Shown here: positions 1 through 34,881 of the stretch, piece by piece | Position numbering within the stretch: position 1 is the first letter of the stretch | How the letters are laid out: each line of letters opens with the position of its first letter | Assembly: GCA_017619295.1 (NCBI GenBank) | Contig: JAFZSQ010000043.1 | Location: forward strand, 1 to 34,881 | DNA length: 34,881 nucleotides | Direction: 5' to 3' | Source: Lachnospiraceae bacterium | GTDB taxonomy: Bacteria > Bacillota > Clostridia > Lachnospirales > Lachnospiraceae | Made by a program: the position numbers and the translations under genes | The notes under the pieces: model-generated | Seen by the model: only the letters and a program-made list of their open reading frames with translations | What the model was told of the DNA's origin: nothing | Database searches by the model: none

Positions 1-286
1 AAGGAAGGCCTTTGAATGTCTTCTTACTTTTATATTCATATTCATATCCGGAATATGCTACAGCTCGACAGTATGAATTCGATTCACATTTCTCGTTTCC
101 AACAAGCTCATCAATACTTATATCAAATAAATTGGCAAGCTGTATTAGTTTATCCATCTCAGGTGTGGTTTCCCCAAGTTCCCATTTGGAAACTGTCTGT
201 CTTGTTACTCCTACCCTGTCACCCAACTGCTCCTGAGATAATCCTTTTTGTTTTCTTAAACAAATAAGTTGTTCATTAAAATCCAT
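1..286 (-). CDS. XRE-family HTH transcriptional regulator, 3' end cut by window edge
   Basis: The reading frame opens at ATG 286 behind a GGAGG ribosome site and stays open to the left edge, so the C-terminus is missing. Residues 1-65 form a Cro/CI-type helix-turn-helix: start MDFNEQLICLRKQKGLSQEQ, then the recognition-helix segment VTRQTVSKWE and the closing ISIDELVG. This is the usual DNA-binding architecture of single-domain XRE regulators. After it comes a short linker and the tail YEYKSKKTFKGLP. I recall this tail in Clostridia regulators that continue into a hydrophobic glycine-rich region, so this is probably a membrane-associated or two-domain regulator. It lies downstream of the MEMO-AMMECR1 gene on the same strand but is separated by a palindrome, so co-transcription is uncertain. 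Its target is not visible. Confidence 0.85.
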   Translation of the reverse strand, partial: MDFNEQLICLRKQKGLSQEQLGDRVGVTRQTVSKWELGETTPEMDKLIQLANLFDISIDELVGNEKCESNSYCRAVAYSGYEYEYKSKKTFKGLP

Positions 287-396
287 TTCTTTACCTCCGA
301 CTGTTATTGTTGTCTCTATCGTAGAAAAAGCAGTCGATTTTATCTACCAATCACGCTTGGAACTTTGTCAACCAAACTTAACATTGCCTGATAAAT

Positions 397-427
397 GGTG
401 CAATTGGGGACTGTCCCCAATTGCACC
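397..427. repeat. REP-like perfect palindrome
   Basis: Two 15-base arms, GGTGCAATTGGGGAC and GTCCCCAATTGCACC, flank a single central T. The element touches the stop codon of the MEMO-AMMECR1 gene. Its composition (GGGGACtGTCCCC core with AATTGCACC ends) is like dispersed REP palindromes mobilised by RAYT/IS200-type transposases, but no transposase is present here. There is no T-tract, so it is not a standard terminator, although an RNA hairpin this strong could protect mRNA 3' ends. Only one copy was seen in the window. Confidence 0.7.
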
Positions 428-1821
428 TACACATGCCTCGTAACTGTAAATCTTTGCAGCTCCACCGGTTCATCCGGAGCAATTCCCGCCTTCTGCTTGG
501 AAATCGAAATCTGGCGCTCGACTGTGTCCACACCGTCAAGGTCCGGTAAAAGCAATCCTCTTCTTCTTCCGTTTGTAACAATGACTCCATACTTTTTTGG
601 ATCAAGTTCTGCTTCGGATTTAATCGGTTCGGGTGTACTGAGAACGTCCACGTTTATTTCAAGCCAGGGAAGTTCGTCAGGCTCAATGGGATTAAATCTG
701 GGATCCTCTGTGGAGGCACTTACGGCATTCCTGATTATCTCTTCTGCAAGGCAGTCGGTTACAGGAAGTATTGTTCCAATACATCCTCTGAGTCTTCCGT
801 GCTCATGAATTGAAACGAAGGCACCTGCCCTGTTGCTCTTCATCTCTGGAAGAATTGATGTCTTACAGTCCTTCATGTCAATCATCCTGCCGGTTTTCAG
901 ATAATACTCAACAGATTCGGCCGCAAGTTTAACATATTCATCAGCATTTTCTCTGTCCTTATTTAACTTGCTTTGATGTCTATCCATGTATGATTTAAGG
1001 AAGTGTCTGTTTTCGTCATTACCTGTAACTTCGAATGTTGCTATTCCATACCCAACTCCGGTTACATCTTCATGAGATAAGACTTCAGTCTTGAGGCTCT
1101 TGCCATCCAATGCGCCTGCCATCATTACAAAAGAACGATGACCGCACTCAGCAGCCTTTTCACAAAAAGTCTCGTCAAAATCAAACATTTCTTCAAAAGC
1201 GGCTCTTCCTGCCACATCCATTATTCTTTTGTCATACTCCGGTCCTTCGGGCGCAAACCCATAGGGACCGTATACCTGAAGTTTATGTGAAAGATCTCCG
1301 CTTGCAACATAAACCGCATTTCGTCCCAGTTCTTCACAAGCTTTGGCCACAAGCATTCCAAGTTCATAGTGCTTGGTAAGAGCCAGACCGGAAAGTCCGA
1401 TTCGAACCAGTTTAAAGTCCTTATAGTATTTCTCTATAAAATACAAAGGAACCATGGTGCCGTGATCAAGGCCGGTGTTTTGACGGCCCAATGTGCCTGC
1501 ATCAAGCCTGTTTAAAGAAGCCAAAGTCTCAATCTTTGCTACAAGCTCAGAATCGTAGGTCTCATCAAATTTCACTTCAGGAGCTCTGAAATCAGCTAAA
1601 GACCCTCTATCTCCTTTACCTGATGACATATTGATATAATCCCCATACATGGGTGCATGAGGGCTTGAAATTATGATTGTGTCAGGTTTGATCTCCGCTA
1701 TTCTTTTTGCCACTTCATCATAGGCATTCGCGGTTTTAATAACCTGTTCTTCCGAACCTTTTCCAACCGCAGGAACAATCATCGGCGGATGCGGTACCAT
1801 AAATGCTGCTTTAATTGCCAT
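427..1821 (-). CDS. amrA: AmmeMemoRadiSam protein: MEMO-like domain fused to AMMECR1 domain
   Basis: The 464-residue protein has two domains. Residues 1-270 resemble MEMO/class III extradiol dioxygenase subunit B, with candidate metal-pocket histidines in PHPP (H11), SSPHAP (H55), LDHG (H120) and SGDLSH (H179). Residues 285-464 are an AMMECR1 domain with the signature LRGCIGT near residue 345 and the later segment NAVSASTEDPRF. In the AmmeMemoRadiSam gene set these two domains occur with a radical SAM enzyme, which here lies 17 bases upstream on the same strand. A GGGGG ribosome site precedes the ATG. The biochemical role of this trio in bacteria is not established to my knowledge, so I assign family only. 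The stop codon TAG abuts the palindrome at 397-427. Confidence 0.88.
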   Translation of the reverse strand: MAIKAAFMVPHPPMIVPAVGKGSEEQVIKTANAYDEVAKRIAEIKPDTIIISSPHAPMYGDYINMSSGKGDRGSLADFRAPEVKFDETYDSELVAKIETLASLNRLDAGTLGRQNTGLDHGTMVPLYFIEKYYKDFKLVRIGLSGLALTKHYELGMLVAKACEELGRNAVYVASGDLSHKLQVYGPYGFAPEGPEYDKRIMDVAGRAAFEEMFDFDETFCEKAAECGHRSFVMMAGALDGKSLKTEVLSHEDVTGVGYGIATFEVTGNDENRHFLKSYMDRHQSKLNKDRENADEYVKLAAESVEYYLKTGRMIDMKDCKTSILPEMKSNRAGAFVSIHEHGRLRGCIGTILPVTDCLAEEIIRNAVSASTEDPRFNPIEPDELPWLEINVDVLSTPEPIKSEAELDPKKYGVIVTNGRRRGLLLPDLDGVDTVERQISISKQKAGIAPDEPVELQRFTVTRHV

Positions 1822-1838
1822 CTTGTAACCCCCTTAAG

Positions 1839-2675
1839 TTAACAGTTTCCTGTGTATACGTATTTTAACTTCTCTCTAGCCAAATCAGCCAGCTTATAAA
1901 TGTGTTTAACATCCGTTGCCGGCCTGTCAGTCATATGAAACTGCGGAAAAAATCTTGATATATGAAGCGGAATCTCATCAGAAAGACCCGCAATATATCC
2001 GGAAATTTCACGCATTTCTTCCTCGGTGTCATTCTCTCCGGGAATAATTAGAGTTGTCAGTTCCACGTGGGCATACTTCACAGCCTCCTCAATAAAGGCC
2101 TTTACACACTCAAAATCGCCCTTCAGAACATCCCTGTAATATTCAGCCGTAAATCCCTTTAAATCAATGTTCATGGCATCAATATAGGGCTCCAGTTTTC
2201 GGGCAATAGAAGCATCCGCAGTACCATTGCTTACAAGAACATTTACCATTCCATTCTCATGAATAAGCTTGGCGCAGTCAATGATATATTCGTAGTCAAT
2301 CAGAGGCTCATTATAGGTGAAAGCCACGCCCACATTGCCTTTATCTTTACAGTTAACAGCCATTTTGCAAAGTTCTTCGGGAGACACATATTCACTGTCT
2401 CTCTCAAGCATATATGCAAAATCAGACCAGGAAATCTCGTGATTCTGGCAAAAAGGACATCTAAGATTACATCCATAGCTTCCAACAGATAATATCTTAC
2501 TTCCCGACATAAACCTGGCCAGGGGTTTTTTCTCAATTGGATCAAGAGCAAGGGAAGTAATCCTGCCATAGTTTACAGGCTTAATCACCCCATCTTTGCA
2601 GGTTCGAACCTTACAGAAGCCTCTGCCGCCCTCTTCAATTTCGCAATGTCTGAAGCACACTTCGCATTTTGCCAT
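1839..2675 (-). CDS. amrS: AmmeMemoRadiSam system radical SAM enzyme
   Basis: The 278-residue protein is cytosolic. The radical SAM cluster motif is C69-x3-C73-x2-C76 in GCNLRCPFCQNHEIS, which would bind the [4Fe-4S] cluster that cleaves S-adenosylmethionine. The N-terminus carries extra cysteines (C4, C7, C11, C21), typical of PflA-like members of this family. The segment VAFTYNEP and the later DLKGFTAEYYRDV fit the AmrS subgroup rather than true pyruvate formate-lyase activase. It forms a two-gene operon with the MEMO-AMMECR1 gene. Its ribosome site AAGGAG is unusual because it is the 3' arm of the terminator hairpin of the upstream cluster (see 2676-2716), so expression may depend on that hairpin. 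The substrate is unknown. Confidence 0.88.
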   Translation of the reverse strand: MAKCEVCFRHCEIEEGGRGFCKVRTCKDGVIKPVNYGRITSLALDPIEKKPLARFMSGSKILSVGSYGCNLRCPFCQNHEISWSDFAYMLERDSEYVSPEELCKMAVNCKDKGNVGVAFTYNEPLIDYEYIIDCAKLIHENGMVNVLVSNGTADASIARKLEPYIDAMNIDLKGFTAEYYRDVLKGDFECVKAFIEEAVKYAHVELTTLIIPGENDTEEEMREISGYIAGLSDEIPLHISRFFPQFHMTDRPATDVKHIYKLADLAREKLKYVYTGNC

Positions 2676-2716
2676 AAAAAAGCTCCTTATGACTTATATT
2701 CTAAGCCATAAGGAGC
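2676..2716 (-). terminator. Intrinsic terminator overlapping the amrS ribosome site
   Basis: On the minus strand a hairpin (arms GCTCCTTATGGCTTA and TAAGTCATAAGGAGC, 15 pairs including one G-U, loop GAATA) is followed by six T. It ends the module-gene cluster. The T-tract runs straight into the amrS ATG at 2675. The 3' arm supplies AAGGAG, seven bases before that ATG, so the folded stem would hide the amrS ribosome site. Confidence 0.85.
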
Positions 2717-2743
2717 ATCATTGCAAAACCGTCAGAATTGAAA

Positions 2744-4273
2744 TTAATATCCTTCGCGATGGAACCAATAAGGTGCTCCGTTTCCTCCCATGTAGCCAAA
2801 GCCATCAGACAGGAACTGAGGATAGTCGCTGGCATCGCTGAATACTACAACCGCATTACCCGTTCCGCCTCCCGGGCCACGGCTGCAATCAAACAAAGTA
2901 ACAATAATATCATCCATTTCGGATTTTGGATCAATATAGGAATATGTTCCTCTGCTTGTCCAATAATCGCCTCCAATGGAGCAGTCTAACTCATAAGTTC
3001 CGTTTTCATATAAACGCAAGCAAGGCCATATCTCAGTATCAAAATACTCTTTGTCAAAGTCCGTTTGTGGACTTGCCAAGAATGTTCCATAAATGCAGCC
3101 AATCCAATATCCGTTTGGACCGTACTCTTCACCGTTAGGAATAATTTGGCCGTCTTCCTTTACGGCATAATCAAGAGAGTCTTTATCGTAGTCAACAGAA
3201 TCCACATATTCTTCCGCGACAGTCTGTGTTCCTGAACTTGAATCCTTCCTTACCGGAGAATCTGAACTCTCATAGAAATTGATGTCGTACTTTATTACTT
3301 CAGAGGTATAGAAGTATTCCTCAACAAATTCTGCCTCATCATTATGCTGAATACAAAGCCATCCATTTTCGGGAAGACTTTCAAAGGAAAAACCTGAAAC
3401 TCCTGAGCAATTGATTCGCATGTTTATTACGTCGTCACCCATATGCAAATCAATAACATCAAAGTATTCCATGTTATCAGATCCATCAGATCCGGCACTA
3501 TGATGAATCATGTAACTCTCAATCACGCCATCAACTTCACCAAGGTCACCGCAGATAAATTCCCAATCATCAAATGTAAGAACTGCTCCTCTTATTTCAT
3601 CACCGCGATTATCTTTGGTATCAATTATTAAATTTGCCTGACTGGGTCCTTTAATCAGAAGTTCTAAAACTCCATCTTTAACTTTGGATTTACCATTTAC
3701 CAAAGGTGCCTCTTCGTTTTTTGAAGAAGATGAGGAATTGTTCACCGAAGAATTGCCTGTATCAGATGTGCTCGAAACACTGCTTGCATTCTCATTTCCG
3801 GAATCTCCGGAATCTTTGTTAAGTACAAACTTCCAAATACCAGCTCCTGCCAAAGCCAATACAACTACCGCAGCAATTGCAATTCCGGCAACTTTTAGCC
3901 CTTTCTTATTACCAGCTCCAGTGCTTTTCGAGCCAACCACCTGCTTAGGTCCAGGTACGTCAATACTCAACTTTCCTACAGGACCTGTCGCGACTACGGG
4001 TCCTCCTGCTAAAGGTGCTCTTCCATTAATAGGAGTAATTTTCAACTCCGGTTCCGGAGGCGCAGGTTTAAGGCCTGACGTCACCGACTCGGAAGCCTGT
4101 ACCACACTTCCTTCAATTGGGTAAACATCCTGCCTGTATTCTCCTGTGTCGGCGTTAAACCAGGTGACAACCTGACTCTTTGCGCCCTTTTCGTCCTCTG
4201 CAATAATCTGTGTGTAATATAGGCCCGTATTTGAGTCCAATAGATAACCTTCAGGTGCCTGATACTTTGCCAT
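2744..4273 (-). CDS. Gene A: OCRE-like module, membrane helix, external beta-rich domain
   Basis: This 509-residue protein is not from a family I can name. Residues 1-53 are the shared module (MAKYQAPEGY, NTGLYYTQ, VTWFNADTGEY, YP). A proline-rich linker covers 66-110 (APPEPELK). A membrane helix spans about 127-150, followed by a Ser/Asn/Glu-rich spacer to about 188. Residues 190-509 form a beta-rich domain, predicted outside the cell. With no signal peptide and a positive patch before the helix, the module should face the cytosol. The C-terminal 120 residues match gene B, including the ending GFGYMGGNGAPYWF. It is the last gene of the E-D-C-B-A block and is followed by a strong terminator. 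An AAGGGG ribosome site precedes the ATG. Confidence 0.85.
   Translation of the reverse strand: MAKYQAPEGYLLDSNTGLYYTQIIAEDEKGAKSQVVTWFNADTGEYRQDVYPIEGSVVQASESVTSGLKPAPPEPELKITPINGRAPLAGGPVVATGPVGKLSIDVPGPKQVVGSKSTGAGNKKGLKVAGIAIAAVVVLALAGAGIWKFVLNKDSGDSGNENASSVSSTSDTGNSSVNNSSSSSKNEEAPLVNGKSKVKDGVLELLIKGPSQANLIIDTKDNRGDEIRGAVLTFDDWEFICGDLGEVDGVIESYMIHHSAGSDGSDNMEYFDVIDLHMGDDVINMRINCSGVSGFSFESLPENGWLCIQHNDEAEFVEEYFYTSEVIKYDINFYESSDSPVRKDSSSGTQTVAEEYVDSVDYDKDSLDYAVKEDGQIIPNGEEYGPNGYWIGCIYGTFLASPQTDFDKEYFDTEIWPCLRLYENGTYELDCSIGGDYWTSRGTYSYIDPKSEMDDIIVTLFDCSRGPGGGTGNAVVVFSDASDYPQFLSDGFGYMGGNGAPYWFHREGY
4125..4180 (-). repeat. Module-coding DNA repeat, copy in gene A
   Basis: These 56 bases encode the conserved core of the N-terminal module and differ from 5637-5692 (gene B) at only three positions by my count. 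The rest of the two genes is far more diverged, which suggests recent duplication or gene conversion of the module. Confidence 0.75.
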
Positions 4274-4285
4274 AACTGTTTCCCC

Positions 4286-5785
4286 TTAATTTACTCTCTT
4301 AAACTCGTAAGGTGCTCCACCGTAACCCATACAGCCAAATCCTTCTTCTAAGAAGTAGCCGTATTCGGCACGTTGATAGTCTATGCAAAATGTACTTGTG
4401 GCAGGTACACCATTTTGAGTGCCGTAATCGCTAAGGTATATATCTACACCGTAACCGTTTTCAACCACCTTATACTCTCCACCGTAATCATTAAATCCCT
4501 CCAGGAAATTTACATGCATGTAAAAGCTTCCGTTCTCATAAAACTCAATGGTGGTAGCTGCATCACCCGGTAAATTTGGATCGGTGGTCGCGAATTTATG
4601 AAGATAGCAAGGAACGTAATCTGAGTCGCCATAGTTTCCGGCTGCAATCTCCATCTTCTCATCATCACTATAATCCGACTCATATGTGTTCAATCCACCG
4701 AACAAATCTGCCGGCTTTTGTTTCTCCTTCTTATCCTTATCCATACTTGCGGAATGATATGGCTCATCAACTGAAACATATAAATCATCCAGTGTCACAG
4801 CATCGTCCCAATATGGGGCATATACCTGAAATACAAATTTTGTATCTCTATTCATGTCCCCATCCAAACCGTTTGAGAAGTCGTAAAAGCACAAATTGTA
4901 GCCATCCACCTTCACCAAGGCAGTACCGGTATCACCCTTATATCTGTATTGGCATTTCATGTCCCTGGCATATATTTCTTCTGCTCCTGAAGTCTCATCA
5001 TAGCTATTGTCTAAATACACTTCGAAAATATTATCACTCGAGCATAAATACCACATATAATTACAGCTCATGTTCGAATTTTTTGCAGGAATGTTCGGGA
5101 AAGCTTGGCTCACATTTCCAATAGTTTCAATATTAATCTGGTAAACGTCGAAGTTCCCATTCTTATACATTCGAATAAAAGAATTCGAGAAAGAATCCTG
5201 AGGGTAATAATCGTAATCAGCATAATTTACATCAGCTGAAGTTAATTTGGTTGTGCTACTCTCATTTCCCGACGAACTAAACGCATCAATAACAGCCTCT
5301 TTCTTAGCCTGCTGTAGTTCCTCATAATCTTCCTTGCTCATGGTGCAGGAAGACTCGCCCATAATAAATCTGATGAAGAATATTACAAGCAAAGCGAGAA
5401 TCAAGCAAACAATCAAAAATACTCCAAGACCCTTCATGAAGTTCTTATTCTTGTAATACTGATAATCGTCTGATGTATCTACCTTTGGCGGCCTGGGAAC
5501 AGCATTCAGCTTTGCCTGCTTAGCTTGTTTCTTTACCTCAGATTTAGATGGGCCTTTAGGAGCGTTTGAGGAAGCAGTCGCTTTTGCCCCATTAGAAATA
5601 GGAGGCGCAGTATTTGCCCCTCCCTTAACAGGATAAACATCCTGCCTGTATTCTCCTGTGTCCGCATTAAACCAGGTGACAACCTGGCTCTTATTTCCGG
5701 CTGCATCCTCACCTATAACCTGAGTATAGTAAAGTCCTGTATTTGAATCTAAAACGTAACCTTCCGGTGCCTGATACTTAGCCAT
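4286..5785 (-). CDS. Gene B: OCRE-like module, membrane helix, external beta-rich domain
   Basis: The 499-residue protein is built like gene A. Residues 1-53 are the module (MAKYQAPEGY, DSNTGLYYTQ, VTWFNADTGEY). Residues 55-112 are a basic Ala/Pro/Lys linker (VPRPPK). A membrane helix spans 119-141, and an acidic, aromatic-rich domain from about 145 to 499 is predicted outside the cell. The last 100 residues align with gene A: YENGSFYMHVNF against YENGTYELDC, and the closing GFGCMGYGGAPYEF. A Lys-rich joint near residue 300 separates two external subdomains. It lies 12 bases upstream of gene A, certainly in one transcript, with a ribosome site AGAGGA. It has no homolog of known function that I recognise. 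Confidence 0.85.
   Translation of the reverse strand: MAKYQAPEGYVLDSNTGLYYTQVIGEDAAGNKSQVVTWFNADTGEYRQDVYPVKGGANTAPPISNGAKATASSNAPKGPSKSEVKKQAKQAKLNAVPRPPKVDTSDDYQYYKNKNFMKGLGVFLIVCLILALLVIFFIRFIMGESSCTMSKEDYEELQQAKKEAVIDAFSSSGNESSTTKLTSADVNYADYDYYPQDSFSNSFIRMYKNGNFDVYQINIETIGNVSQAFPNIPAKNSNMSCNYMWYLCSSDNIFEVYLDNSYDETSGAEEIYARDMKCQYRYKGDTGTALVKVDGYNLCFYDFSNGLDGDMNRDTKFVFQVYAPYWDDAVTLDDLYVSVDEPYHSASMDKDKKEKQKPADLFGGLNTYESDYSDDEKMEIAAGNYGDSDYVPCYLHKFATTDPNLPGDAATTIEFYENGSFYMHVNFLEGFNDYGGEYKVVENGYGVDIYLSDYGTQNGVPATSTFCIDYQRAEYGYFLEEGFGCMGYGGAPYEFKRVN
5637..5692 (-). repeat. Module-coding DNA repeat, copy in gene B
   Basis: This is the partner of 4125-4180: 56 bases with three differences. It covers the codons for the VTWFNADTGEY core and the YP end of the module. 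More diverged versions occur in the same place of genes C, H, J and K. Confidence 0.75.
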
Positions 5786-5799
5786 AAGATTCCTCTTTT

Positions 5800-6921
5800 C
5801 TAATATCTGCTACCAAACTGATCGTAAACTCTTCCCTTGCTGTCAACGTAAGTAGGCTCGCTGAGGGCCATCTTAAGTACGAAGGGTCCGATAATTACGA
5901 AGGTTACGACAAAGATAATAAGCGCGATAATCCACATTGCGAGAACTCCTATCCACATAGCGCCCATTCCCACAAGAATGGCTGTGGTCCAAAGTTCAAC
6001 TGTGGGTAAACCAATCTTTGCGAATCTGCCCTTAACCATGAAGTAAGTCATCACGTAAGCAATTGCCACAACGAAGTACCAAAGGAAGACAGGTACAAGT
6101 CCCGGCTGCAGCCACGCATCCTTCATAATTCCGAAGGATACCGCAATTACGCTTGGCATCATAAGGATACCGATTATGCAAAGAACTATGGGGCGAACAA
6201 CCATCAAAGGTTTTGCGCCGTACTTTCTCTTAAGGTCAATAAGGTGAACAATAAGGAAAGGAATGCAAATAAAACCAAGGAACAGCGAGCTTCTGAAATC
6301 CTGAGTCTCATCGGGTTTGGCAACAGCCACAATGATATCGATAAGCATGAGAACCATAAGTGGCGCAAACTTAAGCCACAGAGGACACTTGTTTACGAAC
6401 TTTTTGAAAGCGTACAGAAGCTTTCTGATGATTCCGGGCTCCTTAGGATTGCCGTTTTTGTCATATGCGTAAAAAGCGTATGCATCTTCTCCCACGGCTG
6501 CATCTTCATATCCTGTGCTGATTCCTGCAGTAGCATTTCTTAAGTCTTCACTTGCCTTGCCAAATATGCCCTTAGCCTTACCTGCAATGTCTTTACCAAA
6601 CTCGGAAGCCTTTGCTCCCAAGTCACCGGTGTTAAAGTTTGAAGCGAATCCACCTAATCCGGCACCTGCCTGCTTTACTTCAGGTGCGCCGTCACGTGAG
6701 AAGGCAGCTGCTTTTCCCACATACCCGGCAGGAGTCACAGTCTGTGCCACCTGCGACCCCTGAATGGGATATGTATTTTGTGTATATTCGCCTGAGTCGG
6801 CATTGAACCATGTCACAACCTGTACCTGATTCCCTGCCTCGTCATTCGCAATAACCTGTGTGTAATAGAGCCCTGAGTTAGAGTCAAACTCATAACCTTC
6901 GGGAGGTAGATAGTTTGCCAT
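5800..6921 (-). CDS. Gene C: OCRE-like module on a polytopic membrane protein
   Basis: In this 373-residue protein, residues 1-53 are the shared module (MANYLPPEGY, SNSGLYYTQ, VTWFNADSGEY). A Gly/Ala-rich soluble linker follows, including the amphipathic stretch LGAKASEFGKDIAGKAKGIF. From 182 to 350 there are about six hydrophobic helices, then a short tail YVDSKGRVYDQFGSRY that loosely echoes the aromatic octamer of the module. No transporter, enzyme or secretion signature was recognised in the membrane part. It is the only multi-pass member of the cluster and so a candidate membrane platform for the single-pass members. It lies 14 bases upstream of gene B. The ATG follows AGGGG. Confidence 0.85.
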   Translation of the reverse strand: MANYLPPEGYEFDSNSGLYYTQVIANDEAGNQVQVVTWFNADSGEYTQNTYPIQGSQVAQTVTPAGYVGKAAAFSRDGAPEVKQAGAGLGGFASNFNTGDLGAKASEFGKDIAGKAKGIFGKASEDLRNATAGISTGYEDAAVGEDAYAFYAYDKNGNPKEPGIIRKLLYAFKKFVNKCPLWLKFAPLMVLMLIDIIVAVAKPDETQDFRSSLFLGFICIPFLIVHLIDLKRKYGAKPLMVVRPIVLCIIGILMMPSVIAVSFGIMKDAWLQPGLVPVFLWYFVVAIAYVMTYFMVKGRFAKIGLPTVELWTTAILVGMGAMWIGVLAMWIIALIIFVVTFVIIGPFVLKMALSEPTYVDSKGRVYDQFGSRY

Positions 6922-6937
6922 ATATTTCCCCTTTAAT

Positions 6938-7675
6938 TTATCTGATAGCGAATCTTATGTTTGAATAGTCCAAGTTTTCCTTCAAAGAGGGATTCTCATC
7001 GTAATGAACAGAAGCCTTGTCTTCTGTCTTGAAGTCGATTACTGCAGGGAAGTAATTGCCCCTGCCGCTGTAGTTGGCGAAACACTGCATTTCTTTTACA
7101 GCCTCGTCAACTGTATATATCTTTGAAAAAAGAAGTTCGCCTTCTACATCATCGAAGAATTTTACCTTAGCCTTCTCGGAACCAATTGACTCAACGGTAG
7201 CATAATAATAAAGCCCGTCCATGCCAGATCTTGCAAAGCATTTCTCGCCTTCCTTAAGGTCTCCGCCATTGGCTTTGGCCTTGGGCTTGGCCGCTTCGAT
7301 TCTTGCTTCTTCCTCTTCCTTTTCCTTCTCTTTCTCAGCATCTGCAAGACTCATGGATGTTCTTCCTGAGCCACCTGTCAGTTCTTTACTTACTGAAGGC
7401 GCAGGTGCAGGTGCAGGTGTGGGCGCACCCATAGATAATCCTGCCGGTAACGGCGGAGGTGCCGGAGCTGCCTTTGGTGCTGCCGGAGGTGCCGGTGGTG
7501 TAGGAGGTATAGGTGGTGCTGGAGGCGGTGAAGCCTGTGCACCTGCGACATTAAGTCCTGCGGGAAGTGGCGGAGGCGGTGGTGCTGCGTTCCCCGCAAC
7601 TTTCATTCCGTTTGGCAACGGAGGCGGAGGCGGTGCCTGCAAGTTATCATTTGAACTTCCCAATACATTTGCCAT
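6938..7675 (-). CDS. Gene D: proline-rich protein with tandem Tudor/SH3-like domains
   Basis: This 245-residue soluble protein has no signal peptide or membrane helix. Residues 14-95 are proline/alanine-rich with three motif copies PPLPNGM, PPLPAGL and PPLPAGL (near 18-24, 35-41, 74-80). Residues 111-137 are a charged helix (EKEKEKEEEEARIEAAK). Residues 143-187 and 195-243 look like two Tudor/SH3-like barrels: the first has CFARSGMDGLYYYATV then VKFFDDVEGELL, the second CFANYSGRGNYFPAVI then ENLDYSNIRF. It lacks the N-terminal module but sits between genes C and E, with spacings of 16 and 14 bases. Proline motifs of this kind are ligands of WW, SH3, GYF and OCRE domains, so I infer that it is the cytosolic partner of the module proteins. 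The domain call is by pattern only. Confidence 0.8.
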   Translation of the reverse strand: MANVLGSSNDNLQAPPPPPLPNGMKVAGNAAPPPPPLPAGLNVAGAQASPPPAPPIPPTPPAPPAAPKAAPAPPPLPAGLSMGAPTPAPAPAPSVSKELTGGSGRTSMSLADAEKEKEKEEEEARIEAAKPKAKANGGDLKEGEKCFARSGMDGLYYYATVESIGSEKAKVKFFDDVEGELLFSKIYTVDEAVKEMQCFANYSGRGNYFPAVIDFKTEDKASVHYDENPSLKENLDYSNIRFAIR

Positions 7676-7689
7676 TTCTTATTCTCCTT

Positions 7690-7887
7690 TTATTCGATTC
7701 CATAATCCAGCTCTTCGCGACATTCCTGCCTGTATTCTCTGGTGGCATTGTCATACCAGCTGGTGATTTTCAATGTCTTTCCGTCGGGTCTGATGGTGTA
7801 CTCTTCTTTATAAAAGAGCCCCTCTCCGTTAGCGTGGCGATAACCGTCTGAGTTGTAAGAATTCATAATCATAATTGTCTCTCCCAT
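7690..7887 (-). CDS. Gene E: stand-alone OCRE-like module (65 aa)
   Basis: The small protein consists almost entirely of a diverged copy of the module: SYNSDGYRHANGEGLFYKEE, then TSWYDNATREYRQE. It keeps the aromatic positions and spacing but has no linker, membrane helix or external domain. The ATG at 7887 follows GGGGAG at six bases. An alternative ATG at residue 6 is less well placed. It is the first gene after the internal terminator at 7915-7947, and gene D follows after 14 bases. A free module could compete with or cap the membrane-bound modules; that is inference. The small size invites doubt, but the conserved pattern, ribosome site and packing support a real gene. Confidence 0.75.
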   Translation of the reverse strand: MGETIMIMNSYNSDGYRHANGEGLFYKEEYTIRPDGKTLKITSWYDNATREYRQECREELDYGIE

Positions 7888-7914
7888 TGTGATCTCCCCT
7901 CACAAGTTTGAAAC

Positions 7915-7947
7915 AAAAAAACAGTGAAAGATATCATCCTTCACTGT
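7915..7947 (-). terminator. Internal intrinsic terminator between genes F and E
   Basis: The minus-strand hairpin has arms ACAGTGAAGGAT and ATCTTTCACTGT (12 pairs, one G-U) and loop GAT, followed by a run of T. It lies only 28 bases before the gene E start, and I see no convincing promoter between them, so partial readthrough is likely. A second, looser inverted repeat (TGTTACTTGAA at 7951 and TTGAAGTAACA at 7994, one mismatch) precedes it in the gene F 3' region. Confidence 0.8.
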
Positions 7948-8016
7948 CAATGTTACTTGAATATGCATTTTTACCACATTGTAATTATTACGCTTGAAGT
8001 AACATATATTACTATT

Positions 8017-8433
8017 TTACATGCCACAAAGCTTATTTAACACACCTTCTACCCTGAAAATGGCTTCATCCACCTGAGCTCTTGCTCTGTTGATCTTTGA
8101 CTGAACATAAAAGTCAGCTATAAATCCGTCAAAGAAGAAATCCGCAAACATGGCAAAATCAGAAATACCGAAATCTGTTCCGTAATAACCGGAAACGTCA
8201 TTTAATTCGGTGCTGAACTTCTTCAAATCATACTTGGCTTCCTCAATGCATCTGCTGGCATTGCTTATCTTACTGTGTTTGATGGCTGATGAAATGAGTC
8301 CGCCTCCGAGAATATCATATATTCCCCAGCCTCTGGCGCTGTTTAACTCACTCTTTGCCCTTCTCAAGGAACTAAGTGCCCTCTCTCCGGCCTCAATGGC
8401 CTCTCTTCTTTCTTTTTCCAAATCGTAAGGCAT
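8017..8433 (-). CDS. Gene F: small coiled-coil protein of unknown function
   Basis: The 138-residue protein is largely helical. Residues 1-32 are heptad-like and charged (LEKERREAIEAGERALSSL). A central signature GWGIYDILGGGLISSAIKHS (about 36-55) follows. Two more helical segments are separated by an aromatic patch (SDFAMFADFFFDGFIADF). I have seen similar glycine signatures in uncharacterised Firmicutes proteins but cannot name a function. There is no signal peptide. The patch at 92-108 could insert in a membrane surface, but is too acidic for a clear helix. It lacks the module of its neighbours. It is the last gene before the internal terminator and 17 bases downstream of gene G. The ribosome site is GGAGAG. 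Confidence 0.75.
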   Translation of the reverse strand: MPYDLEKERREAIEAGERALSSLRRAKSELNSARGWGIYDILGGGLISSAIKHSKISNASRCIEEAKYDLKKFSTELNDVSGYYGTDFGISDFAMFADFFFDGFIADFYVQSKINRARAQVDEAIFRVEGVLNKLCGM

Positions 8434-8450
8434 AACCTTTATACTCTCCT

Positions 8451-9470
8451 TTATCTGCAGTATTTCCTGATTAAATGATAATCATGTTTTGTAAAAAGCA
8501 GATGCCTCTCCCCTTCCTCTTCGGTGGTGTAGGTCAGATTGATCCCATCTACCTTAATATAGTGATCGTTTCTCTCCACGAAATCAACCACATCCATGAT
8601 CTTCATGTATTCTATTCTATCATGTTCCGGCATCAAATTCTCAAGTCCCTGCAAATAAAAGCTTACAAACAATTCGCCGTTTGAGGTATTGTCAACCAGA
8701 GGATAATAGCCATCCGGAATATCGGGGAAATTCTTACAAGGCAGATACATATCCGTATCTTTAATACTGATTAAGAAATCCGCCAAATCTTCAGTATCTT
8801 CCGCCGCATCGTCAGGTTTAAAGTCATCTGAATCCATGAACTCATCTATGTCGCAGTAAGGAACATATTCTCCGTTAACCTCACCGTAACAACAGCACAT
8901 TTCATCGCCCTTATAGTATCCCATTTCAGGATTCTTGAAATCATCCATGAGAATTCCAAAGAACAAATGGTACCCTTCTCTGAAAGAATAGTCGACTATA
9001 CGGGTGAATTTGTACTCGGGCTCCAAATCGCCTTTTACATATACAGTCATTACCTGGTCAATCTTGGCCTGATATCTGAATTCATCAAAGCCCGTCATTT
9101 GCCTTGTTTTCTCAACAGATTCGGAAGCCTTGTATTTTGCCATGGCATCCAGTTTATCCTTAAACTTCCTGCCAATGGTTCCGTCATCCCCCACAAATCC
9201 AAAGTCTAAATCCAGATGATCCTGCATCACAATATATCTGGAAATGTTTGGATTGCCTTCTCCATACCAAAGTTCTCCGCCATTCTCATATGCAGGAGCA
9301 AGGACCTCCAGTATAAGTCCATCTACGGGCTCACACTCGCAATAAGTAAGTATGCAGTTTGCCCCTTCCGGCATATTAAAGCCTTCCAGATAATCCTCTG
9401 TACTTGGCGTAATCGGTACTGTTACATAATGTTTATAGAAATGTCTGAACTGACGTCTGTCAAAAATCAT
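8451..9470 (-). CDS. Gene G: acidic soluble protein of unknown function
   Basis: The 339-residue protein has no signal peptide, membrane helix or N-terminal module. It is rich in Asp, Glu, Tyr and Phe, with a Cys cluster (GDEMCCCYGEVNGEY near 195-210) and an acidic segment DSDDFKPDDAAEDTEDLADF. The alternation of aromatic and acidic residues suggests a mixed alpha/beta cytosolic protein. I recognise no family. The start is fixed by GGGGG six bases before ATG 9470. It lies between gene H (stop 9490) and gene F (start 8433) with short gaps, so it belongs to the K-to-F transcript. A cytosolic accessory role is the most that can be inferred. Confidence 0.75.
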   Translation of the reverse strand: MIFDRRQFRHFYKHYVTVPITPSTEDYLEGFNMPEGANCILTYCECEPVDGLILEVLAPAYENGGELWYGEGNPNISRYIVMQDHLDLDFGFVGDDGTIGRKFKDKLDAMAKYKASESVEKTRQMTGFDEFRYQAKIDQVMTVYVKGDLEPEYKFTRIVDYSFREGYHLFFGILMDDFKNPEMGYYKGDEMCCCYGEVNGEYVPYCDIDEFMDSDDFKPDDAAEDTEDLADFLISIKDTDMYLPCKNFPDIPDGYYPLVDNTSNGELFVSFYLQGLENLMPEHDRIEYMKIMDVVDFVERNDHYIKVDGINLTYTTEEEGERHLLFTKHDYHLIRKYCR

Positions 9471-9489
9471 TGCTTACCCCCATTTAAAG

Positions 9490-11076
9490 CTAGTTCAACT
9501 CAAGCACGGTATATTCAGCAGTATATGGATCTATATGAAATGCATATTTGCTGAACACCAGCCAATTGGCCTCAAATCCCACAAAATAGTTGTCGCCTCT
9601 TATCATCAGACGCTCTTCAGGATCCGGTTCATCCGGCCAATCCGTGCGGTAATCATATTCTCTGTCTCCAAGAATCCCCTTCATACATACACGCATGTCG
9701 GTATTGTTATGGTCTCCAATCTTATAACTGACAATTATAAAAACTTCATCAGTTCGACCAATAAATTCAAATCCTCTATATCCATACGCGCATTCACATC
9801 TTCTCTCTTCGTTATATCTGAACAGTTCTCCATTGCCACCGAATGCGGACCAGATTGAAATCATATCAGGGTTAAACCCAGTGTTCTCATATGCGCTAAA
9901 TAGTTCTCTGTCATAAAGCCCCAAGGCGCCCATACCTGCGCTGGGGATTTCGGGAATAATATACGACTCCCATTTTGTGTTCAAATCCCATGTGTCTCTA
10001 TTGAAAACCATGGTATAAAGGAAGCAATCGTCAAGACACGATATAGCAAGAACATTGTCCATAAAGCCAAATTCACATGTCACTGTATATCCGTCTGATA
10101 TGGGATCATCGTCATCATCATGAATTTCTCTGCAAAGCTGCTGATAATCAATAAAGCTTAGATCTGTAATCCCCTTATCTCCTGTCTCAGGGTTAAAAGC
10201 CAGCAAATCTCTTCTCTCGCCGTTACGAAGCCATAAATAAATGCGACCTTCATAAGGCACAAGAAGTGAATACTCATCCTGCAGGAATACCTGCTCTTCA
10301 CCGGTATTCTTATTCCTTTGGATATAAGTCATATTCGAAGACCTGTAATCGCCTGTACTGTAATACAGATAATCGCCCATAAGACAGAAAGTATACACAT
10401 ACTCATCCGGAGAAACCACTGTCTCCACACCGCTGCTTCCGTCTTTCTTAAACCTAATAATACTTCCGTAGGGCATTCCGCCTGCGCCATCTTCTTCGTC
10501 TATTCCGATAGCTGCCGGTCCAAAACTAAAGTTGCTATTAAAAGGTTTAAAAGCATACACATACTCATCATCAGCCCAAACTGTATTATAGTGATAGCCT
10601 ACGCCTTCACGTTCATCACACCAATCCCAAATGGTAGTCAAATCTCCGCCGGGATTATGATAATCAATGATAGGCTCGTTCTTTTCACTATCATCATTGC
10701 TTTCTGATGATGAATCACTCGAATAATTGAAAGCCTCAAGATCAGGCACATACACATCAGATGAATCGTTCCCTCTGCCTTTAATAAACCTGATTCCAAA
10801 GAAAATCAAAAGTCCCGCAGCAGCAAGTGACACCAGTGCAATAATTGCCTTCTTGGCTTTATTCCCATTTACATGAGCACCTTGTTGGTCATAATTATTT
10901 GCAGCATTATTAACACCATCGGGATAAATATCCCTGGTGTACTCGCCTGTATCTGCATTAAACCATGTTATTACTCTTACATTTTGCCCGTTTTCATCCA
11001 CGGCCCTTACCTGATTAAAGTAAAGGCCTGTGTTTGGGTCATATTCATAACCTACGGGTGGTTGATATTTTGCCAT
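9490..11076 (-). CDS. Gene H: OCRE-like module, membrane helix, external beta-propeller-like domain
   Basis: In this 528-residue protein, residues 1-53 are the module (MAKYQPPVGY, DPNTGLYFNQV, ITWFNADTGEY). After a short Asn/Gln linker, a membrane helix spans 77-98 and ends in RFIKGRG. An Asp/Ser/Glu spacer leads to a large beta-rich domain (about 130-528). Repeats such as YVYAFKPF, YVYTFCLMGDYLYYST and EGRIYLWLRNGE resemble blades of DUF5050-type propellers, in which each strand pair reports a value with an aromatic Y-L-Y core. The predicted orientation is module inside, propeller outside. The secreted gene I just upstream carries a related N-terminal domain. The ribosome site is CGGAG. Ligand unknown. 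Confidence 0.83.
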   Translation of the reverse strand: MAKYQPPVGYEYDPNTGLYFNQVRAVDENGQNVRVITWFNADTGEYTRDIYPDGVNNAANNYDQQGAHVNGNKAKKAIIALVSLAAAGLLIFFGIRFIKGRGNDSSDVYVPDLEAFNYSSDSSSESNDDSEKNEPIIDYHNPGGDLTTIWDWCDEREGVGYHYNTVWADDEYVYAFKPFNSNFSFGPAAIGIDEEDGAGGMPYGSIIRFKKDGSSGVETVVSPDEYVYTFCLMGDYLYYSTGDYRSSNMTYIQRNKNTGEEQVFLQDEYSLLVPYEGRIYLWLRNGERRDLLAFNPETGDKGITDLSFIDYQQLCREIHDDDDDPISDGYTVTCEFGFMDNVLAISCLDDCFLYTMVFNRDTWDLNTKWESYIIPEIPSAGMGALGLYDRELFSAYENTGFNPDMISIWSAFGGNGELFRYNEERRCECAYGYRGFEFIGRTDEVFIIVSYKIGDHNNTDMRVCMKGILGDREYDYRTDWPDEPDPEERLMIRGDNYFVGFEANWLVFSKYAFHIDPYTAEYTVLELN

Positions 11077-11103
11077 GTATAATCTCCGCTTGTGTTTTAA
11101 GTA

Positions 11104-13911
11104 TTAATAATCTATAGGCTCGTACTTCTCATGATTACTTATTATCATATTGAAAGCCCTGTTAACCATAGTCGGATCTTTCTTAGTCAAACCCCATTTA
11201 TTGGTTACAGGGGCGAGAATATTGCCAATAGTTTGGAAAAATCCCGGATTGAGAATGCTCATCAAATAATTGTAAGCTTTCTGGTCTGAAATCAAACCTT
11301 GATCATAATTGTATTTAAGACTGTCAATCAAATCCTTTCTTTCTGCCGGCTTTATAGTATTCAAGAAGTTTTTAAGTTTCTGCTCCGTATTGTATAAATC
11401 ACCCATTTTACCATTAGCGTACGCGCTAAACAGTTCTTGCCATGCTTTTGACAAAGCAGGTTCAATAGGGTCTTCTAATTTATCTTTCTTTCTGCTAAAG
11501 TCTACCGGTGTTCCGCCACCCTTTTTTACAGGTTCTGAAGAACCCATTGGTTCAGCACTCGAGTTATTTGAAGAGTTAGACTCAGAACCCGATGGCGCTG
11601 ATGAACCGGTCTGGCCGGACTGGTTATCCGAAAATAGATTCTGATTATTCTGCTTACTTGACGAATTACTGAGCGTAGCATTTACAGGGCTGTAATTTTC
11701 ATCTGATATTAGTCCTACAATTTTCCCCGAATCTGCTTCCGTCATTCTCCAGTGTTTCTCTGTTTCATCGTAAGTGACTTTGAATTTATCTGTTCGTTGC
11801 ACTGCTTTTTCCCAGCTGACGTTTTTAAATACATACATAAGTATTTTGTACATCTGGGTTCCTTTATCATCTGAGCCTTTAACTCCGGCACCCAATTTCC
11901 AATCGCCCCTGTCAATTAGAGTTTTTGCTTCAGTTCTTGGTATGTAGAATATTTTAGAAACCGTCACAGATACAATAGCAGTCTTCTTATCTTCAGATGT
12001 TTCTTGAAGTGATATTTTTATATCTTTATTTGTGAATATATTTTTTACAATATCGCAAATGAAATTCTTAATGCCGTCTATTTGACTGTCGTTAAACCCA
12101 TAACTTGTGAAAGTCGAATCAAATTCGCCAAGAAAAGTTTTGTAACTCAATCCGTTTTTTGCCGGAGCATATATTTCAAGAAACCTTTTCTGTGTCGCTG
12201 CAGTTGTATTATAAGTACATCCGTTAAAATTCTCTCCAAGATTACCTGACCAGGTGAACATATCCCTGACTTCTTTTACAGCATCATTAGGGTCAATATT
12301 TTCTTCAGGTTTTTCTTCTGCTTTTTCTGTGGGCTTAGACTCAGCTTTTTCCGTCGGCTTATTTTTTTGTTCGCTTTCCTTCCCTTTCTTAATCTCTCCC
12401 TGTCTTTGCTTTAATTTAGTCTCTTTTTCCCCTGTGATTCTGTCATCCGGCGGGAACACGGTAGGGCCCTTGTCGTCCCCATCAACACCCGGAGACTTAT
12501 CTAACTCTGCCCCCGGAGGTAAAAACCATCCAAGACCCGGGATGTAAATCCATCCTTCTTTTTCCGGGTCTTTTATTGGCTGTCCATTTTTATCACGCGG
12601 GTAATCCGGCCCATATTGAACATCATTTCCTTGATTATTATTTCCTTGATCATTATTCCCGAGATTATTATTTCCTTGATTATTATCTCCTTGTCCATTA
12701 TTTCCCGAACCATTGCTCCCTTGCCCGTTCGAATTCTGGGGGCCATTACCTTGACCTCCGTTATTTATACCCGGTTCTTGCGTTCCTTCTCCTGACCCTA
12801 TGTCCCAGCCTTCGCCATCACGTATAATTCCAGTAATAGGTGGTTCTTTAGAAATAGGGGTTTTTGTTATATCAGTGGGAGTGGGAGTTGGAGTTCTTCG
12901 TCTGCGCCAAACATTCCCGCCGGCCATCATTTCAAGCATATTTTTCCAATCATTTACCCCAACAAACTGCGTTACCTCGAAAGGCGCAAACCAATAATCC
13001 TTCGTAATAACGAAGTTCAATGAAGCATATTGGGAATAACCATTGCAGTAAATAATATCGGAACTGACATAAAAGTTATATATAGGGTAGTATGAAATAA
13101 CGTAGGCAGAATCATTACCCGGCTCTATAGCATATAAATAAAAATCCGATGTGCTTTGGAATACTATGCGCTTGCTGACAAGATGCATGTTCATCCCATA
13201 TATGGCAGTTTTTCTTCCGCTTCCGTTATCCCTGTCGATGCAAAGGATATATCCGCCATATTTATCATCATCCGAATTATCTGTCATTATTTCGAGGTAT
13301 AAAAAGCCGCTAATTTCGATGGAATTGACAATGGTTTCTCCTGATTCGATACTGATGTATCCTATAACCTGTCCGGATTCATCCAACTGGACATACTCAG
13401 TGGTACCATCCTCATAAGTAATAAGCGAGTAGAATCCGGTTTCATCAAATTTAAGATTGCAATACGTACATCCTGGATAGCCTATATTTTGAATACTTAC
13501 GCCATTCGCAATTCCATTAATATCATCAATCAGATATAAGTTCCCGCCATATTTTGTCTCTCCATATCCCATTCCCAAACTTGTTGTTGTGGTAGTTGTT
13601 CCGGAAACATCTGTAAAATACAAAGTATTGCCATGTACCACAATGTTGGCCGCGGGAAAATTTGCCAATGTAAACCTATTCTGATTATTTTTATTCAAAG
13701 CAGTAAAGCATCCGGAATTTATATCAGAGTAAAATAGCCATTCATTATTTTGGGCTACAAAGCTTCCTCCGTCATAGGTATCTTCCGCCGTAAATTCAAG
13801 GGATGCAAAGTCTATGTTCTCGTTATCAGCAGCCTTTACATATAATGAAGGTGCAATATTGGAAAATGCCAAAATAAAACTCAAAATAGATAAAAGCACT
13901 CTCTTTTTCAT
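11104..13911 (-). CDS. Gene I: large secreted multidomain protein of the module cluster
   Basis: The 935-residue protein has a signal peptide (MKKRVLLSILSFILAF, cleavage near VKA-AD). Residues 30-330 are beta-rich with propeller-like strands (NEWLFYSD, GNTLYFTD, GFYSLITYEDG). A basic/Thr-Pro stretch (RRRRTPTPTPTD) follows near 337, then a Gly/Asn/Gln repeat zone (about 395-430) and a PGLGWFLPPG motif near 460 like those on Lachnospiraceae surface proteins. Next is a Lys/Glu-rich zone (490-540). Residues 545-735 look like an NTF2/DUF5105-type lipoprotein fold, and a helical end spans 800-935. It has no membrane anchor beyond the signal peptide. Its start overlaps the gene J stop by four bases, so the two are translationally coupled. 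It is the only secreted member of the cluster; its role is unknown. Confidence 0.8.
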   Translation of the reverse strand: MKKRVLLSILSFILAFSNIAPSLYVKAADNENIDFASLEFTAEDTYDGGSFVAQNNEWLFYSDINSGCFTALNKNNQNRFTLANFPAANIVVHGNTLYFTDVSGTTTTTTSLGMGYGETKYGGNLYLIDDINGIANGVSIQNIGYPGCTYCNLKFDETGFYSLITYEDGTTEYVQLDESGQVIGYISIESGETIVNSIEISGFLYLEIMTDNSDDDKYGGYILCIDRDNGSGRKTAIYGMNMHLVSKRIVFQSTSDFYLYAIEPGNDSAYVISYYPIYNFYVSSDIIYCNGYSQYASLNFVITKDYWFAPFEVTQFVGVNDWKNMLEMMAGGNVWRRRRTPTPTPTDITKTPISKEPPITGIIRDGEGWDIGSGEGTQEPGINNGGQGNGPQNSNGQGSNGSGNNGQGDNNQGNNNLGNNDQGNNNQGNDVQYGPDYPRDKNGQPIKDPEKEGWIYIPGLGWFLPPGAELDKSPGVDGDDKGPTVFPPDDRITGEKETKLKQRQGEIKKGKESEQKNKPTEKAESKPTEKAEEKPEENIDPNDAVKEVRDMFTWSGNLGENFNGCTYNTTAATQKRFLEIYAPAKNGLSYKTFLGEFDSTFTSYGFNDSQIDGIKNFICDIVKNIFTNKDIKISLQETSEDKKTAIVSVTVSKIFYIPRTEAKTLIDRGDWKLGAGVKGSDDKGTQMYKILMYVFKNVSWEKAVQRTDKFKVTYDETEKHWRMTEADSGKIVGLISDENYSPVNATLSNSSSKQNNQNLFSDNQSGQTGSSAPSGSESNSSNNSSAEPMGSSEPVKKGGGTPVDFSRKKDKLEDPIEPALSKAWQELFSAYANGKMGDLYNTEQKLKNFLNTIKPAERKDLIDSLKYNYDQGLISDQKAYNYLMSILNPGFFQTIGNILAPVTNKWGLTKKDPTMVNRAFNMIISNHEKYEPIDY
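12621..12730 (-). repeat. Degenerate 15-base tandem repeat coding for Asn/Gln/Gly pentapeptides
   Basis: Inside gene I, units coding for NNQGN variants (NGQGD, NNQGN, NNLGN, NDQGN) repeat about seven times with period 15 bases. This encodes a flexible linker between the propeller-like and Lys/Glu-rich parts, and its length could vary by slippage. Confidence 0.7.
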
Positions 13912-14315
13912 CTTATAATGCCCTCCTCATTTATTTCCCCATCATAATCTGAAAAGAATATTGTACTCTCAACAACAGAGTCCAGCTCATATATCCTTTC
14001 CAATTCCTCCAACTCTTCATCAGAAAAATGAACAATTCCACTATTCATTCCCCTTATATAGGAAATTACAAAAGCAACAGCAACAAGTGCCAATAAAACG
14101 GGAATGGCAATCCGTAATTTCCTTGATATAGCCTTTGTTCTATCAGATTCCTCTGACAGTACAAAACTCTCCTGCCTGTATTCCCCCGTATCGGCATTAA
14201 AATAATACCGGTGATCATACTGAACACCCGCCTTATCCGATACCACCATTTTCTTCACCCAAAGGCCCGATGCCGGGTCAAATGAGTATCCTTCCGGTGC
14301 CTGGTAAACTGCCAT
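13908..14315 (-). CDS. Gene J: OCRE-like module with membrane helix and short external tail
   Basis: This is the shortest membrane member (135 residues). Residues 1-53 are the module with the most diverged middle (MAVYQAPEGY, DPASGLWVKK, YYFNADTGEYRQE). A basic stretch KAISRKLR leads into a helix at about 68-88. The 45-residue acidic tail (FSDEELEELERIYELD) has no recognisable domain. It is preceded by an excellent AAGGAGG ribosome site. Its stop overlaps the start of secreted gene I by four bases (ATGA), so the two products are probably made in fixed ratio. An acidic tail just outside the membrane next to a secreted partner hints at a tether; that is inference. Confidence 0.83.
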   Translation of the reverse strand: MAVYQAPEGYSFDPASGLWVKKMVVSDKAGVQYDHRYYFNADTGEYRQESFVLSEESDRTKAISRKLRIAIPVLLALVAVAFVISYIRGMNSGIVHFSDEELEELERIYELDSVVESTIFFSDYDGEINEEGIIR

Positions 14316-14326
14316 GACTTTCCTCC

Positions 14327-15094
14327 TTAATTCCCATTTCTAAACACAAAAGAGACAACATCGTTTATGTTGTAATCAAAGTTATAACTATGTCCATCTT
14401 CGTAGTACTCAACGTGGACTGATATATCGTCAACAAGGTCTGTCATTTCCAAGTCAGCTATTTGAGTCAAATCAGCGTCAATAGCAATGACAGGATCGTT
14501 TATGTTGTAATTGGCATCTGCCACATAAGAATAAGAAACATTTTCTTCGGTATCTTCATTTTTCTTCCAGATACTGCATTGAGTAATGCTTCCTTTGTCA
14601 TCCCAGTCGTCAACTGAGATAGAATAATCTCCCATGTAAAATGACAAGTGCTTTACATGCGTTCCCTCTAAAAGGTCCGTATGGCAAACCAGGGTTGCAA
14701 AGCCATCATCATATATAAAGATTTCTATAAGCCCATTCGGTTTTGAAACATCTCCCGGATTAAAGGTTTCTTCTGATAGGACATCGGTGCTTGATCCGCT
14801 AAACCAACCAAGCTTCAAATAACCAAATGCGAGAACTCCTACAGCCACCAGTAAAGCCACCAAGCATATAATTAACGGTGCTTTACTTTTCTTCTTAGCT
14901 TTCTTTGGAGTCTCAACTATCGATGATTTATCTTTAATAGGATAAACATCCTGCCTGTACTCACCGGTATTCGCATCAAACCATGTGACAACCTGTGCCA
15001 TATTGCCTGCATCGTCTTCTGCGACTACCTGTGTGTAGTACAGGCCGGTGTTTTCGTCTAATATGTACCCTTCGGGTGCCTGAAATTTTGCCAT
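14327..15094 (-). CDS. Gene K: OCRE-like module, membrane helix, external domain; first gene of the cluster
   Basis: The protein is 255 residues from ATG 15094, chosen because paralogs start MAKYQ or MANY; here the sequence is MAKFQAPEGY. An in-frame ATG two codons earlier (15100) sits only four bases after GGGAGG, and a longer upstream frame has no support. Residues 1-53 are the module (ENTGLYYTQV, VTWFDANTGEY). A lysine-rich linker (KKAKKKSK) precedes a helix at 73-94. Residues 110-255 form a beta-rich, acidic external domain ending FDYNINDVVSFVF. It is the promoter-proximal gene, facing the divergent chemotaxis receptor gene. Function unknown. Confidence 0.83.
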   Translation of the reverse strand: MAKFQAPEGYILDENTGLYYTQVVAEDDAGNMAQVVTWFDANTGEYRQDVYPIKDKSSIVETPKKAKKKSKAPLIICLVALLVAVGVLAFGYLKLGWFSGSSTDVLSEETFNPGDVSKPNGLIEIFIYDDGFATLVCHTDLLEGTHVKHLSFYMGDYSISVDDWDDKGSITQCSIWKKNEDTEENVSYSYVADANYNINDPVIAIDADLTQIADLEMTDLVDDISVHVEYYEDGHSYNFDYNINDVVSFVFRNGN

Positions 15095-15217
15095 GTTCAT
15101 ATATCCTCCCACCGTCAATGATACAAACTTCTCCTCTAAGGCAATATTGTTAATATTACTCTGATGTTTACATATATTAAGGTGTCGACTGAGTTCCCCT
15201 TTCATATTTATAACTTT

Positions 15218-15273
15218 TTGACAAATCAAGTGAATAATTATAGTTGTAAGTACAACTTTTCATGTGATAAAAT
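15218..15273. promoter_or_regulatory. Divergent promoter region with a 14-bp inverted repeat
   Basis: GTTGTA-AG-TACAAC (15243-15256) is a small operator-like inverted repeat. On the minus strand a perfect TATAAT (15242-15237) lies right beside it, toward gene K, though without a good -35. On the plus strand, TTGTAA (15244) and TAAAAT (15268-15273) with 18-base spacing could serve the receptor gene. A TTGACA at 15218-15223 is paired only with a TATAGT at short, 15-base spacing. Any protein on the repeat would affect both directions. Confidence 0.4.
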
Positions 15274-15334
15274 TTAACTTAGAAATCACACAACACAAAG
15301 CACCGATTTACTTGGGGAAAAGGAGCAAAACATA

Positions 15335-17044
15335 ATGAAAGTCAGAAGATTCAGCATCACTAACAAATTGATTTTTGTAGTTATAGTTCTGTTTCTGGTT
15401 TCAGACATTATCCTGGGTTATGTAACATATGAAAAATCCTATGATATGCTTAATAATCAGATAAAAAGCAACACTGAAAGTATTGCATCTGCTGTTGCTG
15501 CCATGATAGACGGCTCCATAGTCGCATCGGTAGCACCCGGCGAAGAAGATACCGACGATTACTTAATTGTAAGTAATGATTTGACCACATTCTTAGACAG
15601 TACAGGTGTTGAGTATGTTTATACAATCAGACCCGATGGAAACGGCGGCATAGAATATGCCATAGACGCACAAATTGAAGATTATTCTGCAATCGGTGAC
15701 GAGTTTGATGATGACGAAGCAGCTCCCGCATTAAAGGGCGCAGTGGTTTCAAGCAGCGAGCCCTATACCGATGACTGGGGCACACATATATCCTCATATG
15801 CTCCCATTTATTCAAACGGATCCATTGTTGGTGCTGTTGGTGTCGATGTTAGTATGGAATGGATTTCAGCTCAGACATCCGCTCTTCTTAAACAGATTGT
15901 TCTTATCTGCGTGATTGTCTTGATTGTAGGCGCCCTTTTGCTTATTATCCTCAGCAAAGCATTGGGCAAGAGTTTTGTTCTTCTTAACGACAAAATTGTT
16001 GAACTTACAAACGGCGACGGAGACCTTACAAGACAGATTGATATTACTTCCGGAGACGAATTCGAAGTAATCGGCGGCAATATAAATAAGCTGATAGAAT
16101 TTATCAGAAGCATGCTTCTCTCCATTCACAGCGAATCCAATAAACTTAACAGTGCTTCAACCCACATAGCTGACAATGTCCGTGGAGCCCTGAGCGAGGC
16201 TCAGTCAATTTCAGACATTATTTCCGATATGAACGGAACCATGGCAGATACAGCTTCATCCATTAACGAAATCAACTCCCTTATGTCAGACATAACCTCA
16301 TCCTTTGGCGAGATTGTCAATGAGATTGACGGTGGACGAGATTTTGCCCATGAAGTTAAAAGCTCTGCTTCCGGAATCGGTGCAACCGCCTCTAAAGAGC
16401 GAAGCACCACCGAAGAAAAGGTTGCCAAGATGGCTGCTGCAGTTACAGATCAGATTGAGCGTTCAAAAGCAGTTAAACGTATCGAAGACCTTACCGGTAA
16501 CATTATTGCCATTGCAAACCAGACTAATCTTCTTGCTCTTAACGCTTCAATCGAGGCTGCCAGAGCCGGTGATGCCGGAAGAGGTTTCGCAGTTGTCGCT
16601 ACAGAAATCGGAGAACTTGCAAACAACTCTCAGTCCGCTGCAACAGAAATCCAGACTGTATCAGCCGAAGTTATTTCTGCTGTTAACGGTTTGTCGGATG
16701 AAGCACAGACCCTTCTTAAGTTTGTAAATGACACTACTCTGGCTGGTTTTGAGAATCTAGCAAAGACCAGTGAAGAATACCAGCAGTCTGCTGAACGTAT
16801 ATCAGAGATGATGGAGCGCTTTGCCGATGCATCAGCTCAGATTCAAAGCAGTATAGACCAGATTCGTGAATCCACCGAATCGGTTAACACCGCTGTTGAG
16901 GATGTGGTTAAAGGTGTTTCTACCGCCGCAGAAAAGTCAGTTGAAATGTCCGATAACATGTCCAAAATTGACGTGGACGCAGCTGAAAGCAATGATATTT
17001 CAAACCAGCTTAAGACTGAAGTCGGCAAGTTTAAACTTGAATAA
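15335..17044 (+). CDS. Methyl-accepting chemotaxis protein with Cache-type sensor
   Basis: In this 569-residue transmembrane receptor, TM1 is at about 11-31. The extracellular Cache-like sensor covers 32-185 ([11 protein letters not shown], then [21 protein letters not shown], which is the typical end of a Cache domain). TM2 is at about 187-208. A HAMP segment ([18 protein letters not shown]) is followed by a long coiled coil. The CheA/CheW contact tip is intact: [20 protein letters not shown], then [14 protein letters not shown]. There is no C-terminal CheR-binding pentapeptide. AAGGAG lies nine bases before ATG. The gene is monocistronic with its own terminator and divergent from the module cluster. 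The ligand is not predictable, though Cache domains usually bind small metabolites. Confidence 0.93.
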
Positions 17045-17062
17045 AAGACAAATAGTATTACA

Positions 17063-17109
17063 AAGGCCTTCTGTGATAAAAATGCTTATCACAGAAGGCC
17101 TTATTTTTT
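17063..17109 (+). terminator. Intrinsic terminator after the chemotaxis receptor gene
   Basis: A perfect 17-base-pair stem (AAGGCCTTCTGTGATAA and its complement) with a six-base loop is followed by ATTTTTT on the plus strand. The T-tract overlaps the stop codon of the convergent acetyltransferase gene. Confidence 0.92.
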
Positions 17110-17554
17110 ATGCTATCATCATCCTCATACTGACGGTTCCGTTTTCTTCACCTAATTCTTCAAATCCCATTCTCTTATAAAGCCCATATCCTACCTGCAT
17201 TACGGAAGGCTTCGTTGTAAATGTAACTTCTGAAAACCCAAGTTCTTTTGCCTTATCTAGCATTGTGTTTAACATTATTCTGGCATATCCTTTTCCTCTA
17301 TACTCAGGTTTAATAAATAATCGCTTTGCTTCACAGGTATTATCATTCAGCTTTTTTATCGCTATACATGCAACTGGATTATTATCTTCATAGCCGACAA
17401 GAAGTGCTCCTCCGCCGTAAAAGGCTTCCAGATCGGCCAGTTCTTTATCAAAAGAAACAAAGCAGCTTTCTGCGCCCTTAATCTGCGAGTATTCTTTAAA
17501 TAACTCTTTTACCACTTCTGTGTCACTACATTCATTTACTGCAAAGTTTTCCAT
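17108..17554 (-). CDS. GNAT-family N-acetyltransferase
   Basis: The 148-residue cytosolic protein has the GNAT acetyl-CoA loop in motif A as RGKGYA (86-91) after the strand CEAKRLFIKPEY, and motif B near GYGLYKRMGFEE (122-133). The length is normal for a single GNAT domain. It would transfer an acetyl group from acetyl-CoA to an amine; the substrate is not predictable from sequence. It is the last gene of the ArsR operon, 16 bases after the mini-thioredoxin gene, with GAGGAG before the ATG. GNAT enzymes are recurrent passengers in ArsR-type operons, so a detoxification role is possible but unproven. Confidence 0.88.
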   Translation of the reverse strand: MENFAVNECSDTEVVKELFKEYSQIKGAESCFVSFDKELADLEAFYGGGALLVGYEDNNPVACIAIKKLNDNTCEAKRLFIKPEYRGKGYARIMLNTMLDKAKELGFSEVTFTTKPSVMQVGYGLYKRMGFEELGEENGTVSMRMMIA

Positions 17555-17570
17555 ATTTCTCTCTCCTCAT

Positions 17571-17837
17571 TTATCCTAACTTTTCAAGCAGTTTAATCAC
17601 TTCTTCGGATTTTAAAACTTTTCCCATAGAAACTACTTTTTCATTAACTACTATAGCCGGCATACTCATTACACCATAAGCCATTACCTTCTCCATATCT
17701 GTGATATACTCAACTTCCACAGAAAGGTCAAGTTCCTCAACTGCTTTCTTTACATTCTCATACAGTTCATGACAGCACTTACATCCTGTCCCAAGAACTT
17801 TGATACTGTAACACCAATCAAATCCATGTAATCCCAT
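17571..17837 (-). CDS. Small thioredoxin-like redox protein with CxCC motif
   Basis: This 88-residue protein belongs to the TM0996/MTH895-like (thioredoxin_3) group. The active-site region IKVLGTGCKCCHELYENVKK carries cysteines in C-x-C-C form, and the cis-proline segment VMSMPAIVVNEKVVSMGKVL is present. In this group the protein is cytosolic and is found beside ArsP/YraQ-type permeases, where it may handle the thiol-bound cargo or the redox state of the permease. Here the permease gene ends 20 bases upstream. AAGGAG lies nine bases before the ATG. An extra cysteine at residue 9 lies before the motif. Confidence 0.88.
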   Translation of the reverse strand: MGLHGFDWCYSIKVLGTGCKCCHELYENVKKAVEELDLSVEVEYITDMEKVMAYGVMSMPAIVVNEKVVSMGKVLKSEEVIKLLEKLG

Positions 17838-17857
17838 TTATGTACTCTCCTTTTCTT

Positions 17858-18856
17858 TTATATAAGCATAAATTGAATGGCATTAAAGAAATATCCAACA
17901 ATAATGATTCCAACTATGCATATCGCAATGAACACACCCAGAAGCTTATTCTTTATAGCTTTTTTTAACATAATCATTGAAGGCAGACTAAGCGTTGTAA
18001 CACCCATCATAAATGATAAAACAACTCCGAGTCTTGCTCCCTTTGCAAGCAATGCCTCGGCAATGGAAATACACGCGAAGATATCAGAATACATAGGCGC
18101 ACCGACTATAGTTGCCAGTATAACTCCGAAGGGGTTTCCTGCTCCAAGAAATCTTATAATGATATCCTCCGGAATCCAATTATGAATAACAGCGCCTATA
18201 CCTACACCTGCCAAGATATATGGGAACACCTTCTTTAATGTGTTTGTAACCTGACTCCAGGAATACTTTATTCTTTCTTTGACTGTAAGCTTTTCCAAGG
18301 GCAAATCTATTGGCTTAACATTCCTTATGAATTCTTCAATCTGATCATCAAGGTGCATTTTCTCAATAAGTGTTCCGCCTGCCACAGCTATCACAAGGCC
18401 AAGTACCACATATAAAACAGCAACTTTTACGCCAAATATGCTCATTAGCAAAACAAGTGAACCTAAGTCAACCATGGGCGATGAAATTAGAAAACTGAAT
18501 GTTACGCCCAGCGGAAGTCCTGAACTGGTAAATCCAATAAACAGAGGTATTGATGAACAGGAGCAAAAAGGTGTTACTGTTCCAAGTAAGGCTGCCACCA
18601 TATTTGCACCTATGCCACGAAATCTACCCAGTATTTTCTTGGTTTTTTCCGGTGGAAAGAAACTCTGTATGTAATTGATAATAAATACCAGACCACATAA
18701 TAAAATTACAATCTTTATGACATCATAAATAAAAAACTGAACAGCACCGCCTACTTTATCAGTACTATTTAAACCCACTTCTGACAGGAGATTTCCTATC
18801 AAATCTTTCAACCATTTCATTCCAAAAATCTGATTCTGTATAAATTCCCAGACCAT
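17858..18856 (-). CDS. ArsP/YraQ-like permease (DUF318 family)
   Basis: In this 332-residue polytopic membrane protein, two repeated halves each have a signature: GTVTPFCSCSSIPLFIGFTS in the first half, with a Cys-x-Cys pair, and VGAPMYSDIFACISIAEALL in the second. About eight hydrophobic helices flank a cytosolic loop (about 160-205, LEKLTVKERIKYSW). Members include ArsP, which exports trivalent organoarsenicals, and many of unknown cargo. The Cys pair in the membrane fits soft-metal or thiol chemistry. It follows the ArsR gene by 78 bases and precedes the CxCC redox protein, the usual order. I infer metalloid or thiol-related efflux, not a specific substrate. Confidence 0.88.
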   Translation of the reverse strand: MVWEFIQNQIFGMKWLKDLIGNLLSEVGLNSTDKVGGAVQFFIYDVIKIVILLCGLVFIINYIQSFFPPEKTKKILGRFRGIGANMVAALLGTVTPFCSCSSIPLFIGFTSSGLPLGVTFSFLISSPMVDLGSLVLLMSIFGVKVAVLYVVLGLVIAVAGGTLIEKMHLDDQIEEFIRNVKPIDLPLEKLTVKERIKYSWSQVTNTLKKVFPYILAGVGIGAVIHNWIPEDIIIRFLGAGNPFGVILATIVGAPMYSDIFACISIAEALLAKGARLGVVLSFMMGVTTLSLPSMIMLKKAIKNKLLGVFIAICIVGIIIVGYFFNAIQFMLI

Positions 18857-18934
18857 CGTTTATTCCTCTTTCATATCGATAGTCATCTATGTGTTGGATT
18901 AAATTTATGCCGATATATTTCAATCGGCAAATGA

Positions 18935-19246
18935 TTACTTGTTACAGCAACAAGATACTTTTTTATTCTGTTCTTTATTACAGCTGATTGAGTCTAAGTA
19001 TTCTTTATACTCCGCAAAGCGTTCACAGCTAATGGAATAATGTTGCCATTTTCCATCTTTTCTTGAACTTACCAGGCCGCAATCACTTAAAACCTTCATG
19101 TGATGCGATAATGTAGGCTGAGTTACATGTAATTCCTCCAGAAGTTCACATCCACACTTTTCTCCGGGTGTAAGCATCTCTATAATTCTAAGTCTGTTGA
19201 CATCAGACATAGCCTTACATATATTTGCAACTTCTTCTCTTGTCAT
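18935..19246 (-). CDS. ArsR/SmtB-family metal-responsive repressor
   Basis: The protein is 103 residues from ATG 19246, which follows GAGGG at five bases. The longer frame starting GTG at 19258 lacks a ribosome site and would begin inside an operator repeat. The winged-helix fold is clear: ANICKAMSDVNRLRIIEML, then TQPTLSHHMKVLSDCGLVSS (recognition helix) and the wing RKDGKWQHYS. Candidate metal/metalloid ligands are C30 and C32 in EKCGCELLEEL, and a cysteine-rich tail (SCNKE, then VSCCCNK). Members repress their own operon and release DNA on binding metal or metalloid. Half-sites at 19257-19299 overlap the promoter, consistent with autoregulation. It heads the permease, redox protein and acetyltransferase operon. 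Confidence 0.9.
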   Translation of the reverse strand: MTREEVANICKAMSDVNRLRIIEMLTPGEKCGCELLEELHVTQPTLSHHMKVLSDCGLVSSRKDGKWQHYSISCERFAEYKEYLDSISCNKEQNKKVSCCCNK

Positions 19247-19256
19247 ATAATCCCTC

Positions 19257-19309
19257 ACATAGATGCTTGTCTATGTATGAATTCTATACCATACATAGAT
19301 ACCTGTCAA
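19257..19309 (-). promoter_or_regulatory. ArsR operon promoter with three operator half-sites
   Basis: The promoter is -35 TTGACA (19309-19304), a 17-base spacer, and -10 TAGAAT (19286-19281). Half-sites with the core TCTATGT or its complement lie at 19257-19263, 19271-19280 and 19290-19299. The last two form TCTATGTATG/CATACATAGA around the -10. Another CATAGAT lies before the permease gene (about 18885). The arrangement fits repression by the ArsR product. Confidence 0.8.
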
Positions 19310-19318
19310 TATGTTTTT

Positions 19319-20974
19319 TTATTTCTTCTGCAATGGTAATCTCACCATCACAGTACAACCTTTATTCTCTTCCGATTCTACATAGAGCCCATACCGCTCT
19401 CCACAAACCATCCTAATTCGTCTTTCAATGTTTATAAGAGCTATACGGGAAATTCCTACGTTTGATCCAGCGTGGCAATCCTTAAGTTTTTGCCTGAGTT
19501 CCTTTAACTCCGCTTCCTTCATTCCGCTTCCGTTATCTTCCACTGTAATGAAAACATCTTTTTCATCTATAGTAGCCGAAACGGTAACCTTTCCTGCCCT
19601 GTCCGTAAATCCATGAATAATGGAGTTCTCGACAATGGGCTGAAGAAGCATTCTGGGAATCATGATATCAAGGAAAGCATCGTCATCAACCGTCTCAAAC
19701 TCAAACCTCTCGGGGTATCTGGTCTGCATGATTGATGCGTACTGGTTTAGTGCGTGGAACTCATCAAACAAAGAGATATACTCTTCACCTGCGTTTGCAT
19801 AACGGATAAGGCTCGAAAGCTCGTTACAGATTCTGACGGCCTCCTCTTTCTCACCCTTATTTATCAAAGCTCTTACCGCATTTAAAGTGTTAACGGTAAA
19901 ATGAGCACCTATCTGTTTTTTCAATAGAGAAATAAGGGTTCTCTCAGTCTGCAGTTCAGACTCCTTAATCTTTAAATCTGCAGCAAAAAGCGCCTTATCT
20001 CTGTCCTCAATCCTCTTAAGAGTATCGTTGACGTGAATTACCAGATCATCAAAATACTCCTCGCCTGTAAGGGGCAAAGGTCTGTCTTTATTTTCGTTGG
20101 TATTAACGATAATCTTGTAAATAGGCCCGATTATATGCCGTCTCCAGTATTTGACAAAAATCGCCATAACCAGAAGAAGCACCACAATAGCTATGGGAAG
20201 GGTAATCTTAAAATAATTGCTGAGTTTATCCGAAACAGCGTTCTCACAGTAAACAACGAGATTGAATCCGGAGAGACCGATTTCTTTTTCCTTGTAAAAA
20301 ACGCTTTCTCTCAGAATATCATCCAGTTGGTCTTGCGACACATCTTTATTGGAGCATATGATTCGGCCATCGGCCGTAATAACTGTCCCGAGGTAATCCA
20401 AATCAGCATAGGAATTCAAAAGGTTCTCAAACCTTGATCTCTCCATCAGAAGCACAACATAGCCAAGTGATATTTCACCGCCCATAATCTCATTCATACA
20501 CCCTATATAAGTTGTATTATTTGATGATACTGTAAAAATCCTGCTGTGCTCCTTTTCCAGCAAATAGTAGGCTCGCTTAAGTGCTGTGTTGGAAATTTCG
20601 CCCTTGATTCTGTAAAATAAACCGTCATTGTTAAAAACCACCACATTGTTTGCGGGACAATAGTTACCTATAATGCTGTCCGCCCTTTCAGCCACTTCCA
20701 TACCCTCATCGTAGAAAGTTGAGGTGGCTCTGGTGGATGCCATGGAAATAATTCCGTCGAAATGGCTTAAAGCATAAGCGGTATCATTTAGGGTCAGCAA
20801 TTCATTTTCCACGCCTCTTATGATGGCATCAGATGTGGTCTCTGCCTGGGATACCATGTTGTTAATCATGGAACGCCTGGTGGTGAAATAAAAGAACACC
20901 CAAAGAAGCACCAAGAAGCTGCTTAGTGCAAACATAGTAAGCATGAAGTTAATTAGGATGTTCTTTTTCTTCAT
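19319..20974 (-). CDS. YesM/LytS-type sensor histidine kinase
   Basis: In this 551-residue membrane kinase, TM1 is at about 8-31, the external sensor about 32-255, and TM2 about 258-276. A short HAMP-like link follows, then a His_kinase domain with the phospho-acceptor in KKQIGAHFTVNTLNAVRALI (H358). The usual QINPHFLYN is changed to QIGAHFTVN but His and the flanking pattern remain. The ATPase domain has PRMLLQPIVENSIIHG (N box), VEDNGSGM (G1) and GCTVMVRLP. It would phosphorylate the response regulator encoded at the head of the same operon. Two substrate-binding lipoproteins encoded between them are the likely extracellular co-sensors. The gene ends close to the ArsR promoter. Confidence 0.92.
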   Translation of the reverse strand: MKKKNILINFMLTMFALSSFLVLLWVFFYFTTRRSMINNMVSQAETTSDAIIRGVENELLTLNDTAYALSHFDGIISMASTRATSTFYDEGMEVAERADSIIGNYCPANNVVVFNNDGLFYRIKGEISNTALKRAYYLLEKEHSRIFTVSSNNTTYIGCMNEIMGGEISLGYVVLLMERSRFENLLNSYADLDYLGTVITADGRIICSNKDVSQDQLDDILRESVFYKEKEIGLSGFNLVVYCENAVSDKLSNYFKITLPIAIVVLLLVMAIFVKYWRRHIIGPIYKIIVNTNENKDRPLPLTGEEYFDDLVIHVNDTLKRIEDRDKALFAADLKIKESELQTERTLISLLKKQIGAHFTVNTLNAVRALINKGEKEEAVRICNELSSLIRYANAGEEYISLFDEFHALNQYASIMQTRYPERFEFETVDDDAFLDIMIPRMLLQPIVENSIIHGFTDRAGKVTVSATIDEKDVFITVEDNGSGMKEAELKELRQKLKDCHAGSNVGISRIALINIERRIRMVCGERYGLYVESEENKGCTVMVRLPLQKK

Positions 20975-20982
20975 ATTCTTTG

Positions 20983-22152
20983 TTAATGACTCTTAAGGCA
21001 TTCTGCCCAGAATTCTCGGATTTTCTCTTTATTCTTAATCAGATAATCCTGATCCGCATCAATCAAATCAATAGCGTTTTGGGGTACATCGTTTCCATCG
21101 GGAACGTCGACTCTTGCCGACCAGGTTCCCTGAGTGCAGAAAGGCTTGTATCCTTCACCTTTTCCATCTGCCTCACCAAGCAGGAATCTGATAAAAAGCC
21201 TAGCGCAATTAGGGTTCTTTGCTCCTGTTGCCACCATTACCGCGTTGGTTGTGCGGCATCCGGTAAAGGGATTCAGTTCATAGATAGGCTCAAAGGAATA
21301 ACCCACTTCTCTGTATCTCATTTTGCTGGAAACCATAATTCCAAAGTCAGCGCTTCCATCATTTAACGCTTCCATTACCTCATCGGAACTATTGGTGAAA
21401 ACCATATTAGGTGAAACGGTAAGCCAGAAGTTTTCTGAAGGGGTATGTGTTTTGTCGAGGTCGTAGCTTTTTCCAAAATACTCTTCATATGAGCTGATAA
21501 AATCGTCGTCATGAAGGGTAGATGACCCAACAAACGCATAAGTTGAGAAGGATCTTAAGGGGCTTGGCATATAAATTCTGCCCTTGTATTTTTCATCCGT
21601 AAGTTCCCAAATATTCTTAATCGGTACTTTATCAAAACTATCAGAGTTGTAATAAATCATTTCCGCTTCATCAAGAAATGAAATGTACTGGCCTACGTGC
21701 CCGGGCTTCATTTTTTCCTTGATGTCCTGAGGCAGATAAGGAACTACCATGGCAGTATCGATTAATTTATCTTTAAAATCACCGGAGCAGTCATTGCATA
21801 TAACAATATCACACTCACCCTTTCCGGACTCGAAATTGGCTATAACCGCATCAATAAGGTCAGGGCTTCTAAGGTCTCTTACTTCAACACAAAGTCCGGG
21901 ATATGCAGCTTCAAAGGCTTCTTTGGTCTTTGTTACTCTGGTCGAAACCGTGTAAATAATAAGCACGTCCTCTTTAAGAGCAGCTTCATACAATTCATCG
22001 ACAGATTTCTCTTCATTTAAGCCGACTTCCTCCATCCACTCTTCTCCGACGGTGCTGACTTCGATAGTTTGCCTTGCTCCACATCCTGTAAGAAATATTG
22101 CCGATGCAAGTATTGCTCCTAAAATGTACTTGATTCTGCTTTTCTTATACAT
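20983..22152 (-). CDS. Extracellular substrate-binding lipoprotein, AfuA/iron(III)-type fold
   Basis: This 389-residue lipoprotein has the lipobox LTGC (Cys about 24) after a basic, hydrophobic start. The mature part is a type II periplasmic-binding fold: LIIYTVSTRVTKTKEAFEAA, then VIANFESGKGECDIVICNDC, ISFLDEAEMIYYNSD, and GSADFGIMVSSKMRYREVGY. This is the arrangement of AfuA, HptA and iron(III)-binding proteins. HptA-like members act as sensors of sugar phosphates with a two-component system rather than as transport proteins, which matches this context. No permease or ATPase gene is adjacent. Its ATG overlaps the stop of the preceding lipoprotein gene by one base (TAATG). The ligand is not known. 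Confidence 0.88.
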   Translation of the reverse strand: MYKKSRIKYILGAILASAIFLTGCGARQTIEVSTVGEEWMEEVGLNEEKSVDELYEAALKEDVLIIYTVSTRVTKTKEAFEAAYPGLCVEVRDLRSPDLIDAVIANFESGKGECDIVICNDCSGDFKDKLIDTAMVVPYLPQDIKEKMKPGHVGQYISFLDEAEMIYYNSDSFDKVPIKNIWELTDEKYKGRIYMPSPLRSFSTYAFVGSSTLHDDDFISSYEEYFGKSYDLDKTHTPSENFWLTVSPNMVFTNSSDEVMEALNDGSADFGIMVSSKMRYREVGYSFEPIYELNPFTGCRTTNAVMVATGAKNPNCARLFIRFLLGEADGKGEGYKPFCTQGTWSARVDVPDGNDVPQNAIDLIDADQDYLIKNKEKIREFWAECLKSH

Positions 22153-23567
22153 TAATTATTACTCCTTATTGAAATATCTTTATTTAACTTAATCCATTCG
22201 GAAGGGTTCTCCGCCTCTCTGTCACCCACTATAAAATCTCTGATAACACTGTCTACGTATTGAGCCAGATTTCTGTCATATTCAGCTTCGCTTGATGAGT
22301 CTGTCAAATATGGTGCACAACTCATTTGAGCTCTTGCATCAATATACTCGGCATCCGAGTCAACTCCGTTCCAGGTAACACCTCGCAAGTATTTATCGGG
22401 AACGTTCATTGCGCCTATTCCGTTAAGATGTTTGTTCTGGGATGTGTTCCAAATATAGTTCTTCGTAACAATGGTTGATGCCGTACGATAAATGCTCACA
22501 TCGACACCATCCGAATACTCCCAGTCAACTCCCTCTTCGCCGTATCTGGCAATCAGTGAAGCATCTTTGGTAAGCATCAAATCCAGCAGTGTTTCGGCCT
22601 CTGTTTTGTGGCTTGATCTTTCACTGATAATTGCCCCAATATCCGGCTTTCTCTCTACCTTTAATGCGTATCTGACTCCCTTTGGACCGGTTAGTGGTGC
22701 CACATGAATAAACTTGGCCATTATCTCCGGATTACCCTGATACAAAACGTCGGAAATGGAGTCCGTTGTAAAAGCTCCCACCACGTCCGCGCTACTGTTA
22801 ACTATCTCGCAAAAGGCTTTGTGATTATATTCAAAAGTCCTTGGATCAAGAAGCCCCTCTGAATAGAGATCTCTGATGTACAGAATGCCGTCCTTAAAGG
22901 AAGTTAAATCTGTGGCGTATACCTCCTGTCCTTCAGCATTCCTGCATTTTCTATTATGATATGGATCGTTATAAACAAAACTGTTTAAGATAAGTTCGCA
23001 AGGATTACTGGAATAGAAATCCCTGCATCCGATAAGAGGAATTTCATCCTTCTTTCCATTTCCGTTAGGGTCCTTTTCTTTGAAGGCCTTAAGAACTTCC
23101 TTTAGCTCTGACGTGGTTGAAGGAGTAGGCAATCCAAGGGTTGTCAGCCACTCGGAGTTAATCCATAATACCTGTCCGCAGTCTCCAACGGCTTTCCTTC
23201 CGTAATTGGGGTAATAGTATTCTCCGTGTGAATTCTTATAAATATATCCGGAATCTACATAATCGGTCAATTCAACATCAGTAAGTTCAAATTGCTCTCC
23301 AAACATTACAATATCTATATCTGAATCGGAAGAAAACAAAGCGTCCAGATACTCTTTACCGCTTGACTGTCTGACGGTTACAGGCTCGATATCGAAACCG
23401 GTCTGTTCCTCCAGCCAGTTAATGTAATAGTTGGTTGAAGGGTCCAAAACATTGTCTGAATAAGGTATCGCAACACGCAAAACGGTAGGCTGTGTGGTTT
23501 TGCCACAGCCTACCGTGAATAAACATGAAAATAATAATATAAGTACCGACCAATACACTCTCTTCAT
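22152..23567 (-). CDS. Extracellular solute-binding lipoprotein, family 1 (LplA-like)
   Basis: The 471-residue protein has a lipoprotein signal with lipobox FTVGC (Cys 21). The mature part resembles oligosaccharide-type family 1 binding proteins of Firmicutes: LRVAIPYSDNVLDPSTNYY, then WLEEQTGFDIEPV, and an EF-hand-like calcium loop DPNGNGKKDEIPL that is typical of the LplA/LipO group. That group normally feeds an ABC permease pair, but none is encoded here. It lies between the response regulator gene and a second binding-protein gene, so a sensory role is more likely. A perfect 13-base-pair hairpin (23482-23516) falls within codons 18-29. The ligand could be a plant-derived oligosaccharide, by inference. 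Confidence 0.88.
   Translation of the reverse strand: MKRVYWSVLILLFSCLFTVGCGKTTQPTVLRVAIPYSDNVLDPSTNYYINWLEEQTGFDIEPVTVRQSSGKEYLDALFSSDSDIDIVMFGEQFELTDVELTDYVDSGYIYKNSHGEYYYPNYGRKAVGDCGQVLWINSEWLTTLGLPTPSTTSELKEVLKAFKEKDPNGNGKKDEIPLIGCRDFYSSNPCELILNSFVYNDPYHNRKCRNAEGQEVYATDLTSFKDGILYIRDLYSEGLLDPRTFEYNHKAFCEIVNSSADVVGAFTTDSISDVLYQGNPEIMAKFIHVAPLTGPKGVRYALKVERKPDIGAIISERSSHKTEAETLLDLMLTKDASLIARYGEEGVDWEYSDGVDVSIYRTASTIVTKNYIWNTSQNKHLNGIGAMNVPDKYLRGVTWNGVDSDAEYIDARAQMSCAPYLTDSSSEAEYDRNLAQYVDSVIRDFIVGDREAENPSEWIKLNKDISIRSNN
23482..23516 (-). other. Strong hairpin inside the 5' coding region of the LplA-like lipoprotein gene
   Basis: Perfect 13-base arms (ACGGTAGGCTGTG and CACAGCCTACCGT) enclose nine bases. 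On the minus-strand mRNA they are followed by TTTTG. The hairpin starts about 50 bases after the start codon, right after the lipobox cysteine codon. Confidence 0.6.
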
Positions 23568-23591
23568 GACAGCTTAATTATACCATAAATA

Positions 23592-24314
23592 CTACATTTC
23601 TTGCATTTCTTTAGGCGAAACACCATAGTATGACTTAAATACTCTGAAGAAATGATAATACTCAGGATATCCGCAATTGATTGCCACTTCTTTAATGAGA
23701 ACCTGCTTGTCCTCAAGAAGTTCTTTCGCCCTCTTCATCCTGATATCTGTCAGATAGCATGTAAGAGATGTATTAAAATGCTTTGAAAAAAGACCGCAGA
23801 TATAGTTCCTTGAAAAGCCAAATTTTTTGGAAAGAATATCAAGGGTAATCTTCTCTGCATAATGTTCATTAACATACTTCACCAGATTGTTAAATCCGGG
23901 ATTTTCTGTCAAAGGTTCATCATTCTTTTCGGGTTTCTTCTTGGAAAGTCTTCCGATAAGTCCTTCCAAAACCATCTGAATGTCTTCGTTGTTAACAGGC
24001 TTAAGAATATAATCAAAACCTGACTGCTGGAAAAACGCTCTGACATTTTCAAAGCTGTCATAGGCTGAAATCATAACAAATTCAGTGTCGACATTTGCTT
24101 CCCTAAGGGCTTTAATCAGCTCATTACCATCCATTTCAGGCATCTTAAGGTCGCAGAAAACCACATCCGGCTTAATGAACTGGATTTCTTCCAGCGCAGT
24201 CTCCGGATTGGTCTGGCTTCCCACAACTTCAAAACCGTTGTCAAGCCAGGGAACCATGTTGATAAGTTCCTCCAGTATTAAGGTGTCGTCGTCTACAAGA
24301 TAAACGCTATACAT
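23592..24314 (-). CDS. YesN/AraC-type response regulator
   Basis: The protein is 240 residues from ATG 24314, which follows GGAGG at seven bases; a longer frame starting 12 codons upstream is not supported. Residues 1-120 are a receiver domain: acidic pocket VDDD (8-10), phospho-acceptor D55 in VVFCDLKMPEMDG, and the switch residues in MISAYD and LKPVN. Residues 143-240 are an AraC-type DNA-binding domain with two helix-turn-helix motifs (LDILSKKFGFSRNYICGLFS and IKEVAINCGYPEYYHFFRVF). It is the first gene of the four-gene sensory operon and the cognate partner of the histidine kinase at its end. An inverted repeat (ATATGC and GCATAT, 24354-24371) just upstream could be its site. Confidence 0.92.
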   Translation of the reverse strand: MYSVYLVDDDTLILEELINMVPWLDNGFEVVGSQTNPETALEEIQFIKPDVVFCDLKMPEMDGNELIKALREANVDTEFVMISAYDSFENVRAFFQQSGFDYILKPVNNEDIQMVLEGLIGRLSKKKPEKNDEPLTENPGFNNLVKYVNEHYAEKITLDILSKKFGFSRNYICGLFSKHFNTSLTCYLTDIRMKRAKELLEDKQVLIKEVAINCGYPEYYHFFRVFKSYYGVSPKEMQEM

Positions 24315-24353
24315 CCCTAAACCTCCAATAATAATATTAACATTAAACATGCT

Positions 24354-24371
24354 ATATGCAATATGGCATAT
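24354..24371. promoter_or_regulatory. Small inverted repeat upstream of the sensory operon
   Basis: ATATGC and GCATAT arms six bases apart lie about 40 bases upstream of the response regulator start, in the 236-base divergent gap with citrate synthase. It is a candidate operator only. No clear consensus promoter was found in this gap for either side. Confidence 0.3.
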
Positions 24372-24550
24372 CTTAAGACTGTATTGGTGAATATTACGAT
24401 GGATTTGATTGTTTAAATCACAGTTCTTAATAATTTCTGTAATATTTATTCAAAAATGTTAAAGTTTTATAAATATTTAGCCCATAACCTTGCCTAAATA
24501 CGACATTTTTTGATAGTATATTAATACACTTTATGAACAGGAGGGAACTT

Positions 24551-25924
24551 ATGGATTTTACACTGGGAAACCCCTATTCGGTTGTAACACCCGAAATTGC
24601 TCGCATGGCAGAAATGTGTCAAAGTGCGGATATTATAGATACGGAATTATACACTAAGCTTGATGTTAAAAGGGGTCTTCGTGACCTTAACGGTAAGGGC
24701 GTATTGGCCGGACTTACCAATATCTCCGACGTTCATGCCAAGGAGATTATTAACGGCAAAGAAGTGCCCGTTGCAGGACAGCTCTATTATCGTGGCTATA
24801 ACGTTGAGGATCTTGTTAAGGGCTTTACTTCAGATAACCGCTTTGGCTACGAAGAGATGACCTATCTTCTCCTCTACGGAAAGTTGCCGAGTGCAAGCGA
24901 ACTTGAAGAGTTTAAGCGTATCCTTTTCGGATACCGTTCTCTTCCCACCAACTTTGTAAGGGATATCATCATGAAAGCTCCCAGCAGAGACATGATGAAT
25001 ACACTGGCAAGAAGCGTGCTTACGCTTTACTCATATGACGATTATGAAGATGACACTTCTCTTCCCAACGTGTTGAGACAGTGCCTGCAGCTTATAAGCC
25101 TTTTCCCTCAGCTGGCGATTTACGGATATCAGGCATATCACCATTATTACAATGGTAAAAGCTTATATATCCACCATCCCAGACAGGACCTTTCTACTGC
25201 CGAACATATACTTTACCTTTTAAGATCAAACAAGAAGTTTACCGATCTCGAGGCAAAGATACTTGATATTGCATTGGTTCTTCATATGGAGCACGGCGGA
25301 GGTAATAACTCATCCTTTACTACTCATGTTGTTACTTCAAGTATGACGGATACATACTCAACCATCGCCGCAGCGTTAGGTTCATTAAAGGGCCCCAGAC
25401 ATGGTGGAGCAAACATCAAAGTAGTTCAAATGTTTGATGATTTAAAGAGACATGTAAAGAACTGGGAAAACGATGACGAGGTTGCAGTATATCTTGAAAA
25501 GCTTTTAAACAAAGAAGCCTTTGACAATGCAGGTTTAATATACGGCGTTGGACATGCAATCTATTCTAAGTCTGACCCCAGAGCCGTAATCTTCAAGTCC
25601 TTCGTTGAAAAGCTTTCCGAGGAAAAGGGACTTCACAAAGAGTTTGAGCTATATAACAGAGTTGAGAATCTGGCTCCCGATGTAATTAGTAAATCACGCC
25701 AGATGTATAAGGGCGTCAGCGTAAACGTGGACTTCTACTCAGGATTCGTATACAGAATGCTCGGTCTTCCCCTTCAGCTCTACACTCCCATCTTCGCAAT
25801 AGCAAGAATTGCCGGTTGGAGTGCTCATCGTCTTGAAGAACTTGCCAACAATGGTAAGATTATAAGACCTGCATATAAACCTGTGTGTGAGCATAAAGAT
25901 TACGTGGATATGAACAAAAGATAA
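24551..25924 (+). CDS. gltA: Citrate synthase
   Basis: The protein is 457 residues from ATG 24551. The open frame begins at 24533, but AGGAGGG (24539-24545) lies inside that extension and five bases before 24551, which fixes the start. It condenses acetyl-CoA and oxaloacetate to citrate in the cytosol. Catalytic segments are present: MEHGGGNNSSFTTHV (first His), GPRHGGAN (binding-site His), GVGHAIYSKSDPRAV (second His) and VNVDFYSGFVYRMLG with the catalytic Asp. The N-terminal 70 residues are longer than in the compact archaeal type. In anaerobic Lachnospiraceae it probably serves 2-oxoglutarate and glutamate synthesis through an incomplete cycle; no aconitase or isocitrate dehydrogenase gene is nearby. 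A 2-methylcitrate activity cannot be excluded. Confidence 0.93.
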   Translation: MDFTLGNPYSVVTPEIARMAEMCQSADIIDTELYTKLDVKRGLRDLNGKGVLAGLTNISDVHAKEIINGKEVPVAGQLYYRGYNVEDLVKGFTSDNRFGYEEMTYLLLYGKLPSASELEEFKRILFGYRSLPTNFVRDIIMKAPSRDMMNTLARSVLTLYSYDDYEDDTSLPNVLRQCLQLISLFPQLAIYGYQAYHHYYNGKSLYIHHPRQDLSTAEHILYLLRSNKKFTDLEAKILDIALVLHMEHGGGNNSSFTTHVVTSSMTDTYSTIAAALGSLKGPRHGGANIKVVQMFDDLKRHVKNWENDDEVAVYLEKLLNKEAFDNAGLIYGVGHAIYSKSDPRAVIFKSFVEKLSEEKGLHKEFELYNRVENLAPDVISKSRQMYKGVSVNVDFYSGFVYRMLGLPLQLYTPIFAIARIAGWSAHRLEELANNGKIIRPAYKPVCEHKDYVDMNKR

Positions 25925-25929
25925 ATTAA

Positions 25930-25960
25930 AGAGCTCGGCAGATGCCGAGCTCTGTTTTTT
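25930..25960 (+). terminator. Intrinsic terminator after citrate synthase
   Basis: The arms AGAGCTCGGCA and TGCCGAGCTCT (inner bases likely unpaired) are followed by GTTTTTT. The tract overlaps the stop codon of the convergent GH2 gene. Confidence 0.9.
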
Positions 25961-28346
25961 ATTCTTCAATTTTACCGATTACAACCGGTTCTGCAGATGT
26001 GATTGCAAAGAAGTTGTCACGGAATTTGATATCATCATCCCTGCTTTCAAGGAATACGTAAGGCACAAATGTGGGTGATGAAATCCAGGTGGTCTTCTGT
26101 CCGCTTTCAAAGTTAACTTTCATAATGGGTGATTCTATATTTAAATCTTTGATAGGAACAAAAGTTGCCCACTCACTGTAATCGCCGAAGCTCATCTCAA
26201 CAAATACGTCATTTAACTTAAGATGAGGCTTGTTCTCAAAGACCTCGGTGAAATCGTACTCAAACACCTTAACTGCTGAAAATCTGGGAACAAAAATATC
26301 AACTCTGTTTTCGAACTCATTCTTGAAATCCATTGTTTTCAGATGGAAATTGCAAAGTGTGCAAATTCTTTGTCTGCTTTCGTTGGAAATCCAGAACTCT
26401 ACTTTTTTATCCTTAATTACAATACTGGGCGCTACCGGCGCATAGAATTTCCTTGCCATGTAGTGAAGAGCCTTATATCTTCCGTAGTAATCTATGCTGG
26501 ACCATGAAGCAACAGGCCAGTTATCGTTAAACTGCCAGTAAAGGCTACCCATGCAACGTCCTCTGTTTCTCCTCATATGATCAACAGCGGTCTTCATGGC
26601 AATACCCTGCATAATCTGACTGTCAAGAACCAGCTCTTCAAAGTTTCCGGGCTCATTAAAGCACTCTTTGAGATAAGCAAGAATCTTCTCATTTGCAGAA
26701 GGATTCTTCTGATGCGACTCCATAATCTCAGAATCAATTCTAAAGTCATCTTCCTTCTCAACAAACTCTGCGATAGTCTTCATTGAAGGGAAGGACTGGA
26801 AGCCAAATTCAGACAGGAATCTGAAATAATGATTCTCGTAATCTCTGAAAGGTTTCATTCCATGCCATACCTTCCAGTAATGGCTGTCACCGTCATTCTC
26901 ATTGTCAGGATCATCAAATCCGCCGCCCTTTGAAGGTGAAGAAGGTACATAGAATGTATCGGGAGCATATCTCTTGCAAAGTTCAGGGATAAGTTCCTCA
27001 AACTGTTCTGTATAGTCTTTTCTTAAAGTATCGGAATGGTGCTTGGTAATCTCCCACTCAATCCATGCAAGTTCCATCTCGTTGTTACCGCAAAGGAGTC
27101 CTAAACATGCATGGTTTCTGATACGTTTTGTTACATATCTAATCTCTGCTTTAACTAAATCTCTGAAGGCTTCACCATTCTCGAGCTTGGCCTCAAGATC
27201 ATAAACATTGCAAGCAAACATGAAATCCTGCCAGAGTATAATTCCTGCCTCATCACAAAGGTCATAGAATTTATCTCTGGGATAGAATCCGCCGCCCCAT
27301 ACTCTTAAGCAATTAAAGTTGGCAAATTTGGCAGCTTTAATATCTCTTTCAAGTGTCTCGTCATCAATCATGCCGTAGAAACAGTTGTCAGGAATATAAT
27401 CTGCACCCATTGCAAATATCTTATGACCATTAACGGTAAAAGCGAATTCTCTTCCCCACTGATCCTTCTCTCTGGATACCGTGATAGTTCTAAGTCCGAT
27501 ACGGGTACTTAATTCATCGCTTTCCCCTGTATCACGACTTGTGGCAGTGACTTTAACAGTATATAAGGGCTGTTCGCCATAACCTGCGGGCCACCAGAAC
27601 TCAGGATTATATATTTCAATCTCTCTGAAGAATTCACCTTCATAAATCTTATCACCCGAAGGATCAAACACTTCGGTTTTAATGTCTGCTTCAACGATTC
27701 CTATACCCTGTGAGAAAACCTTAAGGCCAACCACGCCTTCTCCTAGATTATGGTCCTGTCTTACCCATACATCATCAAGTCTCACTTCATCGTAAGCAAT
27801 TAGCTCCATGGGCTCATAAATACCGCAATCGGGAAGCTGAGGGCCCCAATCCCAACCAAAACTTGAATGGGATTTCCTGATGTACTGAGAATTGGCCATG
27901 GTACCGGTATTGATCATGGTAATTTCTCTGTCAGGGCCGGGCTTTACGGCATTAATCAATCTCGTAGCAGAGAAGAATCTGAATTCCAGTTCGTTCTGTT
28001 CTTTTAGAATATCAGACACATCTATTCTGTACTTGATATGAGCATTCTCACAGTGTCTTATCTTATTTCCGTTTAAATAAACGTCACAAACCGTATCAAT
28101 GCTCTTAAGAACCAGTTCTTTCTTTTTCTTCTTAAGAACCTCTTCATCAACAACAAAAACTCCCCTGACAACAAAATCATTGTCAAGGAAGTCTCTTACT
28201 TCATACTCATTGGTTCCGATGTAAGGATTCTTAATATCGCCGGATAAAACGAAAGACTGCATTGCAGAGCCGGGAATATCAAATTTCTTCCAATCCTCAG
28301 AACCTGATAATGCTATTTTGAAAATACCTTCAATAGTTTTCTTCAA
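25959..28346 (-). CDS. Glycoside hydrolase family 2 beta-mannosidase
   Basis: The protein is 795 residues from a TTG start at 28346, seven bases after GGGGG. The longer ATG frame would begin inside threonine synthase and is not supported. The enzyme removes terminal beta-1,4-mannose from manno-oligosaccharides. Layout: N-terminal sugar-binding domain with the family marker SSFGWDWGPQLPDCGI, an immunoglobulin-like domain, then the TIM barrel. The acid/base is Glu in GLLCGNNEMELAW (about 421) and the nucleophile is Glu in FLSEFGFQSFP (about 514). No signal peptide, so it acts in the cytosol on imported oligosaccharides. It is the last gene of the GH25, AP2, threonine synthase, GH2 series, 28 bases after thrC, which is an odd metabolic pairing. 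Confidence 0.92.
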   Translation of the reverse strand: MKKTIEGIFKIALSGSEDWKKFDIPGSAMQSFVLSGDIKNPYIGTNEYEVRDFLDNDFVVRGVFVVDEEVLKKKKKELVLKSIDTVCDVYLNGNKIRHCENAHIKYRIDVSDILKEQNELEFRFFSATRLINAVKPGPDREITMINTGTMANSQYIRKSHSSFGWDWGPQLPDCGIYEPMELIAYDEVRLDDVWVRQDHNLGEGVVGLKVFSQGIGIVEADIKTEVFDPSGDKIYEGEFFREIEIYNPEFWWPAGYGEQPLYTVKVTATSRDTGESDELSTRIGLRTITVSREKDQWGREFAFTVNGHKIFAMGADYIPDNCFYGMIDDETLERDIKAAKFANFNCLRVWGGGFYPRDKFYDLCDEAGIILWQDFMFACNVYDLEAKLENGEAFRDLVKAEIRYVTKRIRNHACLGLLCGNNEMELAWIEWEITKHHSDTLRKDYTEQFEELIPELCKRYAPDTFYVPSSPSKGGGFDDPDNENDGDSHYWKVWHGMKPFRDYENHYFRFLSEFGFQSFPSMKTIAEFVEKEDDFRIDSEIMESHQKNPSANEKILAYLKECFNEPGNFEELVLDSQIMQGIAMKTAVDHMRRNRGRCMGSLYWQFNDNWPVASWSSIDYYGRYKALHYMARKFYAPVAPSIVIKDKKVEFWISNESRQRICTLCNFHLKTMDFKNEFENRVDIFVPRFSAVKVFEYDFTEVFENKPHLKLNDVFVEMSFGDYSEWATFVPIKDLNIESPIMKVNFESGQKTTWISSPTFVPYVFLESRDDDIKFRDNFFAITSAEPVVIGKIEE

Positions 28347-28374
28347 TGTAATACCCCCATTAATTATTGTTTTT

Positions 28375-29865
28375 TTATAACCCCAAAATATTGCAAACCG
28401 TATCGCACATCTTATCCTTGTCACAAACTGTATCGTGAAGGACCTTGGCGTTTCTTATATCTTCGATGGCCTTGGGGACCTTTACGTTTGCGACTTTGGA
28501 AAGCTCATCCACAAGTTCAAAATCTCCGGCCTTATCACAGTCACCTTTAAGGGCTTCCATTACGCTTCTTGTAAACTTGAAAGGACTTGCTGTAGATGCA
28601 ATTACCGCAGGTGTTGCCAAGTCACCTGTATCCTTCGCAAATTTCTCATATACACAAGCCGCCACAGCTGTATGAGTATCGATTACATATCCGCAATCGT
28701 CGTATATCTTCTTAATAGTGCCGGCGCATTCTTTAGTGTTTGCCCAGTTCCCGTAGAAGTCCTTTAATCCCTCTTTCATCTCGGATGTAATGGAATACTT
28801 ACCGGAATCCTTAAGACTGTTCATAAGCTCTGCGCACTTAGAAGCATCATTTCCTGCAATCTTGTAAATCAATCTCTCAAGGTTGCTGGAAATAAGAATA
28901 TCCATGGAAGGAGATGTTGTAAGAATGAAATCTCTGTTTCTGTCATAATCTCCTGTTCCAAAGAAATCGAAAAGCACTTTGTTGTCGTTTGAAGCACAAA
29001 CCAGTTTCTTAATGGGAAGTCCCATGTTCTTAGCATAGAAAGCTGCAAGAATATTACCGAAGTTTCCGGTAGGAACTACTACATTAATCTCCTCACCTGA
29101 TTTAATCTTCTCTTCCTTAAGAAGGGTTGCGTAAGCATATACATAGTAAACAATCTGAGGAACAAGACGACCGATATTAATGGAGTTTGCAGATGAGAAC
29201 TGCATTCCTGCATCGCTCATTCTCTTCTTCATACCCTCATCGGAGAAGATAGCTTTTACTCCGCTTTGAGCATCGTCAAAGTTACCTCTGATGGCAACTA
29301 CATGTGTGTTGTCACCGGTCTGAGTAACCATCTGCTTCTCCTGGATAGGGCTGACGCCATCCTTGGGGTAAAATACAATAATCTCAGTTCCGGGAACATC
29401 GGCAAAACCCGCAAGTGCTGCCTTACCTGTATCACCTGAAGTTGCTGTAAGGATAACAATCTTCTTATCCATCTTATTCTTCTTTGCAGAAGTGGTCATA
29501 AGATGAGGAAGAATAGATAAAGCCATGTCCTTAAAAGCAATTGTTGCTCCGTGGAAAAGCTCAAGATAATATGTATTTCCTACTTCAACAAGAGGAGCGA
29601 TGGCCTCTGTGTCAAATTTAGAATCATACGCTTTTTCAATGCAGTTCTTAAGCTCATCCTCAGTAAAGTCTGTAAGGAACTGCTTCATTACATTGTAAGC
29701 AACCTCTTTATATTCCATCTTAGCAAGTTCTTCCAAAGAACAATCAAGAGTAGGAATCTTATCGGGAACATATAATCCACCGTCCGGTGCCAAACCTCTT
29801 AAAATGGCCATGGAAGGTGTAACCGCTTCCTTGTCTCCTCTTGTGCTAAAATACTTCAACTCCAT
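28375..29865 (-). CDS. thrC: Threonine synthase
   Basis: The 496-residue protein is a cytosolic PLP enzyme that converts O-phosphohomoserine to threonine. The N-terminus MELKYFSTRG and LAPDGGLYVPDKIP are typical of the long (about 490) yeast/E. coli type. The PLP lysine is K112 in LFHGATIAFKDMALSILPHL. TATSGDTGKAALAGF gives the phosphate-binding loop, and VVPTGNFGNILAAFYAKNMG is a further conserved segment. It starts three bases after the stop of the AP2-domain gene, whose last codons carry its AGGAG ribosome site, so translation is probably coupled. No T-box or other leader is visible. No homoserine kinase or dehydrogenase gene is adjacent. Confidence 0.95.
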   Translation of the reverse strand: MELKYFSTRGDKEAVTPSMAILRGLAPDGGLYVPDKIPTLDCSLEELAKMEYKEVAYNVMKQFLTDFTEDELKNCIEKAYDSKFDTEAIAPLVEVGNTYYLELFHGATIAFKDMALSILPHLMTTSAKKNKMDKKIVILTATSGDTGKAALAGFADVPGTEIIVFYPKDGVSPIQEKQMVTQTGDNTHVVAIRGNFDDAQSGVKAIFSDEGMKKRMSDAGMQFSSANSINIGRLVPQIVYYVYAYATLLKEEKIKSGEEINVVVPTGNFGNILAAFYAKNMGLPIKKLVCASNDNKVLFDFFGTGDYDRNRDFILTTSPSMDILISSNLERLIYKIAGNDASKCAELMNSLKDSGKYSITSEMKEGLKDFYGNWANTKECAGTIKKIYDDCGYVIDTHTAVAACVYEKFAKDTGDLATPAVIASTASPFKFTRSVMEALKGDCDKAGDFELVDELSKVANVKVPKAIEDIRNAKVLHDTVCDKDKMCDTVCNILGL

Positions 29866-29868
29866 TTG

Positions 29869-30690
29869 TTACTGATCTCCTTTCGGGGGTACATTATAAT
29901 TAACTATCTTCTCAGATATGATAAGTCTCGAATACATATCAGCATACTGCCTCGGCGACAAACTTTCAACATAATTCGGTGAAAAATTCTTGTGAAATCC
30001 ATTCCTTTTTAGTATATCAATGGCCTTGTTATATGCCACAGCCGCCTCTTCCGCCGTTCTGTACGTCCCAACAAGATAATTGCCGTTAATATGTATGTGT
30101 GCCTGATACACGTTAATGTTCTTTTTCTTCTTCTGTTTAACCCCGTGATAAGAATTTATGATGTGAATGTTCTCATATCTGAAATCCGTAGGGTCATCAT
30201 TGTAGAACTCGTAGTCTTTTCCCAAAACAGCATTACTCATGATGCCATAGCGGTTCATGATGTTATACTGCATTCCATACTCAGCCACGAAAAAGTGACC
30301 GTTTCTCCTCATAATCTTATGGGACGAATAATAGAAAAGGTCATCCATATCAAACTTGAACACAAAGTCAGGAGAAAGATAATAATAGAAAAACTTCTCC
30401 TGAAGATAAATCGGGTTCGCAATATAAATATCGTTGTCCCTGAGATTAATGATGGAAACGAATTTATCAAACTGTATGGAAGGATTGATTTTGTTATAAG
30501 CGTCAATCTTTATGCTTGGATCTTTAAGTAATGCGTCGGCATCCTTATAAGCCAAATGCGCAGCAAACATAGAGTCATAACTGCCAAGACTTATATGCTT
30601 ACGCTTATAAGTCATTGAGGCTCTGTAGTACTCGGTTCCGTCTTTTTTCTTAGCGGGATAAACACCCGGTAGGGATTTTCCTTTGGCCAT
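29869..30690 (-). CDS. Protein with two AP2-like domains around a degenerate HNH-like core
   Basis: The protein is 273 residues from ATG 30690; a GTG three codons earlier is the alternative. Residues 8-57 look like an AP2/integrase-type DNA-binding domain: GVYPAKKKDGTEYYRASMTY, then HISLGSYDSMFAAHLAYKDA. Residues 193-240 look like a second: VYQAHIHINGNYLVGTYRTA, then EEAAVAYNKA. Between them, IMRRNGHFFVAEYGMQYNIM and GKDYEFYNDDPTDFRYENIHI resemble the end of HNH homing-endonuclease domains (x-H-x-N-x-D-P-x-D-x-R-x-E-N-L) but lack the catalytic His-Asn pair. It is probably a domesticated homing-nuclease relative acting as a DNA-binding protein. It lies three bases before thrC and 35 bases after the GH25 gene, in one transcript. 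Its target is unknown. Confidence 0.72.
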   Translation of the reverse strand: MAKGKSLPGVYPAKKKDGTEYYRASMTYKRKHISLGSYDSMFAAHLAYKDADALLKDPSIKIDAYNKINPSIQFDKFVSIINLRDNDIYIANPIYLQEKFFYYYLSPDFVFKFDMDDLFYYSSHKIMRRNGHFFVAEYGMQYNIMNRYGIMSNAVLGKDYEFYNDDPTDFRYENIHIINSYHGVKQKKKKNINVYQAHIHINGNYLVGTYRTAEEAAVAYNKAIDILKRNGFHKNFSPNYVESLSPRQYADMYSRLIISEKIVNYNVPPKGDQ

Positions 30691-30724
30691 GTCGTTCACC
30701 GTCTAAAGATTGAAAACTAAGCTG

Positions 30725-31939
30725 CTATTTATTGGAATAATCAACGAAGCAAATATTAAGGTTTGCCGGTCCTGTAATACCGTTAACTGTACCCGATGTG
30801 GAATACTGCCACATGGAAAACTTATAGGGATAATCGGGAAGGTCTCCGGGCTGGGATAACCACACTTCATATCCTGCAAGTTTCGTCAAATCAATTTCCT
30901 TAATCAGCCATTCCTTATTGCCGTAAAGACTTGGTCTGAAACCCTTTGCGCTTATGGCATCCATAAAGGTCTTGGCTATGTTTGTTTTGTCAGCCTTGGA
31001 AAGGGCTTCAATTCTTGATGCGTCGTTCTCAACGAATTCCATGTCGTAAGCAATAGGATAAGTAATCTTGTATTCTCCTATTGCATTAAGAACAACGTTG
31101 GCTTCTTCAGTCGCTTCCTCAACAGTAACTGCCTGTGAGTAGAAATATAAACCGATTCCAAGTCCTGCATCGGTAGCTTTCTTAATGTTATCTGCAAAGA
31201 ATTCGTCTATGGTGATGGTACCTGAGCTGTAACCTCTGCCTCCGACTTTAAGCATTACAAAATCGATGCCTGCATCTTTAAGTGCATAGAAATCAACTGT
31301 TCCCTGGTACCTGGAAATATCCGTGCCCCAGAAGGACTTGTTCTTTCCGTCATCCTCGTATTTAAGAATGCCGTTCTGTATTACAAACTTGGTTAAGTCG
31401 TAGTTGTTCCTGGTGAGATAATTGCTGATTGCAACCCACTCTTCCGTGCCGTCACGATATTTAACCAAGGTATGCTTTCCGTCGTCGGAAGCATCTTTGG
31501 TATCTTTATTCTCCTCCTCGGACTTCTTTTCATCAGAGGATTTGTCCTTATCTTTATCCTTGTCTTTGGAGTTCTTTTCGGAAGCTTCCTTCTCCTTTTC
31601 GTTGGTGGTGTCGGTAGTTTCCTTATCGTCCTTATTTTTCTTCTTATTGTAATCGGAGAAAATATCCAAATCGTCAGGATGAAGCTTTTCTTTCTCACCT
31701 CCGAGGATGGACTCGGTACTGGGCATTCCGTAGATGTCTGTCTCCTCCTCAGCCTCTACCTGGGCAGGCTTGGTTGAAACAGATGACGACTTTTTCTTCT
31801 TATCGGCATTGCCCGAAATCACAAGGACTACAGCGAGAATAAGCAAAATAAATAAAGACACGAGAATAAATATTGCCGTGCCGCTCATTCTTTCATTGCC
31901 GTATTCAAAATTGTCGTCGTAGTTGTCGTTAAGCTTCAT
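30725..31939 (-). CDS. Membrane-anchored GH25 muramidase-like protein
   Basis: The 404-residue protein has a short cytosolic start, a membrane helix at about 20-43 (AIFILVSLFILLILAVVLVI), then a highly charged Lys/Asp/Glu/Ser spacer (about 95-165). A small link domain contains KYRDGTEEWVAISNY. The GH25 barrel starts at about 204: WGTDISRYQGTVDFYALKDA, then GIDFVMLKVGGRGY, YFYSQAVTVEEATEEA, and YPIAYDMEFVE holding the catalytic Asp-x-Glu. It ends MWQYSTSGTVNGITG. Such enzymes cut the N-acetylmuramic acid link of peptidoglycan. The long spacer would reach across the wall, suggesting wall remodelling. A TGATATAAT extended -10 lies exactly at leaderless distance from the ATG, and no ribosome site is seen. 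Confidence 0.9.
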   Translation of the reverse strand: MKLNDNYDDNFEYGNERMSGTAIFILVSLFILLILAVVLVISGNADKKKKSSSVSTKPAQVEAEEETDIYGMPSTESILGGEKEKLHPDDLDIFSDYNKKKNKDDKETTDTTNEKEKEASEKNSKDKDKDKDKSSDEKKSEEENKDTKDASDDGKHTLVKYRDGTEEWVAISNYLTRNNYDLTKFVIQNGILKYEDDGKNKSFWGTDISRYQGTVDFYALKDAGIDFVMLKVGGRGYSSGTITIDEFFADNIKKATDAGLGIGLYFYSQAVTVEEATEEANVVLNAIGEYKITYPIAYDMEFVENDASRIEALSKADKTNIAKTFMDAISAKGFRPSLYGNKEWLIKEIDLTKLAGYEVWLSQPGDLPDYPYKFSMWQYSTSGTVNGITGPANLNICFVDYSNK

Positions 31940-32004
31940 GACGATATTATATCACACCTGGGGCCTGCTTGACTAAACAAAAGCATTTTTGTATATTCAT
32001 GGAT
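31940..32004. promoter_or_regulatory. Compact divergent promoters for GH25 (minus) and apbE (plus)
   Basis: Plus strand: TTGACT (31969-31974), 17 bases, TATATT (31992-31997), predicting transcription start at about 32004-32005, which is the apbE ATG. Minus strand: extended -10 TGA-TATAAT (TATAAT 31951-31946), predicting start at 31939, the A of the GH25 ATG. The two promoters share the gap, and neither gene shows a ribosome site. Confidence 0.7.
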
Positions 32005-32970
32005 ATGAAAAAGATACTTTCTGCAGCATTGCTGTTAATTCTGCTTATAATAACCATATTTCTCGTAAAAAAAGGACCGTCTGATTCGAAGTCCGTTTCA
32101 AAGACTGCCTTTGGACTTGATACGGTTATCACCATAACAATATATGATGATGGCGCTGACACTGAAGCCACACTCGATGGTTGCTTCTCACTTCTGAAAG
32201 ATTATGAATCAAAGTTCAGCAGAACGATTGAAGAATCTGATGTCTATAAGATTAATCATGCCGAAGGTTCACCTGTTTTAGTATCATCTGATACTTATGA
32301 ACTTGCGAAACTGGCTGTTTCATATGCCGAAATGTCAGAGGGTCTCGTTGACCCTACTATCGGCTCCGTTTCGGAGCTTTGGGACTTTCATTCCGATTCG
32401 CCCGCTTTGCCTGATGCCAAGGCCCTTGCTGAGGCTGTTAAACACGTTAATTATAAGAACGTTGTATTTGACGATTCCGCTGAAACGATAACACTTTCTG
32501 ACCCTGAGGCCAGATTGGATTTAGGATTTATCGCTAAGGGATATATCGCAGATAGAATTAAAGAATACTTGATTAATAAAGGTGTTAAGAGCGCCGTTAT
32601 AAACCTTGGTGGCAATGTCTTGGCTGTGGGTTCAAAGCCTGACGGTTCCCCCTTTAAAATCGGAATTCAGGACCCTAAAAAGCCCACTGGAACGCCCTAT
32701 ACCTCGCTTGATATAACAGATAAGTCAGTTGTCTCTTCCGGCTCATATGAAAGGAACTTCGTAGTTGATGGTATCACTTACCACCACATCCTTGACACTA
32801 AGACCGGTTATCCTGTGGATACGGACTTAGCTTCCGCATCAATAATAACTGAGACTTCTGTTGAGGGCGATGCGTTGTCGACCTACCTTTTTATTCTTGG
32901 TACAGATAAAGCTGAAGAATATGCCAAGTTGCGGCACGATGTTGAAATACTATTAATTCCCAAAGAATAA
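32005..32970 (+). CDS. apbE: FAD:protein FMN transferase (ApbE family)
   Basis: The protein is 321 residues from ATG 32005; ATG 31999 lies between the -10 and the predicted start point, and the longer TTG frame lies in the promoter. It moves FMN from FAD onto a threonine of flavoproteins such as Rnf or Nqr subunits, outside the membrane. The N-terminal hydrophobic anchor is MKKILSAALLLILLIITIFL, without a lipobox cysteine. Family segments: FGLDTVITITIYDDG, GLVDPTIGSVSELWDF, LDLGFIAKGYIADRI, AVINLGGNVLAVG, and the metal-site region TSVEGDALSTYLFILG. The length is normal. No Rnf genes are in this window. It has its own terminator. Confidence 0.93.
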   Translation: MKKILSAALLLILLIITIFLVKKGPSDSKSVSKTAFGLDTVITITIYDDGADTEATLDGCFSLLKDYESKFSRTIEESDVYKINHAEGSPVLVSSDTYELAKLAVSYAEMSEGLVDPTIGSVSELWDFHSDSPALPDAKALAEAVKHVNYKNVVFDDSAETITLSDPEARLDLGFIAKGYIADRIKEYLINKGVKSAVINLGGNVLAVGSKPDGSPFKIGIQDPKKPTGTPYTSLDITDKSVVSSGSYERNFVVDGITYHHILDTKTGYPVDTDLASASIITETSVEGDALSTYLFILGTDKAEEYAKLRHDVEILLIPKE

Positions 32971-32995
32971 AAAACCCGGCTATATGCCGGGTTTT
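32971..32995. terminator. Bidirectional intrinsic terminator
   Basis: The arms AAAACCCGGC and GCCGGGTTTT enclose TATAT. It serves apbE on the plus strand (TTTTATT follows) and the convergent small unknown gene on the minus strand (TTTTTT follows), whose stop codon lies within it. Confidence 0.88.
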
Positions 32996-33555
32996 ATTAA
33001 TTCTGGAAAATGTTCTTTAAGAAAATATCTGTATTCAGGATGATCTTCAGAGTTCTCATACTCTTCTTTTGTGATTTTCGCTAGCCATTCAATCATTTTC
33101 TGCGGTCTCTCGTCGTACCTTATGATTGTTATCAGGCCTTCCCTCTCGGCTTGTAAGATTGCTTCATAAGCGTCAGGAACAAACTCCACATCTGATACAG
33201 GTACCGATTGACTACTGGTAGCAGCATCTGGGATTTGTATTTCAAGTCCCGAATCAGTTATCTCTGAAGCCGAATATATATATCCCGAAACGCCTTTATA
33301 TGTCTTGATTAAAGCGTCAGGATAATATTCCTCAAGTCTCTGTCGTCCATCAGGATTAAAACCATATGCTCCCCATTTCTTCCAGACACCGTTGTACTCA
33401 AATCCTGTTTCTTTACAATATTTTTCAACCGCGTTGCTCAAATATACCAATGTATTTTCGCGTTTCTTTGAAAAATAAATGAGCGGAATATTATGATTTG
33501 ATATTCTCGGTTCAAGCTGCTTTATATTAGGAACCTGTGATGCGTGATAATACAT
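32980..33555 (-). CDS. Small protein of unknown function, possible ADP-ribosyltransferase-like start
   Basis: The 191-residue protein is soluble. The N-terminus MYYHASQVPNIKQLEPRIS is followed by IPLIYFSKKRENTLVYLSNA, then a central part with YNGVWKKWGAYGFNPDGR and EYYPDALIKTYKGVSGYIYS, and a C-terminus of charged helices ending YRYFLKEHFPELIKPG. The Tyr-His-(Ala/Gly)-Ser opening with a later YFS segment recalls ADP-ribosyltransferase-fold proteins, but I cannot place a full catalytic triad, so this is a weak suggestion. GGAG lies five bases before the ATG. The start now lies inside the frameshifted 3' end of the MazG-like gene; before the frameshift the gap would have been about 18 bases. 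Related Clostridia proteins appear uncharacterised. Confidence 0.75.
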   Translation of the reverse strand: MYYHASQVPNIKQLEPRISNHNIPLIYFSKKRENTLVYLSNAVEKYCKETGFEYNGVWKKWGAYGFNPDGRQRLEEYYPDALIKTYKGVSGYIYSASEITDSGLEIQIPDAATSSQSVPVSDVEFVPDAYEAILQAEREGLITIIRYDERPQKMIEWLAKITKEEYENSEDHPEYRYFLKEHFPELIKPGI

Positions 33556-33893
33556 TTATACTCCATTAATCCCCTACAATTGATCATATTTGCACTGCTT
33601 CCCTTAGCCTTCTCCACGGGATATTTTGCCTCGTTTTGGTCCATTTTCATGTTTACTATTTCGTCTTCATCCAAGCCAAGGCAGTCGAGCAAATCCCTGC
33701 AATAAACCAGTACATCTGCAAGTTCTTCTTTCACATGCTGCTCATCATATTCGGTGTCGCTCCACTGGAAGCATTCCAAAAGTTCTGAAGCCTCAATCAC
33801 GATAGATTTAGCAAGGTTCGCCGGTTTATGATATTGCCCCCATTCACGATCCTCAATGAACTTTCTTATACGGTTTATAGTTTCTTCTTTCAT
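33522..33893 (-). CDS. MazG-like nucleotide pyrophosphohydrolase with frameshifted C-terminus
   Basis: In this 123-residue protein the all-alpha NTP-PPase core is intact: E37 and E40 in EASELLE and E57-x2-D60 in EELAD are the magnesium-binding set, with FQWSD between them. It would hydrolyse a (d)NTP to the monophosphate and pyrophosphate, a house-cleaning role. The typical family end after KYPVEKAKGSS is a few residues and a stop. Here the frame instead runs on for 23 residues into the next gene. In the neighbouring frame, codons for KYDQL and TAG follow at once (33591-33574), so a one-base deletion near 33592-33596 is likely. The core should still be functional. It lies 11 bases after the xylanase gene. 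Confidence 0.85.
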   Translation of the reverse strand: MKEETINRIRKFIEDREWGQYHKPANLAKSIVIEASELLECFQWSDTEYDEQHVKEELADVLVYCRDLLDCLGLDEDEIVNMKMDQNEAKYPVEKAKGSSANMINCRGLMEYKCIITHHRFLI

Positions 33894-33904
33894 GTTACGT
33901 CCTT

Positions 33905-34881
33905 CTATACATTAATTATAATCATATCATCATTAGAAATATGAGCGTCATACTCTTTTCCGTCTACAATAATCTTGTATTCACCCTTGAATGCTTCAAC
34001 GGTTGCAATACCTTCATCATTTGTTACGACTGATGTGTCTGTCCACCACTCTTCATGAGTGAGTTTCTTGAGGACATCAAAGGAAGACTTCCTGGAATTA
34101 TCCTTTCTCACGAAGCCACTGGGAGCTCCAAGCCAAGCGCCATCCTTGTAATCCCAAGTAGTAATGGCCTGAACCAAAGGATTCTCAAATAGAAGGCGAT
34201 ACATATCTTCAACATTTTCAGCCTGTCTTGCTTCCCCTTCAGGAGTTGTAGGCCATTCAGGCACCTGCCAGTCATTAAGGTCAACTATATGAGCCGGCAT
34301 CAAATCACCTGATACGAATGTGTTCTCGGTGAAGTGAATGGGAAGTCCGAATCTTGAGAATCTCTCAAGCACATCAAGTACCTTTTCTTTGCCCCAGTAT
34401 CCCTGGTGCTGATGAGACTGAATACCGATTGCACTGATTGAAACACCTGCATCAAGGCATCCCTCAATCAACTCTTCATATTTGGGGGAGGTATTGAAAT
34501 CATTAAGTAGTAAGGTGGCATTAGGATTCATCTTACGGGCTTCGTCAAACACTGTTTTAATGAGCCCTACTCTCCCTTTTTCCTTACAAAGTCTTGTAAT
34601 TGCATTGTCATATTTATCAAAAACCGGCATGATAACAACTTCATTGATAACGTCCCACATATCAATAACGCCCTTAAAACCGGAAACTTCTCTGTCGATT
34701 CTCTCAAGCTGTTTCTTCAAGATAGTCTCGTTATCATATTTAAGAAGCCAGTCAGCGCAAACTGTGTGCCAGCAGAGAGGATGTCCTTTTACCTTAACAC
34801 CTTTGCTCTTCAAATACTGAGCAGTCTTCATAAGTGCGTCAAAATTGGGTTTTCCTTCTACTGGTTCGTAGGTACCCCAAT
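33905..34881 (-). CDS. GH10 endo-beta-1,4-xylanase, 5' end outside the window
   Basis: The frame is open to the right edge; the visible part begins WGTYEPVEGKPNFDALM, the usual beta-strand 2 region of GH10, so roughly the first 50-100 residues or more, including any signal peptide, are missing. The enzyme cuts internal xylan links. Motifs: GHPLCWHT, acid/base Glu in MWDVINEVV, LLLNDFNT, SAIGIQSHQHQGYW, nucleophile Glu in PIHFTENTF, and ITTWDYKDGAWLGAPSGFVR. After the barrel a 40-residue beta-rich tail (TVEAFKGEYKIIVDGKEYDA) follows, seen in several Lachnospiraceae GH10 enzymes. An internal ATG at 34829-34831 is not the start. It leads the MazG-like and small unknown genes. Confidence 0.93.
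   Translation of the reverse strand, partial: WGTYEPVEGKPNFDALMKTAQYLKSKGVKVKGHPLCWHTVCADWLLKYDNETILKKQLERIDREVSGFKGVIDMWDVINEVVIMPVFDKYDNAITRLCKEKGRVGLIKTVFDEARKMNPNATLLLNDFNTSPKYEELIEGCLDAGVSISAIGIQSHQHQGYWGKEKVLDVLERFSRFGLPIHFTENTFVSGDLMPAHIVDLNDWQVPEWPTTPEGEARQAENVEDMYRLLFENPLVQAITTWDYKDGAWLGAPSGFVRKDNSRKSSFDVLKKLTHEEWWTDTSVVTNDEGIATVEAFKGEYKIIVDGKEYDAHISNDDMIIINV

Follow-up and report, generated by a model that had tools for sequence, protein, structure and literature searches.

A gene run in Lachnospiraceae with a shared N-terminal aromatic module and a proline-rich candidate partner

Bacterial GYF-type domains (GYF_2/DUF4339; GltJ of Myxococcus) are small domains of a proline-binding type on the inner side of membrane proteins, and YdjG of B. 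subtilis has a zinc ribbon. Envelope proteins composed of a zinc ribbon and a helix are described for Firmicutes in PMC8581546, including runs with SPFH proteins such as B. subtilis YdjG/H/I. The OCRE domain of RBM5 has a poly-proline ligand and prefers PPII motifs with flanking arginines, according to PMC5127646, and SHOCT is presented in PMC3581485 as a short bacterial domain joined to many others, with a function that is not known. Here we describe a run of Lachnospiraceae genes in which one short aromatic module is joined to differing envelope proteins, found in a window (the whole stretch of DNA that was analysed) of 34,881 nucleotides.

The gene run and its shared module

The run consists of 11 minus-strand genes, A to K, at positions 2744-15094:

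14327..15094, minus strand: gene K, module, one helix and beta-type outer domain (255 aa)
13908..14315, minus strand: gene J, module, one helix and short tail (135 aa); 4-base overlap with gene I
11104..13911, minus strand: gene I, exported protein without the module (935 aa)
9490..11076, minus strand: gene H, module, one helix and propeller-like part (DUF5050 below cut-off)
8451..9470, minus strand: gene G, without module, helix or family
8017..8433, minus strand: gene F, without module or family, no helix by hydropathy
7920..7948, minus strand: terminator-like hairpin in the F/E gap (terminator scan)
7690..7887, minus strand: gene E, module alone (65 aa)
6938..7675, minus strand: gene D, proline-rich with a Tudor-like C-terminus, no module, no helix (245 aa); proposed scaffold
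7568..7633, minus strand: residues 15-36 of D with two PPPPP motifs, PPPPPLPNGM and PPPPPLPAGL
6941..7264, minus strand: residues 138-245 of D, Tudor-like region
5800..6921, minus strand: gene C, module and multi-helix membrane part (373 aa)
4286..5785, minus strand: gene B, module, one helix and outer domains, C-terminal domain common to A
2744..4273, minus strand: gene A, module, one helix and outer domains, C-terminal domain common to B

Seven of the encoded proteins (A, B, C, E, H, J and K) begin with an aromatic module of 53 residues, which is absent from D, F, G and I. With an E-value limit of 0.1, a profile of the seven modules finds exactly these seven places in the 2.75 Mb genome (E-values from 2.4e-33 to 2.8e-24), confirming the shared N-termini proposed by the sequence-only reading, and the profile search of one further genome of the same genus gave seven module copies within 11 kb; together, these two results exclude chance. 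Among 24 modules, seven alignment columns carry an aromatic residue in 15 or more, and a structural model of a relative shows four strands (pTM 0.34, with a pLDDT of about 80 for residues 1-50) and a proline tail of low confidence.

The module stands before membrane helices in six genes and alone in gene E. A simple hydropathy scan gives one helix after it in K, J, H, B and A, none in E and five in C, for which a six-helix membrane part had been suggested, as well as a signal-like helix at the start of gene I. Comparison of the 15 residues before the helix with those after it gave Lys/Arg counts of 6:1 for K, 5:1 for J, 3:3 for H, 3:2 for B and 4:2 for A. Since the count before the helix equals or exceeds that after it in all five, it fits the cytosolic location deduced earlier from the position of the module ahead of the helix, and placement of one module on the cytosolic side of differing envelope proteins is supported.

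According to the ORF coordinates, the gaps from K to A are 11, -4 (the J/I overlap), 27, 19, 17, 129 (F/E), 14, 16, 14 and 12 bases, so that the 12-30 bases first given for the whole run do not hold as stated and the range is -4 to 129. A second terminator-like hairpin follows gene A (2716-2682), and because of this hairpin and the one in the F/E gap, the run may be split into two transcription units; the underlying scan found 13 sites against 9.4 expected. Carriage by phages or plasmids was considered and dropped because 72 pattern matches on viral contigs included no relatives and H, the one cluster member used in a plasmid search, had no match.

Relation of the module to known domain families

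Pfam and NCBIfam scans of ten window proteins gave no family above its curated cut-off; gene E was left out of these and the PADLOC scans, and its module was included in a Pfam search with 16 modules. The module itself cannot be assigned to a known family by Pfam or NCBIfam at curated cut-offs, nor by PADLOC, which has none, and a literature search found no description of the layout, which agrees with its initial characterization as undescribed. The nearest Pfam family is eukaryotic OCRE (PF17780), which 14 of the 16 modules match below its cut-off when E-values up to 10 are admitted (the best being 2e-4). None of 22 matches in five genomes reached the curated threshold of 24.7 bits (best 20.1 bits), and the OCRE model also gives below-cut-off matches in 5 of 14 control genomes. 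In the genome studied here, the OCRE match with the best E-value is not part of the cluster and falls in a frame interrupted by three stops.

Profile alignment of the module with two solved OCRE sequences scored 27.8, and 150 column shuffles reached at most 18.2. This similarity is significant over the first hairpin only, where module and OCRE have GYxxDxxTGLYY in common; the score of the second half was matched or beaten by 12 of 200 shuffles and is not significant, and the aromatic octamer repeats of OCRE could accordingly not be followed over the whole domain. Membership in the WW family was rejected, as its profile score of 12.5 over 6 columns fell inside the range of 150 shuffles (up to 19.2) and WW is absent among the nine Pfam families matched by the 16 modules; GYF, likewise absent among these nine at E up to 10, was rejected as well.

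Gene D, related loci and the proposed docking of the module

Gene D combines two PPPPPLPxG motifs with a Tudor-like end and is a likely candidate for an inner partner encoded within the run, with binding judged from this context. By a longest-ORF criterion it is the only PPPPP gene in the genome: of the ten occurrences of the motif, D accounts for two, and the longest ORF that overlaps each of the remaining eight lacks PPPPP (a reversed-pattern control gives the same counts by construction and is hence uninformative). Neither motif of D has an arginine within three residues. The D C-terminus stays below the Tudor-type Pfam cut-off (Agenet, 23.0 bits against 27), and its counterpart in genome G705 scores 23.7 with Tudor_3 (cut-off 25.8). 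D and this G705 protein match weakly in pairwise comparison (E 0.014), and a PDB search with the D C-terminus returned the TDRD3 Tudor domain (E 0.13) in second place, behind a fimbrial protein (E 0.067).

Modules occur in 5 of 397 genomes drawn from the family Lachnospiraceae. Lachnospiraceae bacterium G11, a strain named in no paper found by our literature search, has the same 11-gene order, and a few other genomes have smaller versions of the cluster. Eight loci were found, six of them with at least two clustered copies, one with a single copy (G313) and one cut by a contig end (red deer), so that the hits are not the scattered single genes against which an HMM search had been proposed as a check. 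Weak profile matches in G014, G075 and G158 (E 3e-4 to 5e-3) and in G961 (E 6e-5) were set aside, being judged chance hits in unrelated ORFs of greater length. The earlier view of a docking domain that assembles envelope proteins on one inner partner is partly supported, namely for the shared cytosolic module and the conserved neighbourhood; for the partner there is a candidate in D, which that view had not named.

Of six types of locus, four have proline motifs within a module gene or next to one. RUG.242 and the yak genome have PPPPIPAAM fused within a module protein; in G705, a module gene is followed by one with eleven PPPP(P)MG units, another gene joins a zinc ribbon, PPPP and a Tudor-like end, and zinc ribbons and an SPFH protein occur together with the module. 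No PPPPP was found in or beside the module genes examined in G187 and G313. The AB protein of RUG.242 fuses K-type and A/B-type outer domains, and the gene K outer domain is 35% like part of it. The tree built from the modules is too short to resolve deep branching; the J module of RUG.242 groups with those of the window and G11, with support of only 91/65.

Our preferred reading, held tentatively at a probability of about 0.4, is a surface assembly that is linked to a sensor, has outer parts open to exchange and docks through its modules on poly-proline, as their genomic context suggests. Poly-proline docking gains from OCRE being both the nearest family and a poly-proline binder, and from D being the single PPPPP gene together with motifs fused or adjacent to modules in relatives. 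It loses from the missing PPPPP in G187 and G313, the lack of flanking arginines in D, OCRE scores below cut-off everywhere and a second half unlike OCRE. The same modules without adjacent PPPPP would suit docking on a partner encoded outside the run, such as a protein of the cell wall, of cell shape or of signalling, with D as another member and its prolines as a flexible or PPII spacer. Proline-rich linkers are indeed common in module proteins and neighbouring G705 proteins, and G705 has 13 other ORFs with PPPPP; therefore, proline proximity says little there, and rarity of PPPPP fails as a general rule. We nevertheless regard an outside partner as unlikely, given the position inside the run of the single PPPPP gene that the longest-ORF criterion gives for this genome and the RUG.242 motif fused to a module. 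Modules could also bind one another by strand pairing, which would keep the membrane proteins together with no need of a scaffold, as many copies of a beta-rich module in one run, one of them standing alone, might suggest; the single copy in G313 and the resemblance to a peptide-binding domain make this quite improbable.

Proposed exchange of outer parts, sensor genes and comparison with known systems

Between the window and G11 clusters, which are otherwise about 97% identical, the J tail and gene I have been replaced: gene I is 36% identical to that of G11, its neighbours are 96-100% identical, and the break lies just after the J module, a position that argues for exchangeable outer parts. 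Nine cluster genes have dS values of 0.07-0.23 between the two; J reaches 0.61 and the gene that follows A 2.5, and the value for I is too high to be calculated. Gene I is present in 3 of the 397 family genomes, all with modules, and its start overlaps a module gene in all four complete loci that have it. The replacement and the dS values could also be expected of a system chiefly for recognition or conflict, with I as a diversifying outer protein in contact with neighbours, host or phage and the module only its anchor, but this has little probability in view of ten window proteins without a Pfam or NCBIfam family above cut-off and a single weak PADLOC match (run without cut-offs), of A to PD-T4-6 (E 1.5e-4), which covers residues 70-176 and thereby the linker and helix of A.

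A linked two-component system, spanning 19319..24350, was recognised by Pfam:

23592-24350, minus strand: response regulator
22152-23567, minus strand: solute-binding protein
20983-22152, minus strand: solute-binding protein
19319-20974, minus strand: histidine kinase

This sensor unit shares the cluster's transfer history and also lies beside module genes in G187 and partly in G313.

In the favoured surface assembly, the module would be a small beta-sheet domain in the cytosol by which membrane proteins attach to proline-rich motifs. The repeated PPPPPLPxG motifs of D would gather K, J, H, C, B and A beneath the membrane, the free module E may serve as a cap or adaptor, and the Tudor-like end of D could hold a further partner. 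Outside, parts of K, A, B and H would form one assembly, and J would hold the large variable protein I, so that outer specificity could change while the inner plug stays as it is. Control of the set probably lies with the nearby solute-sensing system. Binding, assembly, regulation and the recognition target of I are what we infer here. That the whole represents a bacterial counterpart of OCRE and poly-proline, with a multivalent Tudor-bearing scaffold, a J-tail/I cassette swapped between species and two-component control, is doubtful as a complete picture. If true, the proline-motif/adaptor build makes the outer parts interchangeable. Seven modules with one proposed scaffold bearing two PPPPP motifs form a compact, testable set.

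Like SHOCT, the module is a short bacterial domain joined to varied partners, but SHOCT is mostly C-terminal and widespread, whereas this module occurs rarely and in clusters, and most of its copies are N-terminal. It shares with bacterial GYF-type domains its small size and its probable place at the inner face of membrane proteins, although no GYF match was found among 16 modules. The order of a short N-terminal inner domain, a helix and varied outer domains resembles that of the zinc-ribbon envelope proteins (PMC8581546), yet zinc-ribbon cysteines are absent from the window modules, and an SPFH gene from the run. With OCRE (PF17780; RBM5, RBM10), the module has in common an aromatic, apparently beta-rich build of about 50 residues and the GYxxDxxTGLYY hairpin, and a neighbouring gene offers repeated poly-proline motifs like the RBM5 OCRE ligand described in PMC5127646. 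Unlike OCRE, this module is bacterial and N-terminal, precedes membrane helices and has a longer middle loop, with a second half that is not significantly alike, a score below cut-off and a candidate ligand without flanking arginines. If the reading is true, a bacterial envelope complex would be built as eukaryotic signalling and splicing complexes are, through repeated proline motifs and aromatic adaptors.

Genes sharing the N-terminal module

15094..2744, minus strand: eleven genes, in the order K, J, I, H, G, F, E, D, C, B, A
19319..24350, minus strand: sensor unit of a response regulator, two solute-binding proteins and a histidine kinase

The products of K, J, H, E, C, B and A all start with a common module, roughly 53 residues long, with eight alignment columns invariant among these seven copies; D, F, G and I are without it. 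A module profile run against the window's own genome gave seven matches, all in these genes and none elsewhere. The sequence-only reading had described a run of seven such genes separated by 12–30 bases: the alignment and profile search bear out the run, and the spacing needs correction. In a simple hydropathy scan, K, J, H, B and A each show a single helix C-terminal to the module, five follow it in C (for which a six-helix membrane part had been claimed), I begins with a signal-like N-terminal helix, and E, D, F and G have none. There is good support for an inner adaptor module that is lineage-specific and has a conserved cluster; in an open-access collection with few subscription papers, we found no description of such a module in bacteria.

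Of 397 family genomes, 3 had a match to gene I, and each of these also has modules. The start of I shares 4 bases with the upstream module gene in the window, in Lachnospiraceae bacterium G11 and in Tb.RUG.242 (RUG.242), and 17 in another module genome, G187. A single RUG.242 protein, AB, contains a domain matching the outer part of K (35% over 132 residues, E 3e-14) together with the C-terminal domain common to A and B (34–35%; E 9e-21 for B, 5e-9 for A), a fusion that speaks for K, A and B working together. Other outer domains occur elsewhere: the second module protein of G187 ends in an NADase_transloc F5/8-type domain (E 5e-31) and that of genome G705 in RCC1 repeats (E 4e-37).

Distribution and history of the cluster

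All eleven genes recur, in unchanged order, in G11, the other genome of the genus examined. With a wider profile (E up to 1e-4), modules were found in 5 of 397 family genomes (the window's own, G11, G168, G187 and G705), and at E up to 1e-5 in 3 of 392 order-level genomes (the window's own, G11 and G313). A draw of 38 genomes from the family of G313 gave 1 with modules. The class-level draw matched 2 of 391 genomes, the window's own and G961, the latter discarded as chance; of six matches among 200 family genomes drawn earlier, three were likewise discarded as chance. A pattern scan of an 84,980-species collection, which picks up close matches only and missed the G187, G313 and G705 types, gave five loci in four records, all titled Lachnospiraceae (G11, red deer, RUG.242 and yak omasum). 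The module is therefore rare and found in one order only.

Module copies per locus
Window: 7
G11: 7
RUG.242: 3
Yak: 2 (contig cut)
G187: 2
G705: 2
G313: 1
Red deer: 1 (contig end)

The red deer contig (its 1–1621) ends within a module gene, near which lies an ORF that we take to resemble a transposase.

In 250-base steps, identity to G11 is 95–99.6% from response regulator to histidine kinase (save two steps at 84 and 89.6%), 76–83% in the chemotaxis-like gene, 97% in K, 96% in the first part of J and 61% in its remainder, 49–64% in I, 90–100% from H to A (bar one indel-bearing step at 78%) and 67–83% in the two genes after A. By our own simple silent-site count, K and H to A have a dS of 0.07–0.23, the kinase 0.16, J 0.61 and the gene that follows A 2.5; for I, dS is too large to compute. 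These values indicate that the two species shared the sensor unit and module cluster recently, and that the J tail and I have a separate history, with the break just after the module of J. Across window 11104–14100, the J tail and the whole of I are replaced between clusters about 97% identical, as if by cassette exchange. The interval from kinase to chemotaxis-like gene (window 17108–19258) holds extra genes absent from G11's locus, presumably related to GNAT, thioredoxin-like, permease and ArsR genes.

Module genes of G187 directly adjoin the same four sensor genes, 39–65% identical to the window's. G313 has a module ORF of 73 residues directly ahead of a solute-binding protein (31%) and then a kinase (25%) of the same kinds. 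Sensor-unit genes were not seen in the examined stretches of RUG.242 and G705.

Poly-proline as a candidate docking partner

As a single explanation, docking of the module on poly-proline would fit the genomic context best; that context is its basis. Gene D encodes PPPPPLPNGM and PPPPPLPAGL, two PPP runs and then a Tudor-like region. A profile of this region matched 1 genome among 150 of the family, namely the window's own. Five-proline codon runs occur at 10 places in the window's genome, two of them in D; the remaining eight have no PPPPP in the longest ORF that overlaps them, and at three of these a shorter ORF (81–86 aa) has it. The count for G11 is 17, of which two fall in D, one in the outer linker of I and fourteen elsewhere; at those fourteen the longest ORF is without PPPPP and, at four, a shorter one (62–85 aa) has it. 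Because both clusters were recently shared, this pattern is one case, not two. Gene I of G11 (5368–8166 of that locus) has six consecutive prolines in its outer linker, a run that the window's I lacks.

D was not seen in the RUG.242 and yak stretches examined; there, PPPPIPAAM lies between module and helix of a module protein. G705 carries, after its module-RCC1 gene, a gene whose product has eleven stretches of four or five prolines, every one of them with MG behind it; a zinc ribbon, PPPP and a Tudor-like end are combined in the product of another gene in this run. Three points count against docking on poly-proline: G187 and G313 have no PPPPP in or beside their module genes, G705 has 13 other ORFs with PPPPP (34 places examined), and the proline motifs of D are without arginine flanks. 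The RBM5 OCRE domain binds proline-rich tails, most favourably those in which arginines flank four prolines and the motif recurs several times in succession (PMC5127646).

One run of G705 (2606–14619) brings together modules, proline repeats, zinc ribbons, an SPFH protein (Band_7_1) and outer domains of RCC1 and LRR type; elsewhere in G705 (1053–2267 of another locus), a protein that is SPFH-like by eye has a six-proline run and a SHOCT-like end.

Comparison with the eukaryotic OCRE domain

Against Pfam, every family stayed below cut-off. The nearest was OCRE (PF17780), with matches to 14 of 16 modules under an E limit of 10 and a lowest value of 2e-4; the next-best families matched 3 of 16. 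Over five genomes the OCRE model gave 22 hits, none above cut-off; the hits that fall in module genes number 6 of 7 in the window's genome, 6 of 7 in G11, 2 of 2 in G187, 1 of 4 for G705 and 1 of 2 for G313. It also gave sub-threshold matches in 5 of 14 control genomes, and its lowest E-value in the window's genome lies outside the cluster, on a reading frame interrupted by three stops. When solved structures were searched with a profile, the RBM10 and RBM5 OCRE domains came last among 17 chance-level hits (E 5 and 7). An AlphaFold2 model of a relative's module (pLDDT about 80 for residues 1–50, pTM 0.34) has strands at 11–13, 18–26, 32–39 and 46–51.

The WW domain was rejected, its profile score of 12.5 lying inside its own shuffles. 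When 24 modules were aligned as a profile with two solved OCRE sequences, the score was 27.8 and the highest of 150 column shuffles 18.2, with YQAPEGYLLDSNTGLYYTQ of the module paired with YDESSGYYYDPTTGLYYDP of OCRE. In the second half, TWFNADTGEY pairs with YYYNSLTQQY, and 12 of 200 shuffles score equally high. We limit the term OCRE-like to the first hairpin of the module.
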